DNA of 44,023 nucleotides from a virus. The notes under the pieces were generated by a model. The model saw only the letters and a list, made by a program, of their open reading frames with translations, was not told the DNA's origin and made no database searches. A program made the translations under genes and the position numbers. The stretch spans positions 1 through 44,023 of IMG/VR virus record IMGVR_UViG_3300034418_010563; one strand, written 5' to 3'. Below, in pieces: positions 1 through 44,023 of the stretch (the stretch's first letter is position 1; the number at the start of each line of letters is the position of its first letter).

Positions 1-712
1 TGGGCGGATAGGCCCGTCGCGCTTCGGGGTCGGAGTATCGCCACTGTTTGAGGTTCAGCGGCGCGTGCGTGTCGCGGACGCGGTTGTCATCGGCGGTCAA
101 ATACATCCAGCCGCCTTCGGCGAATGCCTCCGCGACCACCGGGTCGCTCTGCTGCGTCATGCGGCCCGCGTTGTACGAGGTCGCGTTCGTCGTGCGGAAG
201 GCCATCTCGAGGTATCGACGCACGCCGCCCGGGTAGCCCTCAGCGTCGACGCCCGACGAGAGCTGCTCGATGAAGTCGCTCATCTGCGACCCGTCGCCGG
301 CCATCGCTTTGCGGATACGCTCGGCCGCATCGCGCACCACCGTCTCGGAGATGCCGCGCGAGAGCGACCATGCGCGCACGCGCTCGTCGTCGAGCAGAGC
401 CCGGAATGCCTCGGGGCTCATCAGCTCGCGAGACTCGAAATAGTCGAGCGCTTCGGCGAAGCCGAGCTCGAGGAATGCTCGGTCGTAGATGTCCGGCGCG
501 AGCGCGACCTTTCGCGCCCCGAACTCGACGTCTCGCACGAAGAGCTGCCCGGCCATGTGGCTTTGCATGTCCGCGCGCCAGAGCGTCGAGACGAGCGCGT
601 GGTCGCCCTCGATGGCTTTGCTCGCCCAGTCTTTCAAAGACGCAATCGCTTCGCTCTCGTCGCGCGCGGTGCGCAGCGCAGCGGCGAGGTCGGGCAGACG
701 CCCTAGCACCAC
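1..712 (-). CDS. Mu gpF-like head morphogenesis protein (partial, 3' end off window)
   Basis: This leftward reading frame is open from a GTG at 712 to the window edge, about 237 residues. The start is chosen because AGGAGG lies 8 bases upstream of the GTG, inside the end of the portal gene. The last visible part contains TADDNRVRDTHAPLN, the D-x-RVR-x-x-H signature of the Mu gpF / SPP1 gp7 minor head protein family, which normally sits next to the portal and helps in capsid assembly or DNA ejection. It directly follows the DUF935 portal gene, as in Mu-like head operons. The C-terminus is missing, so any fused domain cannot be judged. Confidence 0.85.
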   Translation of the reverse strand, partial: MVLGRLPDLAAALRTARDESEAIASLKDWASKAIEGDHALVSTLWRADMQSHMAGQLFVRDVEFGARKVALAPDIYDRAFLELGFAEALDYFESRELMSPEAFRALLDDERVRAWSLSRGISETVVRDAAERIRKAMAGDGSQMSDFIEQLSSGVDAEGYPGGVRRYLEMAFRTTNATSYNAGRMTQQSDPVVAEAFAEGGWMYLTADDNRVRDTHAPLNLKQWRYSDPEARRAYPP

Positions 713-741
713 CGCTGACGCCTCCTGCGCGGCGCGTAGCG

Positions 742-2607
742 TCAGCGCTCGGGGTCGTCCGATGCGTCGAACCGCAGACCCTCGAGCTGTGTCGTCGAGG
801 GTGAGGACGTCGGCGAAGTCTGCCACGCCATCGTCAGTTGGTGCGGCCGACCCCTCTTCGGGGCCGGGGCTAAAGGGAGGCCGGCGTCGCCACCCTCCAC
901 GCGGCTCGTCTCGCGACGGTCGAGCCGCTCGACGATCGTCTCCGCCCAGCGCTTGCCCGCGTCGCCGCCCCAAAGCGCCCACGCGATGCGGCCGTTACTC
1001 GGGTAGCCCGGCTCGCCAGGCGAGAAGCCCTCGCCGCCTTTGCTCGTGCTCTCGTGCCGCGCGAAGAACGCCTTCATCCTGCGCATCGTGTCAGCGCTCA
1101 ATCGCGCACCACGCGCGATGTCGCGAGCGCGGGCGATGCCGACCTCGGTTCCGCCGCGACCGTACTCACGCCGCCAGTCGAGCCCGCGCTGGGCCTCCTC
1201 GCGCGCACCCTTCGGCGCGATGAAGCCATCCTCGTCGGCGAGCTCGACGCGCTCGTCGATGGTCGCGTCGTCGTCGGAGAAGAACGACGGCGCTTGCGTC
1301 TTCGCAAGCGGTTGCACGAAGCGCTCGCCCTCGGGGCCGTCGAGCGGGTCGAGCCCCGCCGAGAGCCGGAGCTCGTTCGCCCGCACCACGCCCGCGTCGA
1401 CGTGAAGCTGCGTGATGACGGGCGGCGTCTCGGTCGCGAGGACGAACTCGACGTGCGGCGTCGGCGGCACGCGACCGCCGAAAGATGCTGCATTGAATGC
1501 GAGCAGCGGCTGGAGCCACGTCGCACGAATCGCGGTCTCTGCGCTCGCGGCGATGGCGCGCAAGCGCGGGAGAATCGTCGTCTCGTTCTGTGACTCGCCG
1601 AGCGCGCGATTGCCGCCCGTGTCGCCCACCTCGACGTTCAGCGTCGAGCCGAGAATGGCCTTCGAGATTTCTGCGTTGAAGCGGTCGATCGCGTCGCCGT
1701 AAGTCTGACCGGGGTTGCTCGTGCTCTCGACGATGTTGATCGCTTGCTCCTGCTCGATCACCGCCGTGTGTGACGACGAGAGCGCCTGCAATCCCTCGAA
1801 GAACGCATCGCGCGCCGCGTCCGGCGCATTCGGCGAAAGCGTGCCGTAGATGAACGGCGTGCCGAATCGCTCCAACGCGTCCTGTTGAAACACCGTCGCC
1901 CAACGCTTCCAAAGCCACGGCCACGCGCACGACATGAGCAGCCCGGCGACGTTGCTCTGAAGCCCTGGCGCGGTGTGCACATGCACGAGCCATCGCGCGG
2001 GCTCGTCTTCAAGAGAGAGCCAGTCCCAGCCCTGCTGGAACCCGTCGACGCGCGGGTAGGTGCGCACGCGCGGGATCCACGAATCATCGACGCGAATGTC
2101 GCGCGTCAGCACCCAGTGCTGCGCGACCGAGTGCACCTCGCGCCCTTCGCGCTCCCACTGATGCTCGGCGATCGAAATCCCGACGAGCGCGGCGTAAAGC
2201 ACATTCGAGAGCGTGAGCTCGAGGCGCGACGAGTGATCATGGAGCGACCGCGCGCAGAAGTCCGCGCCGGCCTGCGCGAGCGCAGGGTCCGTCGCATTGT
2301 CCGGCGCCGTGAACCGAAGCTCCGAGCCGGCGATGGACCGCAGCAGCGTGTCGGTGACCGACCGGATGTGCGAGTCCTGCGTCAGCATCACCTCGACGAT
2401 ATCGGCCCATTGCTCGAGGTCGCCGAGACGCGCGCGGTCGAGCGCCGCCGAGAGCTGCTCCGGTGTCAGCCCCGCGACGCGCGTGCGCGTGCGATAGCGC
2501 GGCGCCGCCGAGAAGAGCTGCCGCCCCATCGGAGCTCGCGCCGCAAGAGGCACCACGGGCGCAAGCGCGCGGGTCGGCTCGGTCTTTCCGCGTCGCTTGG
2601 ATGCCAT
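742..2607 (-). CDS. Phage portal protein, DUF935 / Mu gp29 family, with extra C-terminal module
   Basis: 621 residues. The first about 460 residues look like DUF935 portals: the conserved GDTGGNRALGESQ stretch, the KRWATVFQQDALERFGTPF segment, and a repeated DxxIRSVTDTLLRSI helix near the N-terminus. The portal forms the dodecameric vertex ring through which DNA is packaged. Residues about 482-562 form an additional conserved-looking module (YGRGGTEVGIARARDI, FARHES, PGYPSNGRIAWALWGGDAGK) that is not part of the usual portal fold. I recall similar short modules attached to other phage head proteins but cannot name the family. The tail after 562 is low complexity. The gene lies 8 bases downstream of the terL stop and is followed by gpF. 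Confidence 0.9.
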   Translation of the reverse strand: MASKRRGKTEPTRALAPVVPLAARAPMGRQLFSAAPRYRTRTRVAGLTPEQLSAALDRARLGDLEQWADIVEVMLTQDSHIRSVTDTLLRSIAGSELRFTAPDNATDPALAQAGADFCARSLHDHSSRLELTLSNVLYAALVGISIAEHQWEREGREVHSVAQHWVLTRDIRVDDSWIPRVRTYPRVDGFQQGWDWLSLEDEPARWLVHVHTAPGLQSNVAGLLMSCAWPWLWKRWATVFQQDALERFGTPFIYGTLSPNAPDAARDAFFEGLQALSSSHTAVIEQEQAINIVESTSNPGQTYGDAIDRFNAEISKAILGSTLNVEVGDTGGNRALGESQNETTILPRLRAIAASAETAIRATWLQPLLAFNAASFGGRVPPTPHVEFVLATETPPVITQLHVDAGVVRANELRLSAGLDPLDGPEGERFVQPLAKTQAPSFFSDDDATIDERVELADEDGFIAPKGAREEAQRGLDWRREYGRGGTEVGIARARDIARGARLSADTMRRMKAFFARHESTSKGGEGFSPGEPGYPSNGRIAWALWGGDAGKRWAETIVERLDRRETSRVEGGDAGLPLAPAPKRGRPHQLTMAWQTSPTSSPSTTQLEGLRFDASDDPER

Positions 2608-2615
2608 CGTCGTCC

Positions 2616-3983
2616 TCAGTAGTACCGGCCCGCGCCGGCCATGGCGCGCCGTGCGCCGGTGTGGACCCGCTTCGGGTCATTCGTCCTGACCATCGGCCCG
2701 AGCGCCGCAAACGCGCCGCTGACCGCGTCCACGCCGTCATCGTGCGCGCCGTGCGGGAAGGCCATCGCTTCGTCGAGCCACCAGCGCAGCCACTCGCCGC
2801 GAATCAATCGCACGTTGCCGTTCTTGGCCGCGCTCGCGACCGGCGCCGCTCGCGTCGCCTTGTCGCCTGTCGAGCGCACGCCCTCGAAGGCATAGCCCGT
2901 CAGCACGCGCCGAGCGTAGGTGTCGATCACCGCCTTGCCCGAGCTGCCCGGCTCCTGCTCCATGTAGATGCGCGTCGAGCGCCCGTCTTCCTCGGCGGTG
3001 CGTCGCACGAAGTCCTCGACGTCAGCCGGCGCGAGACGAGCGCGCTGCACGTCGGCGACGTACCAGACGCCCTGATGCTGTCCGACGAGCGCGCCCGCAG
3101 TCCAGTCCGGGTCTTTGCCCGGCGCGGCCTCGGTCGCCGCCATGTCCCAGTAGCGCACCCACGTCATGCGCTCGGGCACGTCGTCCCAATCGACGAGCTT
3201 GCCGTCGAACCACGCGCGGTCGAAGAAGCCGCCGGAAGGCTGCGCGTCCCAATCGCCGTTCAGAAGCCGCGCCTGCTCGAGCGGGTGCAGGTTGCTCAGC
3301 GACCGGACGTATTCGTCGAAGTCAATCGACGGGTTGTCACGAAGCGACGCGGGAAAGAATCGCCTGTCCTCGGGCGCGTCGAGGTAGCGCGTGCGCACCC
3401 ATTCGTGACCGCGGCCGCCCGGGTTGGCCGTCGCTCGCACACGAAGCGGGATGCTCGCTTGCGACCCCGTCACCGCGCGTCGGCATCGCGAGTGCAAATA
3501 TCGGAAGTGCTCTTCGAGATGCTGCGTGAGCTCATCGAAGCCGACGAAGTGATACGCGGCGCCCTGATACCCGTCGAGCGCGCGCTCTTTGTCGAGGTAC
3601 GCGAACTGAATCGTCGAACCCCAGGGGAAGCGAAACGTCTTCTCCTGCACGCTGAACGTCGCGATTCCGCGAAGCCAATCCTTCGCGATGTCGCCGATGG
3701 CGCGCGGCGCGAAGAGGTCGCCGAAATTGCGGCGCACGATAAGCGCGGAATACCCCGGCAGATGCGCATATTTCAAAGCGCACGCGAGCATCGCGACCGA
3801 TTTGCCGCCGCCTGCCGCGCCGCCGTAAAGCGCCTCGTACCCGTCCCAGTCGAAGAACTCGCGCTGCTTCGGGTGCAGGTCAATCGGGATGAACCCGTCG
3901 CTCGTCGCCGGATGGTCGGGCTCGAATCCCGGCACATGCGACGCCCACGTTTGCGCGGCTCTTTTCCAACTCACTGCGGCCAA
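2616..3983 (-). CDS. terL: Terminase large subunit (packaging ATPase and nuclease)
   Basis: 455 residues. The N-terminal ATPase has Walker A GGAAGGGKS at 54-62 and Walker B FVGFDELT with D150-E151. The C-terminal RNase H-like nuclease shows WVRYWDMA (D280), EQEPGSSG (E344) and HDDGVDA (D415/D416/D419). It pumps DNA into the prohead and cuts concatemers. The start is a TTG preceded by GAGGGG, but both lie in or against an intrinsic-terminator hairpin (3981-4013). An in-frame GTG three codons later is possible but has no ribosome site. Portal follows directly. The small subunit is not adjacent: it lies about 4.5 kb upstream at 8458-8961, separated by a glycosyltransferase cassette. Confidence 0.95.
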   Translation of the reverse strand: MAAVSWKRAAQTWASHVPGFEPDHPATSDGFIPIDLHPKQREFFDWDGYEALYGGAAGGGKSVAMLACALKYAHLPGYSALIVRRNFGDLFAPRAIGDIAKDWLRGIATFSVQEKTFRFPWGSTIQFAYLDKERALDGYQGAAYHFVGFDELTQHLEEHFRYLHSRCRRAVTGSQASIPLRVRATANPGGRGHEWVRTRYLDAPEDRRFFPASLRDNPSIDFDEYVRSLSNLHPLEQARLLNGDWDAQPSGGFFDRAWFDGKLVDWDDVPERMTWVRYWDMAATEAAPGKDPDWTAGALVGQHQGVWYVADVQRARLAPADVEDFVRRTAEEDGRSTRIYMEQEPGSSGKAVIDTYARRVLTGYAFEGVRSTGDKATRAAPVASAAKNGNVRLIRGEWLRWWLDEAMAFPHGAHDDGVDAVSGAFAALGPMVRTNDPKRVHTGARRAMAGAGRYY

Positions 3984-4013
3984 AGCAAAAGCCCCTCGCT
4001 GACGCGAAGGGCT
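3981..4013 (-). terminator. Intrinsic terminator overlapping the terL start
   Basis: On the minus strand a 10-bp stem (arms 4013-4004 and 3999-3990, one G-T pair) closes a GTCA loop and is followed at once by TTTTGCTTTG. This is the form of a rho-independent terminator for leftward transcription. The TTG start of terL lies within the T-rich tail and its GAGGGG ribosome site lies in the 3' arm. The hairpin could therefore both stop transcripts coming from the glycan cassette and hide the ribosome site. The opposite strand has no T tract. Confidence 0.75.
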
Positions 4014-4067
4014 CTGCCCCGGAGGGGGTGATACCGGTGAGCCGGACAGCGCCAGCGTGCTCTAACG

Positions 4068-4646
4068 CTACGGACGCCGACCCCAGCCTGCAATGCTTGC
4101 GGGCACCGTATCTGCGATCAATGCGGCATTCGCGAGATTCTCACGTCGAAAGAAGAGCTGCGCGCCGCGCCCGACAGTCCAGCGGCACGCTTCGGCGTGC
4201 CCGGCCGGGGTCGAATCCATGAGCCCGCCGTAGTGGGTCGCACCCTCGCACGCCACCTCACGCCGTCCGGCAAGCACGTCGGAGGCGAGCTCGCGGACGT
4301 GCTCGAGCTGCTCCGCGTAACGCTGCCACGCACCGCCGAGATGCGGCGGCCACGACGGTGGCGGCGACGCGCTCACGCGCAGCTCACGCACCCAGCGCCG
4401 GTGTCGAGGCGGTCGGCGAATCGCGGCCGAGTAGCGTCGCGCCATGAGCGCGGCGCTCGTGCCGGTAAGCTGCGCGCGACGCAAGTGCACCTCGACGATC
4501 GCAGCGTAAGCGTCGTCTGGCGCGCGCCACCCGAGCTCGCCGACAGCAGCGCGGGCATTCCAGAGCGCAGCGTCGTGGCCGGTGCGCTGCGCGAAAGCAG
4601 CGGTGCTCGCGACGAGCGCGAGGAGGCAAAGGGCTATCAGTCGCAT
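4068..4646 (-). CDS. Exported protein with signal peptide, unknown function
   Basis: 192 residues. Residues 1-19 form a typical signal peptide (MRLIALCLLALVASTAAFA) with a probable cleavage before Gln20, so the product should reach the periplasm or envelope. The mature part has many Trp and Arg residues and ends with CEGATHYGGLMD and a Cys-Trp motif. GATHY resembles the end of SleB/CwlJ-type cell wall hydrolases, but the rest does not obviously match, so a peptidoglycan role is only a guess. It sits between the last glycosyltransferase (17-bp gap) and the terminator ahead of terL. AGGA lies before the ATG. Confidence 0.7.
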   Translation of the reverse strand: MRLIALCLLALVASTAAFAQRTGHDAALWNARAAVGELGWRAPDDAYAAIVEVHLRRAQLTGTSAALMARRYSAAIRRPPRHRRWVRELRVSASPPPSWPPHLGGAWQRYAEQLEHVRELASDVLAGRREVACEGATHYGGLMDSTPAGHAEACRWTVGRGAQLFFRRENLANAALIADTVPASIAGWGRRP

Positions 4647-4662
4647 CCGGGAGTCCTAGCCG

Positions 4663-5346
4663 CTATCCCAGCCCGCGCACGTCGGGCATGCCCACCAGCC
4701 GCCGCACCTCGTCCGCATCGGCCGGGCGGCTGTGCGCCGACCAGCGCGGCCACATGTTGACGTCGCCGGTCGTGAAGCACGCCGCGCCCGCGTCGGCCAT
4801 CCGCAGCCCACGCACGCGAGGTGCGCCGGCAGCCTCGAGGCGGTCGGCGAGGTCGGAGTCGAGGTGCCGGTCGCGCTCCGGCGTCCAGCCTCCGCACGCG
4901 CGCATCCAGCGCGCAGCGACCATGCGACCGGACCCGTAGACGCGCTCACTCGCGTCCGAGCGCGGGCCGACCTCGTGCGACGCGCGACCGGTGCGCCGGT
5001 CGAGACGATAGCCGTCGAGGAGCGCAGCGTGCTCGCACCCGGCGGCCGCGAGCTCGCGCAGAGTCGCGACGTAGCGCGCGGAGAGGTAGTCGTCCGAGCC
5101 GAGCACGACGACGTGCGAAGCGCCCGCGTCGAGCGCGCGCGTCAGCCCCGCGTTGTGCTTCGCCCCGAGCGGGTTGTTGGGCGCCTCGACGCGGAGCGCC
5201 GAGAGCTCGGGTCGCACGTCTACCGGGTCCGGGTCACTCGGCGAGACGACCACGACGAGCGCGTCGAAGAGCGGCGCGTGATGGTGCAACACGCTCGTCT
5301 CGAGCTCGCCGCGACCCCAGCACGTCACGACGGCGATGAGCTTCAC
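4663..5346 (-). CDS. Glycosyltransferase, GT-A fold (GT2-like), third of three
   Basis: 227 residues from GTG 5346, which overlaps the upstream stop as GTGA. The open frame runs further upstream, but only in the shadow of the preceding gene. The N-terminus KLIAVVTCWGR, then NPLGAKHNAGL and VVVLGSDDYLSARY (a DxD-like metal or nucleotide-sugar site), fit a GT-A type nucleotide-diphospho-sugar transferase. A later segment GGWTPERDRHLDSDL resembles the acceptor-side D/E region. It is translationally coupled to the second glycosyltransferase. The sugar donor and acceptor cannot be read from sequence. Last member of the four-gene glycan cassette. Confidence 0.75.
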   Translation of the reverse strand: MKLIAVVTCWGRGELETSVLHHHAPLFDALVVVVSPSDPDPVDVRPELSALRVEAPNNPLGAKHNAGLTRALDAGASHVVVLGSDDYLSARYVATLRELAAAGCEHAALLDGYRLDRRTGRASHEVGPRSDASERVYGSGRMVAARWMRACGGWTPERDRHLDSDLADRLEAAGAPRVRGLRMADAGAACFTTGDVNMWPRWSAHSRPADADEVRRLVGMPDVRGLG

Positions 5347-6080
5347 AGCGCGCCCCACGTCACGCCCTGCACCACGCGGTTTTCGTTTCGCGTCGCGCGG
5401 TCGGTCCAGATAGACGGCGCGCCGTCCGGTAGCAGATTGCCGAGCCATCCCTCGCGCGGCAGCGGCATGCAATAGCGCGGCACGCTCGCGCGCTCGCACC
5501 ACGCGGCCAGATGCAGGTCGCCGACGTTCGGCGGGTCGGCCACGTCGACGGCCTCGAAGCCGCGCACGTAGCGCGGGCGCGTGATGACGCTGGACGTGCC
5601 GAGAACGTGCGCGCGCGCCATCTCGTCGGGCCGCGTCTCGAAGCGGAGGCAGTGCTGCACATGCTGGCGCTGGTCGCGGTAGCGTTTGCATTGCTCCGGC
5701 AGTCGAAGCGCGTGCAGACCGACCACGCACGGGCCGTCGGCTTCGACGCGCTCGAGCGCGGCGAGCATCGTCTCGACGTAGTCTGTCGGGTATCTGAGGT
5801 CGTCGTCGCAGACGAGCCACACCGCGTCGTCTGGCAGCATGCCGAGCGCGGCGAACTTCCCGCCGTCGCCTCGGTCGCCGCGCGCGAAGCCGATGCGATG
5901 CCACGGGATGTCGAGGCTCGACGCGAGCTGGCAAAACTCGAACTCGGCGAGCTCGCCCTCGGCCACGCTGTGCTTGTCGAGCCAGAGATGCAACACGTCG
6001 ACCTGCGGTAGCAGCGACGCGACGGCGCGGAGCGCGATGTCTCGGCGACGCGGCAGCGTGGCCATGCTTGCGACGATCAT
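5343..6080 (-). CDS. Glycosyltransferase-like protein (GT-A fold), second of three
   Basis: 245 residues from ATG 6080, which overlaps the stop of the FkbM gene as ATGA. The protein begins MIVASMATLPRRRDIALRAV and has WLVCDDDLRYPTDY, a DxD-type motif in the expected place for a GT-A glycosyltransferase that binds a nucleotide sugar through a divalent metal. It is short and lacks a membrane anchor, so it should be cytoplasmic. It is coupled on both sides to other cassette genes. Its precise donor is unknown. It could in principle transfer to a virion protein, DNA base or lipid-linked sugar. Confidence 0.7.
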   Translation of the reverse strand: MIVASMATLPRRRDIALRAVASLLPQVDVLHLWLDKHSVAEGELAEFEFCQLASSLDIPWHRIGFARGDRGDGGKFAALGMLPDDAVWLVCDDDLRYPTDYVETMLAALERVEADGPCVVGLHALRLPEQCKRYRDQRQHVQHCLRFETRPDEMARAHVLGTSSVITRPRYVRGFEAVDVADPPNVGDLHLAAWCERASVPRYCMPLPREGWLGNLLPDGAPSIWTDRATRNENRVVQGVTWGAL

Positions 6081-6730
6081 GAGGTCACCCGATAGACGTG
6101 CGTCGGCGTCGCGCACCATGTCGAGTCCCATGCGTAGCCCAGCGCCTCGAGGAGCGCGTCGAGCATGTCGCGCGCGCCTTCGACCACGACCACCGGACGG
6201 CAGCGCCGCAGCGTCGCGAGCGCGCCGAGGATGACGTGTCGCTCGTGACCCTCGACGTCGATCTTGACCAGCCCCACGTCGAGCTCTCTCGCCATCTCGT
6301 CGACGCGCATCGTCACGACGCCATCCTCGGCGACGCGCACGCGAGCCATCCCGCTATTGCCCGGCGGCGGAGGCACGAACTCGACCACCTCGCCGTCGCC
6401 GACCGCGACGCGCATCGCATTCCAGCGCGACCCCAGCGGGTCGATCGACCGCAGCGCAGCGCACAGCGCGTGATATCGCTCAGTCGGCTCGCACGCGATG
6501 ACGCCGGCGACCTCGCCGGCCGCAAGCATCGCCGCCGCGTGGTTCCCGACGTGCGCGCCGATGTCGAGCATCCAGCGCCCGCGTATCTCGGGCAGCGTGC
6601 GCATGTGCTCAATGAGCGGCGCCTCGTAGAGTCGGCCGCGCGCGTGATGCAACGCGATGTGATCCTCGGCGCTCTCATGCTCGAATCCGAGCAGACGCCC
6701 GGCGTAAGACACGAGCGGTCGGAACGTCAC
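6077..6730 (-). CDS. FkbM-family SAM-dependent methyltransferase
   Basis: 217 residues from GTG 6730, which overlaps the upstream stop as GTGA. The SAM-binding motif I reads MLDIGAHVGNHAA and the FkbM signature VGLVKIDVEGHERHVI is clear. FkbM enzymes O-methylate small molecules and sugars, and are common in O-antigen, capsule and polyketide loci. Lying between two glycosyltransferases and coupled to both, it most likely caps or decorates the same glycan (inference). Family assignment is strong; substrate is unknown. Confidence 0.85.
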   Translation of the reverse strand: MTFRPLVSYAGRLLGFEHESAEDHIALHHARGRLYEAPLIEHMRTLPEIRGRWMLDIGAHVGNHAAAMLAAGEVAGVIACEPTERYHALCAALRSIDPLGSRWNAMRVAVGDGEVVEFVPPPPGNSGMARVRVAEDGVVTMRVDEMARELDVGLVKIDVEGHERHVILGALATLRRCRPVVVVEGARDMLDALLEALGYAWDSTWCATPTHVYRVTS

Positions 6731-7458
6731 GGCGTCACCGTGCAAACGCGGCGCCGCTTGCGCGCACCTTCGCTCGCCGTCGCCTGCGGATTCATCACGC
6801 TCGCGCCCTCGTCGTCGTGCCAGCACATCGTCTCGCGCGGCCTGTACCACCAGAGCCCCGCCGCGTGCGTGCGGTAGCTCGAGGAGCGCCACGCGCCCGA
6901 GCCGAGGTGCGGATAGCGCACCCAGTCGCGATTGACCTCCTCGGGTCGCAGTGACTCGAGCCAGCGCGCGCGCGTGACCCAAACGCCATCCTGCCAGGCC
7001 ATGTGCTCGCCCTGCCCGTCGACGTCATCGCCGCCAGGTAGCCCCCATTCGCGCGTCCTCCCGTCGCGATGCGCGTGCAGACCGATGCAGCCTGGGTATC
7101 GACTGACTCGCGTGGTCTCCTCGGCGGCGCGCTGACGCCAGCCGTCGGCGAGGCGCAGGTCGTCGGCGAGATACGCGACGAGCTCAGCGCCGGGTCGGCG
7201 AAGCTCGAAGGCCGCGTCGAGGAGCGCGCCGACGGTGCGCCAATAGCCGATGCGCCCGCGATTCTCGGGCGCACGCAGTAGCGTGCACTCGACGTGCTCT
7301 GTCAGCCCCGACGCGGCGAGCACGTCGCCCGCGTAAGCGTCCGGCGATGCATCGTCGAGGACGACGAGCGCATCGCGCGACGTGAGCTCGCGCCGCAAGT
7401 CGGCGCAGATGCGCGCGAAAAAGGCGGGGCGAGCGTAGGTGGGAAGGAGGACGATCAT
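6727..7458 (-). CDS. Glycosyltransferase family 2-like protein, first of three
   Basis: 243 residues from ATG 7458, which overlaps the upstream HTH gene as ATGA. It starts MIVLLPTYARPAFFARI, then ALVVLDDASPDAYAGD and ENRGRIGYWRT, and VAYLADDLRLADGW. This is the order expected of GT2 enzymes (nucleotide site D-D-x-S, then DxD). No membrane segment is seen. First enzyme of the glycan cassette and translationally coupled to the small HTH gene before it and the FkbM gene after it. Confidence 0.8.
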   Translation of the reverse strand: MIVLLPTYARPAFFARICADLRRELTSRDALVVLDDASPDAYAGDVLAASGLTEHVECTLLRAPENRGRIGYWRTVGALLDAAFELRRPGAELVAYLADDLRLADGWRQRAAEETTRVSRYPGCIGLHAHRDGRTREWGLPGGDDVDGQGEHMAWQDGVWVTRARWLESLRPEEVNRDWVRYPHLGSGAWRSSSYRTHAAGLWWYRPRETMCWHDDEGASVMNPQATASEGARKRRRVCTVTP

Positions 7459-7649
7459 CGCCGCGACCTCGCCGAGATAGCGTCGAGCCGCGTGCGAAGG
7501 TCGGCGACCGACACGCGCCACGACGCGCCGGGATATGGCTGGTGCGTGCGCGGCCAGAGCGTCGGGTAGCTGTCGATCCATCGCCGCAGCGCATCAGCGC
7601 TCATGCCGAGCTGCGCGGCCGCCTTCGGGACCGTCGTGTATTCGCTCAT
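7455..7649 (-). CDS. Small helix-turn-helix protein (excisionase/MerR-like)
   Basis: 64 residues. The N-terminus TTVPKAAAQLGMSADALRRWI is a helix-turn-helix of the MerR/excisionase type, followed by a short winged part ending SWRVSVADLRTRL. Such proteins bind DNA as regulators or recombination directionality factors. As there is no integrase in view and the gene is coupled by ATGA overlaps to a sigma-like gene upstream and a glycosyltransferase downstream, a regulatory role for the cassette or late genes is more likely than excision (inference). Confidence 0.7.
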   Translation of the reverse strand: MSEYTTVPKAAAQLGMSADALRRWIDSYPTLWPRTHQPYPGASWRVSVADLRTRLDAISARSRR

Positions 7650-8461
7650 CCTGCCCCCTTCGCCAGCGCGACCCGTCGCGCCTCAATCGCCGCGCATTCT
7701 GCCAGATATGCGGCAGACGCACCAGACGCGGGACGACGGCGCGGCTTCACGAGCTCGCGTGCGACCATCTCGACGCGCAGATAGCGCATCGCGCGGTCGG
7801 TCGTGCGTCGCACGACTCGCGCCGTCACGTCGGGCACCGCGAGCTGCTCGGCGATAGCCTCCGGCGTGAGCTGCACCGGCTCGCGCCTCACGTCGCGGCG
7901 CACGCGTACGTCGGCCCAATCGAAGGCAACCCACCGCGCCATCGTCGCCGCGAAAGCCTGGCGCGCGTCGAGGAGCCCTTCCCACGCGACACGCTCGAAG
8001 ACGTGCCGGAGGCACGCCTCGACGGCGGCGCAGTCCTCCGCTTGCCGCGTCGCCTGCGGGTCACCAGGCGCGCCCCCATCGACTCGCACGCCGTCGCGAC
8101 CGAGTGCCTCGGTGACGGCGTGCAGGCTTTTCGCGCCGTACCCATCGACGCGCACGCGCGCCCAGAGCTCGAGGGCCTCCGAGACGGTCGCCCACCGGTA
8201 GCGGTGCGCCACGCGTCCCGGCGTCGGCGCGGTCGCGATAGCTTCGAGCGACGCATCCCATCGCGTGCCTTGCCCGGCCTCCGGCACGACGCGCGGCACC
8301 TCGTCGGGCGCCACGCCGAGCGCGCCCAGGCGGTCGAGCTCGCGCCGGCAGAGCGCGCACGTCGGCTCGCCCTCGGTGCCGCGCACGCCGACCATCCCGC
8401 ACAGCGAGACCGACAGCACGCCATCGGTCTCGCGCAGGACGTGCGATTTCGTGCGGCTCAC
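7646..8461 (-). CDS. Unknown protein with sigma-region-4-like helix-turn-helix; candidate late regulator
   Basis: 271 residues from GTG 8461 (GTGA overlap with terS). The N-terminal third has a CxxC pair (PTCALCRREL). The C-terminal part has VQLTPEAIAEQLAVPDVTARVVRRTTDRAMRYLR split over two helices, which resembles sigma region 4 and RinA/ArpU-type phage late transcription regulators: a helix-turn-helix followed by a basic RA-x-x-x-LR helix. No clear family match comes to mind, so this is inference from pattern. A Q- or RinA-like activity would suit a gene in front of a terminator that guards terL. Confidence 0.5.
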   Translation of the reverse strand: MSRTKSHVLRETDGVLSVSLCGMVGVRGTEGEPTCALCRRELDRLGALGVAPDEVPRVVPEAGQGTRWDASLEAIATAPTPGRVAHRYRWATVSEALELWARVRVDGYGAKSLHAVTEALGRDGVRVDGGAPGDPQATRQAEDCAAVEACLRHVFERVAWEGLLDARQAFAATMARWVAFDWADVRVRRDVRREPVQLTPEAIAEQLAVPDVTARVVRRTTDRAMRYLRVEMVARELVKPRRRPASGASAAYLAECAAIEARRVALAKGAG

Positions 8462-8961
8462 TCGTCGACGTCCATGTCTTGAAGCGCCGCGAGCACCTCG
8501 GAGAAGGCGGCCGAGCTGATGCGCTCGCGCAGACCCTCGACGAGCTGCTCCGCGAGCTTTTGCCGCTCGGTGAGCTGGAGCGTGCGCTCGGCGTAGTCTC
8601 GCCCGGCGATGCGCGGCAAGATCCACTTCGCAGTGCCTAACGCGCGGTCCTCGTCGTCGGATTGCAGTGCCGAGACGACGACGCCCTCGGCGCGCGCCAC
8701 GACCTTCGCGCGCTCTTTCTCGACCTTGCGGGCGAGCTTGGCGAACTGCGAGTGCCGCTCCTTGTGGCCGCCGACCATGTGCTCTTTGCCGCGTGCGAGC
8801 CAGCGCGCGCCGCGCGAGCGCGGGATTTCGGCGAGCGCGATAGCGCGCTCGTAACCGACGCCTTTGCGCATTGCACCGAGGACGGCTTCGATTTCCTCGT
8901 CGGTCGGCTCGATGACATCGGAGCGCATCTTCGCGTGCGTTTCACTCTTTTGTTTCGCCAC
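8458..8961 (-). CDS. terS: Terminase small subunit (probable)
   Basis: 167 residues from GTG 8961, chosen because AGGAGG lies 7 bases upstream; the longer open frame upstream belongs to the zinc-ribbon gene in another frame. The N-terminal helix-turn-helix (EEIEAVLGAMRKGVGYERA, IPRSRGARWLARG) is followed by a long charged helix (FAKLARKVEKERAKVVARAE) and a segment ALGTAKWILPRIAGRDYAER. This matches the layout of phage TerS proteins, which recognise pac or cos and form a ring. It is separated from terL by six genes, which is unusual. Confidence 0.7.
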   Translation of the reverse strand: MAKQKSETHAKMRSDVIEPTDEEIEAVLGAMRKGVGYERAIALAEIPRSRGARWLARGKEHMVGGHKERHSQFAKLARKVEKERAKVVARAEGVVVSALQSDDEDRALGTAKWILPRIAGRDYAERTLQLTERQKLAEQLVEGLRERISSAAFSEVLAALQDMDVDE

Positions 8962-8962
8962 C

Positions 8963-9121
8963 TTAGCTCCTCCTCTTCCCCTTCTTCGCCTCACGCCCCG
9001 TGCACGTCGGGCATTCATGCCGCATGCAACCACGCTCCGCATCCCACGTCCGCGCCCACGCATGACGCTCCGGCAGGTGCGCCTCGAGCTCCGCGCCGCA
9101 GCGGTCGCAGCGGATGACCAT
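8963..9121 (-). CDS. Small zinc-ribbon protein
   Basis: 52 residues, too short for ordinary ORF cut-offs. The ATG at 9121 overlaps the stop of the methyltransferase (TGATG). It has MVIRCDRCGAEL and later HECPTCTGRE, two CxxC knuckles 29 residues apart, so a single zinc ribbon with a basic tail (KKGKRRS). Its end carries the AGGAGG ribosome site for terS. Function unknown; nucleic acid binding is likely. Confidence 0.75.
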   Translation of the reverse strand: MVIRCDRCGAELEAHLPERHAWARTWDAERGCMRHECPTCTGREAKKGKRRS

Positions 9122-9873
9122 CACAAAATTTCGTCCATCACTTGTTTGATTCCGCGTCCGATGTGGAAGGCGACATCAGGAACAACGGCATTGCCAGGCA
9201 ATCGAGCCAATCCAGCGGGAAGCCCATCAGCGCGAGCCACAGCCTCGGCACATGATGCCCTGGTACGCGACCCATCTCGTCCTGCAGCCTCGCGTACGCT
9301 GGCCATCGTCGCATGTACGGCGCGAAGTGGTTCGCCTTGGCCGTGGGCGTAGGCCACGACGAAGACGCGATCACGGTGGTGCGGGTATCCAAGCTCAGCG
9401 GGGGACAAAGCCAGTGGCACGCTGGAATATCCCGATCGACAAAGATCGCGCCGCACGACGGGCACCCATTCTCGCCAGCTTGATCCGACATTTTCCACCA
9501 CCACCCACGAAGGTCTGACGTATTCGATAGCGCCCAGATACGAGCGCCACAGCCCTGAGCGGGGGCCAGCAAGGCCGGTGCGACAAACGACGTTAGCGCT
9601 CGACAGGTCCTGACACGGGAAGCCACCGCACATTACGTCGACCGGCTCTATCGGATCTTCGCACTCGCAATCCCAGCCGCCACGACACCAATCGCCGTGA
9701 TACCGGTCGAGCTCTCGCACGTCTCGAAAGATCTGCACGCGATGCCAGTGCCACGAGAGCACGGCTCGCGCGTCAGCATCCGGCTCGCATTGCCACACAA
9801 CCGGACCAAGCCCGGCGCGCTCCAAGCCAAGCTCTAGCCCGCCAATGCCCGAAAACAGCGATCCAATGGTCAC
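9121..9873 (-). CDS. DNA C5-cytosine methyltransferase, copy B
   Basis: 250 residues from GTG 9873 (GTGA overlap with the upstream methyltransferase; GGGGAG ribosome site). It carries motif I LFSGIGGLELGLE, motif IV GGFPCQDLS with the catalytic Cys, motif VI VVVENV, motif VIII HRDRVFVVA and a final GNAVVP motif X. It methylates the C5 of cytosine in double-stranded DNA. It is short, so the target recognition domain is small. Residues 1-30 are identical to copy A and the first 90 bp differ at only 5 third-codon positions, while the rest is diverged. No restriction enzyme is nearby, so it is probably an orphan protective enzyme. Confidence 0.92.
   Translation of the reverse strand: MTIGSLFSGIGGLELGLERAGLGPVVWQCEPDADARAVLSWHWHRVQIFRDVRELDRYHGDWCRGGWDCECEDPIEPVDVMCGGFPCQDLSSANVVCRTGLAGPRSGLWRSYLGAIEYVRPSWVVVENVGSSWREWVPVVRRDLCRSGYSSVPLALSPAELGYPHHRDRVFVVAYAHGQGEPLRAVHATMASVREAAGRDGSRTRASCAEAVARADGLPAGLARLPGNAVVPDVAFHIGRGIKQVMDEIL
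9784..9873 (-). repeat. Direct repeat: 5' end of C5 methyltransferase copy B
   Basis: These 90 bases match 10578-10667 at 85 of 90 positions by eye; all five differences are silent third-codon changes. Homology drops abruptly after the codon for Glu30. This marks a recent duplication or gene conversion limited to the SAM-binding motif I region. Confidence 0.85.
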
Positions 9874-10667
9874 TTCTCCCCACCCGCGGCGGCCTCCTCG
9901 GCCGGTCGCGCGCTGCGCGCCGCCAAGATGAGGCGACCAATAATTTCTGCGCATTGCGGCACGACCGCGTTACCTAAAACTCGAAACCGGTCTGACCGGT
10001 ATTCGGCAGGGTCCAATCCTCTGGAAAGCCCATTGCCCACTCCGTCCAACGTGGGTCCAGCGGACCAGGCGGATGCATCGGAAGCGTGCCTTGCTTCGCC
10101 CTCGTCCACAGCGAAGGCTTCCCCTTCGTCGCATACGGCGTGACCCCGTCCCTCGTGCCATTGTTTGACGAGCTGTAGACACTCGCCGTCGGTGTCGGCA
10201 ACGACGAAGGTGCGACGACGCAGGTGCGGAGCGCCGACTCGTCCGGCAGGAAGCACGAGGGGACAGCAAACGTAACCAAGGTCTTCGAGCCCTTCGAGGA
10301 CATGCGGCAACCACCTTTTCTGCCCGCTCGTAACATTCTCGACGACGACCACGGCGGGCTGGTGAACGTCGACCACGCGCAAAAACTCATACCAGAGTCC
10401 AGACCGAGCCCCCGCAAGCCCAGCACCGCTTCCAGCCGCCGACACGTCCTGACAGGGGAATCCGCCGCAGATAAGCTCCGCGCGCTCCAGCGGCTCGGCC
10501 CAGACGTCGTGGACGTCCTCGACACACGGCACGTCCGGCCAGTGCTTGCGCAAAATGCTGCGCGCGAACGGGTCACGCTCGCATTGCCACACAACCGGCC
10601 CAAGCCCGGCGCGCTCCAAGCCAAGCTCCAGCCCGCCGATGCCCGAAAACAGCGACCCGATGGTCAC
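9870..10667 (-). CDS. DNA C5-cytosine methyltransferase, copy A
   Basis: 265 residues from GTG 10667 (GTGA overlap with the small AT-hook gene). Motif I is LFSGIGGLELGLERAG, motif IV GGFPCQDVSAAGSG (catalytic Cys), motif VI VVVVENVTSG, motif VIII LRRRTFVVA, and the C-terminal motif X is RVLGNAVVPQCAEIIGRL. Together with copy B it forms a tandem pair that shares its first 30 residues exactly but differs in the recognition region, so the two probably modify different cytosine sites. Protection of phage DNA from host restriction is the usual role of such phage orphans. Confidence 0.92.
   Translation of the reverse strand: MTIGSLFSGIGGLELGLERAGLGPVVWQCERDPFARSILRKHWPDVPCVEDVHDVWAEPLERAELICGGFPCQDVSAAGSGAGLAGARSGLWYEFLRVVDVHQPAVVVVENVTSGQKRWLPHVLEGLEDLGYVCCPLVLPAGRVGAPHLRRRTFVVADTDGECLQLVKQWHEGRGHAVCDEGEAFAVDEGEARHASDASAWSAGPTLDGVGNGLSRGLDPAEYRSDRFRVLGNAVVPQCAEIIGRLILAARSARPAEEAAAGGEK
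10578..10667 (-). repeat. Direct repeat: 5' end of C5 methyltransferase copy A
   Basis: Partner of the repeat at 9784-9873. The two copies lie in the same orientation 794 bp apart, so homologous recombination between them would delete most of one gene and create an in-frame hybrid. Confidence 0.85.
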
Positions 10668-10816
10668 TTCTTCTTGGCCTCGGCAAGCGCGAGCAGCGCC
10701 CGCACCGCTTCCGACGGCCCGGCCCCGAAGGTCAGGAGCCGATCGCGCTCCTCCGGCGTCAGCCGAGCCGTGACAGGGACGTGCCCGAGCCGGGGTCGAC
10801 CCGGTCCCCGCTTCAC
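10664..10816 (-). CDS. Small AT-hook / ribbon-helix-helix-like DNA-binding protein, paralog 1
   Basis: 50 residues from GTG 10816 (GTGA overlap; GAGG upstream). It begins VKRGPGRPRLG, an AT-hook-like GRP motif, followed by VTARLTPEERDRLLTFGAGPSEAVRALLALAEA, the strand-helix-helix layout of ribbon-helix-helix proteins, and a basic KKK end. A clear paralog lies at 25625-25804 on the other strand at the end of the early operon. Probably a small repressor or DNA-architecture protein (inference). Confidence 0.7.
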   Translation of the reverse strand: MKRGPGRPRLGHVPVTARLTPEERDRLLTFGAGPSEAVRALLALAEAKKK

Positions 10817-11019
10817 CGCTGCCTCGCCGCAAGTGCCGAGATGCCCGACTCGGTGAGCACCATCGCCGAGCGATCGGAGGTCAGCTCGACCAGACCAGCT
10901 TTCACGCACCGGCGCAGGTGCGGCAGCGTCACCGCGTCAAAGCGTGTGCTCGCAGGGAGCGACACCGCGTCGCCGAAAGCGCGACCAAGAGCGAAGAGAT
11001 TCGTGTCGGTGATCTTCAT
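10813..11019 (-). CDS. Small winged-helix-like protein, unknown
   Basis: 68 residues from ATG 11019, chosen because AGGG lies 8 bases upstream; the frame is open a little further. The pattern FDAVTLPHLRRCVKAGLVEL followed by RSAMVLTESGISALAARQR is like the recognition helix and wing of a winged-helix regulator, ending in an L-T-x-x-G-x-x-A-L helix. No family is recognised. First gene of a coupled run into the AT-hook gene and the methyltransferases. Confidence 0.6.
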   Translation of the reverse strand: MKITDTNLFALGRAFGDAVSLPASTRFDAVTLPHLRRCVKAGLVELTSDRSAMVLTESGISALAARQR

Positions 11020-11026
11020 GCTCACG

Positions 11027-11055
11027 ACCCTAACCACACCACGAATATCTGTCAA
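11027..11055 (-). promoter_or_regulatory. Possible leftward promoter ahead of the small regulator and methyltransferases
   Basis: On the minus strand TTGACA (11055-11050) is a perfect -35 box. Seventeen bases later TAGGGT matches only 3 of 6 of a -10 box, so the promoter is uncertain or needs an activator. The preceding bases give CGTTGAC, the same heptamer found in the inverted repeat at 11704-11723, in the same orientation. Confidence 0.35.
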
Positions 11056-11058
11056 CGA

Positions 11059-11460
11059 TTATTCTTCGCCCTCCCCACCCGGCTCCAACACCGCATCCAG
11101 CCACGCCCAGAGCCGACCCAGGTCCGCGAGTCGCACCGTCACGAGCCACTCGCCCCGGTCCTGCCGCGTCACCACCACCGGCAGCCGTGCCCCGCACGCC
11201 GCGACCGCCTGACGCATCGCCGCCGTGATCGTCGACCGCCCCCGCTTCACCTCGACCCACGGCGTCGAGCTCGCCCCGCCGACCGACCACCCGTCCGGCT
11301 CGACGTCCGGCGCGTCCGCCCCGCTCCGACTCTGCCCGACCGCCCGCCGCCACGGCCGCCCGAGCACGTCGCCGAGCGCCGCCGCAGCCTCGCGCTCGCC
11401 CCGACCGCCCTTCGCCCTCGACGCCCGCCCACGCTTCGATGCCGCCTTCGTCGCTGCCAC
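11059..11460 (-). CDS. PD-(D/E)XK-type nuclease (Holliday-junction-resolvase-like)
   Basis: 133 residues from GTG 11460 with GGGGAGG just upstream. The N-terminus is Lys/Arg rich, then KGGRGEREAAAAL (helix with Glu), DAPDVEPDGW (metal-binding Asp) and WVEVKRGRST (the E-x-K motif), followed by a helix with Q (AMRQAVAACG) and a VVVTRQ strand. This order fits small PD-(D/E)XK nucleases of the archaeal Hjc/VRR-like type used in phage recombination. It is the first gene after the AT-rich control region. Family-level assignment is good; exact substrate is inference. Confidence 0.7.
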   Translation of the reverse strand: MAATKAASKRGRASRAKGGRGEREAAAALGDVLGRPWRRAVGQSRSGADAPDVEPDGWSVGGASSTPWVEVKRGRSTITAAMRQAVAACGARLPVVVTRQDRGEWLVTVRLADLGRLWAWLDAVLEPGGEGEE

Positions 11461-11628
11461 AATGCCTCCCCGTCGCGTCAGGCGCCCGTCTAAGCGCCTT
11501 GAATGCCCTCGCCTATGCCTACCCAGCCCCGAGCCGTCCGAGCGCCTCAGACGGGCGCGTGGTGGGTTTTCAGAGACGTTGCCCGCTCGCTCACGGCCAG
11601 GCTGCTCCGATGTTCAGCGGGGTCTATT

Positions 11629-11665
11629 ACTTGTCATAACTAGTAAGCATAGGATGATGACAAGT
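11629..11665. repeat. Inverted repeat ACTTGTCAT / ATGACAAGT
   Basis: Perfect 9-bp arms at 11629-11637 and 11657-11665 with a 19-bp AT-rich spacer. The complementarity continues imperfectly outward into TATTA-type sequence. The TGACA core recurs in the two other pairs of this region. Confidence 0.8.
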
Positions 11666-11703
11666 TATTATAGATAATACCTAGTGATATCATATACATA
11701 TAG

Positions 11704-11799
11704 AAACCCGTCAACGTGTCAGCACGCAATAGCGCTTCCATCCTCTCGTGTGTAAGGTCTGGAACTTTGCGCGGGACACGCTGACATGTTGACGGGTTT
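11704..11799. repeat. Long inverted repeat, 20-bp arms, 19/20 match
   Basis: Arms at 11704-11723 and 11780-11799 are reverse complements except for one base. The spacer is 56 bp. Each arm contains GTCAACRTGTCAGC or its complement. Centre-to-centre distance is 76 bp, about seven helical turns, suitable for two protein-bound sites on the same face of DNA. Confidence 0.85.
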
Positions 11800-11832
11800 T
11801 GCAAGTGCCTGTTTCCATTCGGGATTCGACGA

Positions 11833-11875
11833 AAAACCTGTCATTTTTCAAAAAACTCGCCATCTGACAAGTTTT
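11833..11875 (-). terminator. Inverted repeat spanning the PrimPol stop; possible terminator
   Basis: Arms at 11833-11843 and 11865-11875 pair at 10 of 11 positions. On the minus strand the hairpin has AAAACTTGTCA first and TGACAGGTTTTTC last, so it ends in a run of T as an intrinsic terminator would. The loop is long (21 bases) and AT-rich, and the arms share the TGACA core of the other repeats, so a binding-site role is also possible. Confidence 0.5.
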
Positions 11876-14178
11876 GGAGCGGGGCCGCGCGAGCCGCGAG
11901 CCTTCGATTCTAGCACTTCGACCCGCCCAGCGTCGACTAAATCGGCCACCAGCTCGTCCCGAAGCCGTCTATCGAGGCGCCCGAAGCGCCGGGTGAGCTC
12001 GCGGGCCGTGACCTGGCCGCGCTCGCGGACGAACCGCGCGACGTCTTTGAGCCAGCGCTCCCGCTCGGTGCGGCCGCTGCGCTCCTCGAGCTGCGCGGCG
12101 AAGCGGGCGAGCAGATACTCGACGAGCTGGCAGGACCACGCCGCGATGGGCTCGGTGATGACGGGCTCACTGCGGACGCCGCAAGCGGCTATCAGGGCGA
12201 CCTTTTGAGCCTGCACGGTCGCCCGCGAGAAAAGCGCGCTCGTCGCCGATCGGGCGTGCATGCGCACGGCGCAGTCCCTCAGCACCTCTTTCGCCGCGTC
12301 GTCGGCAGGCACGACGATGGGATTCGGTGTGGCAAAGAGGGTCTGCTCGGACGGCGGGTCGAAAGATTCCCACGCCCGCCAGCATGCGACCACCGACTCA
12401 GGGAGCGGCGTGGGGTCGACGTCTCGGGGGATGGGGCGCTCGACGGATCCGAAGACGAGGAAGCGCGCCAAGAAGCCGTCCTCGACGTGCGCCCCGCTCA
12501 TAGCTTCGAAGAGCGGCTCCGGCGTCGTGGTCAGATAGAGCGACAGGCAAGGCTGCACAATCTCGGTGCGCTTGCTGAGGTCGGCATACGTCTTCGAAAC
12601 CGCTATTTGATCCGCTTGCGAATAGAGCGACAGATACGCATCGACCTGGGCTTCGATGTGCGCCGGTGCATTCTTGGCGTTGAGACGCGCGAGCAGCCGC
12701 GATGCCTCGTCGATCATGAAAAGCGACGATTCGCAATCGGCGACCGCAGACCAGATGGCCGCGTCCGATGCGAGCTTGTCGTTCGCGACGCGCTTGAATG
12801 CGCCGATTTCAAAAAACAGGTCTTTGACGGTTTTGCGCGCGTGCTCCTTCCCGGCCCCAGTCGGCGCATGCGCGAGCACGTAAAGATTGCTGCGCAGCCC
12901 CGATTGCGTCCGCACCTTGCGTCCGACGACGGTGCCGAGCGCGACGAGGGCCGCGCCGAGAGCCAGCTCGGGCTGCGGGCTCGGGGCAGTCTCGACGAGG
13001 TGCCGCCAGAGCACGCCGAGCTGCCCGCCGATCGTATCGTAGAGCTCGGCCGGGAAGTCCCCAACGTCGCTCTCGGTCTCGGCCTCGGGCTCCTCGACGG
13101 TCTCGACGTGCTCCGGCTCGAGCTCTGCCTCGTCGCGCTTCTCAGCCGCCGCCCGTAAAAGCCCCTGCGCAATCTCGCGCCCGTCCATCCCGAGCACGGT
13201 CGCCATGCCGTATCCGCGCGCTCTGAGCGCCTCGGCGGCCAGCGTGAAATCCCCGTTATGCTCGAGCAGCGCGTATGCGCTGAACTTGTTATACCCGCGC
13301 ACCTCAAAGATCGTGCTCGTTGTGTGGACGTAGAGATAGTCGCCGCCTCTGGCGTTCGTCGTCGCCGAGACCCCGAGCCGCTTCCCCGGCCGTCTCCAAT
13401 GCGTGACACCGGCCGCGTTCGTCCGCAGCCGAGTCCACCCATGAGGCTCCAAAATCTCATCCCACGCCGCGCGCGCCACGAAGTCCTCGCCCGGTTTCAG
13501 CGAGTCGTATAGCGCACCCGACGATTGCCGCGACGGCGGCTCGTCTTTGACCGGCGACTCGTCAAGCGACCGAAAGACCGCGAGCAGCGCTTCGCGCTCG
13601 TCGACGGTCAGCGACACGATCGAGGCGAAGCCGCCTTCGACGAACTCATACGGAACGCCGCTCTCATGCACGCATGCTGGCGAGCCCGGTGCGACCGCAT
13701 AGCTGCCCTCGCCGCGTGTCTCGACAAGGAGATTCTTGGCGCCCTCGTGACGCGGCTCATGCTGACATCGTGTGACGTCGCAATGCGCGAGCTTGCGCGC
13801 CGGCTCCGATGAATCGGAACGGAACGCGACGTGCCATCCGCGCGTCGTCCGCACTGTGTATCCCGCGACAACGCGGTCGAAGATGTTGCCGACGCCCATC
13901 TCCTCGGCAGCACGCCGCCCTTTGTCGAGGCCGTCGCGCGTCTCGATGTCGATGATCTCGAGCCCGCCCGAAACGCGGCCGCCGATGATGCCAATCGCAC
14001 GACCCGCAAAGCGGTGCCGCGCTTCATCCTCGCCCATCGGCTTCTGCTGCCAGTGCCCCCATTTCACAACCGCTGGGCTTTTCGTCCCGTCGAGCACAAT
14101 CGGCAGCACGCTGATGCCCGCCGCGAGCGCTTCTAGCGCCGCCTGGACGGCAGGGTCCACACTCTCAGCCGCGCTCAT
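11848..14178 (-). CDS. Primase-polymerase fused to DUF3987-type helicase
   Basis: 776 residues. The N-terminal archaeo-eukaryotic PrimPol domain (about 1-190) has LEIIDIET (D77, E79), RGWHVAFR (H116) and ETRGEGSYAVAP (about 153-164), matching motifs I-III of bifunctional DNA primase/polymerases. A linker rich in Glu (340-372) leads to a RecA-like helicase domain with Walker A HAPTGAGKE (K444) and Walker B LFMIDEAS (D490-E491). The residue after the Walker lysine is Glu instead of Ser/Thr. The C-terminus (about 710-776) looks like a winged helix. It primes and unwinds phage DNA, and may synthesise it too, as no other DNA polymerase is visible. Start ATG overlaps the previous stop (ATGA). Confidence 0.9.
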   Translation of the reverse strand: MSAAESVDPAVQAALEALAAGISVLPIVLDGTKSPAVVKWGHWQQKPMGEDEARHRFAGRAIGIIGGRVSGGLEIIDIETRDGLDKGRRAAEEMGVGNIFDRVVAGYTVRTTRGWHVAFRSDSSEPARKLAHCDVTRCQHEPRHEGAKNLLVETRGEGSYAVAPGSPACVHESGVPYEFVEGGFASIVSLTVDEREALLAVFRSLDESPVKDEPPSRQSSGALYDSLKPGEDFVARAAWDEILEPHGWTRLRTNAAGVTHWRRPGKRLGVSATTNARGGDYLYVHTTSTIFEVRGYNKFSAYALLEHNGDFTLAAEALRARGYGMATVLGMDGREIAQGLLRAAAEKRDEAELEPEHVETVEEPEAETESDVGDFPAELYDTIGGQLGVLWRHLVETAPSPQPELALGAALVALGTVVGRKVRTQSGLRSNLYVLAHAPTGAGKEHARKTVKDLFFEIGAFKRVANDKLASDAAIWSAVADCESSLFMIDEASRLLARLNAKNAPAHIEAQVDAYLSLYSQADQIAVSKTYADLSKRTEIVQPCLSLYLTTTPEPLFEAMSGAHVEDGFLARFLVFGSVERPIPRDVDPTPLPESVVACWRAWESFDPPSEQTLFATPNPIVVPADDAAKEVLRDCAVRMHARSATSALFSRATVQAQKVALIAACGVRSEPVITEPIAAWSCQLVEYLLARFAAQLEERSGRTERERWLKDVARFVRERGQVTARELTRRFGRLDRRLRDELVADLVDAGRVEVLESKARGSRGPAPKLVRWRVF

Positions 14179-14486
14179 TTCGTCTCCTGGGTCATCGAGA
14201 CGAACGTCTGCCCCTTGTGCTGAACGATCTCAAGGCACGACAGATGCGGGCAATCCTCGCACCGGAATCGAATGCGAGTCACGTCACGGCGCGTCGCCTT
14301 TTCGCTTGCAAACGCCGTGGATATGCCGGCCCGGTCGACGTGCACCCTAAGCGGCTCCGCTTCGCTTTCGCGCTTCCGCATCACGACCACGGTCTCGATC
14401 TGATGGATGCAATCGCCACCGCACGCCGGACATACGAGCACGTTCTCGCCGCCTTGGCGCAATAATCCCAACTCTGCTACATTCAT
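14175..14486 (-). CDS. Zinc-finger protein, unknown function
   Basis: 103 residues, start ATG with AAGGAG 8 bases upstream. Two Cys clusters: VCPACGGDCIHQIE near residue 20 and FRCEDCPHLSCLEIVQHKG near residue 80. Between them are basic and acidic strands (VVVMRKRESEAEPLRVHVDR). It looks like a split zinc-binding fold. It overlaps the PrimPol start by 4 bp, so it is probably made together with it and may assist replication (inference). Confidence 0.65.
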   Translation of the reverse strand: MNVAELGLLRQGGENVLVCPACGGDCIHQIETVVVMRKRESEAEPLRVHVDRAGISTAFASEKATRRDVTRIRFRCEDCPHLSCLEIVQHKGQTFVSMTQETK

Positions 14487-14502
14487 TTCGCTGCTCCTTT
14501 TG

Positions 14503-14538
14503 AAGCCCCGCGCCTGGTCGGCAAACCGCGCGGGGCTT
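14503..14538. terminator. Strong GC-rich hairpin between repressor and zinc-finger gene
   Basis: Perfect 11-bp arms AAGCCCCGCGC (14503-14513) and GCGCGGGGCTT (14528-14538) around a 14-base loop. Leftward it is followed by TTCAAAA and rightward by CGTCTAT, so neither side has a good T tract. It lies just upstream of the ribosome site of the zinc-finger gene and probably separates repressor transcription from the PrimPol operon. Confidence 0.55.
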
Positions 14539-14560
14539 CGTCTATACTAGCCCGCCCGCG

Positions 14561-14785
14561 TCATCGCAACAGCAGCTCATCAAGCGACAGGTCCAGCACT
14601 TTCGCGAGCTGCGCGAGCTGCTCGACGCTCGGCGCCGCGTACCCGCGCTCCCATTCTGAGATCCTGGCGAGATGCACGCGCGGCGTGAGCGCCTCGGCGA
14701 CGTCCGACTGACGCAGCCCGACGAGTCGACGCGCGCGACGTAGCTGCGCGCCGAGCCGCGCGCGAAAGTCCGGGGTGGTAATCAT
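14561..14785 (-). CDS. Cro/CI-type (XRE family) repressor
   Basis: 74 residues from ATG 14785; the open frame upstream is noncoding control DNA. The helix-turn-helix is typical: FRARLGAQLRRARRLVGLRQ, SDVAEAL, then ISEWERGYAAPSVEQLAQLAKVL. It has no C-terminal protease or oligomerisation domain, so it resembles Cro or a small immunity repressor. It is divergent from the early operon, with a palindrome over the early promoter as a likely operator. The ribosome site is weak. Confidence 0.85.
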   Translation of the reverse strand: MITTPDFRARLGAQLRRARRLVGLRQSDVAEALTPRVHLARISEWERGYAAPSVEQLAQLAKVLDLSLDELLLR

Positions 14786-14842
14786 GACGAAAAGCCTACC
14801 GTCCGCGCGCAATCGCGCCAGCGCGGAAAGAAGTTTAGCAGA

Positions 14843-14860
14843 ACGCTTGACCGTTAGCGT
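14843..14860. promoter_or_regulatory. Candidate operator palindrome over the early -35 box
   Basis: ACGCT and AGCGT arms with an 8-bp centre make an 18-bp dyad that covers the -35 box of the rightward promoter. Its place between the divergent repressor and early genes makes it the natural site for the XRE protein. Arms are short, so chance is not excluded. Confidence 0.4.
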
Positions 14861-14875
14861 GGCTGCGTATATAGA
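14847..14875 (+). promoter_or_regulatory. Rightward early promoter (sigma70 type)
   Basis: TTGACC (-35, 14847-14852), a 17-bp spacer, and TATAGA (-10, 14870-14875). Five of six match at -35 and five of six at -10. It lies 68 bp before the first early gene and is the best promoter in the window. Confidence 0.75.
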
Positions 14876-14942
14876 CTCTCTCGTCGCCGGTTGATTCCGA
14901 GCGACGACACGCCCGCACGATACACAGACACGAGGCGACACC

Positions 14943-15278
14943 ATGACCGACGCACCGATTCTTCCCCCCGACGCCCTCACCGCGCTCGTCGAGCTCGCGC
15001 ACAAGTGGGACAGCCGCGTGCGGCTGTCGTACAGCGAGCGTCAGTACATCTGCTGCGTCCTGAGCCGGCGCGGCGAGATCGCGCACGCATACGCGCAGCG
15101 CAAGACTGTCACCGAGGCCGTCGAGGCCGCGTGGGAACAGCTTGAGGAAGCCGAGATGCGGCATCTCGATTTCGTCGACGATAACGAATGCCCGTCATGC
15201 TACGGCAGCGGCGGCGGCCCCGACCTGGCCCTTCGCTGCTGGCATTGCAGCGGCACCGGCGTCCGCATCGGCGACTGA
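14943..15278 (+). CDS. DnaJ-type zinc-knuckle protein, first early gene
   Basis: 111 residues, ATG preceded by GAGG 7 bases upstream. The first 75 residues are helical and charged (EAVEAAWEQLEEAEMRHLDF). The end has NECPSCYGSGGGP and RCWHCSGTGVRIGD, two CxxCxGxG-type zinc knuckles as in DnaJ. Such small proteins are common at the head of phage early operons, but no function is known. It is followed by a strongly structured noncoding leader before the recombinase gene. Confidence 0.75.
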   Translation: MTDAPILPPDALTALVELAHKWDSRVRLSYSERQYICCVLSRRGEIAHAYAQRKTVTEAVEAAWEQLEEAEMRHLDFVDDNECPSCYGSGGGPDLALRCWHCSGTGVRIGD

Positions 15279-15285
15279 CACCGAC

Positions 15286-15385
15286 GAGCACTCTCACGAG
15301 TGCTCTGCCGTGAGAGCACGAGCCGCGCGCGGGAATCACCCTCCCCTTGACCCGCGCGTCCCCCCTTCGCCGCTCGTGCTCTCAC
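15286..15385 (+). promoter_or_regulatory. Structured leader with alternative hairpins ahead of the recombinase gene
   Basis: Three pairings compete. Stem 1: 15286-15292 with 15299-15305 (7 bp, 6-base loop). Stem 2: 15291-15298 with 15309-15316 (8 bp), which uses the loop and arm of stem 1. Stem 3: 15310-15323 with 15372-15385 (perfect 14 bp), which uses the arm of stem 2 and encloses a further 8-bp stem, 15326-15333 with 15351-15358. The ribosome site AAAGGAGG follows at about 15400. This is the layout of an attenuator or a protein-responsive leader; it could also be a DNA-level binding site. Confidence 0.65.
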
Positions 15386-15413
15386 TGCAGCGCATTTTCA
15401 AAGGAGGACAGCA

Positions 15414-16160
15414 ATGGCATTCAATCTCGCAAGCATTCGTCGCGGACCTCAGTCCCTTCCCCCGCGCATCGTCATTTACGGCGAGCACGGGCTCGGCAAG
15501 TCGACCTTCGCGGCCGGCGCACCTGCGCCCATCTTTATCCAGACCGAGGACGGGCTCGCGTCGCTCGACGTCGCGTCTTTCCCGCTCGCCGCGCGTCACG
15601 AAGACGTGCTCGAAGCGGTCGGTGCGCTCTATGCCGAGGAGCACGAGTATCAGACGGTCGTGCTCGACTCGCTCGACTGGGCCGAGAAGCTCATCTGGAG
15701 CTACGTCGCGCGTCGCGCGGACAAGCAGAGCATCGAAGATTTCGGCTACGGCAAAGGCTATCAGCACGCCGCCGAGGCGATGGGCGAGCTCTTGGCCGGT
15801 CTCAACGCGCTTCGCACCGAGCGCGGCATGGCGGTGATTCTCACGGCGCACGCGCAGGTGCGGCGCTTCGATGACCCGACGTCGGCGAGTTACGACCGCT
15901 TCGAGCTTGCGCTCCACAAAGCCGCGAGCGCGCTCGTCTCGGAGTGGGCGGACGTCATCGCGTTCGCGACGCACGACACGATCGTCCGCACCGAGGAGGC
16001 CGGCTTCAACAAGCGACTCAAAAAGGCCGTCGCCAGCGACCGCGTTATACACGTCGAGCGCGCCCCCGCGTTCAACGCGAAGAACCGTTACGGGCTGCCC
16101 GCGAAGCTCCCGCTCTCGTGGGACGCCTTTTCCTCCGCGCTCGCCGACGCGCAGCGCTGA
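15414..16160 (+). CDS. Sak4-like RecA-core recombinase / phage AAA ATPase
   Basis: 248 residues, strong AAAGGAGG ribosome site. Walker A is GEHGLGKST at 23-31 and Walker B VVLDSLDWAE around D85. A later strand AVILTAHAQVRRF and ELALHKAAS fit the Sak4/AAA_24 family of phage single-strand annealing proteins, which are minimal RecA cores that work with the phage SSB. The next gene is indeed an SSB candidate and the one after an exonuclease, giving a complete recombination set. Confidence 0.85.
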   Translation: MAFNLASIRRGPQSLPPRIVIYGEHGLGKSTFAAGAPAPIFIQTEDGLASLDVASFPLAARHEDVLEAVGALYAEEHEYQTVVLDSLDWAEKLIWSYVARRADKQSIEDFGYGKGYQHAAEAMGELLAGLNALRTERGMAVILTAHAQVRRFDDPTSASYDRFELALHKAASALVSEWADVIAFATHDTIVRTEEAGFNKRLKKAVASDRVIHVERAPAFNAKNRYGLPAKLPLSWDAFSSALADAQR

Positions 16161-16196
16161 GCAACGCACCGACACCCAAGAAAGAGAGAAACGACA

Positions 16197-16652
16197 ATGG
16201 CAGACCTCACCGGATTCAACGCAGAGGAAATCGAAGTCAGCACGTCTTACGACGCCATCCCGCCCGGCTGGTACCCAGCCGTCATCACTGAGTCCGAGAT
16301 GCGCGAGACGCGCGCGGGCACGGGTCAGTATCTGGCCCTGACCCTCGAGCTGGTCGACTGCGCGTATGCGGGTCGCAGGGTCTGGACGAACCTCAATCTT
16401 CACAACCCCAATCCCAAGGCGGTCGAGATTGCTCAGCGCGACCTTGCCAGCATCTGCCGAGCGATCGGCATCATGCAGCCCCGCGACAGCGAGGACCTGC
16501 ATTTCCGCAAGCTCGAGGTAAAGCTCGCCATTCAGCGCGACAACCACGACAGAAACGAGTGCAAGGGCTACCGCGCCGTCGAGGGCGCCGCGCCAGCCGC
16601 TTCGAAGCCCGCTGCCGCGCCGAAGACCTCGACACCGCCGTGGAAGCGCTGA
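16197..16652 (+). CDS. DUF669-type single-stranded DNA-binding protein
   Basis: 151 residues. The body has PPGWYPAVITESEMRETRAG and TGQYLALTLELVD, the start of an OB-like fold seen in DUF669 proteins, then a Pro/Ala/Lys-rich linker and a short C-terminal tip PPWKR. DUF669 proteins accompany Sak4 recombinases and act as phage SSBs. The tip is basic and not acidic as in bacterial SSB. Located 36 bp after the recombinase gene. Confidence 0.85.
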   Translation: MADLTGFNAEEIEVSTSYDAIPPGWYPAVITESEMRETRAGTGQYLALTLELVDCAYAGRRVWTNLNLHNPNPKAVEIAQRDLASICRAIGIMQPRDSEDLHFRKLEVKLAIQRDNHDRNECKGYRAVEGAAPAASKPAAAPKTSTPPWKR

Positions 16653-16676
16653 GCTGAGCTGACGAGGGAGAGACCG

Positions 16677-17741
16677 ATGGCCGAGCTACCGTCACACATG
16701 CCCACCGTCGAGGCGATCTTCCGCTCTTACGAAGAGCGCGCTCGTCACGACGCATCACGCGGCCACCTCGGCGGCTCGTCCATCGGTCACTCCTGCTCGC
16801 GGTATTTGTGGCTCGGCTTTCGCTGGGCCTTTCGCTCGTCTTTCGACGGGCGCGTGCTGCGCCTCTTTCAGACCGGGCACCTCGAAGAGCCGCGATTGAT
16901 CGAGGACCTTCGACGCATCGGCGTCGAGGTGCTCGACAAAGACCCCGAGACCCGCCGCCAGTGGCGCTGCACGGCCGTCGGCGGGCATTTCTCCGGCAGC
17001 CTCGACGCGGTGCTGCATGGCTTGCCGCGCGCGCCGAAGACGTGGGCGCTCGCCGAGTTCAAGACGCACAACGCCAAGTCCTTCCGCGCGCTCCAGCAGA
17101 AAGGCGTCGAGCGCCACAAGCCCCAGCACTGGGCGCAGGTGCATACGTACATGGGCCTCGCCGGGCTCGAGCGGTGCCTCTACCTCGCCGTCTGCAAAGA
17201 CTCGGACGCGCTCTACGAAGAGTGGATTCACTTCGACGCAAAGGTCCACGAGCGCATGCTCGACCGCGCGCGCTCGATCATCACCGCTACCGAGCCGCCC
17301 CCGCGCATCTCCGACGACCCGCTCTATTACGAGTGCGGCTGGTGCGACGCGAAAGACCTCTGTCACGACAACGAGCTCGGCGAGCCTCCGCGCGTCGCGG
17401 ACGTGTCGTGCCGCACCTGCTGCTATGCGACGCCCGAAGTCGACGACAGCGACGCGGCGCGCTGGACGTGCGCGCAGACCGGCGGCGAGCTCACGCTTGC
17501 CGAACAGGCTCGCGCGTGCGGCGAGCACCTCATGATTCCGCCGCTCGTGCCCTGGGCCGAGCCGGTCGACTCGGGGGACGGCTGGGTGCTCTATCAGCTC
17601 AGACGCAAAGACGGCGCGCGCTTCGCGAACGTGGGTCGGACGTCGATTGCGCCGCTCGACGTGCCGCAGCTTGATTCGCGTGCGCTCGCGGCGGCGACGC
17701 CGGGGACGGTGCTCGATGAAAACGGAGGGAAAGATGACTGA
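16677..17741 (+). CDS. Fe-S PD-(D/E)XK nuclease (Cas4/AddB-like exonuclease)
   Basis: 354 residues. The nuclease core has GHFSGSLDAVL (D110), LAEFKTHN (E127, K129) and a QVHTYMGL helix typical of RecB-family nucleases. C40 (HSCSRYLW) and a later ECGWCDAKDLCH cluster can ligate a 4Fe-4S group as in Cas4 and AddB. A second cluster CRTCCY follows. The last about 60 residues are an extra domain. It probably resects DNA ends for the Sak4 annealing system. Overlaps the helicase start by 8 bp. Confidence 0.85.
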   Translation: MAELPSHMPTVEAIFRSYEERARHDASRGHLGGSSIGHSCSRYLWLGFRWAFRSSFDGRVLRLFQTGHLEEPRLIEDLRRIGVEVLDKDPETRRQWRCTAVGGHFSGSLDAVLHGLPRAPKTWALAEFKTHNAKSFRALQQKGVERHKPQHWAQVHTYMGLAGLERCLYLAVCKDSDALYEEWIHFDAKVHERMLDRARSIITATEPPPRISDDPLYYECGWCDAKDLCHDNELGEPPRVADVSCRTCCYATPEVDDSDAARWTCAQTGGELTLAEQARACGEHLMIPPLVPWAEPVDSGDGWVLYQLRRKDGARFANVGRTSIAPLDVPQLDSRALAAATPGTVLDENGGKDD

Positions 17742-19107
17742 CTATCAGACATGGCTGGCGGGCCGATCGCGCATAGACGAGCCCGATGGGATTCATGGGG
17801 CCACGCTTCCAAATGCGCTCTTTGCGCACCAGCGCGACATGGTTGAATGGGCGCTTGCCCGAGGTCGCGCGGCAATCTTCGCCGACACCGGCCTTGGGAA
17901 GACGCTGATGCAGACCGCGTGGGCAGACGTGGTCGCATCGCGCGGGCGCGTGCTCATCCTGGCGCCGCTCGCGGTAGCCGAGCAGACCGTGCGCGAGGCG
18001 CGGCGCTTCGGAATCGAGTCGGTGTATCGCCGCGCAGACGCGGGCGACCGCATCACGGTCACAAATTACGAGATGCTCGAGCACTTTGACGCGTCGACGT
18101 TCGTAGGCGTCGTGCTGGACGAGTCGAGTATCCTGAAGAGCTTCACGGGTCGCACGCGAAACGCGCTCATTGACGCGTTCTCGCGCACGCCGTTCAAGCT
18201 CGCGTGTACCGCGACGCCGGCGCCAAACGACTTCACGGAGCTCGGCAATCACGCCGAATTCCTCGGCATCCGCTCGCGCGTCGAGATGCTCTCAGAGTAC
18301 TTCGTCCACGACGGCGGCAGCACTCAGGACTGGCGCTTAAAAGGCCATGCGCGCAATGCATTCTGGCAGTGGGTCACGTCGTGGGCGGCGCTCGTGAAGC
18401 GCCCGAGTGACCTGGGCTACAGCGACGATGGCTTTGCGCTTCCGCCGCTGACGCACGAGGAGCTTGCAATCGCCGTCGATCACGAGGACGCCAAGGCCGT
18501 CGGCAGGCTATTCCTCGACGACGCGCGCACGCTGTCCGACCAGCGCGATACGCGGAAGGCAACGCAGTCCGCTCGCGTGCGTGCTATCGCCAATGCAATC
18601 GCGACCGAGCCCGACGAGCCCGCGCTCATCTGGGGCGAATACAATGCAGAATGCGACGCGCTGGAAGCGGCCATTCCTGGGGCCGTGCAGGTCGCAGGGT
18701 CGGATTCGCCCGACGAAAAGGCGCGCAAGCTACTCGCGTTCGCGGACGGCGAGATTCGCGCGCTCGTCACGAAGCCGAGCATCGCCGGATTCGGCCTGAA
18801 TTGGCAGCACTGCGCGCGCGTTTACTTTGTCGGAGCGTCGCACTCTTACGAGCAGACGTATCAAGCGATCCGCCGATGCTGGCGATTCGGTCAACAGCGC
18901 GCGGTGGTCGTGCGCACATGCGTCGCCGAGACCGAGCGCGCCGTGATTTCTAACCTTCGCCGCAAGCACGATGACGCGGAGGAGATGGCGCGACAGATGC
19001 TCGAACACGTCAGTCGAGCAGCATACGCGACCCGCAGCGGCGCGCGCCGCATGTGGAACGACTATCAACCCACGATGACGATGGAGGTGCCGTCATGGCT
19101 CAAGTGA
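17734..19107 (+). CDS. SNF2-type superfamily 2 helicase / translocase
   Basis: 457 residues from ATG 17734, chosen because GGAGGG lies just upstream; the longer frame runs inside the nuclease gene. Motif I is FADTGLGKTLM (50-57), motif II VVLDESSILK (DESS at 129-132, a DEAD variant), motif III TATPAPND, and motif VI AIRRCWRFGQQR. This is the small phage SNF2 helicase type that remodels or unwinds DNA in replication and recombination. It overlaps the methyltransferase start, so the two are translationally coupled. Confidence 0.9.
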   Translation: MTDYQTWLAGRSRIDEPDGIHGATLPNALFAHQRDMVEWALARGRAAIFADTGLGKTLMQTAWADVVASRGRVLILAPLAVAEQTVREARRFGIESVYRRADAGDRITVTNYEMLEHFDASTFVGVVLDESSILKSFTGRTRNALIDAFSRTPFKLACTATPAPNDFTELGNHAEFLGIRSRVEMLSEYFVHDGGSTQDWRLKGHARNAFWQWVTSWAALVKRPSDLGYSDDGFALPPLTHEELAIAVDHEDAKAVGRLFLDDARTLSDQRDTRKATQSARVRAIANAIATEPDEPALIWGEYNAECDALEAAIPGAVQVAGSDSPDEKARKLLAFADGEIRALVTKPSIAGFGLNWQHCARVYFVGASHSYEQTYQAIRRCWRFGQQRAVVVRTCVAETERAVISNLRRKHDDAEEMARQMLEHVSRAAYATRSGARRMWNDYQPTMTMEVPSWLK

Positions 19108-19973
19108 TGGATCAGCAGATTGGGGAGAACTACGCGATCTACAACGGCGACTGCGTCGAGCTCGTGCGCGGGCTGCCCGACGAGAGCGTTCACTACAGCG
19201 TCTTCTCGCCGCCGTTCGCTTCGCTGTACACGTACAGCGCAAGCCCGCGGGACATGGGCAACTGCGCGGACGATGACGAGTTCTTCGAGCACTTCGCGTA
19301 CCTCGCGACCGAGCTTCACCGCGTGCTCAAGCCCGGCCGACTCGTGAGCATGCATTGCATGTTGATGCCTACGTCGAAGGCGCGCGACGGCTTCATCGGA
19401 CTGCGCGACTTCCGAGGCGACCTCATCCGTGCCATGCAGCGCGCCGGATTCGTCTTTCACTCCGAGGTCGTTATCTGGAAAGACCCTGTCACCGCGATGC
19501 AGCGCACGAAGGCGCTCGGGCTGCTCCACAAGCAGCTCAAGAAGGACTCGTGCATGTCGCGACAGGGCGTGCCGGACTACGTCGTGACGATGCGCAAGCT
19601 CGGAGACAACCCCGAGCCCGTGTCGCACACGAACGAGACGTTTCCGGTTCAGTCGTGGCAGAAGTACGCTTCGCCCGTCTGGATGGACATCGACCCAAGC
19701 GACACGCTGCAATATCGCAGCGCGCGCGAGCATGACGACGAGCGCCATATCTGTCCGCTCCAGCTCGAGGTTATCCGGCGCTGCCTTCGCCTCTGGAGCA
19801 ACCCCGGCGACAACGTCCTGTCGCCGTTCGCCGGCATCGGCAGCGAGGGCTACGTCGCGCTTCAGGAGGGCCGCCGATTCGTCGGGTGCGAGCTCAAGCG
19901 CAGCTACTACGAACAGGCCGCGCGCAATCTCGCGTCGATCGACAATGGCGGCGACCAGCTGCGGATGTTCTGA
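19095..19973 (+). CDS. N4-cytosine/N6-adenine DNA methyltransferase
   Basis: 292 residues from ATG 19095 (GGAGG 7 bases upstream). Catalytic motif IV is FSPPFASLY (S38-F41), an SPPF variant typical of N4-cytosine enzymes but also seen in phage N6 enzymes. The SAM motif is near the C-terminus (LSPFAGIGSEGYVAL) followed by GCELKRSYYEQA. The order IV before I is the beta class. It starts inside the helicase gene. No cognate restriction gene is present, so it is probably protective or regulatory. Confidence 0.9.
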   Translation: MAQVMDQQIGENYAIYNGDCVELVRGLPDESVHYSVFSPPFASLYTYSASPRDMGNCADDDEFFEHFAYLATELHRVLKPGRLVSMHCMLMPTSKARDGFIGLRDFRGDLIRAMQRAGFVFHSEVVIWKDPVTAMQRTKALGLLHKQLKKDSCMSRQGVPDYVVTMRKLGDNPEPVSHTNETFPVQSWQKYASPVWMDIDPSDTLQYRSAREHDDERHICPLQLEVIRRCLRLWSNPGDNVLSPFAGIGSEGYVALQEGRRFVGCELKRSYYEQAARNLASIDNGGDQLRMF

Positions 19974-19985
19974 GGGAGACGAGAC

Positions 19986-21071
19986 ATGAAATTCACGATT
20001 CAGCAGCAAGAATTCGCGCGCATCGTGGCGCGCGCATCCGGCGCCGCAGACCGCAAGGCGACGATGCCGATCCTCGGCACCATCCGACTCGGCGCGGATG
20101 CGGGGGTCACGGCGTCCGCCACGGACCTCTACATTGGCACCGATGCCACAGCGCAAGCGGATGTTACTGAACCTGGCGCGGCGTGCGTGACCGCGAAGAC
20201 GCTCGGCGACGTGGTACGCGCGCTCCCGCATGGATCGGTCAACGTCACGTACTTCAAAGGCGCGCTGGAGCTCCGCTCCGGCAAGAGCAAGTACAAGCTC
20301 GCGACCATCGACGCCGACGACTTCCCCGCGCGCGAGACGCCGGACGGCGCCGAGTGGTGGGCCGTGCCCGGCGCAGACCTGTCGAGCGTGCTCGCGTCGA
20401 GCGCGTTTGCCGCGTCGGCCGACGAAACACGTCCGCACCTTGCGGCGGTGCTACTCGAATCGCGCGGCGGCAGGCTGCGCGGGGTATCCACCGACGGGCA
20501 CCGTCTCGCGATTGCAAGCATTGCCGTCGATGCGCCAGATGCTCGCGCACTGGTGCCGTCGCGTGCCATTGCTGAGATTCGGCGGCTGTCCGATGTCAGC
20601 GAGTCGGTCGACGTGGCAGTCGTGGGTGACGTGATCTTCGCACGCGCCGACGGCACCACGATTGGCGCGAAGCTGGCCCAAGACGCATTCGTGCCATATG
20701 AGAAGGTGATCCCGTCCAAGCACGCGCGCGAGGTGCGCATTCTACGCGAGGACGTGATGGCTGCCATCAAGCGCGTCGCGCTGCTCGCGGCGGACAAGAG
20801 CACCGGCATCCGCGTCGAACTGGGACCTGGCGCTCTCACGCTTCGTGGAGTCAACGAGCGCGGCGAGGCTGTCGAGGAGCTGTCAGCGGACTACGCCGGC
20901 AAGGCGTGGTCGACTGGAGCGAATGCGCGCTACCTGCTCGACGCGCTGGGAGCCATGCGCACGGAGGACGTTGCCGTGAAATGCGGCGACGAGCTCGCGC
21001 CGATGCTCATCGAACAAGCGTCATCGCATGACGTCGAGGTCATGTGCATTGTCATGCCGATGAGGATTTGA
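19986..21071 (+). CDS. dnaN: DnaN-like DNA polymerase III sliding clamp
   Basis: 361 residues, close to the about 366 of bacterial beta clamps. Recognisable landmarks: ATDLYIGTDA (N-terminal domain), DDFPARETPD, VSTDGHRLAIAS (central domain), and the C-terminal VMPMRI that matches the conserved M-P-M-R-[LIV] end of DnaN. The clamp encircles DNA and tethers polymerase. Phage-encoded DnaN homologues are uncommon, and there is no phage polymerase here, so it may compete with or replace the host clamp for host polymerase III (inference). Confidence 0.9.
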   Translation: MKFTIQQQEFARIVARASGAADRKATMPILGTIRLGADAGVTASATDLYIGTDATAQADVTEPGAACVTAKTLGDVVRALPHGSVNVTYFKGALELRSGKSKYKLATIDADDFPARETPDGAEWWAVPGADLSSVLASSAFAASADETRPHLAAVLLESRGGRLRGVSTDGHRLAIASIAVDAPDARALVPSRAIAEIRRLSDVSESVDVAVVGDVIFARADGTTIGAKLAQDAFVPYEKVIPSKHAREVRILREDVMAAIKRVALLAADKSTGIRVELGPGALTLRGVNERGEAVEELSADYAGKAWSTGANARYLLDALGAMRTEDVAVKCGDELAPMLIEQASSHDVEVMCIVMPMRI

Positions 21072-21072
21072 T

Positions 21073-22686
21073 GTGACCTTCGAGCTCCGCTGGTACCAGC
21101 GCGCCGCAGTCGACCGCGTCATCGCGTATTTCGAGGCGGGCATGACGGGTAATCCCTTGATCGTGCTCCCGACCGGCGCGGGCAAGTCGATCGTCATCGC
21201 AGCCTTTGTGCGCGAAGTGCTCTCGCGCTGGCCGGGCGAGCGATTCTTGATGCTCACGCACGTCCGCGAGCTCGTGGAGCAGAACGTCGCGAAGCTCGAG
21301 GCGCTACTCCCATTCGGCTCGGTGGGCGTCTACTGCGCCGGGCTCGGTCGAAAGGAGCTCGGTGCGCCCGTGACGGCCGCGTCGATTCAAAGCGCGATTC
21401 GACCCATCGAGACTGGCGACCTCGACGCCGACCTCGTGCTCATCGACGAATGCCACCTCGTGCCGAAAGCCGGCGAGGGTCAGTATCGCACCGCAATCGA
21501 GCAGCTCCGCGCGCGCAACCCTCACCTGCGTGTGATCGGCCTGTCGGCCACGCCCTACCGCACCGACACCGGGCTTCTCACCGAGGGCGACGGTCGCATC
21601 TTCACCGACGTCGTGATCGACGTCTCGATCCCGCGATTGATCCACGAGGGCTTTCTCTCGCCGCTCCGCAGCAAAGGCAGCCGCGTCGAGGCCGACCTCG
21701 AGAACGTCACCGTGCGCGCCGGAGATTACGCGCCTGGCGAGCTCGAAGCCGCGATGCTCGGCGGCGACCTCGTGCCGCGCGCAGTCGACGACATCATGCG
21801 CCACGCCGCCGACCGCTCGCGATGGCTCGTCTTTGCCAGCGGCGTGAGCCACGCGCTCGCCGTCGCCGCAGAGCTCGACGCGCGCGGCGTCGCAGTCGCC
21901 TGCGTCTTCGGCGAGACGCCGACCGCCGAGCGCGATGCGACGATTGCCGCATTCAAGCGCGGCGAGCTCCGCGCGCTCGTCAATGTCGGCGTGCTCACGA
22001 CCGGCTTCGACGCGCCGGAGACCGACTGCGTCGTGCTCTTGCGTCCCACGAAATCGCCGGGGCTTTACTACCAGATGACCGGTCGCGGCTTCCGCATCGC
22101 GCCGGAGAAGCGCGACTGCCTCGTGCTCGATTTCGGCGGCAACGTGCGCCGTCACGGCCCGGTCGACCGCATCCGCGTTGACGGCGGCAAGGGCGGCTCG
22201 AAGAAGCCCGCGCCCGCGCCGGTGAAGACGTGCCCCGAATGCGACGAGTACGTTGCGCTTAGCGCGCGCGAATGCGCGTGCGGGTACGAATGGCCGCGCG
22301 ATGAGCGCAAGCATGACGTGCGCGCAGACGACGTCGCGATTCTCGGCGGCGAGCGCGCAAGCGATTGGCTCGACGTCGACGGGGTCAAAGCGGTCCCGCA
22401 TCTCTCGCGCTCAAGCGGGATGACGACGTTGCGCGTCGACTATCAGTGCGGGATGCGACGCTTCTCGGAGTATGTCTGCCTCGAGCACGACGGTTTCGCG
22501 CGCCGCAAAGCGGAGCAATGGTGGCGGCGCCTGGTCGGCTCCGGCGACGTGCCGACGAGCGCGGTCGCGGCCGCTGCGTGGCTAGCCGAGCGACCGTTGC
22601 GCGTGCGCCAGATTGAGGTTCAGCCCGATGGCAAGTACGAGCGCGTGACGGCGCACGTCAAAGACGAAGGAGGGTGTGATGGGTGA
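21073..22686 (+). CDS. DEAD/DEAH-box superfamily 2 helicase with zinc ribbon
   Basis: 537 residues from a GTG one base after the clamp stop. Motif I VLPTGAGKS (31-39), motif II LVLIDECH (DECH box), motif III GLSATPYRTD, and C-terminal motifs TTGFDAPETD and QMTGRGFRIAPEKRD are all present. After the helicase core, CPECDEYVALSARECACGYEW forms a zinc ribbon around residue 400, and a further about 120 residues form an extra domain. The family is the SSL2/RecQ-like phage helicase type. It likely acts in replication with the PrimPol. Confidence 0.92.
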   Translation: MTFELRWYQRAAVDRVIAYFEAGMTGNPLIVLPTGAGKSIVIAAFVREVLSRWPGERFLMLTHVRELVEQNVAKLEALLPFGSVGVYCAGLGRKELGAPVTAASIQSAIRPIETGDLDADLVLIDECHLVPKAGEGQYRTAIEQLRARNPHLRVIGLSATPYRTDTGLLTEGDGRIFTDVVIDVSIPRLIHEGFLSPLRSKGSRVEADLENVTVRAGDYAPGELEAAMLGGDLVPRAVDDIMRHAADRSRWLVFASGVSHALAVAAELDARGVAVACVFGETPTAERDATIAAFKRGELRALVNVGVLTTGFDAPETDCVVLLRPTKSPGLYYQMTGRGFRIAPEKRDCLVLDFGGNVRRHGPVDRIRVDGGKGGSKKPAPAPVKTCPECDEYVALSARECACGYEWPRDERKHDVRADDVAILGGERASDWLDVDGVKAVPHLSRSSGMTTLRVDYQCGMRRFSEYVCLEHDGFARRKAEQWWRRLVGSGDVPTSAVAAAAWLAERPLRVRQIEVQPDGKYERVTAHVKDEGGCDG

Positions 22687-22954
22687 CGGAAAACTTGACG
22701 CGCTGGTCTCGAAGCGCGCGCGCGAAATCGCCGAGCACTGCGGGCCGTTTTCAAGCCCGCATGAAATCTACGGCGTGCTCGCCGAAGAGCTTGACGAGCT
22801 CTTCGAGGTTGTGAAGCAACGCGATTCGATGCGCTCGACCACCAAGCTTATCCGCGAGCTCGTCGACATCGCGGCCGCGTCGCTTCGCGCGGCGAACCAA
22901 CTCGCGTCGTCGCTCGACCACGACATCACCGAAGCCGAGGTGCGCAATGCTTGA
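22679..22954 (+). CDS. MazG-like nucleotide pyrophosphohydrolase
   Basis: 91 residues from ATG 22679; a GTG three bases earlier is in frame but worse placed relative to GGAGG. The EExxE motif (E36-E40, EELDE) and ExxD (E60-D63, RELVD) are spaced as in all-alpha NTP pyrophosphatases. MazG proteins hydrolyse non-canonical NTPs or lower (p)ppGpp. It is short, so it may be a minimal or degenerate form. Overlaps the helicase end and the next gene start. Confidence 0.7.
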   Translation: MGDGKLDALVSKRAREIAEHCGPFSSPHEIYGVLAEELDELFEVVKQRDSMRSTTKLIRELVDIAAASLRAANQLASSLDHDITEAEVRNA

Positions 22955-23480
22955 TGACGCGACGGCGCTGGTGACGAGGCTGATGCGCGAGCGCGACGAG
23001 GCGCGGGCGGAGGTCGAGCGGTTGCGCGCCGAGCTGAGTAGCGCCAGGCCTGCGCATACGCTGCGGAGCAAGCGACGTCACGAGGCCGAGGACGCGTGGA
23101 CGGCGATGTCGTACTACCGGCGGGCGGCATTCTGGCGCGCGCTGCGTGAGTCGCTGACAGAGCGATACGCCGAGCGTGGCGGCGAGTCACCGGCGCAGAT
23201 GATCGCACTGCGCGAGCAGTGGCGCGACGCGCTCGAGGCAGAGCGCGCGGTCAAAGAGGCGCTGCGCACGAAGGGGCGCTCGAGCGCGGCGCGATGGATT
23301 GCGCTCCCGACGTCGACTCAATCGCTCGTGCTGCGGCGCATCCGCCACATCTCGACCGACGTGAGGCGTGGCGTCGAGCGCGAAGCGGCCGCAATCGCGG
23401 CGACGATTCTGGGAGCGTGGTTGAAAGAGGAGGTGGGCGATGAGCTCGATATCAAGACTAATCGCAGCAATCGTGCGTGA
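22947..23480 (+). CDS. Coiled-coil protein, unknown
   Basis: 177 residues, ATG overlapping the previous gene by 8 bp with GAGG just upstream. Residues 10-40 are heptad-rich (RERDEARAEVERLRAEL) and the remainder is charged and helical. No family recognised. It is one of two neighbouring coiled-coil proteins that may pair. Confidence 0.65.
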   Translation: MLDDATALVTRLMRERDEARAEVERLRAELSSARPAHTLRSKRRHEAEDAWTAMSYYRRAAFWRALRESLTERYAERGGESPAQMIALREQWRDALEAERAVKEALRTKGRSSAARWIALPTSTQSLVLRRIRHISTDVRRGVEREAAAIAATILGAWLKEEVGDELDIKTNRSNRA

Positions 23481-23781
23481 GCAGGTCGGGCGCGATGGTG
23501 CGGAGGCGGAGAGCTGGCGGCTGGCGGCCCTTGCGGCGCGCGAGGAATACTCGGAGATCTCCGACGCGCTGCGCCAAGAGACGAGGCTCTCACTCGCACT
23601 GACCGAGCAGCGCGACGCTGCTATTGCCGAGCGCGACGCCCTGCGCGCCCGCTTCGAGGCGCTGCGTCCAGACCCTTCGATGCTGGCCCGCTCAGCGGTG
23701 GTCGCGGACTCACGCGACACGTCGTGCGCGCCGAATAGCTGCATCGATGTCATTCGGGAGGAGCCGACCGATGCCGATTGA
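23440..23781 (+). CDS. Coiled-coil protein, unknown
   Basis: 113 residues. GAGGAGG lies 6 bases before the ATG, which is 41 bp inside the previous gene. Residues 20-80 are a long helical, coiled-coil-like stretch (LALTEQRDAAIAERDALRARF). The end contains two Cys residues (SCAPNSC). No function can be assigned. Its composition resembles the preceding coiled-coil protein. Confidence 0.6.
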   Translation: MSSISRLIAAIVREQVGRDGAEAESWRLAALAAREEYSEISDALRQETRLSLALTEQRDAAIAERDALRARFEALRPDPSMLARSAVVADSRDTSCAPNSCIDVIREEPTDAD

Positions 23782-24223
23782 CCTGCGCCCCGCCGTCTAT
23801 CTGTCCGCGCCATCCGCTGAGATTGAGCGCGCTCGCGAGGTGCGCGAGACGCTCACGCGACACGGCGTGCGCGTCGTGGGTGGCGACTGGATTGAAGAAG
23901 TCGAAGCGCTCGGCTCCGAAGCTAGCGGCGCCGCCGACAGAGACCTCGTACCGTGCATCTGGCGACAGTGGATTCGCCAAGCCCACGCGCTGCTCGTGCT
24001 CGCGCCGCTCGGCACGACGACGTCCGGCGTCTACCGCGAGCTCGAACAAGCGCTCAGCCTCGACGTGCCGGTGATCGTCTCGTGCTGCGCGCCGTACGAG
24101 CGCGTGCCGCTTGCGCTCCTCGACCGCGAGGCGCGCGTCCAAGGCCGCTGGCACCACGAGCTTGACGACCAATCGGCCGTGATGATGGCGGTGCGCGTGG
24201 CGCGAAGAGAGGCGCGGTCGTGA
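23771..24223 (+). CDS. Nucleoside 2-deoxyribosyltransferase-like protein
   Basis: 150 residues from ATG 23771, which has GGAGGAG 8 bases upstream; a longer open frame exists but lies in the coiled-coil gene. VYLSAPSAEIERAREVRETL opens a Rossmann-like fold, and AHALLVLAPLGTTTSGVYRE (E90 in the place of the catalytic Glu) followed by LEQALSLDVPVIVS fits the deoxyribosyltransferase / DUF4406 fold. Members exchange bases on deoxynucleosides or are nucleotide-binding proteins; TIR domains are structural relatives. Substrate is unknown. Confidence 0.65.
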   Translation: MPIDLRPAVYLSAPSAEIERAREVRETLTRHGVRVVGGDWIEEVEALGSEASGAADRDLVPCIWRQWIRQAHALLVLAPLGTTTSGVYRELEQALSLDVPVIVSCCAPYERVPLALLDREARVQGRWHHELDDQSAVMMAVRVARREARS

Positions 24224-24939
24224 CTCCGCGCTGGTCCGTCCGCATCGTCATCCTCGGCGACAGGTACGCCGTCGACCTTGAGCGGCGCGCCGAGACCGTG
24301 CGTCGCGCTCGACTGTCGACGCACGCGACCCGCGCCGAAGCCGAGGCCGCGCGCGTCGTCGTGCGCCTCGACCCGGCGGCGCACTGGCGCGAGCCCGTCA
24401 AGCGCGGGCCGAGGAGTCAGCGCGTGCGATGGTCGGTCGAGCAGCGGCGCGTGCCGAGCGGGCGCATCGTCGTGAGCCTGCGCCGATACGAGCAGGGCGA
24501 GCGCACGCGATCGTGCGTCGTGCGCCGCGTCGACACGAGCGCCGCTGCCGACAAGCTCCGCGCACAGATTCGTCGCGACCCTGCGGCGTATTGGCGCGAG
24601 CCCGCGCCCGAGCCCGAGCGGCAGATCGAAAGCAAGCGCCGCGCGGCCGCACGCCGCGTCGAGAGGCAGCGCCTCGACACGGCGACGAGCGCACCCGTGC
24701 GCCTCGACGACGGGCGCTGGGAGCTCGGCTGCGGGCTGCACAGCGCCGCGCGAGCCGTCGCGCGCTGCCCCGCGTGCGAGCGCGCGAACGCGGAGACACT
24801 CGAGGCGCTCAGCTCCGACCAGCTTGCCGCGTATCTGCGCGACCTCGCGCGGCGCGAGCGCGCGGTGACGAGGCGCGTCGAGGTGTACGGGAGCGCAAGC
24901 GGGCCGAAAAGCTACGTTGGAAAAGCGAGCAATAACTAG
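24220..24939 (+). CDS. Two-repeat DNA-binding-like protein with C-terminal zinc motif
   Basis: 239 residues from GTG (GTGA overlap). Two tandem units of about 60 residues each begin with a strand-rich WSV..I or WSVEQRRV segment, contain S-x-H/D-T-R/S-A-EA, and end in RLDPAAHWREP (about 50-60) and RRDPAAYWREP (about 117-127). The layout of three strands plus a helix is reminiscent of AP2 DNA-binding domains, but this is inference. The C-terminal third is basic and has CGLHSAARAVARCPACER, a possible zinc site. Last gene before an AT-rich break. Confidence 0.6.
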   Translation: MTPRWSVRIVILGDRYAVDLERRAETVRRARLSTHATRAEAEAARVVVRLDPAAHWREPVKRGPRSQRVRWSVEQRRVPSGRIVVSLRRYEQGERTRSCVVRRVDTSAAADKLRAQIRRDPAAYWREPAPEPERQIESKRRAAARRVERQRLDTATSAPVRLDDGRWELGCGLHSAARAVARCPACERANAETLEALSSDQLAAYLRDLARRERAVTRRVEVYGSASGPKSYVGKASNN

Positions 24940-25040
24940 CACTTAGAAAATAGTTGTTTTTCTTTCTTGCTATTTAGGTGTGATGGAATCATAGTCTTTC
25001 TCGTCGGCGGGAGAGACCGCCACGAAACAAGGAGCCCGAT
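24940..25040 (+). promoter_or_regulatory. AT-rich break in the early operon; possible promoter
   Basis: This 101-bp gap is AT-rich in its first half. AAATAG and CTATTT can pair across a T-rich loop. TTGCTA and CATAGT are separated by 17 bp and could be weak -35 and -10 boxes (4 of 6 each). A clear AAGGAG ribosome site for the next gene lies at its end. It may start a separate transcript for the three small genes that follow. Confidence 0.35.
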
Positions 25041-25346
25041 ATGCGCCGCCCAGCCGCCCCCACCCTCTCGAACCCCCTTAACAACGCCGTGGGCGTGATC
25101 TGCGGGTATCAGCTCCTTGCGGACGCGCGGGAGTCCGTCGGGTGGGGGAACCTCACCAAAGCATCCGCAGAGGTCCGCGACGCGGGCCGAATCCTGCTCG
25201 CGTCCATCGACGCGAGCGATTGCATGGGTCGCCACGAGGCCCGTTGCGCGATCCGGTCCGTGATCCACGACTCCGTGGACGCGGGTGTGCAGTGGGGACA
25301 GGAAGAAGGCCTTGCGATGATCGATGCGATCGAGGCCCTGGGGTGA
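25041..25346 (+). CDS. Small protein of unknown function
   Basis: 101 residues with AAGGAG 8 bases before the ATG. Largely helical; features include NNAVGVICGYQLLADARES and ASDCMGRHEARCAIRSVI. No motif or family recognised. The strong ribosome site and lack of competing frames support a real gene. It is the first of three small genes after the AT-rich break. Confidence 0.6.
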   Translation: MRRPAAPTLSNPLNNAVGVICGYQLLADARESVGWGNLTKASAEVRDAGRILLASIDASDCMGRHEARCAIRSVIHDSVDAGVQWGQEEGLAMIDAIEALG

Positions 25347-25405
25347 ACCTAGATGGCGGTGCGTCGCTCGAAGCGGACCCTGCTCCCCGCTTGACCCACT
25401 GAAGA

Positions 25406-25441
25406 TGGCCCCGTGGCAGGGGCCGAAACGCCGAAAGGCGT
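25406..25441 (+). promoter_or_regulatory. Two tandem hairpins before a small gene
   Basis: GGCCCC and GGGGCC (25407-25412 and 25419-25424) enclose a 6-base loop. Three bases on, ACGCC and GGCGT (25428-25432 and 25437-25441) enclose a GAAA tetraloop, an especially stable RNA loop. No T tract follows, so this is not a standard terminator. The ribosome site GAAGGAGAG for the 53-residue gene lies 14 bases further on. The rest of the gap 25347-25466 shows nothing else. Confidence 0.5.
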
Positions 25442-25466
25442 CTGGGAAGCCAAAGAAGGAGAGACC

Positions 25467-25628
25467 ATGAACGCGCGACAAAAAACCTGGGCCAAAGCCA
25501 ACGGATTCGCCTACACCCGCTCCGGCGGATGGCGCCGCGCGGACGGTATGAGCATCGCCTGGTCTAGCGGCTGGCGAGTGCTCACGCCCGGATGCGGGTT
25601 TCATCCCACGCTTCGGGTGCCGGCGTGA
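25467..25628 (+). CDS. Small aromatic-rich protein, unknown
   Basis: 53 residues from ATG 25467 with GAAGGAG upstream. Sequence features are KTWAKANGFAYTRSGGWRR and SIAWSSGWRVLTPGCGF: five Trp residues and a strand-rich, basic pattern. No family recognised; a small inhibitor or nucleic-acid binder is possible. Its stop overlaps the next gene as GTGA. Confidence 0.6.
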   Translation: MNARQKTWAKANGFAYTRSGGWRRADGMSIAWSSGWRVLTPGCGFHPTLRVPA

Positions 25629-25804
25629 CCCGCAAAGGCCCCGGCCGCCCGGCCACCGGACGCACCCGAAAGGGCACCAGCGTCAGCCTAAGCGCCGACG
25701 AGAAGGCGCGTCTCGCCCGGTGGGGCGAGACCCTTTCGGCGGCCGTGCGCCGCGTGCTGGCGGTCGCTGAGGCCGCCGAGCAACGCGGCGACGCGCTACC
25801 CTGA
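25625..25804 (+). CDS. Small AT-hook / ribbon-helix-helix-like protein, paralog 2
   Basis: 59 residues from GTG 25625. It begins VTRKGPGRPATGRTRKG (AT-hook-like GRP motif with basic flanks), then TSVSLSADEKARLARWGETL, then SAAVRRVLAVAEAAE. It aligns along its whole length with the 50-residue protein at 10664-10816 (GPGRP, LT/SxxExxRL, SxAVRxxLAxAEA). It ends the rightward operon, whereas its paralog lies near the start of the leftward late genes. Probably a small DNA-binding regulator. Confidence 0.65.
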   Translation: MTRKGPGRPATGRTRKGTSVSLSADEKARLARWGETLSAAVRRVLAVAEAAEQRGDALP

Positions 25805-25835
25805 CACCGGGCGGGAGTCGCGCCTCTCGCTCACG

Positions 25836-25866
25836 CGACCCGCTGGGGATGGTCCTCGGCGGGTCG
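25836..25866 (+). terminator. Hairpin between convergent operons
   Basis: CGACCCGC (25836-25843) pairs with GCGGGTCG (25859-25866) around a 15-base loop, with CGTCT following rightward. It lies in the 93-bp gap where early and late operons meet. The T tract is poor, so it is a weak or factor-assisted terminator candidate. A short CTATGCGCG tandem copy lies just right of it (25871-25889). Confidence 0.5.
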
Positions 25867-25897
25867 TCGTCTATGCGCGGCTATGCGCGCGGCGCGC

Positions 25898-26536
25898 TTA
25901 GACGTCGCCGAGCGCGAAGCCTTCTTGCGCGAGCTCGTGGAAGAGCGCGCCGCCGGGGTCGTCTTTTTTCGAGTGGACGTGCAGGTGCCCGATGACTCCC
26001 GCGAGCTTGACCCATCCGTGCGGCCCGCCGCGCCGTGACAGGCTAACCTCGCCGTTCTCGCCGGGGATGACGCGCGGGATGCCGAGCTCGCCGCACAGCG
26101 CCTCGACGAGCCAGACGACGCTGTGCATCTGCTCGGCTGGCCAGCGCAGGCATCGCACGCGGCGACCGCCGATGGTGTACGTATCGTGCTCGTCATCGGC
26201 GCGCGTCGGGTAGCCGCGCGAGACGACCTCGATGCCGATGCTGCCGTCATTCGCCACGCCGGCGTGCGCGCATCGCGTATCGTGCGTCGCGGTCTGCACG
26301 ATGCGACCGGACGGCTCGACCACGTAATGGATGCTGAGCGCGTTTTTCGCGAGCGTGCGCACGACGCGCTCGGCGCCGCCGGTGCCGCCGGTCCAGTGGC
26401 ACACAATGCGCGTCACAGCGTCCTGCGACCTCGTATTTCGATTGCACCCAGCGTGGAAGGCGTATTGTCCCTGCGCGTCGATCATGGGCACGACGCGGTC
26501 AGACTCGGGCGCGACGAGCCAGGGCGGGACTGTCAC
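25898..26536 (-). CDS. N-acetylmuramoyl-L-alanine amidase endolysin (Amidase_2)
   Basis: 212 residues from GTG 26536 (GTGA overlap). Catalytic zinc residues fit the Amidase_2/T7 lysozyme fold: IVCHWTGGTGG (first His), SIHYVVEPSGRIVQ, CAHAGVANDGSIGIEVV (second His), and GHLHVHSKKDDPG (third His and the Lys/Asp catalytic part). It cleaves the amide bond between MurNAc and L-alanine. No signal peptide, so release should depend on a holin. Last gene of the leftward late operon, next to small membrane proteins. Confidence 0.92.
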   Translation of the reverse strand: MTVPPWLVAPESDRVVPMIDAQGQYAFHAGCNRNTRSQDAVTRIVCHWTGGTGGAERVVRTLAKNALSIHYVVEPSGRIVQTATHDTRCAHAGVANDGSIGIEVVSRGYPTRADDEHDTYTIGGRRVRCLRWPAEQMHSVVWLVEALCGELGIPRVIPGENGEVSLSRRGGPHGWVKLAGVIGHLHVHSKKDDPGGALFHELAQEGFALGDV

Positions 26537-26799
26537 CCGAGCCCCCGCTTCAGCTCCTCGGCGATCTTCGCGGCCTCTTCGTCAAGCTCGAGCCGCGCCG
26601 CTCCGCGCTCGGTGAGCCGTCGCAGATGCGCGACGATTTCTTCGGGCTCGCGCCCCGAGCGTAGCACTTCGCGCACCGCGCCGAGCAGACCGCGCGCGAC
26701 CGGGCCGCTCAGCCCCGGCAGCAGCTCACCGAGGAGCCGCCCGGCGAGGTCGAGGCCGACGCCGAGCTTCTCGCGCTGGTCAGTGTCGAGCAGGCTCAC
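26533..26799 (-). CDS. Small helical protein in lysis cluster
   Basis: 88 residues from GTG with GGAGG upstream (GTGA overlap). N-terminal GVGLDLAGRLLGELLPGLSG is amphipathic or weakly hydrophobic; the rest is charged and helical (RLTERGAARLELDEEAAK). It has no clear membrane segment. The position between the amidase and a lipobox protein suggests a lysis or structural accessory role, not proved. Confidence 0.6.
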   Translation of the reverse strand: MSLLDTDQREKLGVGLDLAGRLLGELLPGLSGPVARGLLGAVREVLRSGREPEEIVAHLRRLTERGAARLELDEEAAKIAEELKRGLG

Positions 26800-27323
26800 C
26801 GGTCACCTCCGCACGTCCATGACGGCAGCCCCGCCGGCAGTCTGACACCGAGCGCGTCGAGCAAGCGCACGACGTGCGCGACCGCTTCGACCGCCGACGA
26901 GAGCCGCTCGCACGCTGTGCGCGGCGCCGCGTCGGGGTCGCCGTCCTCGGCCCATGCGAGGAGCTCTGCGCCGGCGACGTCGAGCGCCGCCGCGCTCACG
27001 TCGAGGCCCGCTTCCGCTGCGCGCCAGCGCTCCGCGCGCTCGGTGACGCATGCGTCGATAGCAGCCGGGCTCGTCTCGCTCGAGCACGTCTCGCGCAGGT
27101 CGTCGCGTACCTCGCGCCGCACCGTCGCGACGGCGCCGCTCTGGAGCGCGTGCGCCACACCGTAGGTGGTCGTGGCACGGTCGAGCTTCGACGCGCCGCA
27201 GCCGCCGAGGAGCACGACGTAGGCGACAACGGCCGCGATCGTCAGCGCGACGCGCCACGGCGACTCGGGGCGCTCGATGGGGTCGAGGCGCGAGAGCTCG
27301 ACGACGCGATAACGCGCGCTCAC
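26796..27323 (-). CDS. Membrane-anchored protein with lipobox; spanin-like candidate
   Basis: 175 residues from GTG (GTGA overlap). A hydrophobic segment at 25-41 ends in VVLLGGC with Cys42, a good lipobox, so it may be a lipoprotein or a single-pass membrane protein. The outer part is helical, with four further Cys residues at wide spacing. In the lysis cluster of a Gram-negative phage such a protein could act as outer spanin, but it is longer than most. Confidence 0.6.
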   Translation of the reverse strand: MSARYRVVELSRLDPIERPESPWRVALTIAAVVAYVVLLGGCGASKLDRATTTYGVAHALQSGAVATVRREVRDDLRETCSSETSPAAIDACVTERAERWRAAEAGLDVSAAALDVAGAELLAWAEDGDPDAAPRTACERLSSAVEAVAHVVRLLDALGVRLPAGLPSWTCGGDR

Positions 27324-27478
27324 GACGGCGCCCGCTTGACTGCGCTGGGGCCGAGCAGACCGAGCCCGGCACCGACGAGACCAGACCCGACCTCGGCAGC
27401 GGTGTCGGTGACGAGGAGCGCGATGCCGCCGCCGATGAGGGCAAGCGATGCGACTAGAACCGACCAGTGAATCGACAT
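27320..27478 (-). CDS. Small membrane protein, holin-like
   Basis: 52 residues from ATG 27478; the longer frame lacks a ribosome site. HWSVLVASLALIGGGIALLV is a transmembrane segment and GSGLVGAGLGLLGPSAV is a second glycine-rich hydrophobic stretch, with a basic end KRAPS. Size and topology fit a holin or pinholin, placed directly before the lysis genes. Not proved by homology. Confidence 0.6.
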   Translation of the reverse strand: MSIHWSVLVASLALIGGGIALLVTDTAAEVGSGLVGAGLGLLGPSAVKRAPS

Positions 27479-27485
27479 GAAAACC

Positions 27486-27605
27486 TCACGACAGGTAGGG
27501 ATCTTCCGCCCACTGAAACAGCGACCATTCGAGCATGACGGCCAGCGCCCACTCGAGCTCGACGACGTGCGCCGAGCCATAGCCGCGAATCACCACCTCG
27601 ATCAT
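27486..27605 (-). CDS. Very small acidic protein in lysis cluster
   Basis: 39 residues from ATG 27605 (ATGA overlap with the membrane coiled-coil gene). The sequence IRGYGSAHVVELEWALAVML, ending in FQWAEDPYLS, is mildly hydrophobic and acidic. No function known. The overlap on one side and an 8-bp gap to the next gene support translation. Confidence 0.5.
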   Translation of the reverse strand: MIEVVIRGYGSAHVVELEWALAVMLEWSLFQWAEDPYLS

Positions 27606-27901
27606 CGCGTCGGCGCCAGGCGGGCGAGCTGCCGGACGTCTGACCGGACCTCGACGAGGAGCGATTGAATCGAGTCGAGGCGCTCCGACAGCACGGCTTG
27701 TTCCCGCGCGCGGTCGGCGTCGGATGCCGCCAGGCGGTCGACGCGCTGTGCGAGCGCAGCGGTTTCTTGCGCGACGCTCTCGACCTCGGCGGTCGTGACG
27801 GCGAGCGTCGCGAGCGCAGACCCGCCGACGCTCAGGAGCGTGACAAGGATGCCGAGCGTCCATTGCGGGATTTTGATCGATGGCGGTGGCTGGGTGGTCA
27901 C
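27602..27901 (-). CDS. Membrane-anchored coiled-coil protein (i-spanin or holin-like)
   Basis: 99 residues from GTG 27901 (GTGA overlap). One transmembrane segment at about 14-36 (WTLGILVTLLSVGGSALATL) is followed by a coiled-coil-like helix AEVESVAQETAALAQRVDRL and more heptads to residue 92. The layout, membrane anchor plus periplasmic coiled coil, is that of inner-membrane spanins and of some holin-accessory proteins. Confidence 0.65.
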   Translation of the reverse strand: MTTQPPPSIKIPQWTLGILVTLLSVGGSALATLAVTTAEVESVAQETAALAQRVDRLAASDADRAREQAVLSERLDSIQSLLVEVRSDVRQLARLAPTR

Positions 27902-28125
27902 GGGATATCCTCCGGCGCGGGGATAAGGGGCTGAATACTCTCGAACGACGCCACTTCGTAGCCGACAATCAGCTCGCCGAAAAGCCCGTCAGGAATCTCG
28001 GCTAGTACGTCTTCCATCAGAAACCAGCGCCCGTCCGTCATCGGAGCTGGGGCGAGTCTGTGCCGGCCCGATTGAGCCGCAATCAGCGTTTGCGCGTCAG
28101 CGTCGGTGAAGATCAGGGCGTTCAT
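27898..28125 (-). CDS. Small tail-fibre-associated protein
   Basis: 75 residues from ATG 28125; the longer frame overlaps the fibre gene without a ribosome site. MNALIFTDADAQTLIAAQSG and RWFLMEDVLAEIPDGLFGEL look like a compact alpha/beta protein. Proteins of this kind often lie after tail-fibre genes and may be fibre chaperones or attached to fibres. Weak ribosome site. Confidence 0.55.
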   Translation of the reverse strand: MNALIFTDADAQTLIAAQSGRHRLAPAPMTDGRWFLMEDVLAEIPDGLFGELIVGYEVASFESIQPLIPAPEDIP

Positions 28126-28162
28126 ATTGTGATCCCGTACTTGTTGGCCAGGTATGAAAATC

Positions 28163-28858
28163 CTACGGTATGGCTGACGCGATGTCTGCAATTAGCGTTG
28201 TCACTCTGTTTTCCAAGAGTGACAGGTCCAGCGATTCGCCGACCGAATAGAACGCAATTTCCGCCCTGCTTAGAAGCGTGGCATTAGATCGAGAAAACAC
28301 AAACACATTGAGCGCGGAGGAGGTTACGCTGTTCGTGTTTTGTGTCGTTGTAGTACCGCCAAGCCTCCAGCCGAAGTTTGACGAAGCGCTTCGCGATACG
28401 CCGAGAAAGGCTGGCGATGTCGGCGTGGGCGAACCAATCGCGGCCCCTCCTACGTTTCGGCTTCGGAAATACACTTGCGAAGACACATGAAGAACCTCGG
28501 TGATAGACGCGCCGAAAGAAGACGCGCCGCCTGAAATGTAAGCATACGAGCTGGCGCCTGACTCCGGTGTCGTTGTGTAAACCGCGACGTGCTGATCGTT
28601 TTGAGGGTCGGCGTCGCAAGCTCTGTTCGTGTCCAGATACTCGCTCCCGGTTCCCGTCAAACCGGTTTTGCGGTCGTAGTCGCCGGAGACAAAATTGTGG
28701 TTTGTCGGTGCCGTGCCAGCAAGCGGTGTCAGCGCACCATTCAGGTTATCCCACCCCGCCATAATGCAGGATGCCTTAATGGCGTTCCACGTTCCGTCAG
28801 CTTTGCTGCCCGTAATGAATGCGTCGATGGCGTCAACGAGGTCTTTTACTTGGCTCAT
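28163..28858 (-). CDS. Tail-fibre / receptor-binding-like protein, paralog B
   Basis: 231 residues from ATG (ATGA overlap). N-terminal KADGTWNAIKASCIMAGWDN and NHNFVSGDYDRKTGLTGTGS and C-terminal AEIAFYSVGESLDLSLLENR match its neighbour gene segment by segment. The fold is probably a concanavalin-like beta sandwich as in phage fibre tips. The body, Ser/Thr/Gly rich, diverges from the paralog. GC content is visibly lower than in the surrounding tail genes. Confidence 0.7.
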   Translation of the reverse strand: MSQVKDLVDAIDAFITGSKADGTWNAIKASCIMAGWDNLNGALTPLAGTAPTNHNFVSGDYDRKTGLTGTGSEYLDTNRACDADPQNDQHVAVYTTTPESGASSYAYISGGASSFGASITEVLHVSSQVYFRSRNVGGAAIGSPTPTSPAFLGVSRSASSNFGWRLGGTTTTQNTNSVTSSALNVFVFSRSNATLLSRAEIAFYSVGESLDLSLLENRVTTLIADIASAIP

Positions 28859-29778
28859 GACAGTGACCCTCCTGCTGCGTAGCCGCGATTGACATAGGCC
28901 ACGGTGTCGGCGTCGTAGTCACTTGCGGCAAGGCCAGTGTTGATACCAAACTCAAGTGCGGCAATCAGCGTAGAAACGCGAGATTCGAGCAGCTCCAAAT
29001 CGAGATCTTCGCCGATGGAATAGAAGGCCAGACGGGCGTCGGTCGGAGAATGCGGCGGCGTGGTGCCTCGGTCGAATATCTGGATGGCCGACGCGGAGGG
29101 TGTCTCGGACGCGCGGGTAATCACTGAGGTCGTGGCGTTGTCTCGCAGGGTGTAGGTAGCAGAGTTGTCTCTGCTAAAGCCCTTGAACCCCAAGATGAAA
29201 GCGCTTGCCAAAGTGTTGTTGTAGGTCGCCGACCGATTTCTGACGTAGATATTACCGTCGGTGTTTTGCAAGAAATTGTTGGCGCCGGTAGTCGGACCAG
29301 CGTCCGATGCCATAAAGAACCGCAGACCAGAAGTCGGGGCGGCCGTCACATAGAAGGCGTTATGGTTATCGTCCTGCGGGTCGGCATTATTGGCTCGGTT
29401 GCTGCTCAGGTACTTTGTGGTTCCATCGCCAACCAACCCCGTTTTTCGGCTGTAGTCGCCAGACACGAAGTTGAAGTTTGTCGGCGCCGCGCCCACCAGG
29501 GGCTGCAATGCGCCGGACAGCGTCCGCGCACCGGCGAGGATGCACGACGCTTTGATGGCGGCCCAGACGCCATCGGCCTTGCATCCGACCACAAAGTCGT
29601 TGATTGCAGTTTTGACCTCGGGCTCCAGGCTTTGATCGTCTCCGCTCGGGCCTTCGACGCGATCGAAATACGCTTGCGCGTCGGGGTCATACGAGGGAAC
29701 CGGGACTGCGCCCCCGCCGAGCGTGAACCGCGTGCCGGGGCGGCGAAGGAGGCCGGTGCCTGCGAAGCGCCTCGACAT
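28855..29778 (-). CDS. Tail-fibre / receptor-binding-like protein, paralog A
   Basis: 307 residues from ATG 29778 (TGATG overlap). A basic glycine-rich start (MSRRFAGTGLLRRPGTRF) and a spacer lead to DADTV- and DPDAQAYFDRVEG-type segments, then CKADGVWAAIKASCILAGAR, FNFVSGDYSRKTGLVGDGT and LAFYSIGEDLDLELLES. This is a widely distributed phage virion module, shared with paralog B, and probably forms the receptor-binding sandwich. Longer N-terminus likely attaches to the tail. Lower GC than flanking genes. Confidence 0.7.
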   Translation of the reverse strand: MSRRFAGTGLLRRPGTRFTLGGGAVPVPSYDPDAQAYFDRVEGPSGDDQSLEPEVKTAINDFVVGCKADGVWAAIKASCILAGARTLSGALQPLVGAAPTNFNFVSGDYSRKTGLVGDGTTKYLSSNRANNADPQDDNHNAFYVTAAPTSGLRFFMASDAGPTTGANNFLQNTDGNIYVRNRSATYNNTLASAFILGFKGFSRDNSATYTLRDNATTSVITRASETPSASAIQIFDRGTTPPHSPTDARLAFYSIGEDLDLELLESRVSTLIAALEFGINTGLAASDYDADTVAYVNRGYAAGGSLS

Positions 29779-30140
29779 CACGCGACCTTCGGCGAGGAGC
29801 ACCAGACGTGCGCCTCGAAAGCGGCAGAGCCGTCGGCCGCCTGCACGCTCACGAACTGCGAGCTCTGCTCGACGTACCAGCTGAAGCTCGCGCCCGCCGA
29901 GAGGTAGACATCGGTCGTGTCAGCCTCGGGCGCTGTGGCACCCCAGCGAGCTCGCACAGCGGTGCCGGCGACCTGCAAGGTCGCATAGCGCCCGACCGGC
30001 AGCGCGGTCGCGTTCGCGGCGCCCGTGGCGCCCGTGCCGGAGAGACGCTGCGGCTCACCCGCAGCGACGGTCGTCGCGTCGACGGTGCCGGTGTAGATGG
30101 GCGCGGTCGCGAAAGCAGCGGAGATGAGATTGGTCGACAT
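29778..30140 (-). CDS. Small virion / fibre-attachment protein
   Basis: 120 residues, ATG with GAGG upstream. Ser/Thr/Ala-rich beta pattern (VGRYATLQVAGTAVRARWGA, SWYVEQSSQFVSVQAADG). It resembles the small beta-rich proteins found ahead of phage fibres. No family recognised with certainty. It overlaps the receptor-like gene by one codon. Confidence 0.6.
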   Translation of the reverse strand: MSTNLISAAFATAPIYTGTVDATTVAAGEPQRLSGTGATGAANATALPVGRYATLQVAGTAVRARWGATAPEADTTDVYLSAGASFSWYVEQSSQFVSVQAADGSAAFEAHVWCSSPKVA

Positions 30141-30170
30141 CGGAATCCTCAGGGTGAGAGTAGCACGCGA

Positions 30171-31145
30171 TCATTCGTAGACGATCCAGCCGGCGACGTA
30201 GACCGTGCCGGCTCCAGCCGACCGACGCGAGTCGCACGTCAGCTCGTCCCAGGTCGCCGATTGCAGCCCGGTCGCGGTCGATAGGTCTTCACAATCGACC
30301 ACGAGATCGGTGATTTCGTTCGACCACGCCGGGGTCGTATTCGTGAAGCTCACGGCGGAGCTCGCACCGTTGACGCTCGACTCGACTCGGAACTCGCCGG
30401 TCGTGCCGCTCGTGACCCAGCCGTAACAGCGCGCTTTGACGGTGCGCGTCGTGTCGCCGACGCGCTTCTTTCGCGCAAGCACCGGCACGCCATTGCCGCC
30501 GACGACGGGCGCGAAGGTCGCGCTCGTCGAGTCTGTCGCGTAAGTCGTGATCGTGCTCGAGCCGTTTGAATACGGCACCGCATGAAACGCAAGCGTGCGC
30601 GTGCCGAACGTGTCATCGGCGAGCGCATCGGCGAGCGCCTCGACACTGGCCGCTGTGATGGGCTGCCCCGCCGCTAGTGCCGTGGTGTCGATGCCGCCCG
30701 CGCTCGCGGTCTGCTCGAGGTACGCACGCGGCACTTCGTAGACGGCGATTGATTCCACGTTGGTATCGGTAACCGGCACAATGACATCCAGATTGATATC
30801 AATCGCGGCCGAGCTGTAAGCAGCTCGCGGTGACACGCTCAGCAGTATCGGGACCGGCGCGTCGACTATCCCTGGCAAGACCGATGAGACGTTCTTGGTC
30901 GCGACCATCGCAACCAAGTCGATTGCCGAATAACTCGGCAAAATGCGAATCGCATAACGAAACGTCGTGCTTTTGTTCGCGGAATGCTCGGGCTTGAACG
31001 TCGGGATGTTTTGACGCCCACGACCAGCGACCCAGTTTTGAACCGCCGCCGCGCGCTGCCAGTCGGTCGAGGCGACAGGTGCGCCAGCGACGATGGATGT
31101 GAACGAGATCTTTTCTCGGAACTGCGGCACGCGCGAAAGGGTCAT
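30171..31145 (-). CDS. Tail or fibre structural protein, unknown
   Basis: 324 residues. Beta-rich and Ser/Thr/Ala rich, with repeated aromatic spacing (RYAIRILPSYSAIDLV, VYEVPRAYLEQTASAGG) and a final domain with VKARCYGWVTSGTTGEFRV. No enzymatic motif. Located between the large hub-like protein and small fibre genes, so a structural part of the tail tip or fibre is likely. Confidence 0.6.
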   Translation of the reverse strand: MTLSRVPQFREKISFTSIVAGAPVASTDWQRAAAVQNWVAGRGRQNIPTFKPEHSANKSTTFRYAIRILPSYSAIDLVAMVATKNVSSVLPGIVDAPVPILLSVSPRAAYSSAAIDINLDVIVPVTDTNVESIAVYEVPRAYLEQTASAGGIDTTALAAGQPITAASVEALADALADDTFGTRTLAFHAVPYSNGSSTITTYATDSTSATFAPVVGGNGVPVLARKKRVGDTTRTVKARCYGWVTSGTTGEFRVESSVNGASSAVSFTNTTPAWSNEITDLVVDCEDLSTATGLQSATWDELTCDSRRSAGAGTVYVAGWIVYE

Positions 31146-31148
31146 AGG

Positions 31149-31790
31149 TCAGGGTCCGATGTATTCGGCGGCATGTAAGCCGCTGATGAGCGCCGATGTC
31201 GTGGAGCCAGAGCCGGTAGACCTCTGCGCCATCACCACGATCTTCGCCGCATCGTAGCTGACGCCTACCGCTGCGCCTCCGATCTCCCTGCGCGTGCTGC
31301 GCGTGACACCGGATATCGCTTCGCTGCCCGAGACCAGACTAATAGTCGACGTCGAGAGCGTGAGCCATGCGTGCGACGTCGAGCTCGAGCTCGCGGTGGT
31401 CGCGACGGGAGTGCCGGCTGTGATCGCATCGTAAGCAGCGTCGACGCTCTGATTCCCTCCGATCACGCACACCGCGAAGTCGACCGTGCCGGCGACACCG
31501 GCAGCGGCCCGAAGCCGAATCCGGAGCTTGTATGCGCTGCCGTCGCCGTTGAATCGAATCGGCAGCGCCGCGCTTGTCCAGACCGCGTAGTAAGTCACGG
31601 CTTGCGTCAGGACGCGGCTCACAGACCGCGCATCGGCCACGCGCCAGTTGACCAGCACCTGGCCGCACGAATCGGCCGAGTGCATGACGTTGCTCATCAC
31701 GGCGCGCGACTGCGCGGCATCGACCGGATCGTAGTCTCCCCACTGCGAATCTTGATACCGGACGAGTCCCTCGAAGAGTGATGTGCTCAT
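31149..31790 (-). CDS. Tail or fibre structural protein, unknown
   Basis: 213 residues from ATG (ATGA overlap). Beta-rich, with LRIRLRAAAGVAGTVDFAVC and a C-terminal VSYDAAKIVVMAQRS. It looks like a jelly-roll type virion protein. It lies directly after the 903-residue hub-like protein and before a second beta-rich protein, so a tail-tip or fibre position is likely. Confidence 0.6.
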   Translation of the reverse strand: MSTSLFEGLVRYQDSQWGDYDPVDAAQSRAVMSNVMHSADSCGQVLVNWRVADARSVSRVLTQAVTYYAVWTSAALPIRFNGDGSAYKLRIRLRAAAGVAGTVDFAVCVIGGNQSVDAAYDAITAGTPVATTASSSSTSHAWLTLSTSTISLVSGSEAISGVTRSTRREIGGAAVGVSYDAAKIVVMAQRSTGSGSTTSALISGLHAAEYIGP

Positions 31791-34498
31791 GCCGCATACT
31801 CCCGCGCAGGATCAAACCCCCCGATGCCATCGTCGAGGCGTCGCGAGCCGTCTGCGTAGAATGCGAAGCGTTTTTGCGATGTCGTTAGCGTGCCGTCCGA
31901 GTAGTTGGCGAAACGCAGATATCGCGTGCCGCTCAGCGTCGGCGACAGATCGAAGGTCACACGGAGCTCAGACGCGCCGTCATTGACGGCGTCGATGACG
32001 CACGTTTGCGCAGTCTGCGTCGTCGCATCCCAGATGAGCAGATACAGCTCGTCCCCGACCGAATAGAAGTCCGACAGCACAGCGGCCGGCGGCGCCATGC
32101 TCACGCCGCTCGGGTCATCGAAGACCACGCTGAGGTCGTATTGATTGCCGCTCACGACGGCCGACGAATCGATGAATACGCTCGGCGCGTAGCCTGCGGT
32201 CTGCGCTTCCGAGACGATGAGCGTGAGCGTGCCGGTCTCGGTGGACAGATCCCAATCCCGACCGATCACAAGCCCCACCGCAGGCTGCTCAGAGCCCTGT
32301 CCTACGCCTCGTCGACCGGTGAAGACGTTAGGGATGCGCGGCGAGCGAAGGCCGAGCACAGAGCCGCACAGCGCCGTGGTGAGCCACTCGGAGGACACCG
32401 CCACTTTGACGATTGAGTATGGTCGCCCGAAGATCGCGAGCACGCGCCGCGCGACGTCGACTGCCGAGACGTAGTCCCAGGTGAAGTCGGCCGGGTCCAG
32501 AGACAGCGGAGCGATCTCGAGCTTGCGCGTCGCCTTGCGCGTCGACAACGCCGTCACGTCGCGAATGACAAAGGTGGTCCCTTCGTGGTCATCCTCGAGG
32601 ATTGAATAGCCCGTTTTCATCTCGGCGACGTTGATGGATCCATCGGTCGCGTTGCGCTCCCACGTTGGCGGCTGGTCGCTCACGAGGATGTCGCCATCGT
32701 CGAGGGTGCCGGCGAGAATGGCGGTCGACGTGGGGAGCTCGAGGTATGACAGGCCGATCTTGCCGTCCGATTCAAGGCGGGGGAACACGCCGAAAAGACG
32801 GCACTCCTGCGCCACGAGCTCGTCGAGGTCAATCTCCCCACCGACGATGTACCGTCTCGATTCGAGAAGCAGCCGCCCGCTCGCGGCGCGGTCTGCAACG
32901 GTGGTCCATGACGCAAGATCTTGCGTCGTGATGAACGGCATCGCGCCGGCGTTCGCGAGGTCGGGCGCAAGCGTCACAAGCCCGTCGCGAAGATCACCGA
33001 TATTGCCCTCCGCAATGCGACGACGGAACGATAGCTTCGGCAGTTGGCCAGGGTACATGTGCCGTGAATCGACCACGCCGACTCGCGCCCATCCCTCGTC
33101 TGCATCCGCATTGCGCACCGGATAAGCGCCGCTCGAAGGCGTGCCCGAACCCCATTCAATCTGCACGTCATAGTCGCCAATCGAACCGAGCGCGACCGCC
33201 GTCAGATTCAAGTCGGGGTAAATGCGCTGCGGCGAATACGGCTCAGCGCCACCGCCGATACCAGCGCCACCGCCGACGATGCCGCGCGGCACCTTGCCCT
33301 TGCTAGTAACGCCGCCATCTCCTGCGACGATGACCCACGGGTGCGGCGCGCTAGGCGTCGCGATGGTGCTTCCCCAAGGATTGATGAGCGCGCCCTCGAG
33401 CTCTAGTCCGGGGCCGAATCCGCCAAAGGTGCCGAGCAGAAGATGTCGAGGCTGACCGGCATCGGGAATCCACCGAATCCCCCAATGACCAGAGTCCTGC
33501 ACCTCGACGAAGATGTCGGCCGTCCGACGTGCGAGACCGAATGCCTGCTCGACCTCGACCACGCCCGTCGTGCCCGCGACGATGCCAGTCGTGCCCGCGC
33601 CGCTCGTGTTGCTCGCCTGATCAATCGCGAGCTGAATATCCTCGCACCATTGCTCCTGCGTCTCCCAGAAGCCGTGCATGCGAATGATCGCGGTGCGATC
33701 GTGAGAGCGGCCGGAGAGGATGTCGTCGCCGTTGCTCTCCAGGAACTGAAATCGAATAAACTCGGCCGCCGGATAGTAGATGCCGCGAATCGTCGTCGGC
33801 TCATCGAGGTCGGTCGCAATCGGCTGTTTCAGTAGCGAGACGATCGAGTCAATCGTGATCGTCCACGTCGCGCCGTCATCTTCGAGGCGCGCATCCGTCG
33901 AGCAGACCCCGCGCCAGACCAGCGTGCCGTCACCTTGCAGGTCGTCGCCGTCGACGTAGCGGTACAGGTACGCGCGACGCCCTTCGAGCGTCGTCGGCCG
34001 CGTCACTGTGACCTTCGGCGTCACGAGCTCTTCGCCGTCGCTCGTATAGTGCGCCTGCGCGATGGTCTGCCACCACCCGCGCCCCGACGTCACGTCGATC
34101 GTATCAGCGCCGCTCGTGCCGCTGACGAGCATCGCTTCGGTGCCGATATGGATGACGTCGTTGGTCGTGACGACGCTGTTGTCCGCGACGGTGATCGAGG
34201 CGTCGATGGTCGACACGTCCGCCGTCAGCCAGGTGTACTCCTGCGGCTGTTGCGCTAGCCACTCGCACCAGACTTGATCGACCTGACGATCGACGATTGA
34301 GACCGTGACGCCGCCGGCTTCGATTTCACCGCGCGCGATGTCGCATTGCTCTTGAATACGCAGCCCGTCTCGCAAGAGCCCGACGATGCGATAGCGCGAG
34401 ATATCCGGCGACAGCCGCTCCATCGCCGGGTCCGTCACCGCTTCGATGCCGAGGCCCTCGATGATGAGCCGATACGCGGTCGTGATGCCGTAGGTCAC
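31787..34498 (-). CDS. Large tail-tip / baseplate hub-like protein
   Basis: 903 residues from GTG 34498 (GTGA overlap). The position (two genes after the tape measure in the leftward order) and the size fit a central tail hub or tail-associated protein. Features include a beta-rich N-terminus (ISRYRIVGLLRDGLRIQEQC, VTPKVTVTRPTTLEGRRAYL), a middle part with a glycine-rich loop IVGGGAGIGGGAEPYS (about 400-415), and a C-terminal domain with repeated V/L/T-rich strands. No peptidase motif was seen. Exact family not recognised. Confidence 0.65.
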   Translation of the reverse strand: MTYGITTAYRLIIEGLGIEAVTDPAMERLSPDISRYRIVGLLRDGLRIQEQCDIARGEIEAGGVTVSIVDRQVDQVWCEWLAQQPQEYTWLTADVSTIDASITVADNSVVTTNDVIHIGTEAMLVSGTSGADTIDVTSGRGWWQTIAQAHYTSDGEELVTPKVTVTRPTTLEGRRAYLYRYVDGDDLQGDGTLVWRGVCSTDARLEDDGATWTITIDSIVSLLKQPIATDLDEPTTIRGIYYPAAEFIRFQFLESNGDDILSGRSHDRTAIIRMHGFWETQEQWCEDIQLAIDQASNTSGAGTTGIVAGTTGVVEVEQAFGLARRTADIFVEVQDSGHWGIRWIPDAGQPRHLLLGTFGGFGPGLELEGALINPWGSTIATPSAPHPWVIVAGDGGVTSKGKVPRGIVGGGAGIGGGAEPYSPQRIYPDLNLTAVALGSIGDYDVQIEWGSGTPSSGAYPVRNADADEGWARVGVVDSRHMYPGQLPKLSFRRRIAEGNIGDLRDGLVTLAPDLANAGAMPFITTQDLASWTTVADRAASGRLLLESRRYIVGGEIDLDELVAQECRLFGVFPRLESDGKIGLSYLELPTSTAILAGTLDDGDILVSDQPPTWERNATDGSINVAEMKTGYSILEDDHEGTTFVIRDVTALSTRKATRKLEIAPLSLDPADFTWDYVSAVDVARRVLAIFGRPYSIVKVAVSSEWLTTALCGSVLGLRSPRIPNVFTGRRGVGQGSEQPAVGLVIGRDWDLSTETGTLTLIVSEAQTAGYAPSVFIDSSAVVSGNQYDLSVVFDDPSGVSMAPPAAVLSDFYSVGDELYLLIWDATTQTAQTCVIDAVNDGASELRVTFDLSPTLSGTRYLRFANYSDGTLTTSQKRFAFYADGSRRLDDGIGGFDPAREYAA

Positions 34499-34785
34499 GA
34501 CTCAACCTCCCGCATGACAACGCGACCATCAACGATGACAGGCTCTCCGTTCTCGTCGAGGACAGGCTCAATCGTGCGCACGTCGGGCGCATTGGGGTCG
34601 ACCGCCGTCACAGCCCATCGGCCATCCTCGAGCTCGATGGGGAACGCCCACGCTTTCGCGGCGCGACGCTCGCGCGTGCCATCGGGGAGCGCGACTTCCT
34701 CGGTGCCGTCGGGATTGCGAGCGGCATCGATTGCGGCAATCGCGTTCTGCGCGAGCTCGCGCGTCGCGTAGACATGCACTCTCAC
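34495..34785 (-). CDS. Small tail protein, unknown
   Basis: 96 residues from GTG 34785 (GTGA overlap). The N-terminus RVHVYATRELAQNAIAAIDA is alpha/beta; the end (DENGEPVIVDGRVVMREVES) is acidic. Coupled to genes on both sides, which points to a tail-assembly role. No family recognised. Confidence 0.55.
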   Translation of the reverse strand: MRVHVYATRELAQNAIAAIDAARNPDGTEEVALPDGTRERRAAKAWAFPIELEDGRWAVTAVDPNAPDVRTIEPVLDENGEPVIVDGRVVMREVES

Positions 34786-36527
34786 GACGTCACTCCGGTG
34801 TGATAGGTGAGCAGCGCGCGAAGATGCGTGCGCTGGTCAGACGTCAGAATCGGGCCGCAATAAAACGCCATCAGCTCGCTGTTGCTCGCATTCGTGCCCG
34901 CGCCATCGGCGAAGACAGAAAGCGTCTCGCCATCGCTTCTCGAAGTCACCGTCGCCGATGCAGTCGCCTCGACCACGCCGGTGCGACGCGCGTTGATCGT
35001 GCTCGGCGTCGCATCGCCTGACCAGTGCAGAAGCGCCGTAGTCGAGTCAAGCAGAGGCTCGACGTTCGCGCCGCCGCTTACTGTGATTCGGTAAGTGCCT
35101 CCGGCTCGTTCACTAATATGGAATCGCGATACCGAACCAACGCCGTATGCGACCCACCGATCACCAGCAGAGACATGCGCGACTAGACGAGCCACGCCGC
35201 CCCACTCGTAATCGTCGAACGCACTGCCCTTCGTCAGTGTGCCCGTGAGCACGTCGTCGGTGCCGTCGCCAGTGATGAGCGGTCGACTGCCCGGCCCGCC
35301 GGTCGCTGAGTACGCCGGACGCTGAGATGCGCTCGGGGCCGTCAGCGTCACCGAGATGCCCCCCAGGCTCGAGGCCCATTCGTCAACGTCAGAGCCGACA
35401 AGCGTCACGCCTGCAGTCGAGATGCCGATCGCAGTATCGGCAAGATAAGTCGCGTGCGCGAAGACCAGGGCGTTCGACGCGCTCGGCGAGCTCGCGCCCG
35501 CAGCGTTGTTCGCCGTAACGAGGCAGGTGATTCCCGTCCCGATGCCCGCTGTGCCCGGCCCGATATCGGCCGCGACGACAGTGTAAGTCGCCGACGTCTC
35601 GCCGCTGATGTCCGCGCCGTCACGCTGCCACTGGTAGCTGTAGCTCGTCGGCGAGTTGGTCCACGACCCGTCGGTGGTCGAAAGCGTCTGACCAATCTCG
35701 ACCGTGCCGCTTGCGACCGGCGCGACGAGCACAGACGGCGGATTGATGAGCGCACCCCGATTGATCGTGAGCAGGTCAATCGACCACCGGCCGTCCCAAT
35801 CTTCGCTCGCGCGCGCCGGCTTGAAGCGCGCACCTCGAGGCCCACGCAGCACATGCACCGTGTTGCCCGCATCGTCGAAGACGGCGAAGGGATGGATGCC
35901 TCGGCTGTGCTTGAAGAACGCTTCCCACGTCCACGGCACCGCCGTGAGCGCCTCGAGCTCGAAGGTCGCGGCGAGCGTCTCGAAGGGTACCGTCCAGTCG
36001 TCGTAGAGCGGCGCCACGCTGCGCGCCGAGGCGTAGGTCGAGCCGTCTTCCGCCTCCGCTTGCGACGTGATGTCGTCGCCCTCATAGACGCGCGTCCAGC
36101 CGCTGCGACCGCCCATCGCGCCGTCGATCACATAGTACGGGCGGCGCGTGCCCGAGAGCGACGCAGCCGTCGAGCTCGTCGTCGTGTTGCGCGTGAAGCC
36201 GAGCGCGTCCGCCATGCGGTTTCCCGCTGCGGTATTCGGGAAGGTCAGGTCGAAGTTAGCGGCCGCATTGCTGATCGTATAGAGCAGCGTCGACGTCGAC
36301 CACGTCACCGTAAATGCCCCGCTCGACGCGCCGCTCGCGTCAAGCGCCGTTTTCAACGCGCCCGCGAAGTCATCGTAATTGCCGGTGCCGAGCACGCTGG
36401 TCAAATCCGAATGACAATAGGTGCCGGTCGTGATGGACACGGTCTCGGTGCTGACGTTGCCGACGACGGTGAGCGTGAACGTCCCCAGCGTGTCGACGCT
36501 CCAGCCGCTTTCGATGCGATGGGTCAC
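34782..36527 (-). CDS. Tail protein with Ig-like and sandwich (LamG-like) domains
   Basis: 581 residues from GTG 36527 (GTGA overlap). After an N-terminal beta part, the middle has an Ig/bacterial-Ig repeat: VEIGQTLSTTDGSWTNSPTS, YSYQWQRDGADISGETSATY, then CLVTANNAAGASSPSAS. The C-terminal region (from about 375) has the DEWASSLGG and SRPLITGDGTDD pattern seen in concanavalin-like sandwiches. It is the first gene after the tape measure, the usual place of the distal tail protein. The adhesin-like domains suggest exposure on the tail and binding to host surface sugars. Confidence 0.65.
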   Translation of the reverse strand: MTHRIESGWSVDTLGTFTLTVVGNVSTETVSITTGTYCHSDLTSVLGTGNYDDFAGALKTALDASGASSGAFTVTWSTSTLLYTISNAAANFDLTFPNTAAGNRMADALGFTRNTTTSSTAASLSGTRRPYYVIDGAMGGRSGWTRVYEGDDITSQAEAEDGSTYASARSVAPLYDDWTVPFETLAATFELEALTAVPWTWEAFFKHSRGIHPFAVFDDAGNTVHVLRGPRGARFKPARASEDWDGRWSIDLLTINRGALINPPSVLVAPVASGTVEIGQTLSTTDGSWTNSPTSYSYQWQRDGADISGETSATYTVVAADIGPGTAGIGTGITCLVTANNAAGASSPSASNALVFAHATYLADTAIGISTAGVTLVGSDVDEWASSLGGISVTLTAPSASQRPAYSATGGPGSRPLITGDGTDDVLTGTLTKGSAFDDYEWGGVARLVAHVSAGDRWVAYGVGSVSRFHISERAGGTYRITVSGGANVEPLLDSTTALLHWSGDATPSTINARRTGVVEATASATVTSRSDGETLSVFADGAGTNASNSELMAFYCGPILTSDQRTHLRALLTYHTGVTS

Positions 36528-38233
36528 GAGCCGAACCTCCGACGCGCCGCCCTCGACGCGCGCTCCTGCTGTCGACCGATTTCCGCCTCGGCGACCGGCG
36601 AGTTGAAGTTGACCACGACCGTGCCGCCACCGCCACCACCACCACCGCCGCTGACAGCCTCGGGGCCTTGTCGGCCGCCGCCACCGCCACCGCCACCTCC
36701 ACCGCCACCCGCATTCGGGATGGCCGCAGACGCGCCGCCAGCGGCCGCAGCGAGCGCGAAGTGGATGCCGGCCTCGGCGAACTTCGCGGCGGCGTTAGGC
36801 TGGTTCGTGACGGCCGAGCCGATGGCTTCGGCGGTCGCCGCCACGCCCTTGTAAGCCGACTGCAAAGCGAAGCCCTTCAGCCATTCGTCGACCGCCGTTT
36901 TGAACGCATCGCCGACCGATGCGTTGCTTTCGCGTTGAATCTCGGCGGTGCGCTTGGCGATGTCGAGGACGCCCTCGAGACCGGCGTTCGCGCGCGACGT
37001 GATGCGGATGCGGTCTTCCTCGATTCTCGTGCGCTCTTCCTGCTCTTCGCGCTCCTCTGTCGCGAGCTGCTTCGCCTTGCCGGTTTCTTCGGCAAGGATG
37101 CGCAGCCGCTCGTTTTCGCGCTTCTCGGCGGCGGCCGATGCGCGCGCTGCGGCAGCCTTCGCGTCGGCGGCGTCGAGCTCCGCTTGCGCAATCTCTTTCG
37201 CGATGCGCAGCCGTTGCTCCTCTTTGTCGAGTAGCTCGTTCGCGATTTCGAGCTGCTTCTGCTCGATCGCGATTTGCTCAGCTTTGGCGCGCGCAGCGGC
37301 TTCAATAGCCTCGCGCTCGGCGTCGCGCGCCCCTCCGCCTCTGCGAGATGTGGGCTCGGCTTGACGCCGCGCGAGCTCCATCTCGACCTCGGCCTCCTCA
37401 ATGTCGGCCGCGATGTTCTCGCGTTGCACCTCGGCCTGTTGCTCGCGAAGCCGATTCGACTCGCGGCGCGCGTCCGATAGAGCCTTGATTGTGGCGGCAA
37501 TTTGAGAGATGCGCGACGCGTCCTCTCCCATCAGCGTCGTGCGAAGCGTGCTCTGTACGGTCTCTGCTGTGCGACCGTATCTTTCAGCGTCGTTCAATGT
37601 GCGAAGCACACTGATTTGCTGAGCGTCCGAGAGCCCCGACCGGAGACGGGTCAGGTTCGCAAGTAGGGTGCCGGCGCGCTCTTCCTGCTGCCGTATCTGA
37701 CCGCCGATTTCCTCTTCGCTCGCGAAGCCCGCTGCGATGCGGCGAGCGCGGCCAGCCTCGGCGGTCGCACGACGCACATCTGCGATGAAGTCGTCGAGAG
37801 ACCTCGAGGTTGCCGCAATCGCTTGCGCAGTCCTATCGGCCTCCTCGGAGGTGTCAGACAACGCGTTGATGAGCGCCGGCATGACGCCAGCGACCGCGCC
37901 GACCACGGCGCCAATCGGCCCCATCGCCGCGTACATCGCAGCCGCGCTCGAGGCTGCCGATCCGAGCGCTTGCCCGACCGGCCCGAGCTGCGCGGTCATG
38001 CTGCCGAATGCCGAGCCGAGCGCGGCCGCCGCCGCCAGGTTTTTGTTGAGCTGCTCCGCGTTGTTCTTCGCCGCCGCCTCAGCCTTCGCCTGCGCGTCGG
38101 CCGCCGTGCGGAGCGCGGGCGCCATCTGCTGGCTCGCGGCGGTCCCCACGCGCTCGGTGCTCGCGCGTAGACGCTCCAGCGTGGCGATGGCCGACTGCGC
38201 ATCGACCTCGACCTCGACCTCGTATTTGGCCAC
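36524..38233 (-). CDS. Tape measure protein
   Basis: 569 residues from GTG 38233. It starts MAKYEVEVEVDAQSAIATLE, has an Ala/Gly-rich hydrophobic part (about 90-130, GPVGQALGSAASSAAAMYAA), long charged coiled coils from 150 to 440, and a C-terminal basic end. It follows a frameshifted chaperone pair, as tape measure genes do. Two poly-glycine runs (12 and 9 residues) lie near residues 510-540. At about 0.15 nm per residue it predicts a tail of roughly 85 nm (established rule of thumb). Confidence 0.85.
   Translation of the reverse strand: MAKYEVEVEVDAQSAIATLERLRASTERVGTAASQQMAPALRTAADAQAKAEAAAKNNAEQLNKNLAAAAALGSAFGSMTAQLGPVGQALGSAASSAAAMYAAMGPIGAVVGAVAGVMPALINALSDTSEEADRTAQAIAATSRSLDDFIADVRRATAEAGRARRIAAGFASEEEIGGQIRQQEERAGTLLANLTRLRSGLSDAQQISVLRTLNDAERYGRTAETVQSTLRTTLMGEDASRISQIAATIKALSDARRESNRLREQQAEVQRENIAADIEEAEVEMELARRQAEPTSRRGGGARDAEREAIEAAARAKAEQIAIEQKQLEIANELLDKEEQRLRIAKEIAQAELDAADAKAAAARASAAAEKRENERLRILAEETGKAKQLATEEREEQEERTRIEEDRIRITSRANAGLEGVLDIAKRTAEIQRESNASVGDAFKTAVDEWLKGFALQSAYKGVAATAEAIGSAVTNQPNAAAKFAEAGIHFALAAAAGGASAAIPNAGGGGGGGGGGGGRQGPEAVSGGGGGGGGGTVVVNFNSPVAEAEIGRQQERASRAARRRFGS
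36624..36709 (-). repeat. GGN repeat tracts coding two poly-glycine runs
   Basis: Bases 36674-36709 code for 12 and 36624-36650 for 9 consecutive glycines, written with mixed GGC, GGT and GGA codons. Such trinucleotide tracts are prone to slippage, so the exact length may vary between isolates. In the protein they form flexible linkers before the last about 30 residues. Confidence 0.85.
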
Positions 38234-38236
38234 GAG

Positions 38237-39195
38237 CTACCGCCTTCGAAATTGGGATTGAGCCTTCGACGAGGCGGCGCGCGCGGTGCGTGCTGCGTCC
38301 TCTCGTTTGCGTCGCGCGGCGAGCGCGCGATCGACGGCCCGATCGTAGGTCATCACCGCCCGGAATAGCAGCTCCGGCGGATTCGTCGCCGCATACGCCG
38401 CGAGATTCGTGTGCCCGCCGCTGCGCGCCACGCGATACCCGTCGAGCGTCGAGGAGATGAGCGGGTCAGAGAACACGCTGTGCGGGCAGCGCTCGGGCGC
38501 CGCGCCGCACTCGCGTTCGATCGCAGTCGACAGAGCCCGCGTCGCCTGCGCCTTCGCGTGGTCGAGAGGTGTCGTGCGCAGCGGCACGAGCCCCTCACAG
38601 TCGCATTCCCACGCCGCGCGCCACGCCTGCCGCTCGCGGTCTGAGCCGCCCCAGGCGGCGTTCAGCCAGGGCCGAGACGGGTCGCGGCGTCGGCCGCAAC
38701 CGCCGAGTGTGGCACCCTGTTCATCCAGACGTGCTGCCACCCAGGCGGCAGCGCAAAGCGCGCCTTCCGCGCTTTTCCCAGCAGCGCCCTCGTGTAGCAC
38801 AGCGAGCCGATTTCCCAGACCTCGGCGGGCGAGAGCACGTCGAGCTGCTCCGCACGCCAGCGCTTGCGAATCGCGCCGTTCGCGAGCGCGTCCTCGCGCG
38901 CAGGTTCGAGGATTGACCCATCTTCCATCTCGATGCGCGTCACGCCGCACTCGAAGGCGCGCCACGCGACCTCGAGCGGCACCGTCGCGTCTTCGAGGAG
39001 ACTCGGCGCGACGTAGCTACGAAACGCCATCATGTCAATATGCCCCAGGTGGAACCATCGCGCGCGGTGACCTTCGAGCACGCGCACGAGCTCAGGGTCA
39101 CGCTCGCGTAGATAGGTCACCACGACGGCGTCCATCGCTTCGAGGTCTAGAGCAGGGTCCGAGAGACTAACGACCTTCAGATTTTCGAGTGCCAT
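38237..39195 (-). CDS. Tail assembly chaperone, frameshifted long form (lambda GT-like)
   Basis: The downstream frame (38237-38773) has no credible own start but connects exactly to the upstream chaperone by a -1 shift at GGGAAAA. The product is 319 residues: 141 from the first frame and 178 from the second. Past the shift it reads SAEGALCAAAWVAARLDEQG and ends RRKREDAARTARAASS. It contains CDCEG and ECGAAPERCP, possible metal-binding Cys. By analogy with lambda gpGT, it helps the tape measure assemble and is made in small amounts. Confidence 0.85.
38662..39195 (-). CDS. Tail assembly chaperone, short form (lambda G-like)
   Basis: 177 residues. A charged, helical protein (LKVVSLSDPALDLEAMDAVV, then FECGVTRIEMEDGSILEPAR) lying between the major tail protein and tape measure genes, where lambda gpG-type chaperones are found. 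Stops at 38662 if no frameshift occurs. The slippery site is at codons 139-141. Ribosome site GAGGAAAGCAACC precedes the ATG. Confidence 0.8.
   Translation of the reverse strand: MALENLKVVSLSDPALDLEAMDAVVVTYLRERDPELVRVLEGHRARWFHLGHIDMMAFRSYVAPSLLEDATVPLEVAWRAFECGVTRIEMEDGSILEPAREDALANGAIRKRWRAEQLDVLSPAEVWEIGSLCYTRALLGKARKARFALPPGWQHVWMNRVPHSAVAADAATRLGPG
38773..38779 (-). other. Programmed -1 ribosomal frameshift site GGGAAAA
   Basis: On the minus strand the heptamer is G-GGA-AAA in the frame of the upstream gene (X-XXY-YYZ form), one base different from the GGGAAAG of lambda. Shifting back one base at AAA continues without a stop for 178 codons to 38237, giving the GT-like form. Confidence 0.85.
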
Positions 39196-39237
39196 GGTTG
39201 CTTTCCTCTTCCGCTCCCCAGCGGATTCAATGGCGCG

Positions 39238-40473
39238 TCACGCGCCGAAATGCAGTCGGATGGCCGAGCGCATGATCTCAGTCGACGCATCATCCGTCGC
39301 GCCGTCAATCGTCGCCTCGAATGTCACGCGCTGATACGCCAGCCCATCTTGATTGACCGGCTGCACGTTGACCACCTCCGCACGCGGCAGCGAGATGGTG
39401 ACCGCCTTGCCAGCGCCGCTCGTCCCGATTTGCCACTCGATGTGGTAGTCGTTCAGCGCGTCGCGGTTGTCGAACCAGTCGTTGTTCTCGTGCGGGATAT
39501 TCATGCTCATCCGCGCGATGGGCACCACGCGATTTCGGCGCCAGCGATAGGCGGTCATCCCGCCAGCCTGCGGCGCGGTGCCGGACGGCGAGCGCACCGG
39601 CACGAAGATGGGGCCCGAGAGCTCGAAGTCGATTTGCGCCGCGTCGTAGAGCGTGCGCGCCGTGCCGGTGTCATACGCTTTGATGCGGAGGAAGCCCTCG
39701 GTATAGATGTGCTCGGTCTCGCCGTAGGTCGCAGCCGTGATCGCCGCCGGCGAGAGCTCGACCCAATCCGCGAACGTCAGGGTGAACGTCACCGTAGGAA
39801 TCTCGCCGAGCGGGAAGGCGAAGGTCGGCGCGGCCGTGAGCTGGCCACCGACGAGCGCGAAGCGGTTGTCGCTCTCCTTGCCCTCGACGAGACACGCGAT
39901 CGACGTGTCCGGGTCTTCGGTCAGGTAGAAGGTCGTCGCGCCGCGCGCTGGGTTCGTATTCGACGGCGCGGACGGGTAAGCCTGGTGAAGATTGACCGTC
40001 AGCGTCGAGATGTTGTCGATCTCATGCAGATGGTAGACGCCGCTACCGTCGACCCAGCCGATCGCACCGCCAGACGAAAAGCCCGTCGCGCTTGTGATCG
40101 TCGGCGCCGCTGCCGTGCCGCCCGTGAACGTGGTGTTGGCATTCGAGTCGTCAGCGCCACCGAACGCGCTCTTTAGCAGGATGCCCAAGCCCCAATCGGT
40201 GAACGCCGGCGACGTCGACTGCGACCCGACCGCCGCGAGCGGGACCGTCACCGTCAGCGTTGCCATGCGCGGCCCGAGCACGACCGGCGAGCGCGCGTCC
40301 ATATACTGCTGGACGACCTGCGGATTGAGCGGGTCGCGATTCAAAGCGAGCTGCGCCGAGCCCTCCTGAAACGGCAAATCTGCCGCGTCGCCGGGAAGCG
40401 ACCTGTCGGCAAACGCACTGTTGGCCTCGGTGTAAACGGCGATGCGCTGGAGCGCGAAGACCTCAATCGACAT
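39238..40473 (-). CDS. Major tail tube protein
   Basis: 411 residues, ATG with GAAAGGA upstream. Beta-rich with Gly/Thr/Ala (TLTVTVPLAAVGSQSTSPAF) and a final receptor-like pattern VNQDGLAYQRVTFEATIDGA typical of phage major tail proteins. It is larger than the usual 150-250 residues; the middle (about 130-180) may hold an added Ig-like domain. Position between the tail terminator candidate and the chaperones is as expected. Confidence 0.75.
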   Translation of the reverse strand: MSIEVFALQRIAVYTEANSAFADRSLPGDAADLPFQEGSAQLALNRDPLNPQVVQQYMDARSPVVLGPRMATLTVTVPLAAVGSQSTSPAFTDWGLGILLKSAFGGADDSNANTTFTGGTAAAPTITSATGFSSGGAIGWVDGSGVYHLHEIDNISTLTVNLHQAYPSAPSNTNPARGATTFYLTEDPDTSIACLVEGKESDNRFALVGGQLTAAPTFAFPLGEIPTVTFTLTFADWVELSPAAITAATYGETEHIYTEGFLRIKAYDTGTARTLYDAAQIDFELSGPIFVPVRSPSGTAPQAGGMTAYRWRRNRVVPIARMSMNIPHENNDWFDNRDALNDYHIEWQIGTSGAGKAVTISLPRAEVVNVQPVNQDGLAYQRVTFEATIDGATDDASTEIMRSAIRLHFGA

Positions 40474-40485
40474 GAGTCAATCCTT

Positions 40486-41025
40486 TCAGACGGTGGCAGT
40501 CGCCACTCGAGCGGCGCCCTCAAACGAATGCACGGTGATGATGCGGCCGTTCTGTCCCTCGGCAGTCTCGAGGTCTCCGACCGCACTTCCGGTGTGCCGC
40601 AGCATACCGGACACGAGACCCGTCGCCGTGCCCGCGACGGTCGCGCTGAGATTGCCAGGCCAGCCGAGCGCTTGCGCCAGCCTCGAGGAGTCCTCGGCGG
40701 CCAGCGCACGCAAGGCCGTGCGCACGTCGGCGAGCAGCGCGTGCTCGGTCCCGACATAGCGGGTCACAGTCACCTCGAGCTCGAGCGCATACAGAGTGAA
40801 GCTTCCCTGCTCCGGCGGTCGCGCGCCGTGCGGCTCGACGCTCGTGAAGCGAGGCTCCGCGCGCGGACGCACCAGCGCCTCGGTCGAGGCCGCCGCTTCG
40901 CCCTGCGTCTCGTGCGCACCGGGCCGGTAGGTGTCCGCCGTGATGATGCGCAGCGACCCCGCAGCGTCCTCGCAGACCTCGCGCACGGCGGTCAGTATCG
41001 CGGCGGCAGCTAGCTGCGCCATCAT
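40486..41025 (-). CDS. Tail terminator-like protein
   Basis: 179 residues from ATG 41025 (ATGA overlap). N-terminal helix AAAILTAVREVCEDAAGSL and mixed strands (FTLYALELEVTVTRYVG) fit the small alpha/beta tail terminator or gpU-like fold. It lies between the gp10-like completion protein and the major tail protein, the usual place for this role. Sequence alone does not prove the family. Confidence 0.6.
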   Translation of the reverse strand: MMAQLAAAAILTAVREVCEDAAGSLRIITADTYRPGAHETQGEAAASTEALVRPRAEPRFTSVEPHGARPPEQGSFTLYALELEVTVTRYVGTEHALLADVRTALRALAAEDSSRLAQALGWPGNLSATVAGTATGLVSGMLRHTGSAVGDLETAEGQNGRIITVHSFEGAARVATATV

Positions 41026-41540
41026 CCACCCCCTGCGCCGCCGCGATTGCCGAAGCCCGCCATGCCGGTTTTCTTGCCCGCGATGTAACTCAGCGCTTCG
41101 CGCATGGTGCGCTCAATCCACTTTCGCGCCGACCCGCCGTCAAACTGCGGCGTGCCGGACGCATCCGTTGGCAAGAACGCGCGGCGCGGAATTTTTCGCG
41201 TCCCGAACTGGTGAAAAGGCGCGTAGCTCGCCGCCGAGCCGGCGACGCCGAAGACCACCGCCTTCGCTTCGCCGCGCGTCGCGATGCTCTGACGCAGGAG
41301 CCCGGTGTCGATGAGCGGCTTCCCGCTTCGCTTGCGACGACGCTCGATCGTCGACTCGGCGAGCGGTCGCCATGCCTCACCGTTGGGGCTCTGCGACCGC
41401 GTGAAGCTCATCGTGATGACAGAGCGCAGCCGCTCGGCCGCCGGCTTCGTGACCGGCGTCAGGTCCGCAGCGCGAGCGGCCATCGCCTTGAAGTCGCGGG
41501 CCATCTCGTCGAGCTCGCCCGTGTCGATGTCGACCTGCAT
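41022..41540 (-). CDS. Phage virion morphogenesis / tail completion protein (Mu gpG / HK97 gp10-like)
   Basis: 172 residues, TGATG overlap with the previous gene. SQSPNGEAWRPLAESTIERR and KPLIDTGLLRQSI are the marks of the Mu virion morphogenesis family (PF05069), which completes tails or the head-tail joint. A later FHQFGTRKIPRRAFLP follows, also typical (H-x-G-x-x-x-x-P-x-R-x-F). The C-terminus is Gly-rich. Confidence 0.85.
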   Translation of the reverse strand: MQVDIDTGELDEMARDFKAMAARAADLTPVTKPAAERLRSVITMSFTRSQSPNGEAWRPLAESTIERRRKRSGKPLIDTGLLRQSIATRGEAKAVVFGVAGSAASYAPFHQFGTRKIPRRAFLPTDASGTPQFDGGSARKWIERTMREALSYIAGKKTGMAGFGNRGGAGGG

Positions 41541-41992
41541 CAGTAGACCCCGCGCAGTCGACCGACGAAGACGGGCGCGTAAGGAGAGCTCGTCGAGGTC
41601 GAGTCGGTGAAGCGCACGCCGCCGACTGCGCCGCGCGCGTCGGCCGTCAGCTCGGGCACCGGCAGGTCGCCCGTGCGCGCAGCCTCGATGAGCGCGCCGA
41701 TGATTGCCATCGTCGCCTCGGGCGGCGTCTGCTGTTTTCTGCCGTATGCGAGCTGCGTGAACGCCGAGAGCGCCAGCGCTTTCGCCATCTCGACGCCGGT
41801 GCCGTCGCTCTGCGCGCCGAGGTCATAACCGGCATTCTGCGCGCTCGCGCGTGCGAGCGTCGACGCGAGCTCGAGCGCACGGTCGCGCGCTGCGGTGCTC
41901 AGCACGCCGTTGTCGGTGAAGAGCGCCGCGAGGACGTCGCTGCCCATCACGGCGTCGACGTCAGCGGTCGTGATGTAACGGACAGCAGCCAT
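41540..41992 (-). CDS. Head-tail connector (DUF1320 / Mu gp36-like)
   Basis: 150 residues, GAGG 6 bases before the ATG. YITTADVDAVMGSDVLAALF followed by ARDRALELASTLARASAQNA and a four-helix pattern fits the small head-tail adaptor type that follows capsid genes in Mu-like phages. Position just before the gpG-like gene agrees. Family match is probable but not certain. Confidence 0.65.
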   Translation of the reverse strand: MAAVRYITTADVDAVMGSDVLAALFTDNGVLSTAARDRALELASTLARASAQNAGYDLGAQSDGTGVEMAKALALSAFTQLAYGRKQQTPPEATMAIIGALIEAARTGDLPVPELTADARGAVGGVRFTDSTSTSSPYAPVFVGRLRGVY

Positions 41993-42020
41993 GGGTCACC
42001 TCGATCGCGGTAGTGGCGCG

Positions 42021-42050
42021 GCCCGCCTACGCCGCGAGACGTAGACGGGC
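42021..42050 (-). terminator. Hairpin in the gap between head genes
   Basis: GCCCGCCTACG (42021-42031) pairs with CGTAGACGGGC (42040-42050) except for one C-A mismatch, with an 8-base loop. No T tract follows. A second small hairpin, GCGCC-GCAA-GGCGC on the minus strand, lies just after the upstream gene (about 42102-42115). The 128-bp gap 41993-42120 may lower expression of the tail genes relative to capsid. Confidence 0.45.
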
Positions 42051-42120
42051 CATGCCGGGGGAGGGAGCAAAGAGGAAAGCAGCCCATGACAGCCGCTTCC
42101 CAGCGCCTTGCGGCGCGGGG

Positions 42121-42654
42121 TCATTCGTCGGAGACGACCTTACGCGGACGGCCTCGACGGCGAGGCATGACCTCGACGTCCTCGGCTTCGCTCGCGTCGG
42201 CCTCTTCGACCTTCGGCGGCGCGACGCGCGCCGTCATCTGCGATTGAACGCTGGCCATCACCTGCGCGAGCTTGCGCTCCTCGTCGGTGAGCGGTGCGGG
42301 GATGGAGTCTTCGATCACCTCGACGCGAGCGAGCGATCCGCCGCCCTTGCCGTGGCGCGAGAAGAACTCCGCCGCAGCAGTGTGCTTGTCGCCACGCTTG
42401 CCCTCGGCAATCTCTTTGTCGCGCTTGCGCTTCGCGGCGGCTTCGCATCGCGCCCACTCGTCGTGGTCGCGGACCTTCGCCATGAGCTTATCGACCTCGT
42501 CGGTCGGGATGTCGATCACAGCCGAGCCGACAAAGCCGTGCCCGCCAGCGGTGACGCGGACGCCCGGTAGCGTCTCGACGAGCACGCGGCTCCACGGCTT
42601 GTATTTGCTCATCATGTCAGCCGCACCGGGCGGCAGGTATCGCGGATTGGTCAT
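42121..42654 (-). CDS. Head-region protein with C-terminal AT-hook-like motif, unknown
   Basis: 177 residues from ATG with GAGAGGAAAG upstream. The N-terminus (YLPPGAADMMSKYKPWSRV, VRVTAGGHGFVGSAVIDIPT) may bind a head component; the middle is charged helical (ARCEAAAKRKRDKEIAEGKR); the end is acidic then PRRRGRPRKVVSDE, a consensus GRP AT-hook. DNA contact inside the capsid or with packaged DNA is conceivable. No family recognised. Confidence 0.6.
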   Translation of the reverse strand: MTNPRYLPPGAADMMSKYKPWSRVLVETLPGVRVTAGGHGFVGSAVIDIPTDEVDKLMAKVRDHDEWARCEAAAKRKRDKEIAEGKRGDKHTAAAEFFSRHGKGGGSLARVEVIEDSIPAPLTDEERKLAQVMASVQSQMTARVAPPKVEEADASEAEDVEVMPRRRGRPRKVVSDE

Positions 42655-42680
42655 GGGTGCTTTCCTCTCTGGTCAGGACA

Positions 42681-43625
42681 TCACGAGTCGAGGCGACCGT
42701 AGATGAGCTGCGGCGCGCCGGGACCGGCGATGAGGTCGCAGTTGATCGCGTACTCAAACACGTCTGAGCGGCGAACAACCGAGTCGTTGACGTCGGGCAT
42801 CTGCTCGAAGATCGCGCCGACCTGCGCGTAGAACGGCTTGGAGCTCTTCGAGAGATCCATAAGCAGCCACTCCTGCGCGTCGGTGATCCACGGCACCACC
42901 ACCGGCGTCACGCGACCCGCCATCACGTTGGCCTGCACCGCCGCCGCAACGACGCTCGCGCCGCCGTCGAAGGCACCCGCCGACGTGACGTTGAACGCGC
43001 GATCCGCGCCGGTCACCTCGAGGGCCGTCGACTCGAGGTCGGGGCCGACGAATAGGTGCGTCGGGTTGACCGCGAACGGCCGCCCGTCGTAGCGCTTCGT
43101 GTTGCGCATCGCCGCGATGCCAGCGCGGAAAGACGCGTGCGAAAGCGCGTCGGTCGTGAGGTTGTCCCACGTCGCGCCCGCTTCCCCGTAGGGGTGCGCG
43201 TCGTTGAGAAGGGACACGCCGTCGACGCCCGCGAGGGTGTTGCCGAGAAGCAGATCCCAGATGCGCTCATCGACGAGCAGCGACGCATCCGCGACGAAGC
43301 TCGAGAGCATGCGCGCCACGCGACCCGACGTGTCGTGCTCGACGTCACGACGGTCGAGGCGGTGCGCCTTGTAGACGACCTCCATGTCGTAGGTCGCACC
43401 GAGCGCGAGCGCGTCGGAAAAGACCTTCGACTCGCCGCGACCGAGCACGCCGAGCGGCGAGGTCGGGTCGAGGTAACCCACGTTGGCCGACGTGCCGCCA
43501 GGCGCGCCATCCACGAGCGTGAAAAGGGTATAGGTGCCGGGAGGCTGCTCGCGGATGCTGTCGAGCGCAGCGCTGTAAGCGCGATTGGCTGCCGCGAGCT
43601 TGTCCTCGAAATTGACGATGGACAT
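42681..43625 (-). CDS. Major capsid protein (Mu gpT-like, HK97 fold)
   Basis: 314 residues, ATG with AGGAGAATCAACC upstream. ALALGATYDMEVVYKAHRLD, then LLLGNTLAGVDGVSLLNDAH and RYDGRPFAVNPTHLFVGPDL, and the C-terminal SDVFEYAINCDLIAGPGAPQ fit the Mu gpT family of HK97-fold capsid proteins (PF10124). It follows a decoration-like gene from the right window edge, as in Mu-like head operons. Confidence 0.85.
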   Translation of the reverse strand: MSIVNFEDKLAAANRAYSAALDSIREQPPGTYTLFTLVDGAPGGTSANVGYLDPTSPLGVLGRGESKVFSDALALGATYDMEVVYKAHRLDRRDVEHDTSGRVARMLSSFVADASLLVDERIWDLLLGNTLAGVDGVSLLNDAHPYGEAGATWDNLTTDALSHASFRAGIAAMRNTKRYDGRPFAVNPTHLFVGPDLESTALEVTGADRAFNVTSAGAFDGGASVVAAAVQANVMAGRVTPVVVPWITDAQEWLLMDLSKSSKPFYAQVGAIFEQMPDVNDSVVRRSDVFEYAINCDLIAGPGAPQLIYGRLDS

Positions 43626-43668
43626 TGGTTGATTCTCCTATTGATGGGTGAGTGATTCGCTCAGACCA

Positions 43669-44023
43669 TCAGGTGGGCTGCGCGGTGACCGCCGGACGCG
43701 GCAGGACGTGGATTTCGCAGACGTTCGTCGTGACGAGGCGAACGATCGTGCCGATGTGGACGTTCTTCGACGCCGCGCCGTCGTCGCCGACGGTGCCCGA
43801 GTCGAGGACGTAAGCGCTCTTACCGACGTCGGCCTGCGTGATGCCGGTCGAATCGAACTTCTCGACCTGGCCGAACTCGACCATGACGGTCAAGTCGCCG
43901 TTCGAGCCGGCGGAATTGTCGACGTATTCCTTCGCGACACCCATGCACTCGTGCGATGTGTCGTTCGCTCCGGCGACGGCGAAGCCGCTGGAATTCACGT
44001 TGACGATCGATCCGAGATAGATC
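43669..44023 (-). CDS. Decoration / head-stabilisation-like protein (partial, 5' end off window)
   Basis: About 117 codons visible; the reading frame stays open to the window end (IYLGSIVNVNSSG), so the true start lies outside and an internal ATG at 43998 is not the real start. HECMGVAKEYVDNSAGSNGD and DSTGITQADVGKSAYVLDSG fit DUF2190-like or gpD-like capsid decoration proteins. Directly followed by the capsid gene. The missing upstream DNA should hold the protease or scaffold. Confidence 0.7.
   Translation of the reverse strand, partial: IYLGSIVNVNSSGFAVAGANDTSHECMGVAKEYVDNSAGSNGDLTVMVEFGQVEKFDSTGITQADVGKSAYVLDSGTVGDDGAASKNVHIGTIVRLVTTNVCEIHVLPRPAVTAQPT

Follow-up and report, generated by a model that had tools for sequence, protein, structure and literature searches.

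We identified, in the genome of an uncultured phage represented by a single virus record of 44,023 nucleotides (the whole stretch, hereafter the window), four genes that we read as a late-expressed cassette for building a glycan, most likely on a virion protein. This reading as a whole is given a probability of about 0.6; that the genes form a glycan cassette is very likely, and the virion is its probable target by analogy with the systems compared below. The cassette was confirmed at positions 4663 to 7458 of the minus strand, between terS and terL, and its predicted products are three GT-A glycosyltransferases (GTs), here designated gtA, gtB and gtC, and an FkbM-family methyltransferase. Judging from sequence comparison, a recurrent FkbM-containing cassette that is non-orthologous to the mycobacteriophage examples and extends beyond them is apparently undescribed, and nothing on point was found in the literature on FkbM with viral auxiliary genes or on terminase-adjacent GTs.

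Organization of the Cassette

The coordinates, the back-to-back order and the 4-bp overlaps of the four genes proposed in an initial annotation proved to be exact on re-reading (Table 1). Every neighbouring pair from gtA to gtC shares a 4-bp stop/start overlap (GTGA or ATGA), and the chain extends back from gtA through a gene for a small HTH protein and a gene of 271 codons to terS. The chain with terS therefore stands, whereas the label "sigma-like" given to the product of the 271-codon gene does not, since a Pfam search returned no match and PHROGs gave only the score listed in Table 1. Overlaps of 4 bp are frequent genome-wide (31787/31790, 34495/34498, 36524/36527, 41022/41025 and 26796/26799); because they are ordinary for this phage, they point to co-expression and to no special link, and we ruled out tight overlaps as proof of a functional coupling within the cassette. 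The small protein encoded after gtC has its hydropathy maximum (2.09) at residue 1, and its top PHROG match covers the signal segment only.

Table 1. Positions in the window and predicted products of the cassette genes and their neighbours.
Predicted product	Position	Strand	Remarks
Mu-type portal protein	742–2607	−	PF06074 2.6e-51
terL, terminase large subunit	2616–~3983	−	phrog_979 2.5e-103, PF17289, PF03237; start codon uncertain
Small protein, signal-peptide-like N-terminus	4068–4646	−	MRLIALCLLALVASTAAFAQ; 16-bp gap after gtC
gtC, GT-A glycosyltransferase	4663–5346	−	GTG start, 227 aa; GSDD motif
gtB, KfiA/heparosan-synthase-type GT-A, GlcNAc-transferase-like	5343–6080	−	245 aa
FkbM-family SAM-dependent O-methyltransferase	6077–6730	−	GTG start, 217 aa
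gtA, GT-A glycosyltransferase, GT2-like	6727–7458	−	243 aa; TYAR, DDAS and LADDL motifs
Small HTH protein	7455–7649	−	HTH_17 0.0018, below cut-off
Protein with no family match	7646–8461	−	271 aa; PHROG 0.17 only
terS, terminase small subunit	8458–8961	−	phrog_4102 2.5e-8

The four genes can be regarded as real, because their GC content by codon position is of the coding type and because a second record (L084) is identical over window positions 1 to 11225 except for 8 mismatches in 11,225 bp. This twin record also bridges both window ends with 1,679 bp (L084 positions 11226 to 12904), from which a circularly permuted genome of about 45.7 kb is deduced; positions 1 and 44023 of the window correspond to the assembly break. 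The missing 1,679 bp contain one long ORF, probably a Mu-like head protease/scaffold gene by position and appearance.

Identification of the Cassette Enzymes

Searches with single sequences identified only the FkbM protein (in Pfam) and gtB (in the PDB), and profiles together with structure prediction were needed for gtA and gtC. The FkbM protein matched PF05050 (6.5e-14; 52.9 bits against a cut-off of 22.7), and its SAM-binding motifs LDIGAHVGNH (DIGAxxGN), CEP and KIDVEGHE are intact. gtB had no Pfam match above the cut-off; compared with the PDB by phmmer, it matched heparosan synthase B (1.3e-12) and KfiA (1.7e-6), with CDDDLRYPTDYVETM aligned with CDDDIIYPSDYINTM. Residues D92-D93-D94 of gtB were invariant in 20 aligned sequences, and both the sequence homology and the DDD motif of a KfiA-type GlcNAc transferase are thus present in this protein.

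For gtA, the Pfam GT2 match was below the cut-off (0.014), and PF00535 was matched by 6 of 11 members of its family. gtC alone gave no Pfam match, and its profile matched a GT in the PDB (3bcv, 2.4e-5). Alignments assembled from homologues encoded near gtB relatives (A2 for gtA, with 11 rows, and A3 for gtC, with 18 rows) were used as input to AlphaFold; in both of them the acidic motifs were invariant across the phage homologues, including D100 of gtA and D85 of gtC. The AF2 models reached a pLDDT of 82.9 and a pTM of 0.84 for gtA, and of 89.1 and 0.88 for gtC. When these models were compared by Foldseek, that of gtA matched GnT-I (1.2e-8), POMGNT1, SpsA and KfiA, and that of gtC matched the Leptospira GT 6p61 (1.6e-10), WrtF, AvpGT and chondroitin polymerase, so that both predicted structures show a GT-A fold with a DxD-type motif. 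Since the gtA and gtC models group with solved GT-A enzymes, family search and structure prediction placed no cassette protein outside the glycosyltransferases and FkbM. The enzyme classes proposed initially, three GT-A enzymes and an FkbM methyltransferase, are therefore established at the level of homology (gtB), predicted fold (gtA and gtC) and Pfam family (FkbM).

Insertion Between terS and terL

Through terL, 79 loci were found, those with upstream sequence were mapped, and ten close terL relatives were examined. In 7 of these 10, a PHROG-recognised terS lies directly against terL (weakly recognised in L020). Two relatives, L005 and L007, encode the terS family of the window (7e-36 and 3e-35), and their terS overlaps terL, whereas terS and terL are 4.4 kb apart in the window. 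As terS adjoins terL in relatives, the cassette is an insertion, in agreement with the initial annotation. No relatives of the four cassette families were found at the control terL loci, except in the twin record and for one gtA-like match (L070). The best terL matches (42–46%) were to methanobacterial and Gordonia phages, which was uninformative about the host, and no GT is annotated in the vicinity of terL in the Gordonia phage Hanem.

Recurrence of the Cassette Families in Phages and Bacteria

When segments of gtB, KfiA and heparosan synthase were used as queries, KfiA-like GTs were found in 63 further viral contigs, among which gtA-like and gtC-like ORFs were frequent. FkbM scored over the cut-off in 11 of 49 non-redundant gtB-bearing viral records, compared with none of 50 terL-relative control records of similar total length (p = 2e-4). 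The order gtA-FkbM-gtB is repeated in L138, L146 and, immediately following terL, in L123, and gtA is fused to gtB in L104, L095, L115 and L163, with the order terL, FkbM and gtA+gtB fusion in L115. Fusions of FkbM with gtB occur in L105 and in Rhizobium and Polyangiaceae chromosomes. All four cassette families are present in L164, a contig binned as Bdellovibrionales that also encodes a homing endonuclease, where FkbM, gtA and gtB are followed by two other methyltransferases and gtC. In the comparison with one FkbM-GT fusion protein of Polyangiaceae, the window FkbM protein showed 37% identity to its FkbM half (202 aa) and gtB showed 34% identity to its GT half (215 aa), with the halves in matching order; this match of both enzymes to a single bacterial fusion protein links FkbM and gtB to one pathway.

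Relatives of gtB were located 2.7 kb or less from terL in 11 of the 16 records in which both were found. Compared with random placement the combined p was only 0.04, marginally beyond chance, and hence the packaging-gene neighbourhood of gtB relatives is suggestive but unproven, and a strong statistical gtB-terL link was not retained. The initial annotation had also described the position between terS and terL as odd. It appears less so now, since several other phages have related GT cassettes near packaging or portal genes and the head operon of Firecracker contains an analogous cassette (see below).

In the gtB tree, the main phage clade was well supported (96/93), and the window gtB was placed outside it on a long branch, its exact place being unsure. 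A separate acquisition of the window gtB is therefore likely, although not settled. By tblastn, gtA, gtB and gtC, together with the gtB of L131 and the gtA of L123, had no match in 50,697 isolate phage records.

Other arrangements were observed in the recovered records. L105, a 51-kb virus record, encodes its FkbM+gtB fusion at 4804–7722 as a protein of 972 aa. L163, a low-GC contig from an Actinomycetota bin, carries at 953–11928 a large sugar-gene cluster, in which the gtA+gtB fusion and FkbM are accompanied by other GT-like and sugar-nucleotide-type genes, and which by eye adjoins a phage-helicase-like gene; the contig may belong to a large phage that encodes a sugar pathway itself. L162, from the chromosome of a Gemmatimonadota MAG, has a tandem pair of KfiA-like GT genes at 7237–8777, in a region that looks like phage DNA. 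In L101, L106, L113, L130 and L131, terL is closely followed by a gene that by eye is GT2-like (MKTLGVSMIVKNESE... or a similar sequence), additional to the gtB located upstream of the terminase genes.

Comparison With Known Glycosylation Systems

The best-documented phage virion glycosylation that we found rests on a few mycobacteriophages. Cluster O phages encode an O-methyltransferase and three GTs between portal and protease; these enzymes were detected in infected cells, they were not counted as virion proteins, and a modification of the capsid was proposed (PMC4351075). Virion proteins of Corndog, Che8 and Myrna are reported as glycosylated, and Corndog gp38 and Che8 gp110 are described as essential for capsid glycosylation, in the account of PMC12363180, citing Freeman 2023.

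Like the window, cluster O phages (Corndog gp35-38, Firecracker gp33-36) combine an O-methyltransferase with three small GTs, encoded with short overlaps in a head/packaging operon; in the Firecracker map the overlaps are mostly of 4 bp. The enzyme families are different, since the O-methyltransferase of cluster O is TylF (PF05711) instead of FkbM, and its GTs are GT25-like and Glyco_tranf_2_2-like, whereas those of the window belong to other families. The location also differs, between portal and protease in cluster O, as seen in the Firecracker map, and between terS and terL in the window. When the window enzymes were compared with those of Firecracker and Che8, no significant match was obtained except for a weak profile match of gtA to Firecracker gp36, and orthology was consequently unsupported by sequence comparison. 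In summary, the window shares with the mycobacteriophage systems the grouping of an O-methyltransferase with several GTs as an operon among the virion genes, and lacks the TylF O-methyltransferase and the GT25-type GT (Corndog gp38/Che8 gp110) of those phages. Given the same make-up and the different enzyme families, we read the cassette as working like those systems without being orthologous to them. The record KF279412 corresponds to Bane1, which is unrelated.

Che8 gp108-110 (cluster F1) also resemble the cassette, as three overlapping genes, one of them a GT2-TylF fusion, of a phage whose virion is reported to carry glycosylated proteins; they are located at the far right genome end, and their GT and O-methyltransferase families differ from those of the window. 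Chlorovirus PBCV-1 A064R joins a GT, a second GT and a sugar O-methyltransferase, all virus-encoded, which work on the glycan of the major capsid protein (PMC7019647); as a single three-domain protein of a eukaryotic virus, it is comparable with the separate phage genes by make-up only. KfiA of E. coli K5 and heparosan synthase B are homologous to gtB over its length and have the DDD motif in common with it; they build capsule, and gtB, at about 30% identity, would be a GT of related activity. The FkbM-GT fusions of Rhizobium and Polyangiaceae have halves that are the best or near-best relatives of the two window enzymes, FkbM preceding gtB in both cases, but they are chromosomal, fused and uncharacterised, and their neighbours look like ordinary chromosomal genes.

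On a tentative view, to which we give somewhat less than even odds, the KfiA-like GT, FkbM and two further GT-A families would form a mobile module present in many unrelated uncultured phages, often beside packaging genes, and giving them a methylated glycan coat; virion glycosylation would then be general and built repeatedly from different enzymes, not a mycobacteriophage peculiarity. A second, non-orthologous enzyme set of the same make-up in an unrelated Mu-headed phage, with counterparts in dozens of phage contigs from the environment, would point to convergent virion glycosylation, for the testing of which the cassette offers defined enzymes.

Proposed Function and Alternative Explanations

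In the mechanism that we propose, three cytoplasmic GT-A enzymes would transfer sugars in succession from host nucleotide-sugar pools. The sugar added by gtB would probably be of the HexNAc type, as for the related KfiA, and FkbM would O-methylate one of the sugars, perhaps as a cap. The acceptor would most likely be a capsid or tail-tube protein, as in the Corndog and Che8 mycobacteriophages; the window encodes a major capsid protein at 42681–43625 and a putative tail-tube protein at 39238–40473. The activities, the sugars, their order of addition, the late timing and the acceptor are all inferred. No membrane segment was detected in the four cassette proteins (maximum 19-residue hydropathy of 1.26), and the GTs should thus act in the cytoplasm, the site of head and tail assembly; as the leftward gene chain continues with the genes for portal, head and tail, the cassette should be made late. 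With both virion assembly and the GTs expected in the cytoplasm, the proposal that the exported protein encoded at 4068–4646 might be the glycan target is left unsupported.

The initial annotation had named three possible targets, a virion protein, a host surface molecule and DNA bases, among which the virion protein is the best supported, by analogy. Modification of a host envelope glycan, such as an LPS or capsule repeat, which would block superinfection or the re-adsorption of progeny to debris, is the main rival, although unlikely in our judgement. It can be envisaged because KfiA acts, and the bacterial FkbM-gtB fusions may act, on envelope polysaccharide: the solved homologue KfiA builds capsule, the closest gtB and FkbM relatives include chromosomal FkbM-GT fusions adjoining a GT2, and a signal-peptide-like protein comes after the cassette. 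However, the four proteins include no membrane-spanning GT like those of phage serotype-conversion operons, so that the Gtr-like combination of a membrane GT and a flippase was not found, and the linkage to packaging and head genes in one chain points to expression late in infection, when there is less benefit in excluding superinfection. Glycosylation of phage DNA bases, as a hypermodification against restriction, is very improbable. TET-phage systems pair C5-cytosine methyltransferases with GTs, and two such methyltransferases are encoded just upstream of the cassette (PF00145, 3.7e-26 and 6.3e-38); nevertheless, neither a TET/JBP oxygenase (PF12851) nor a thymidylate-synthase-type hydroxymethylase (PF00303) was found in the window, for which reason DNA was rejected as the leading target. 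Moreover, the family of gtB is one of polysaccharide GTs, and the one main ORF in the 1.68 kb missing from the window is, by eye, neither a GT nor an oxygenase.

A passenger (moron-like) insert of little importance to the phage, placed at a permissive site by terL, is likewise a doubtful explanation. GT cassettes of different phages sit ahead of terS, between the two terminase genes, or behind terL or the portal gene, the statistic for terL proximity is weak, and relatives of the same terL group have no cassette, all of which would fit a passenger. Against this, none of the four genes is disrupted, their active-site motifs are conserved and their overlaps tight, and the partner families are met again with their order unchanged or as fusions, which drift alone would not keep. 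A methylated glycan on the virion is the explanation that we prefer.

Additional Features of the Genome

The two C5-cytosine DNA methyltransferase genes lie in tandem at 9121–9954 and 9870–10832 and contain a 95-bp near-identical repeat (9783–9877 and 10577–10671, 94.7%), so that the pair looks like a gene duplication. An N6/N4-type DNA methyltransferase (PF01555, 6e-20) is encoded at 19107–19973, in the opposite strand block, and together with the C5-cytosine enzymes it brings the DNA methyltransferases of this phage to at least three. At 23771–24223, a protein of 150 aa without a Pfam match resembles, by eye, a nucleoside deoxyribosyltransferase (YLSAPSAEIERAREVRE...). In the tail region, the neighbouring genes at 28163–28858 and 28855–29802, whose products belong to no Pfam family, look like diverged tandem copies and, by eye, have ASCI.AG...NFVSGDY.RKTGL stretches in common.
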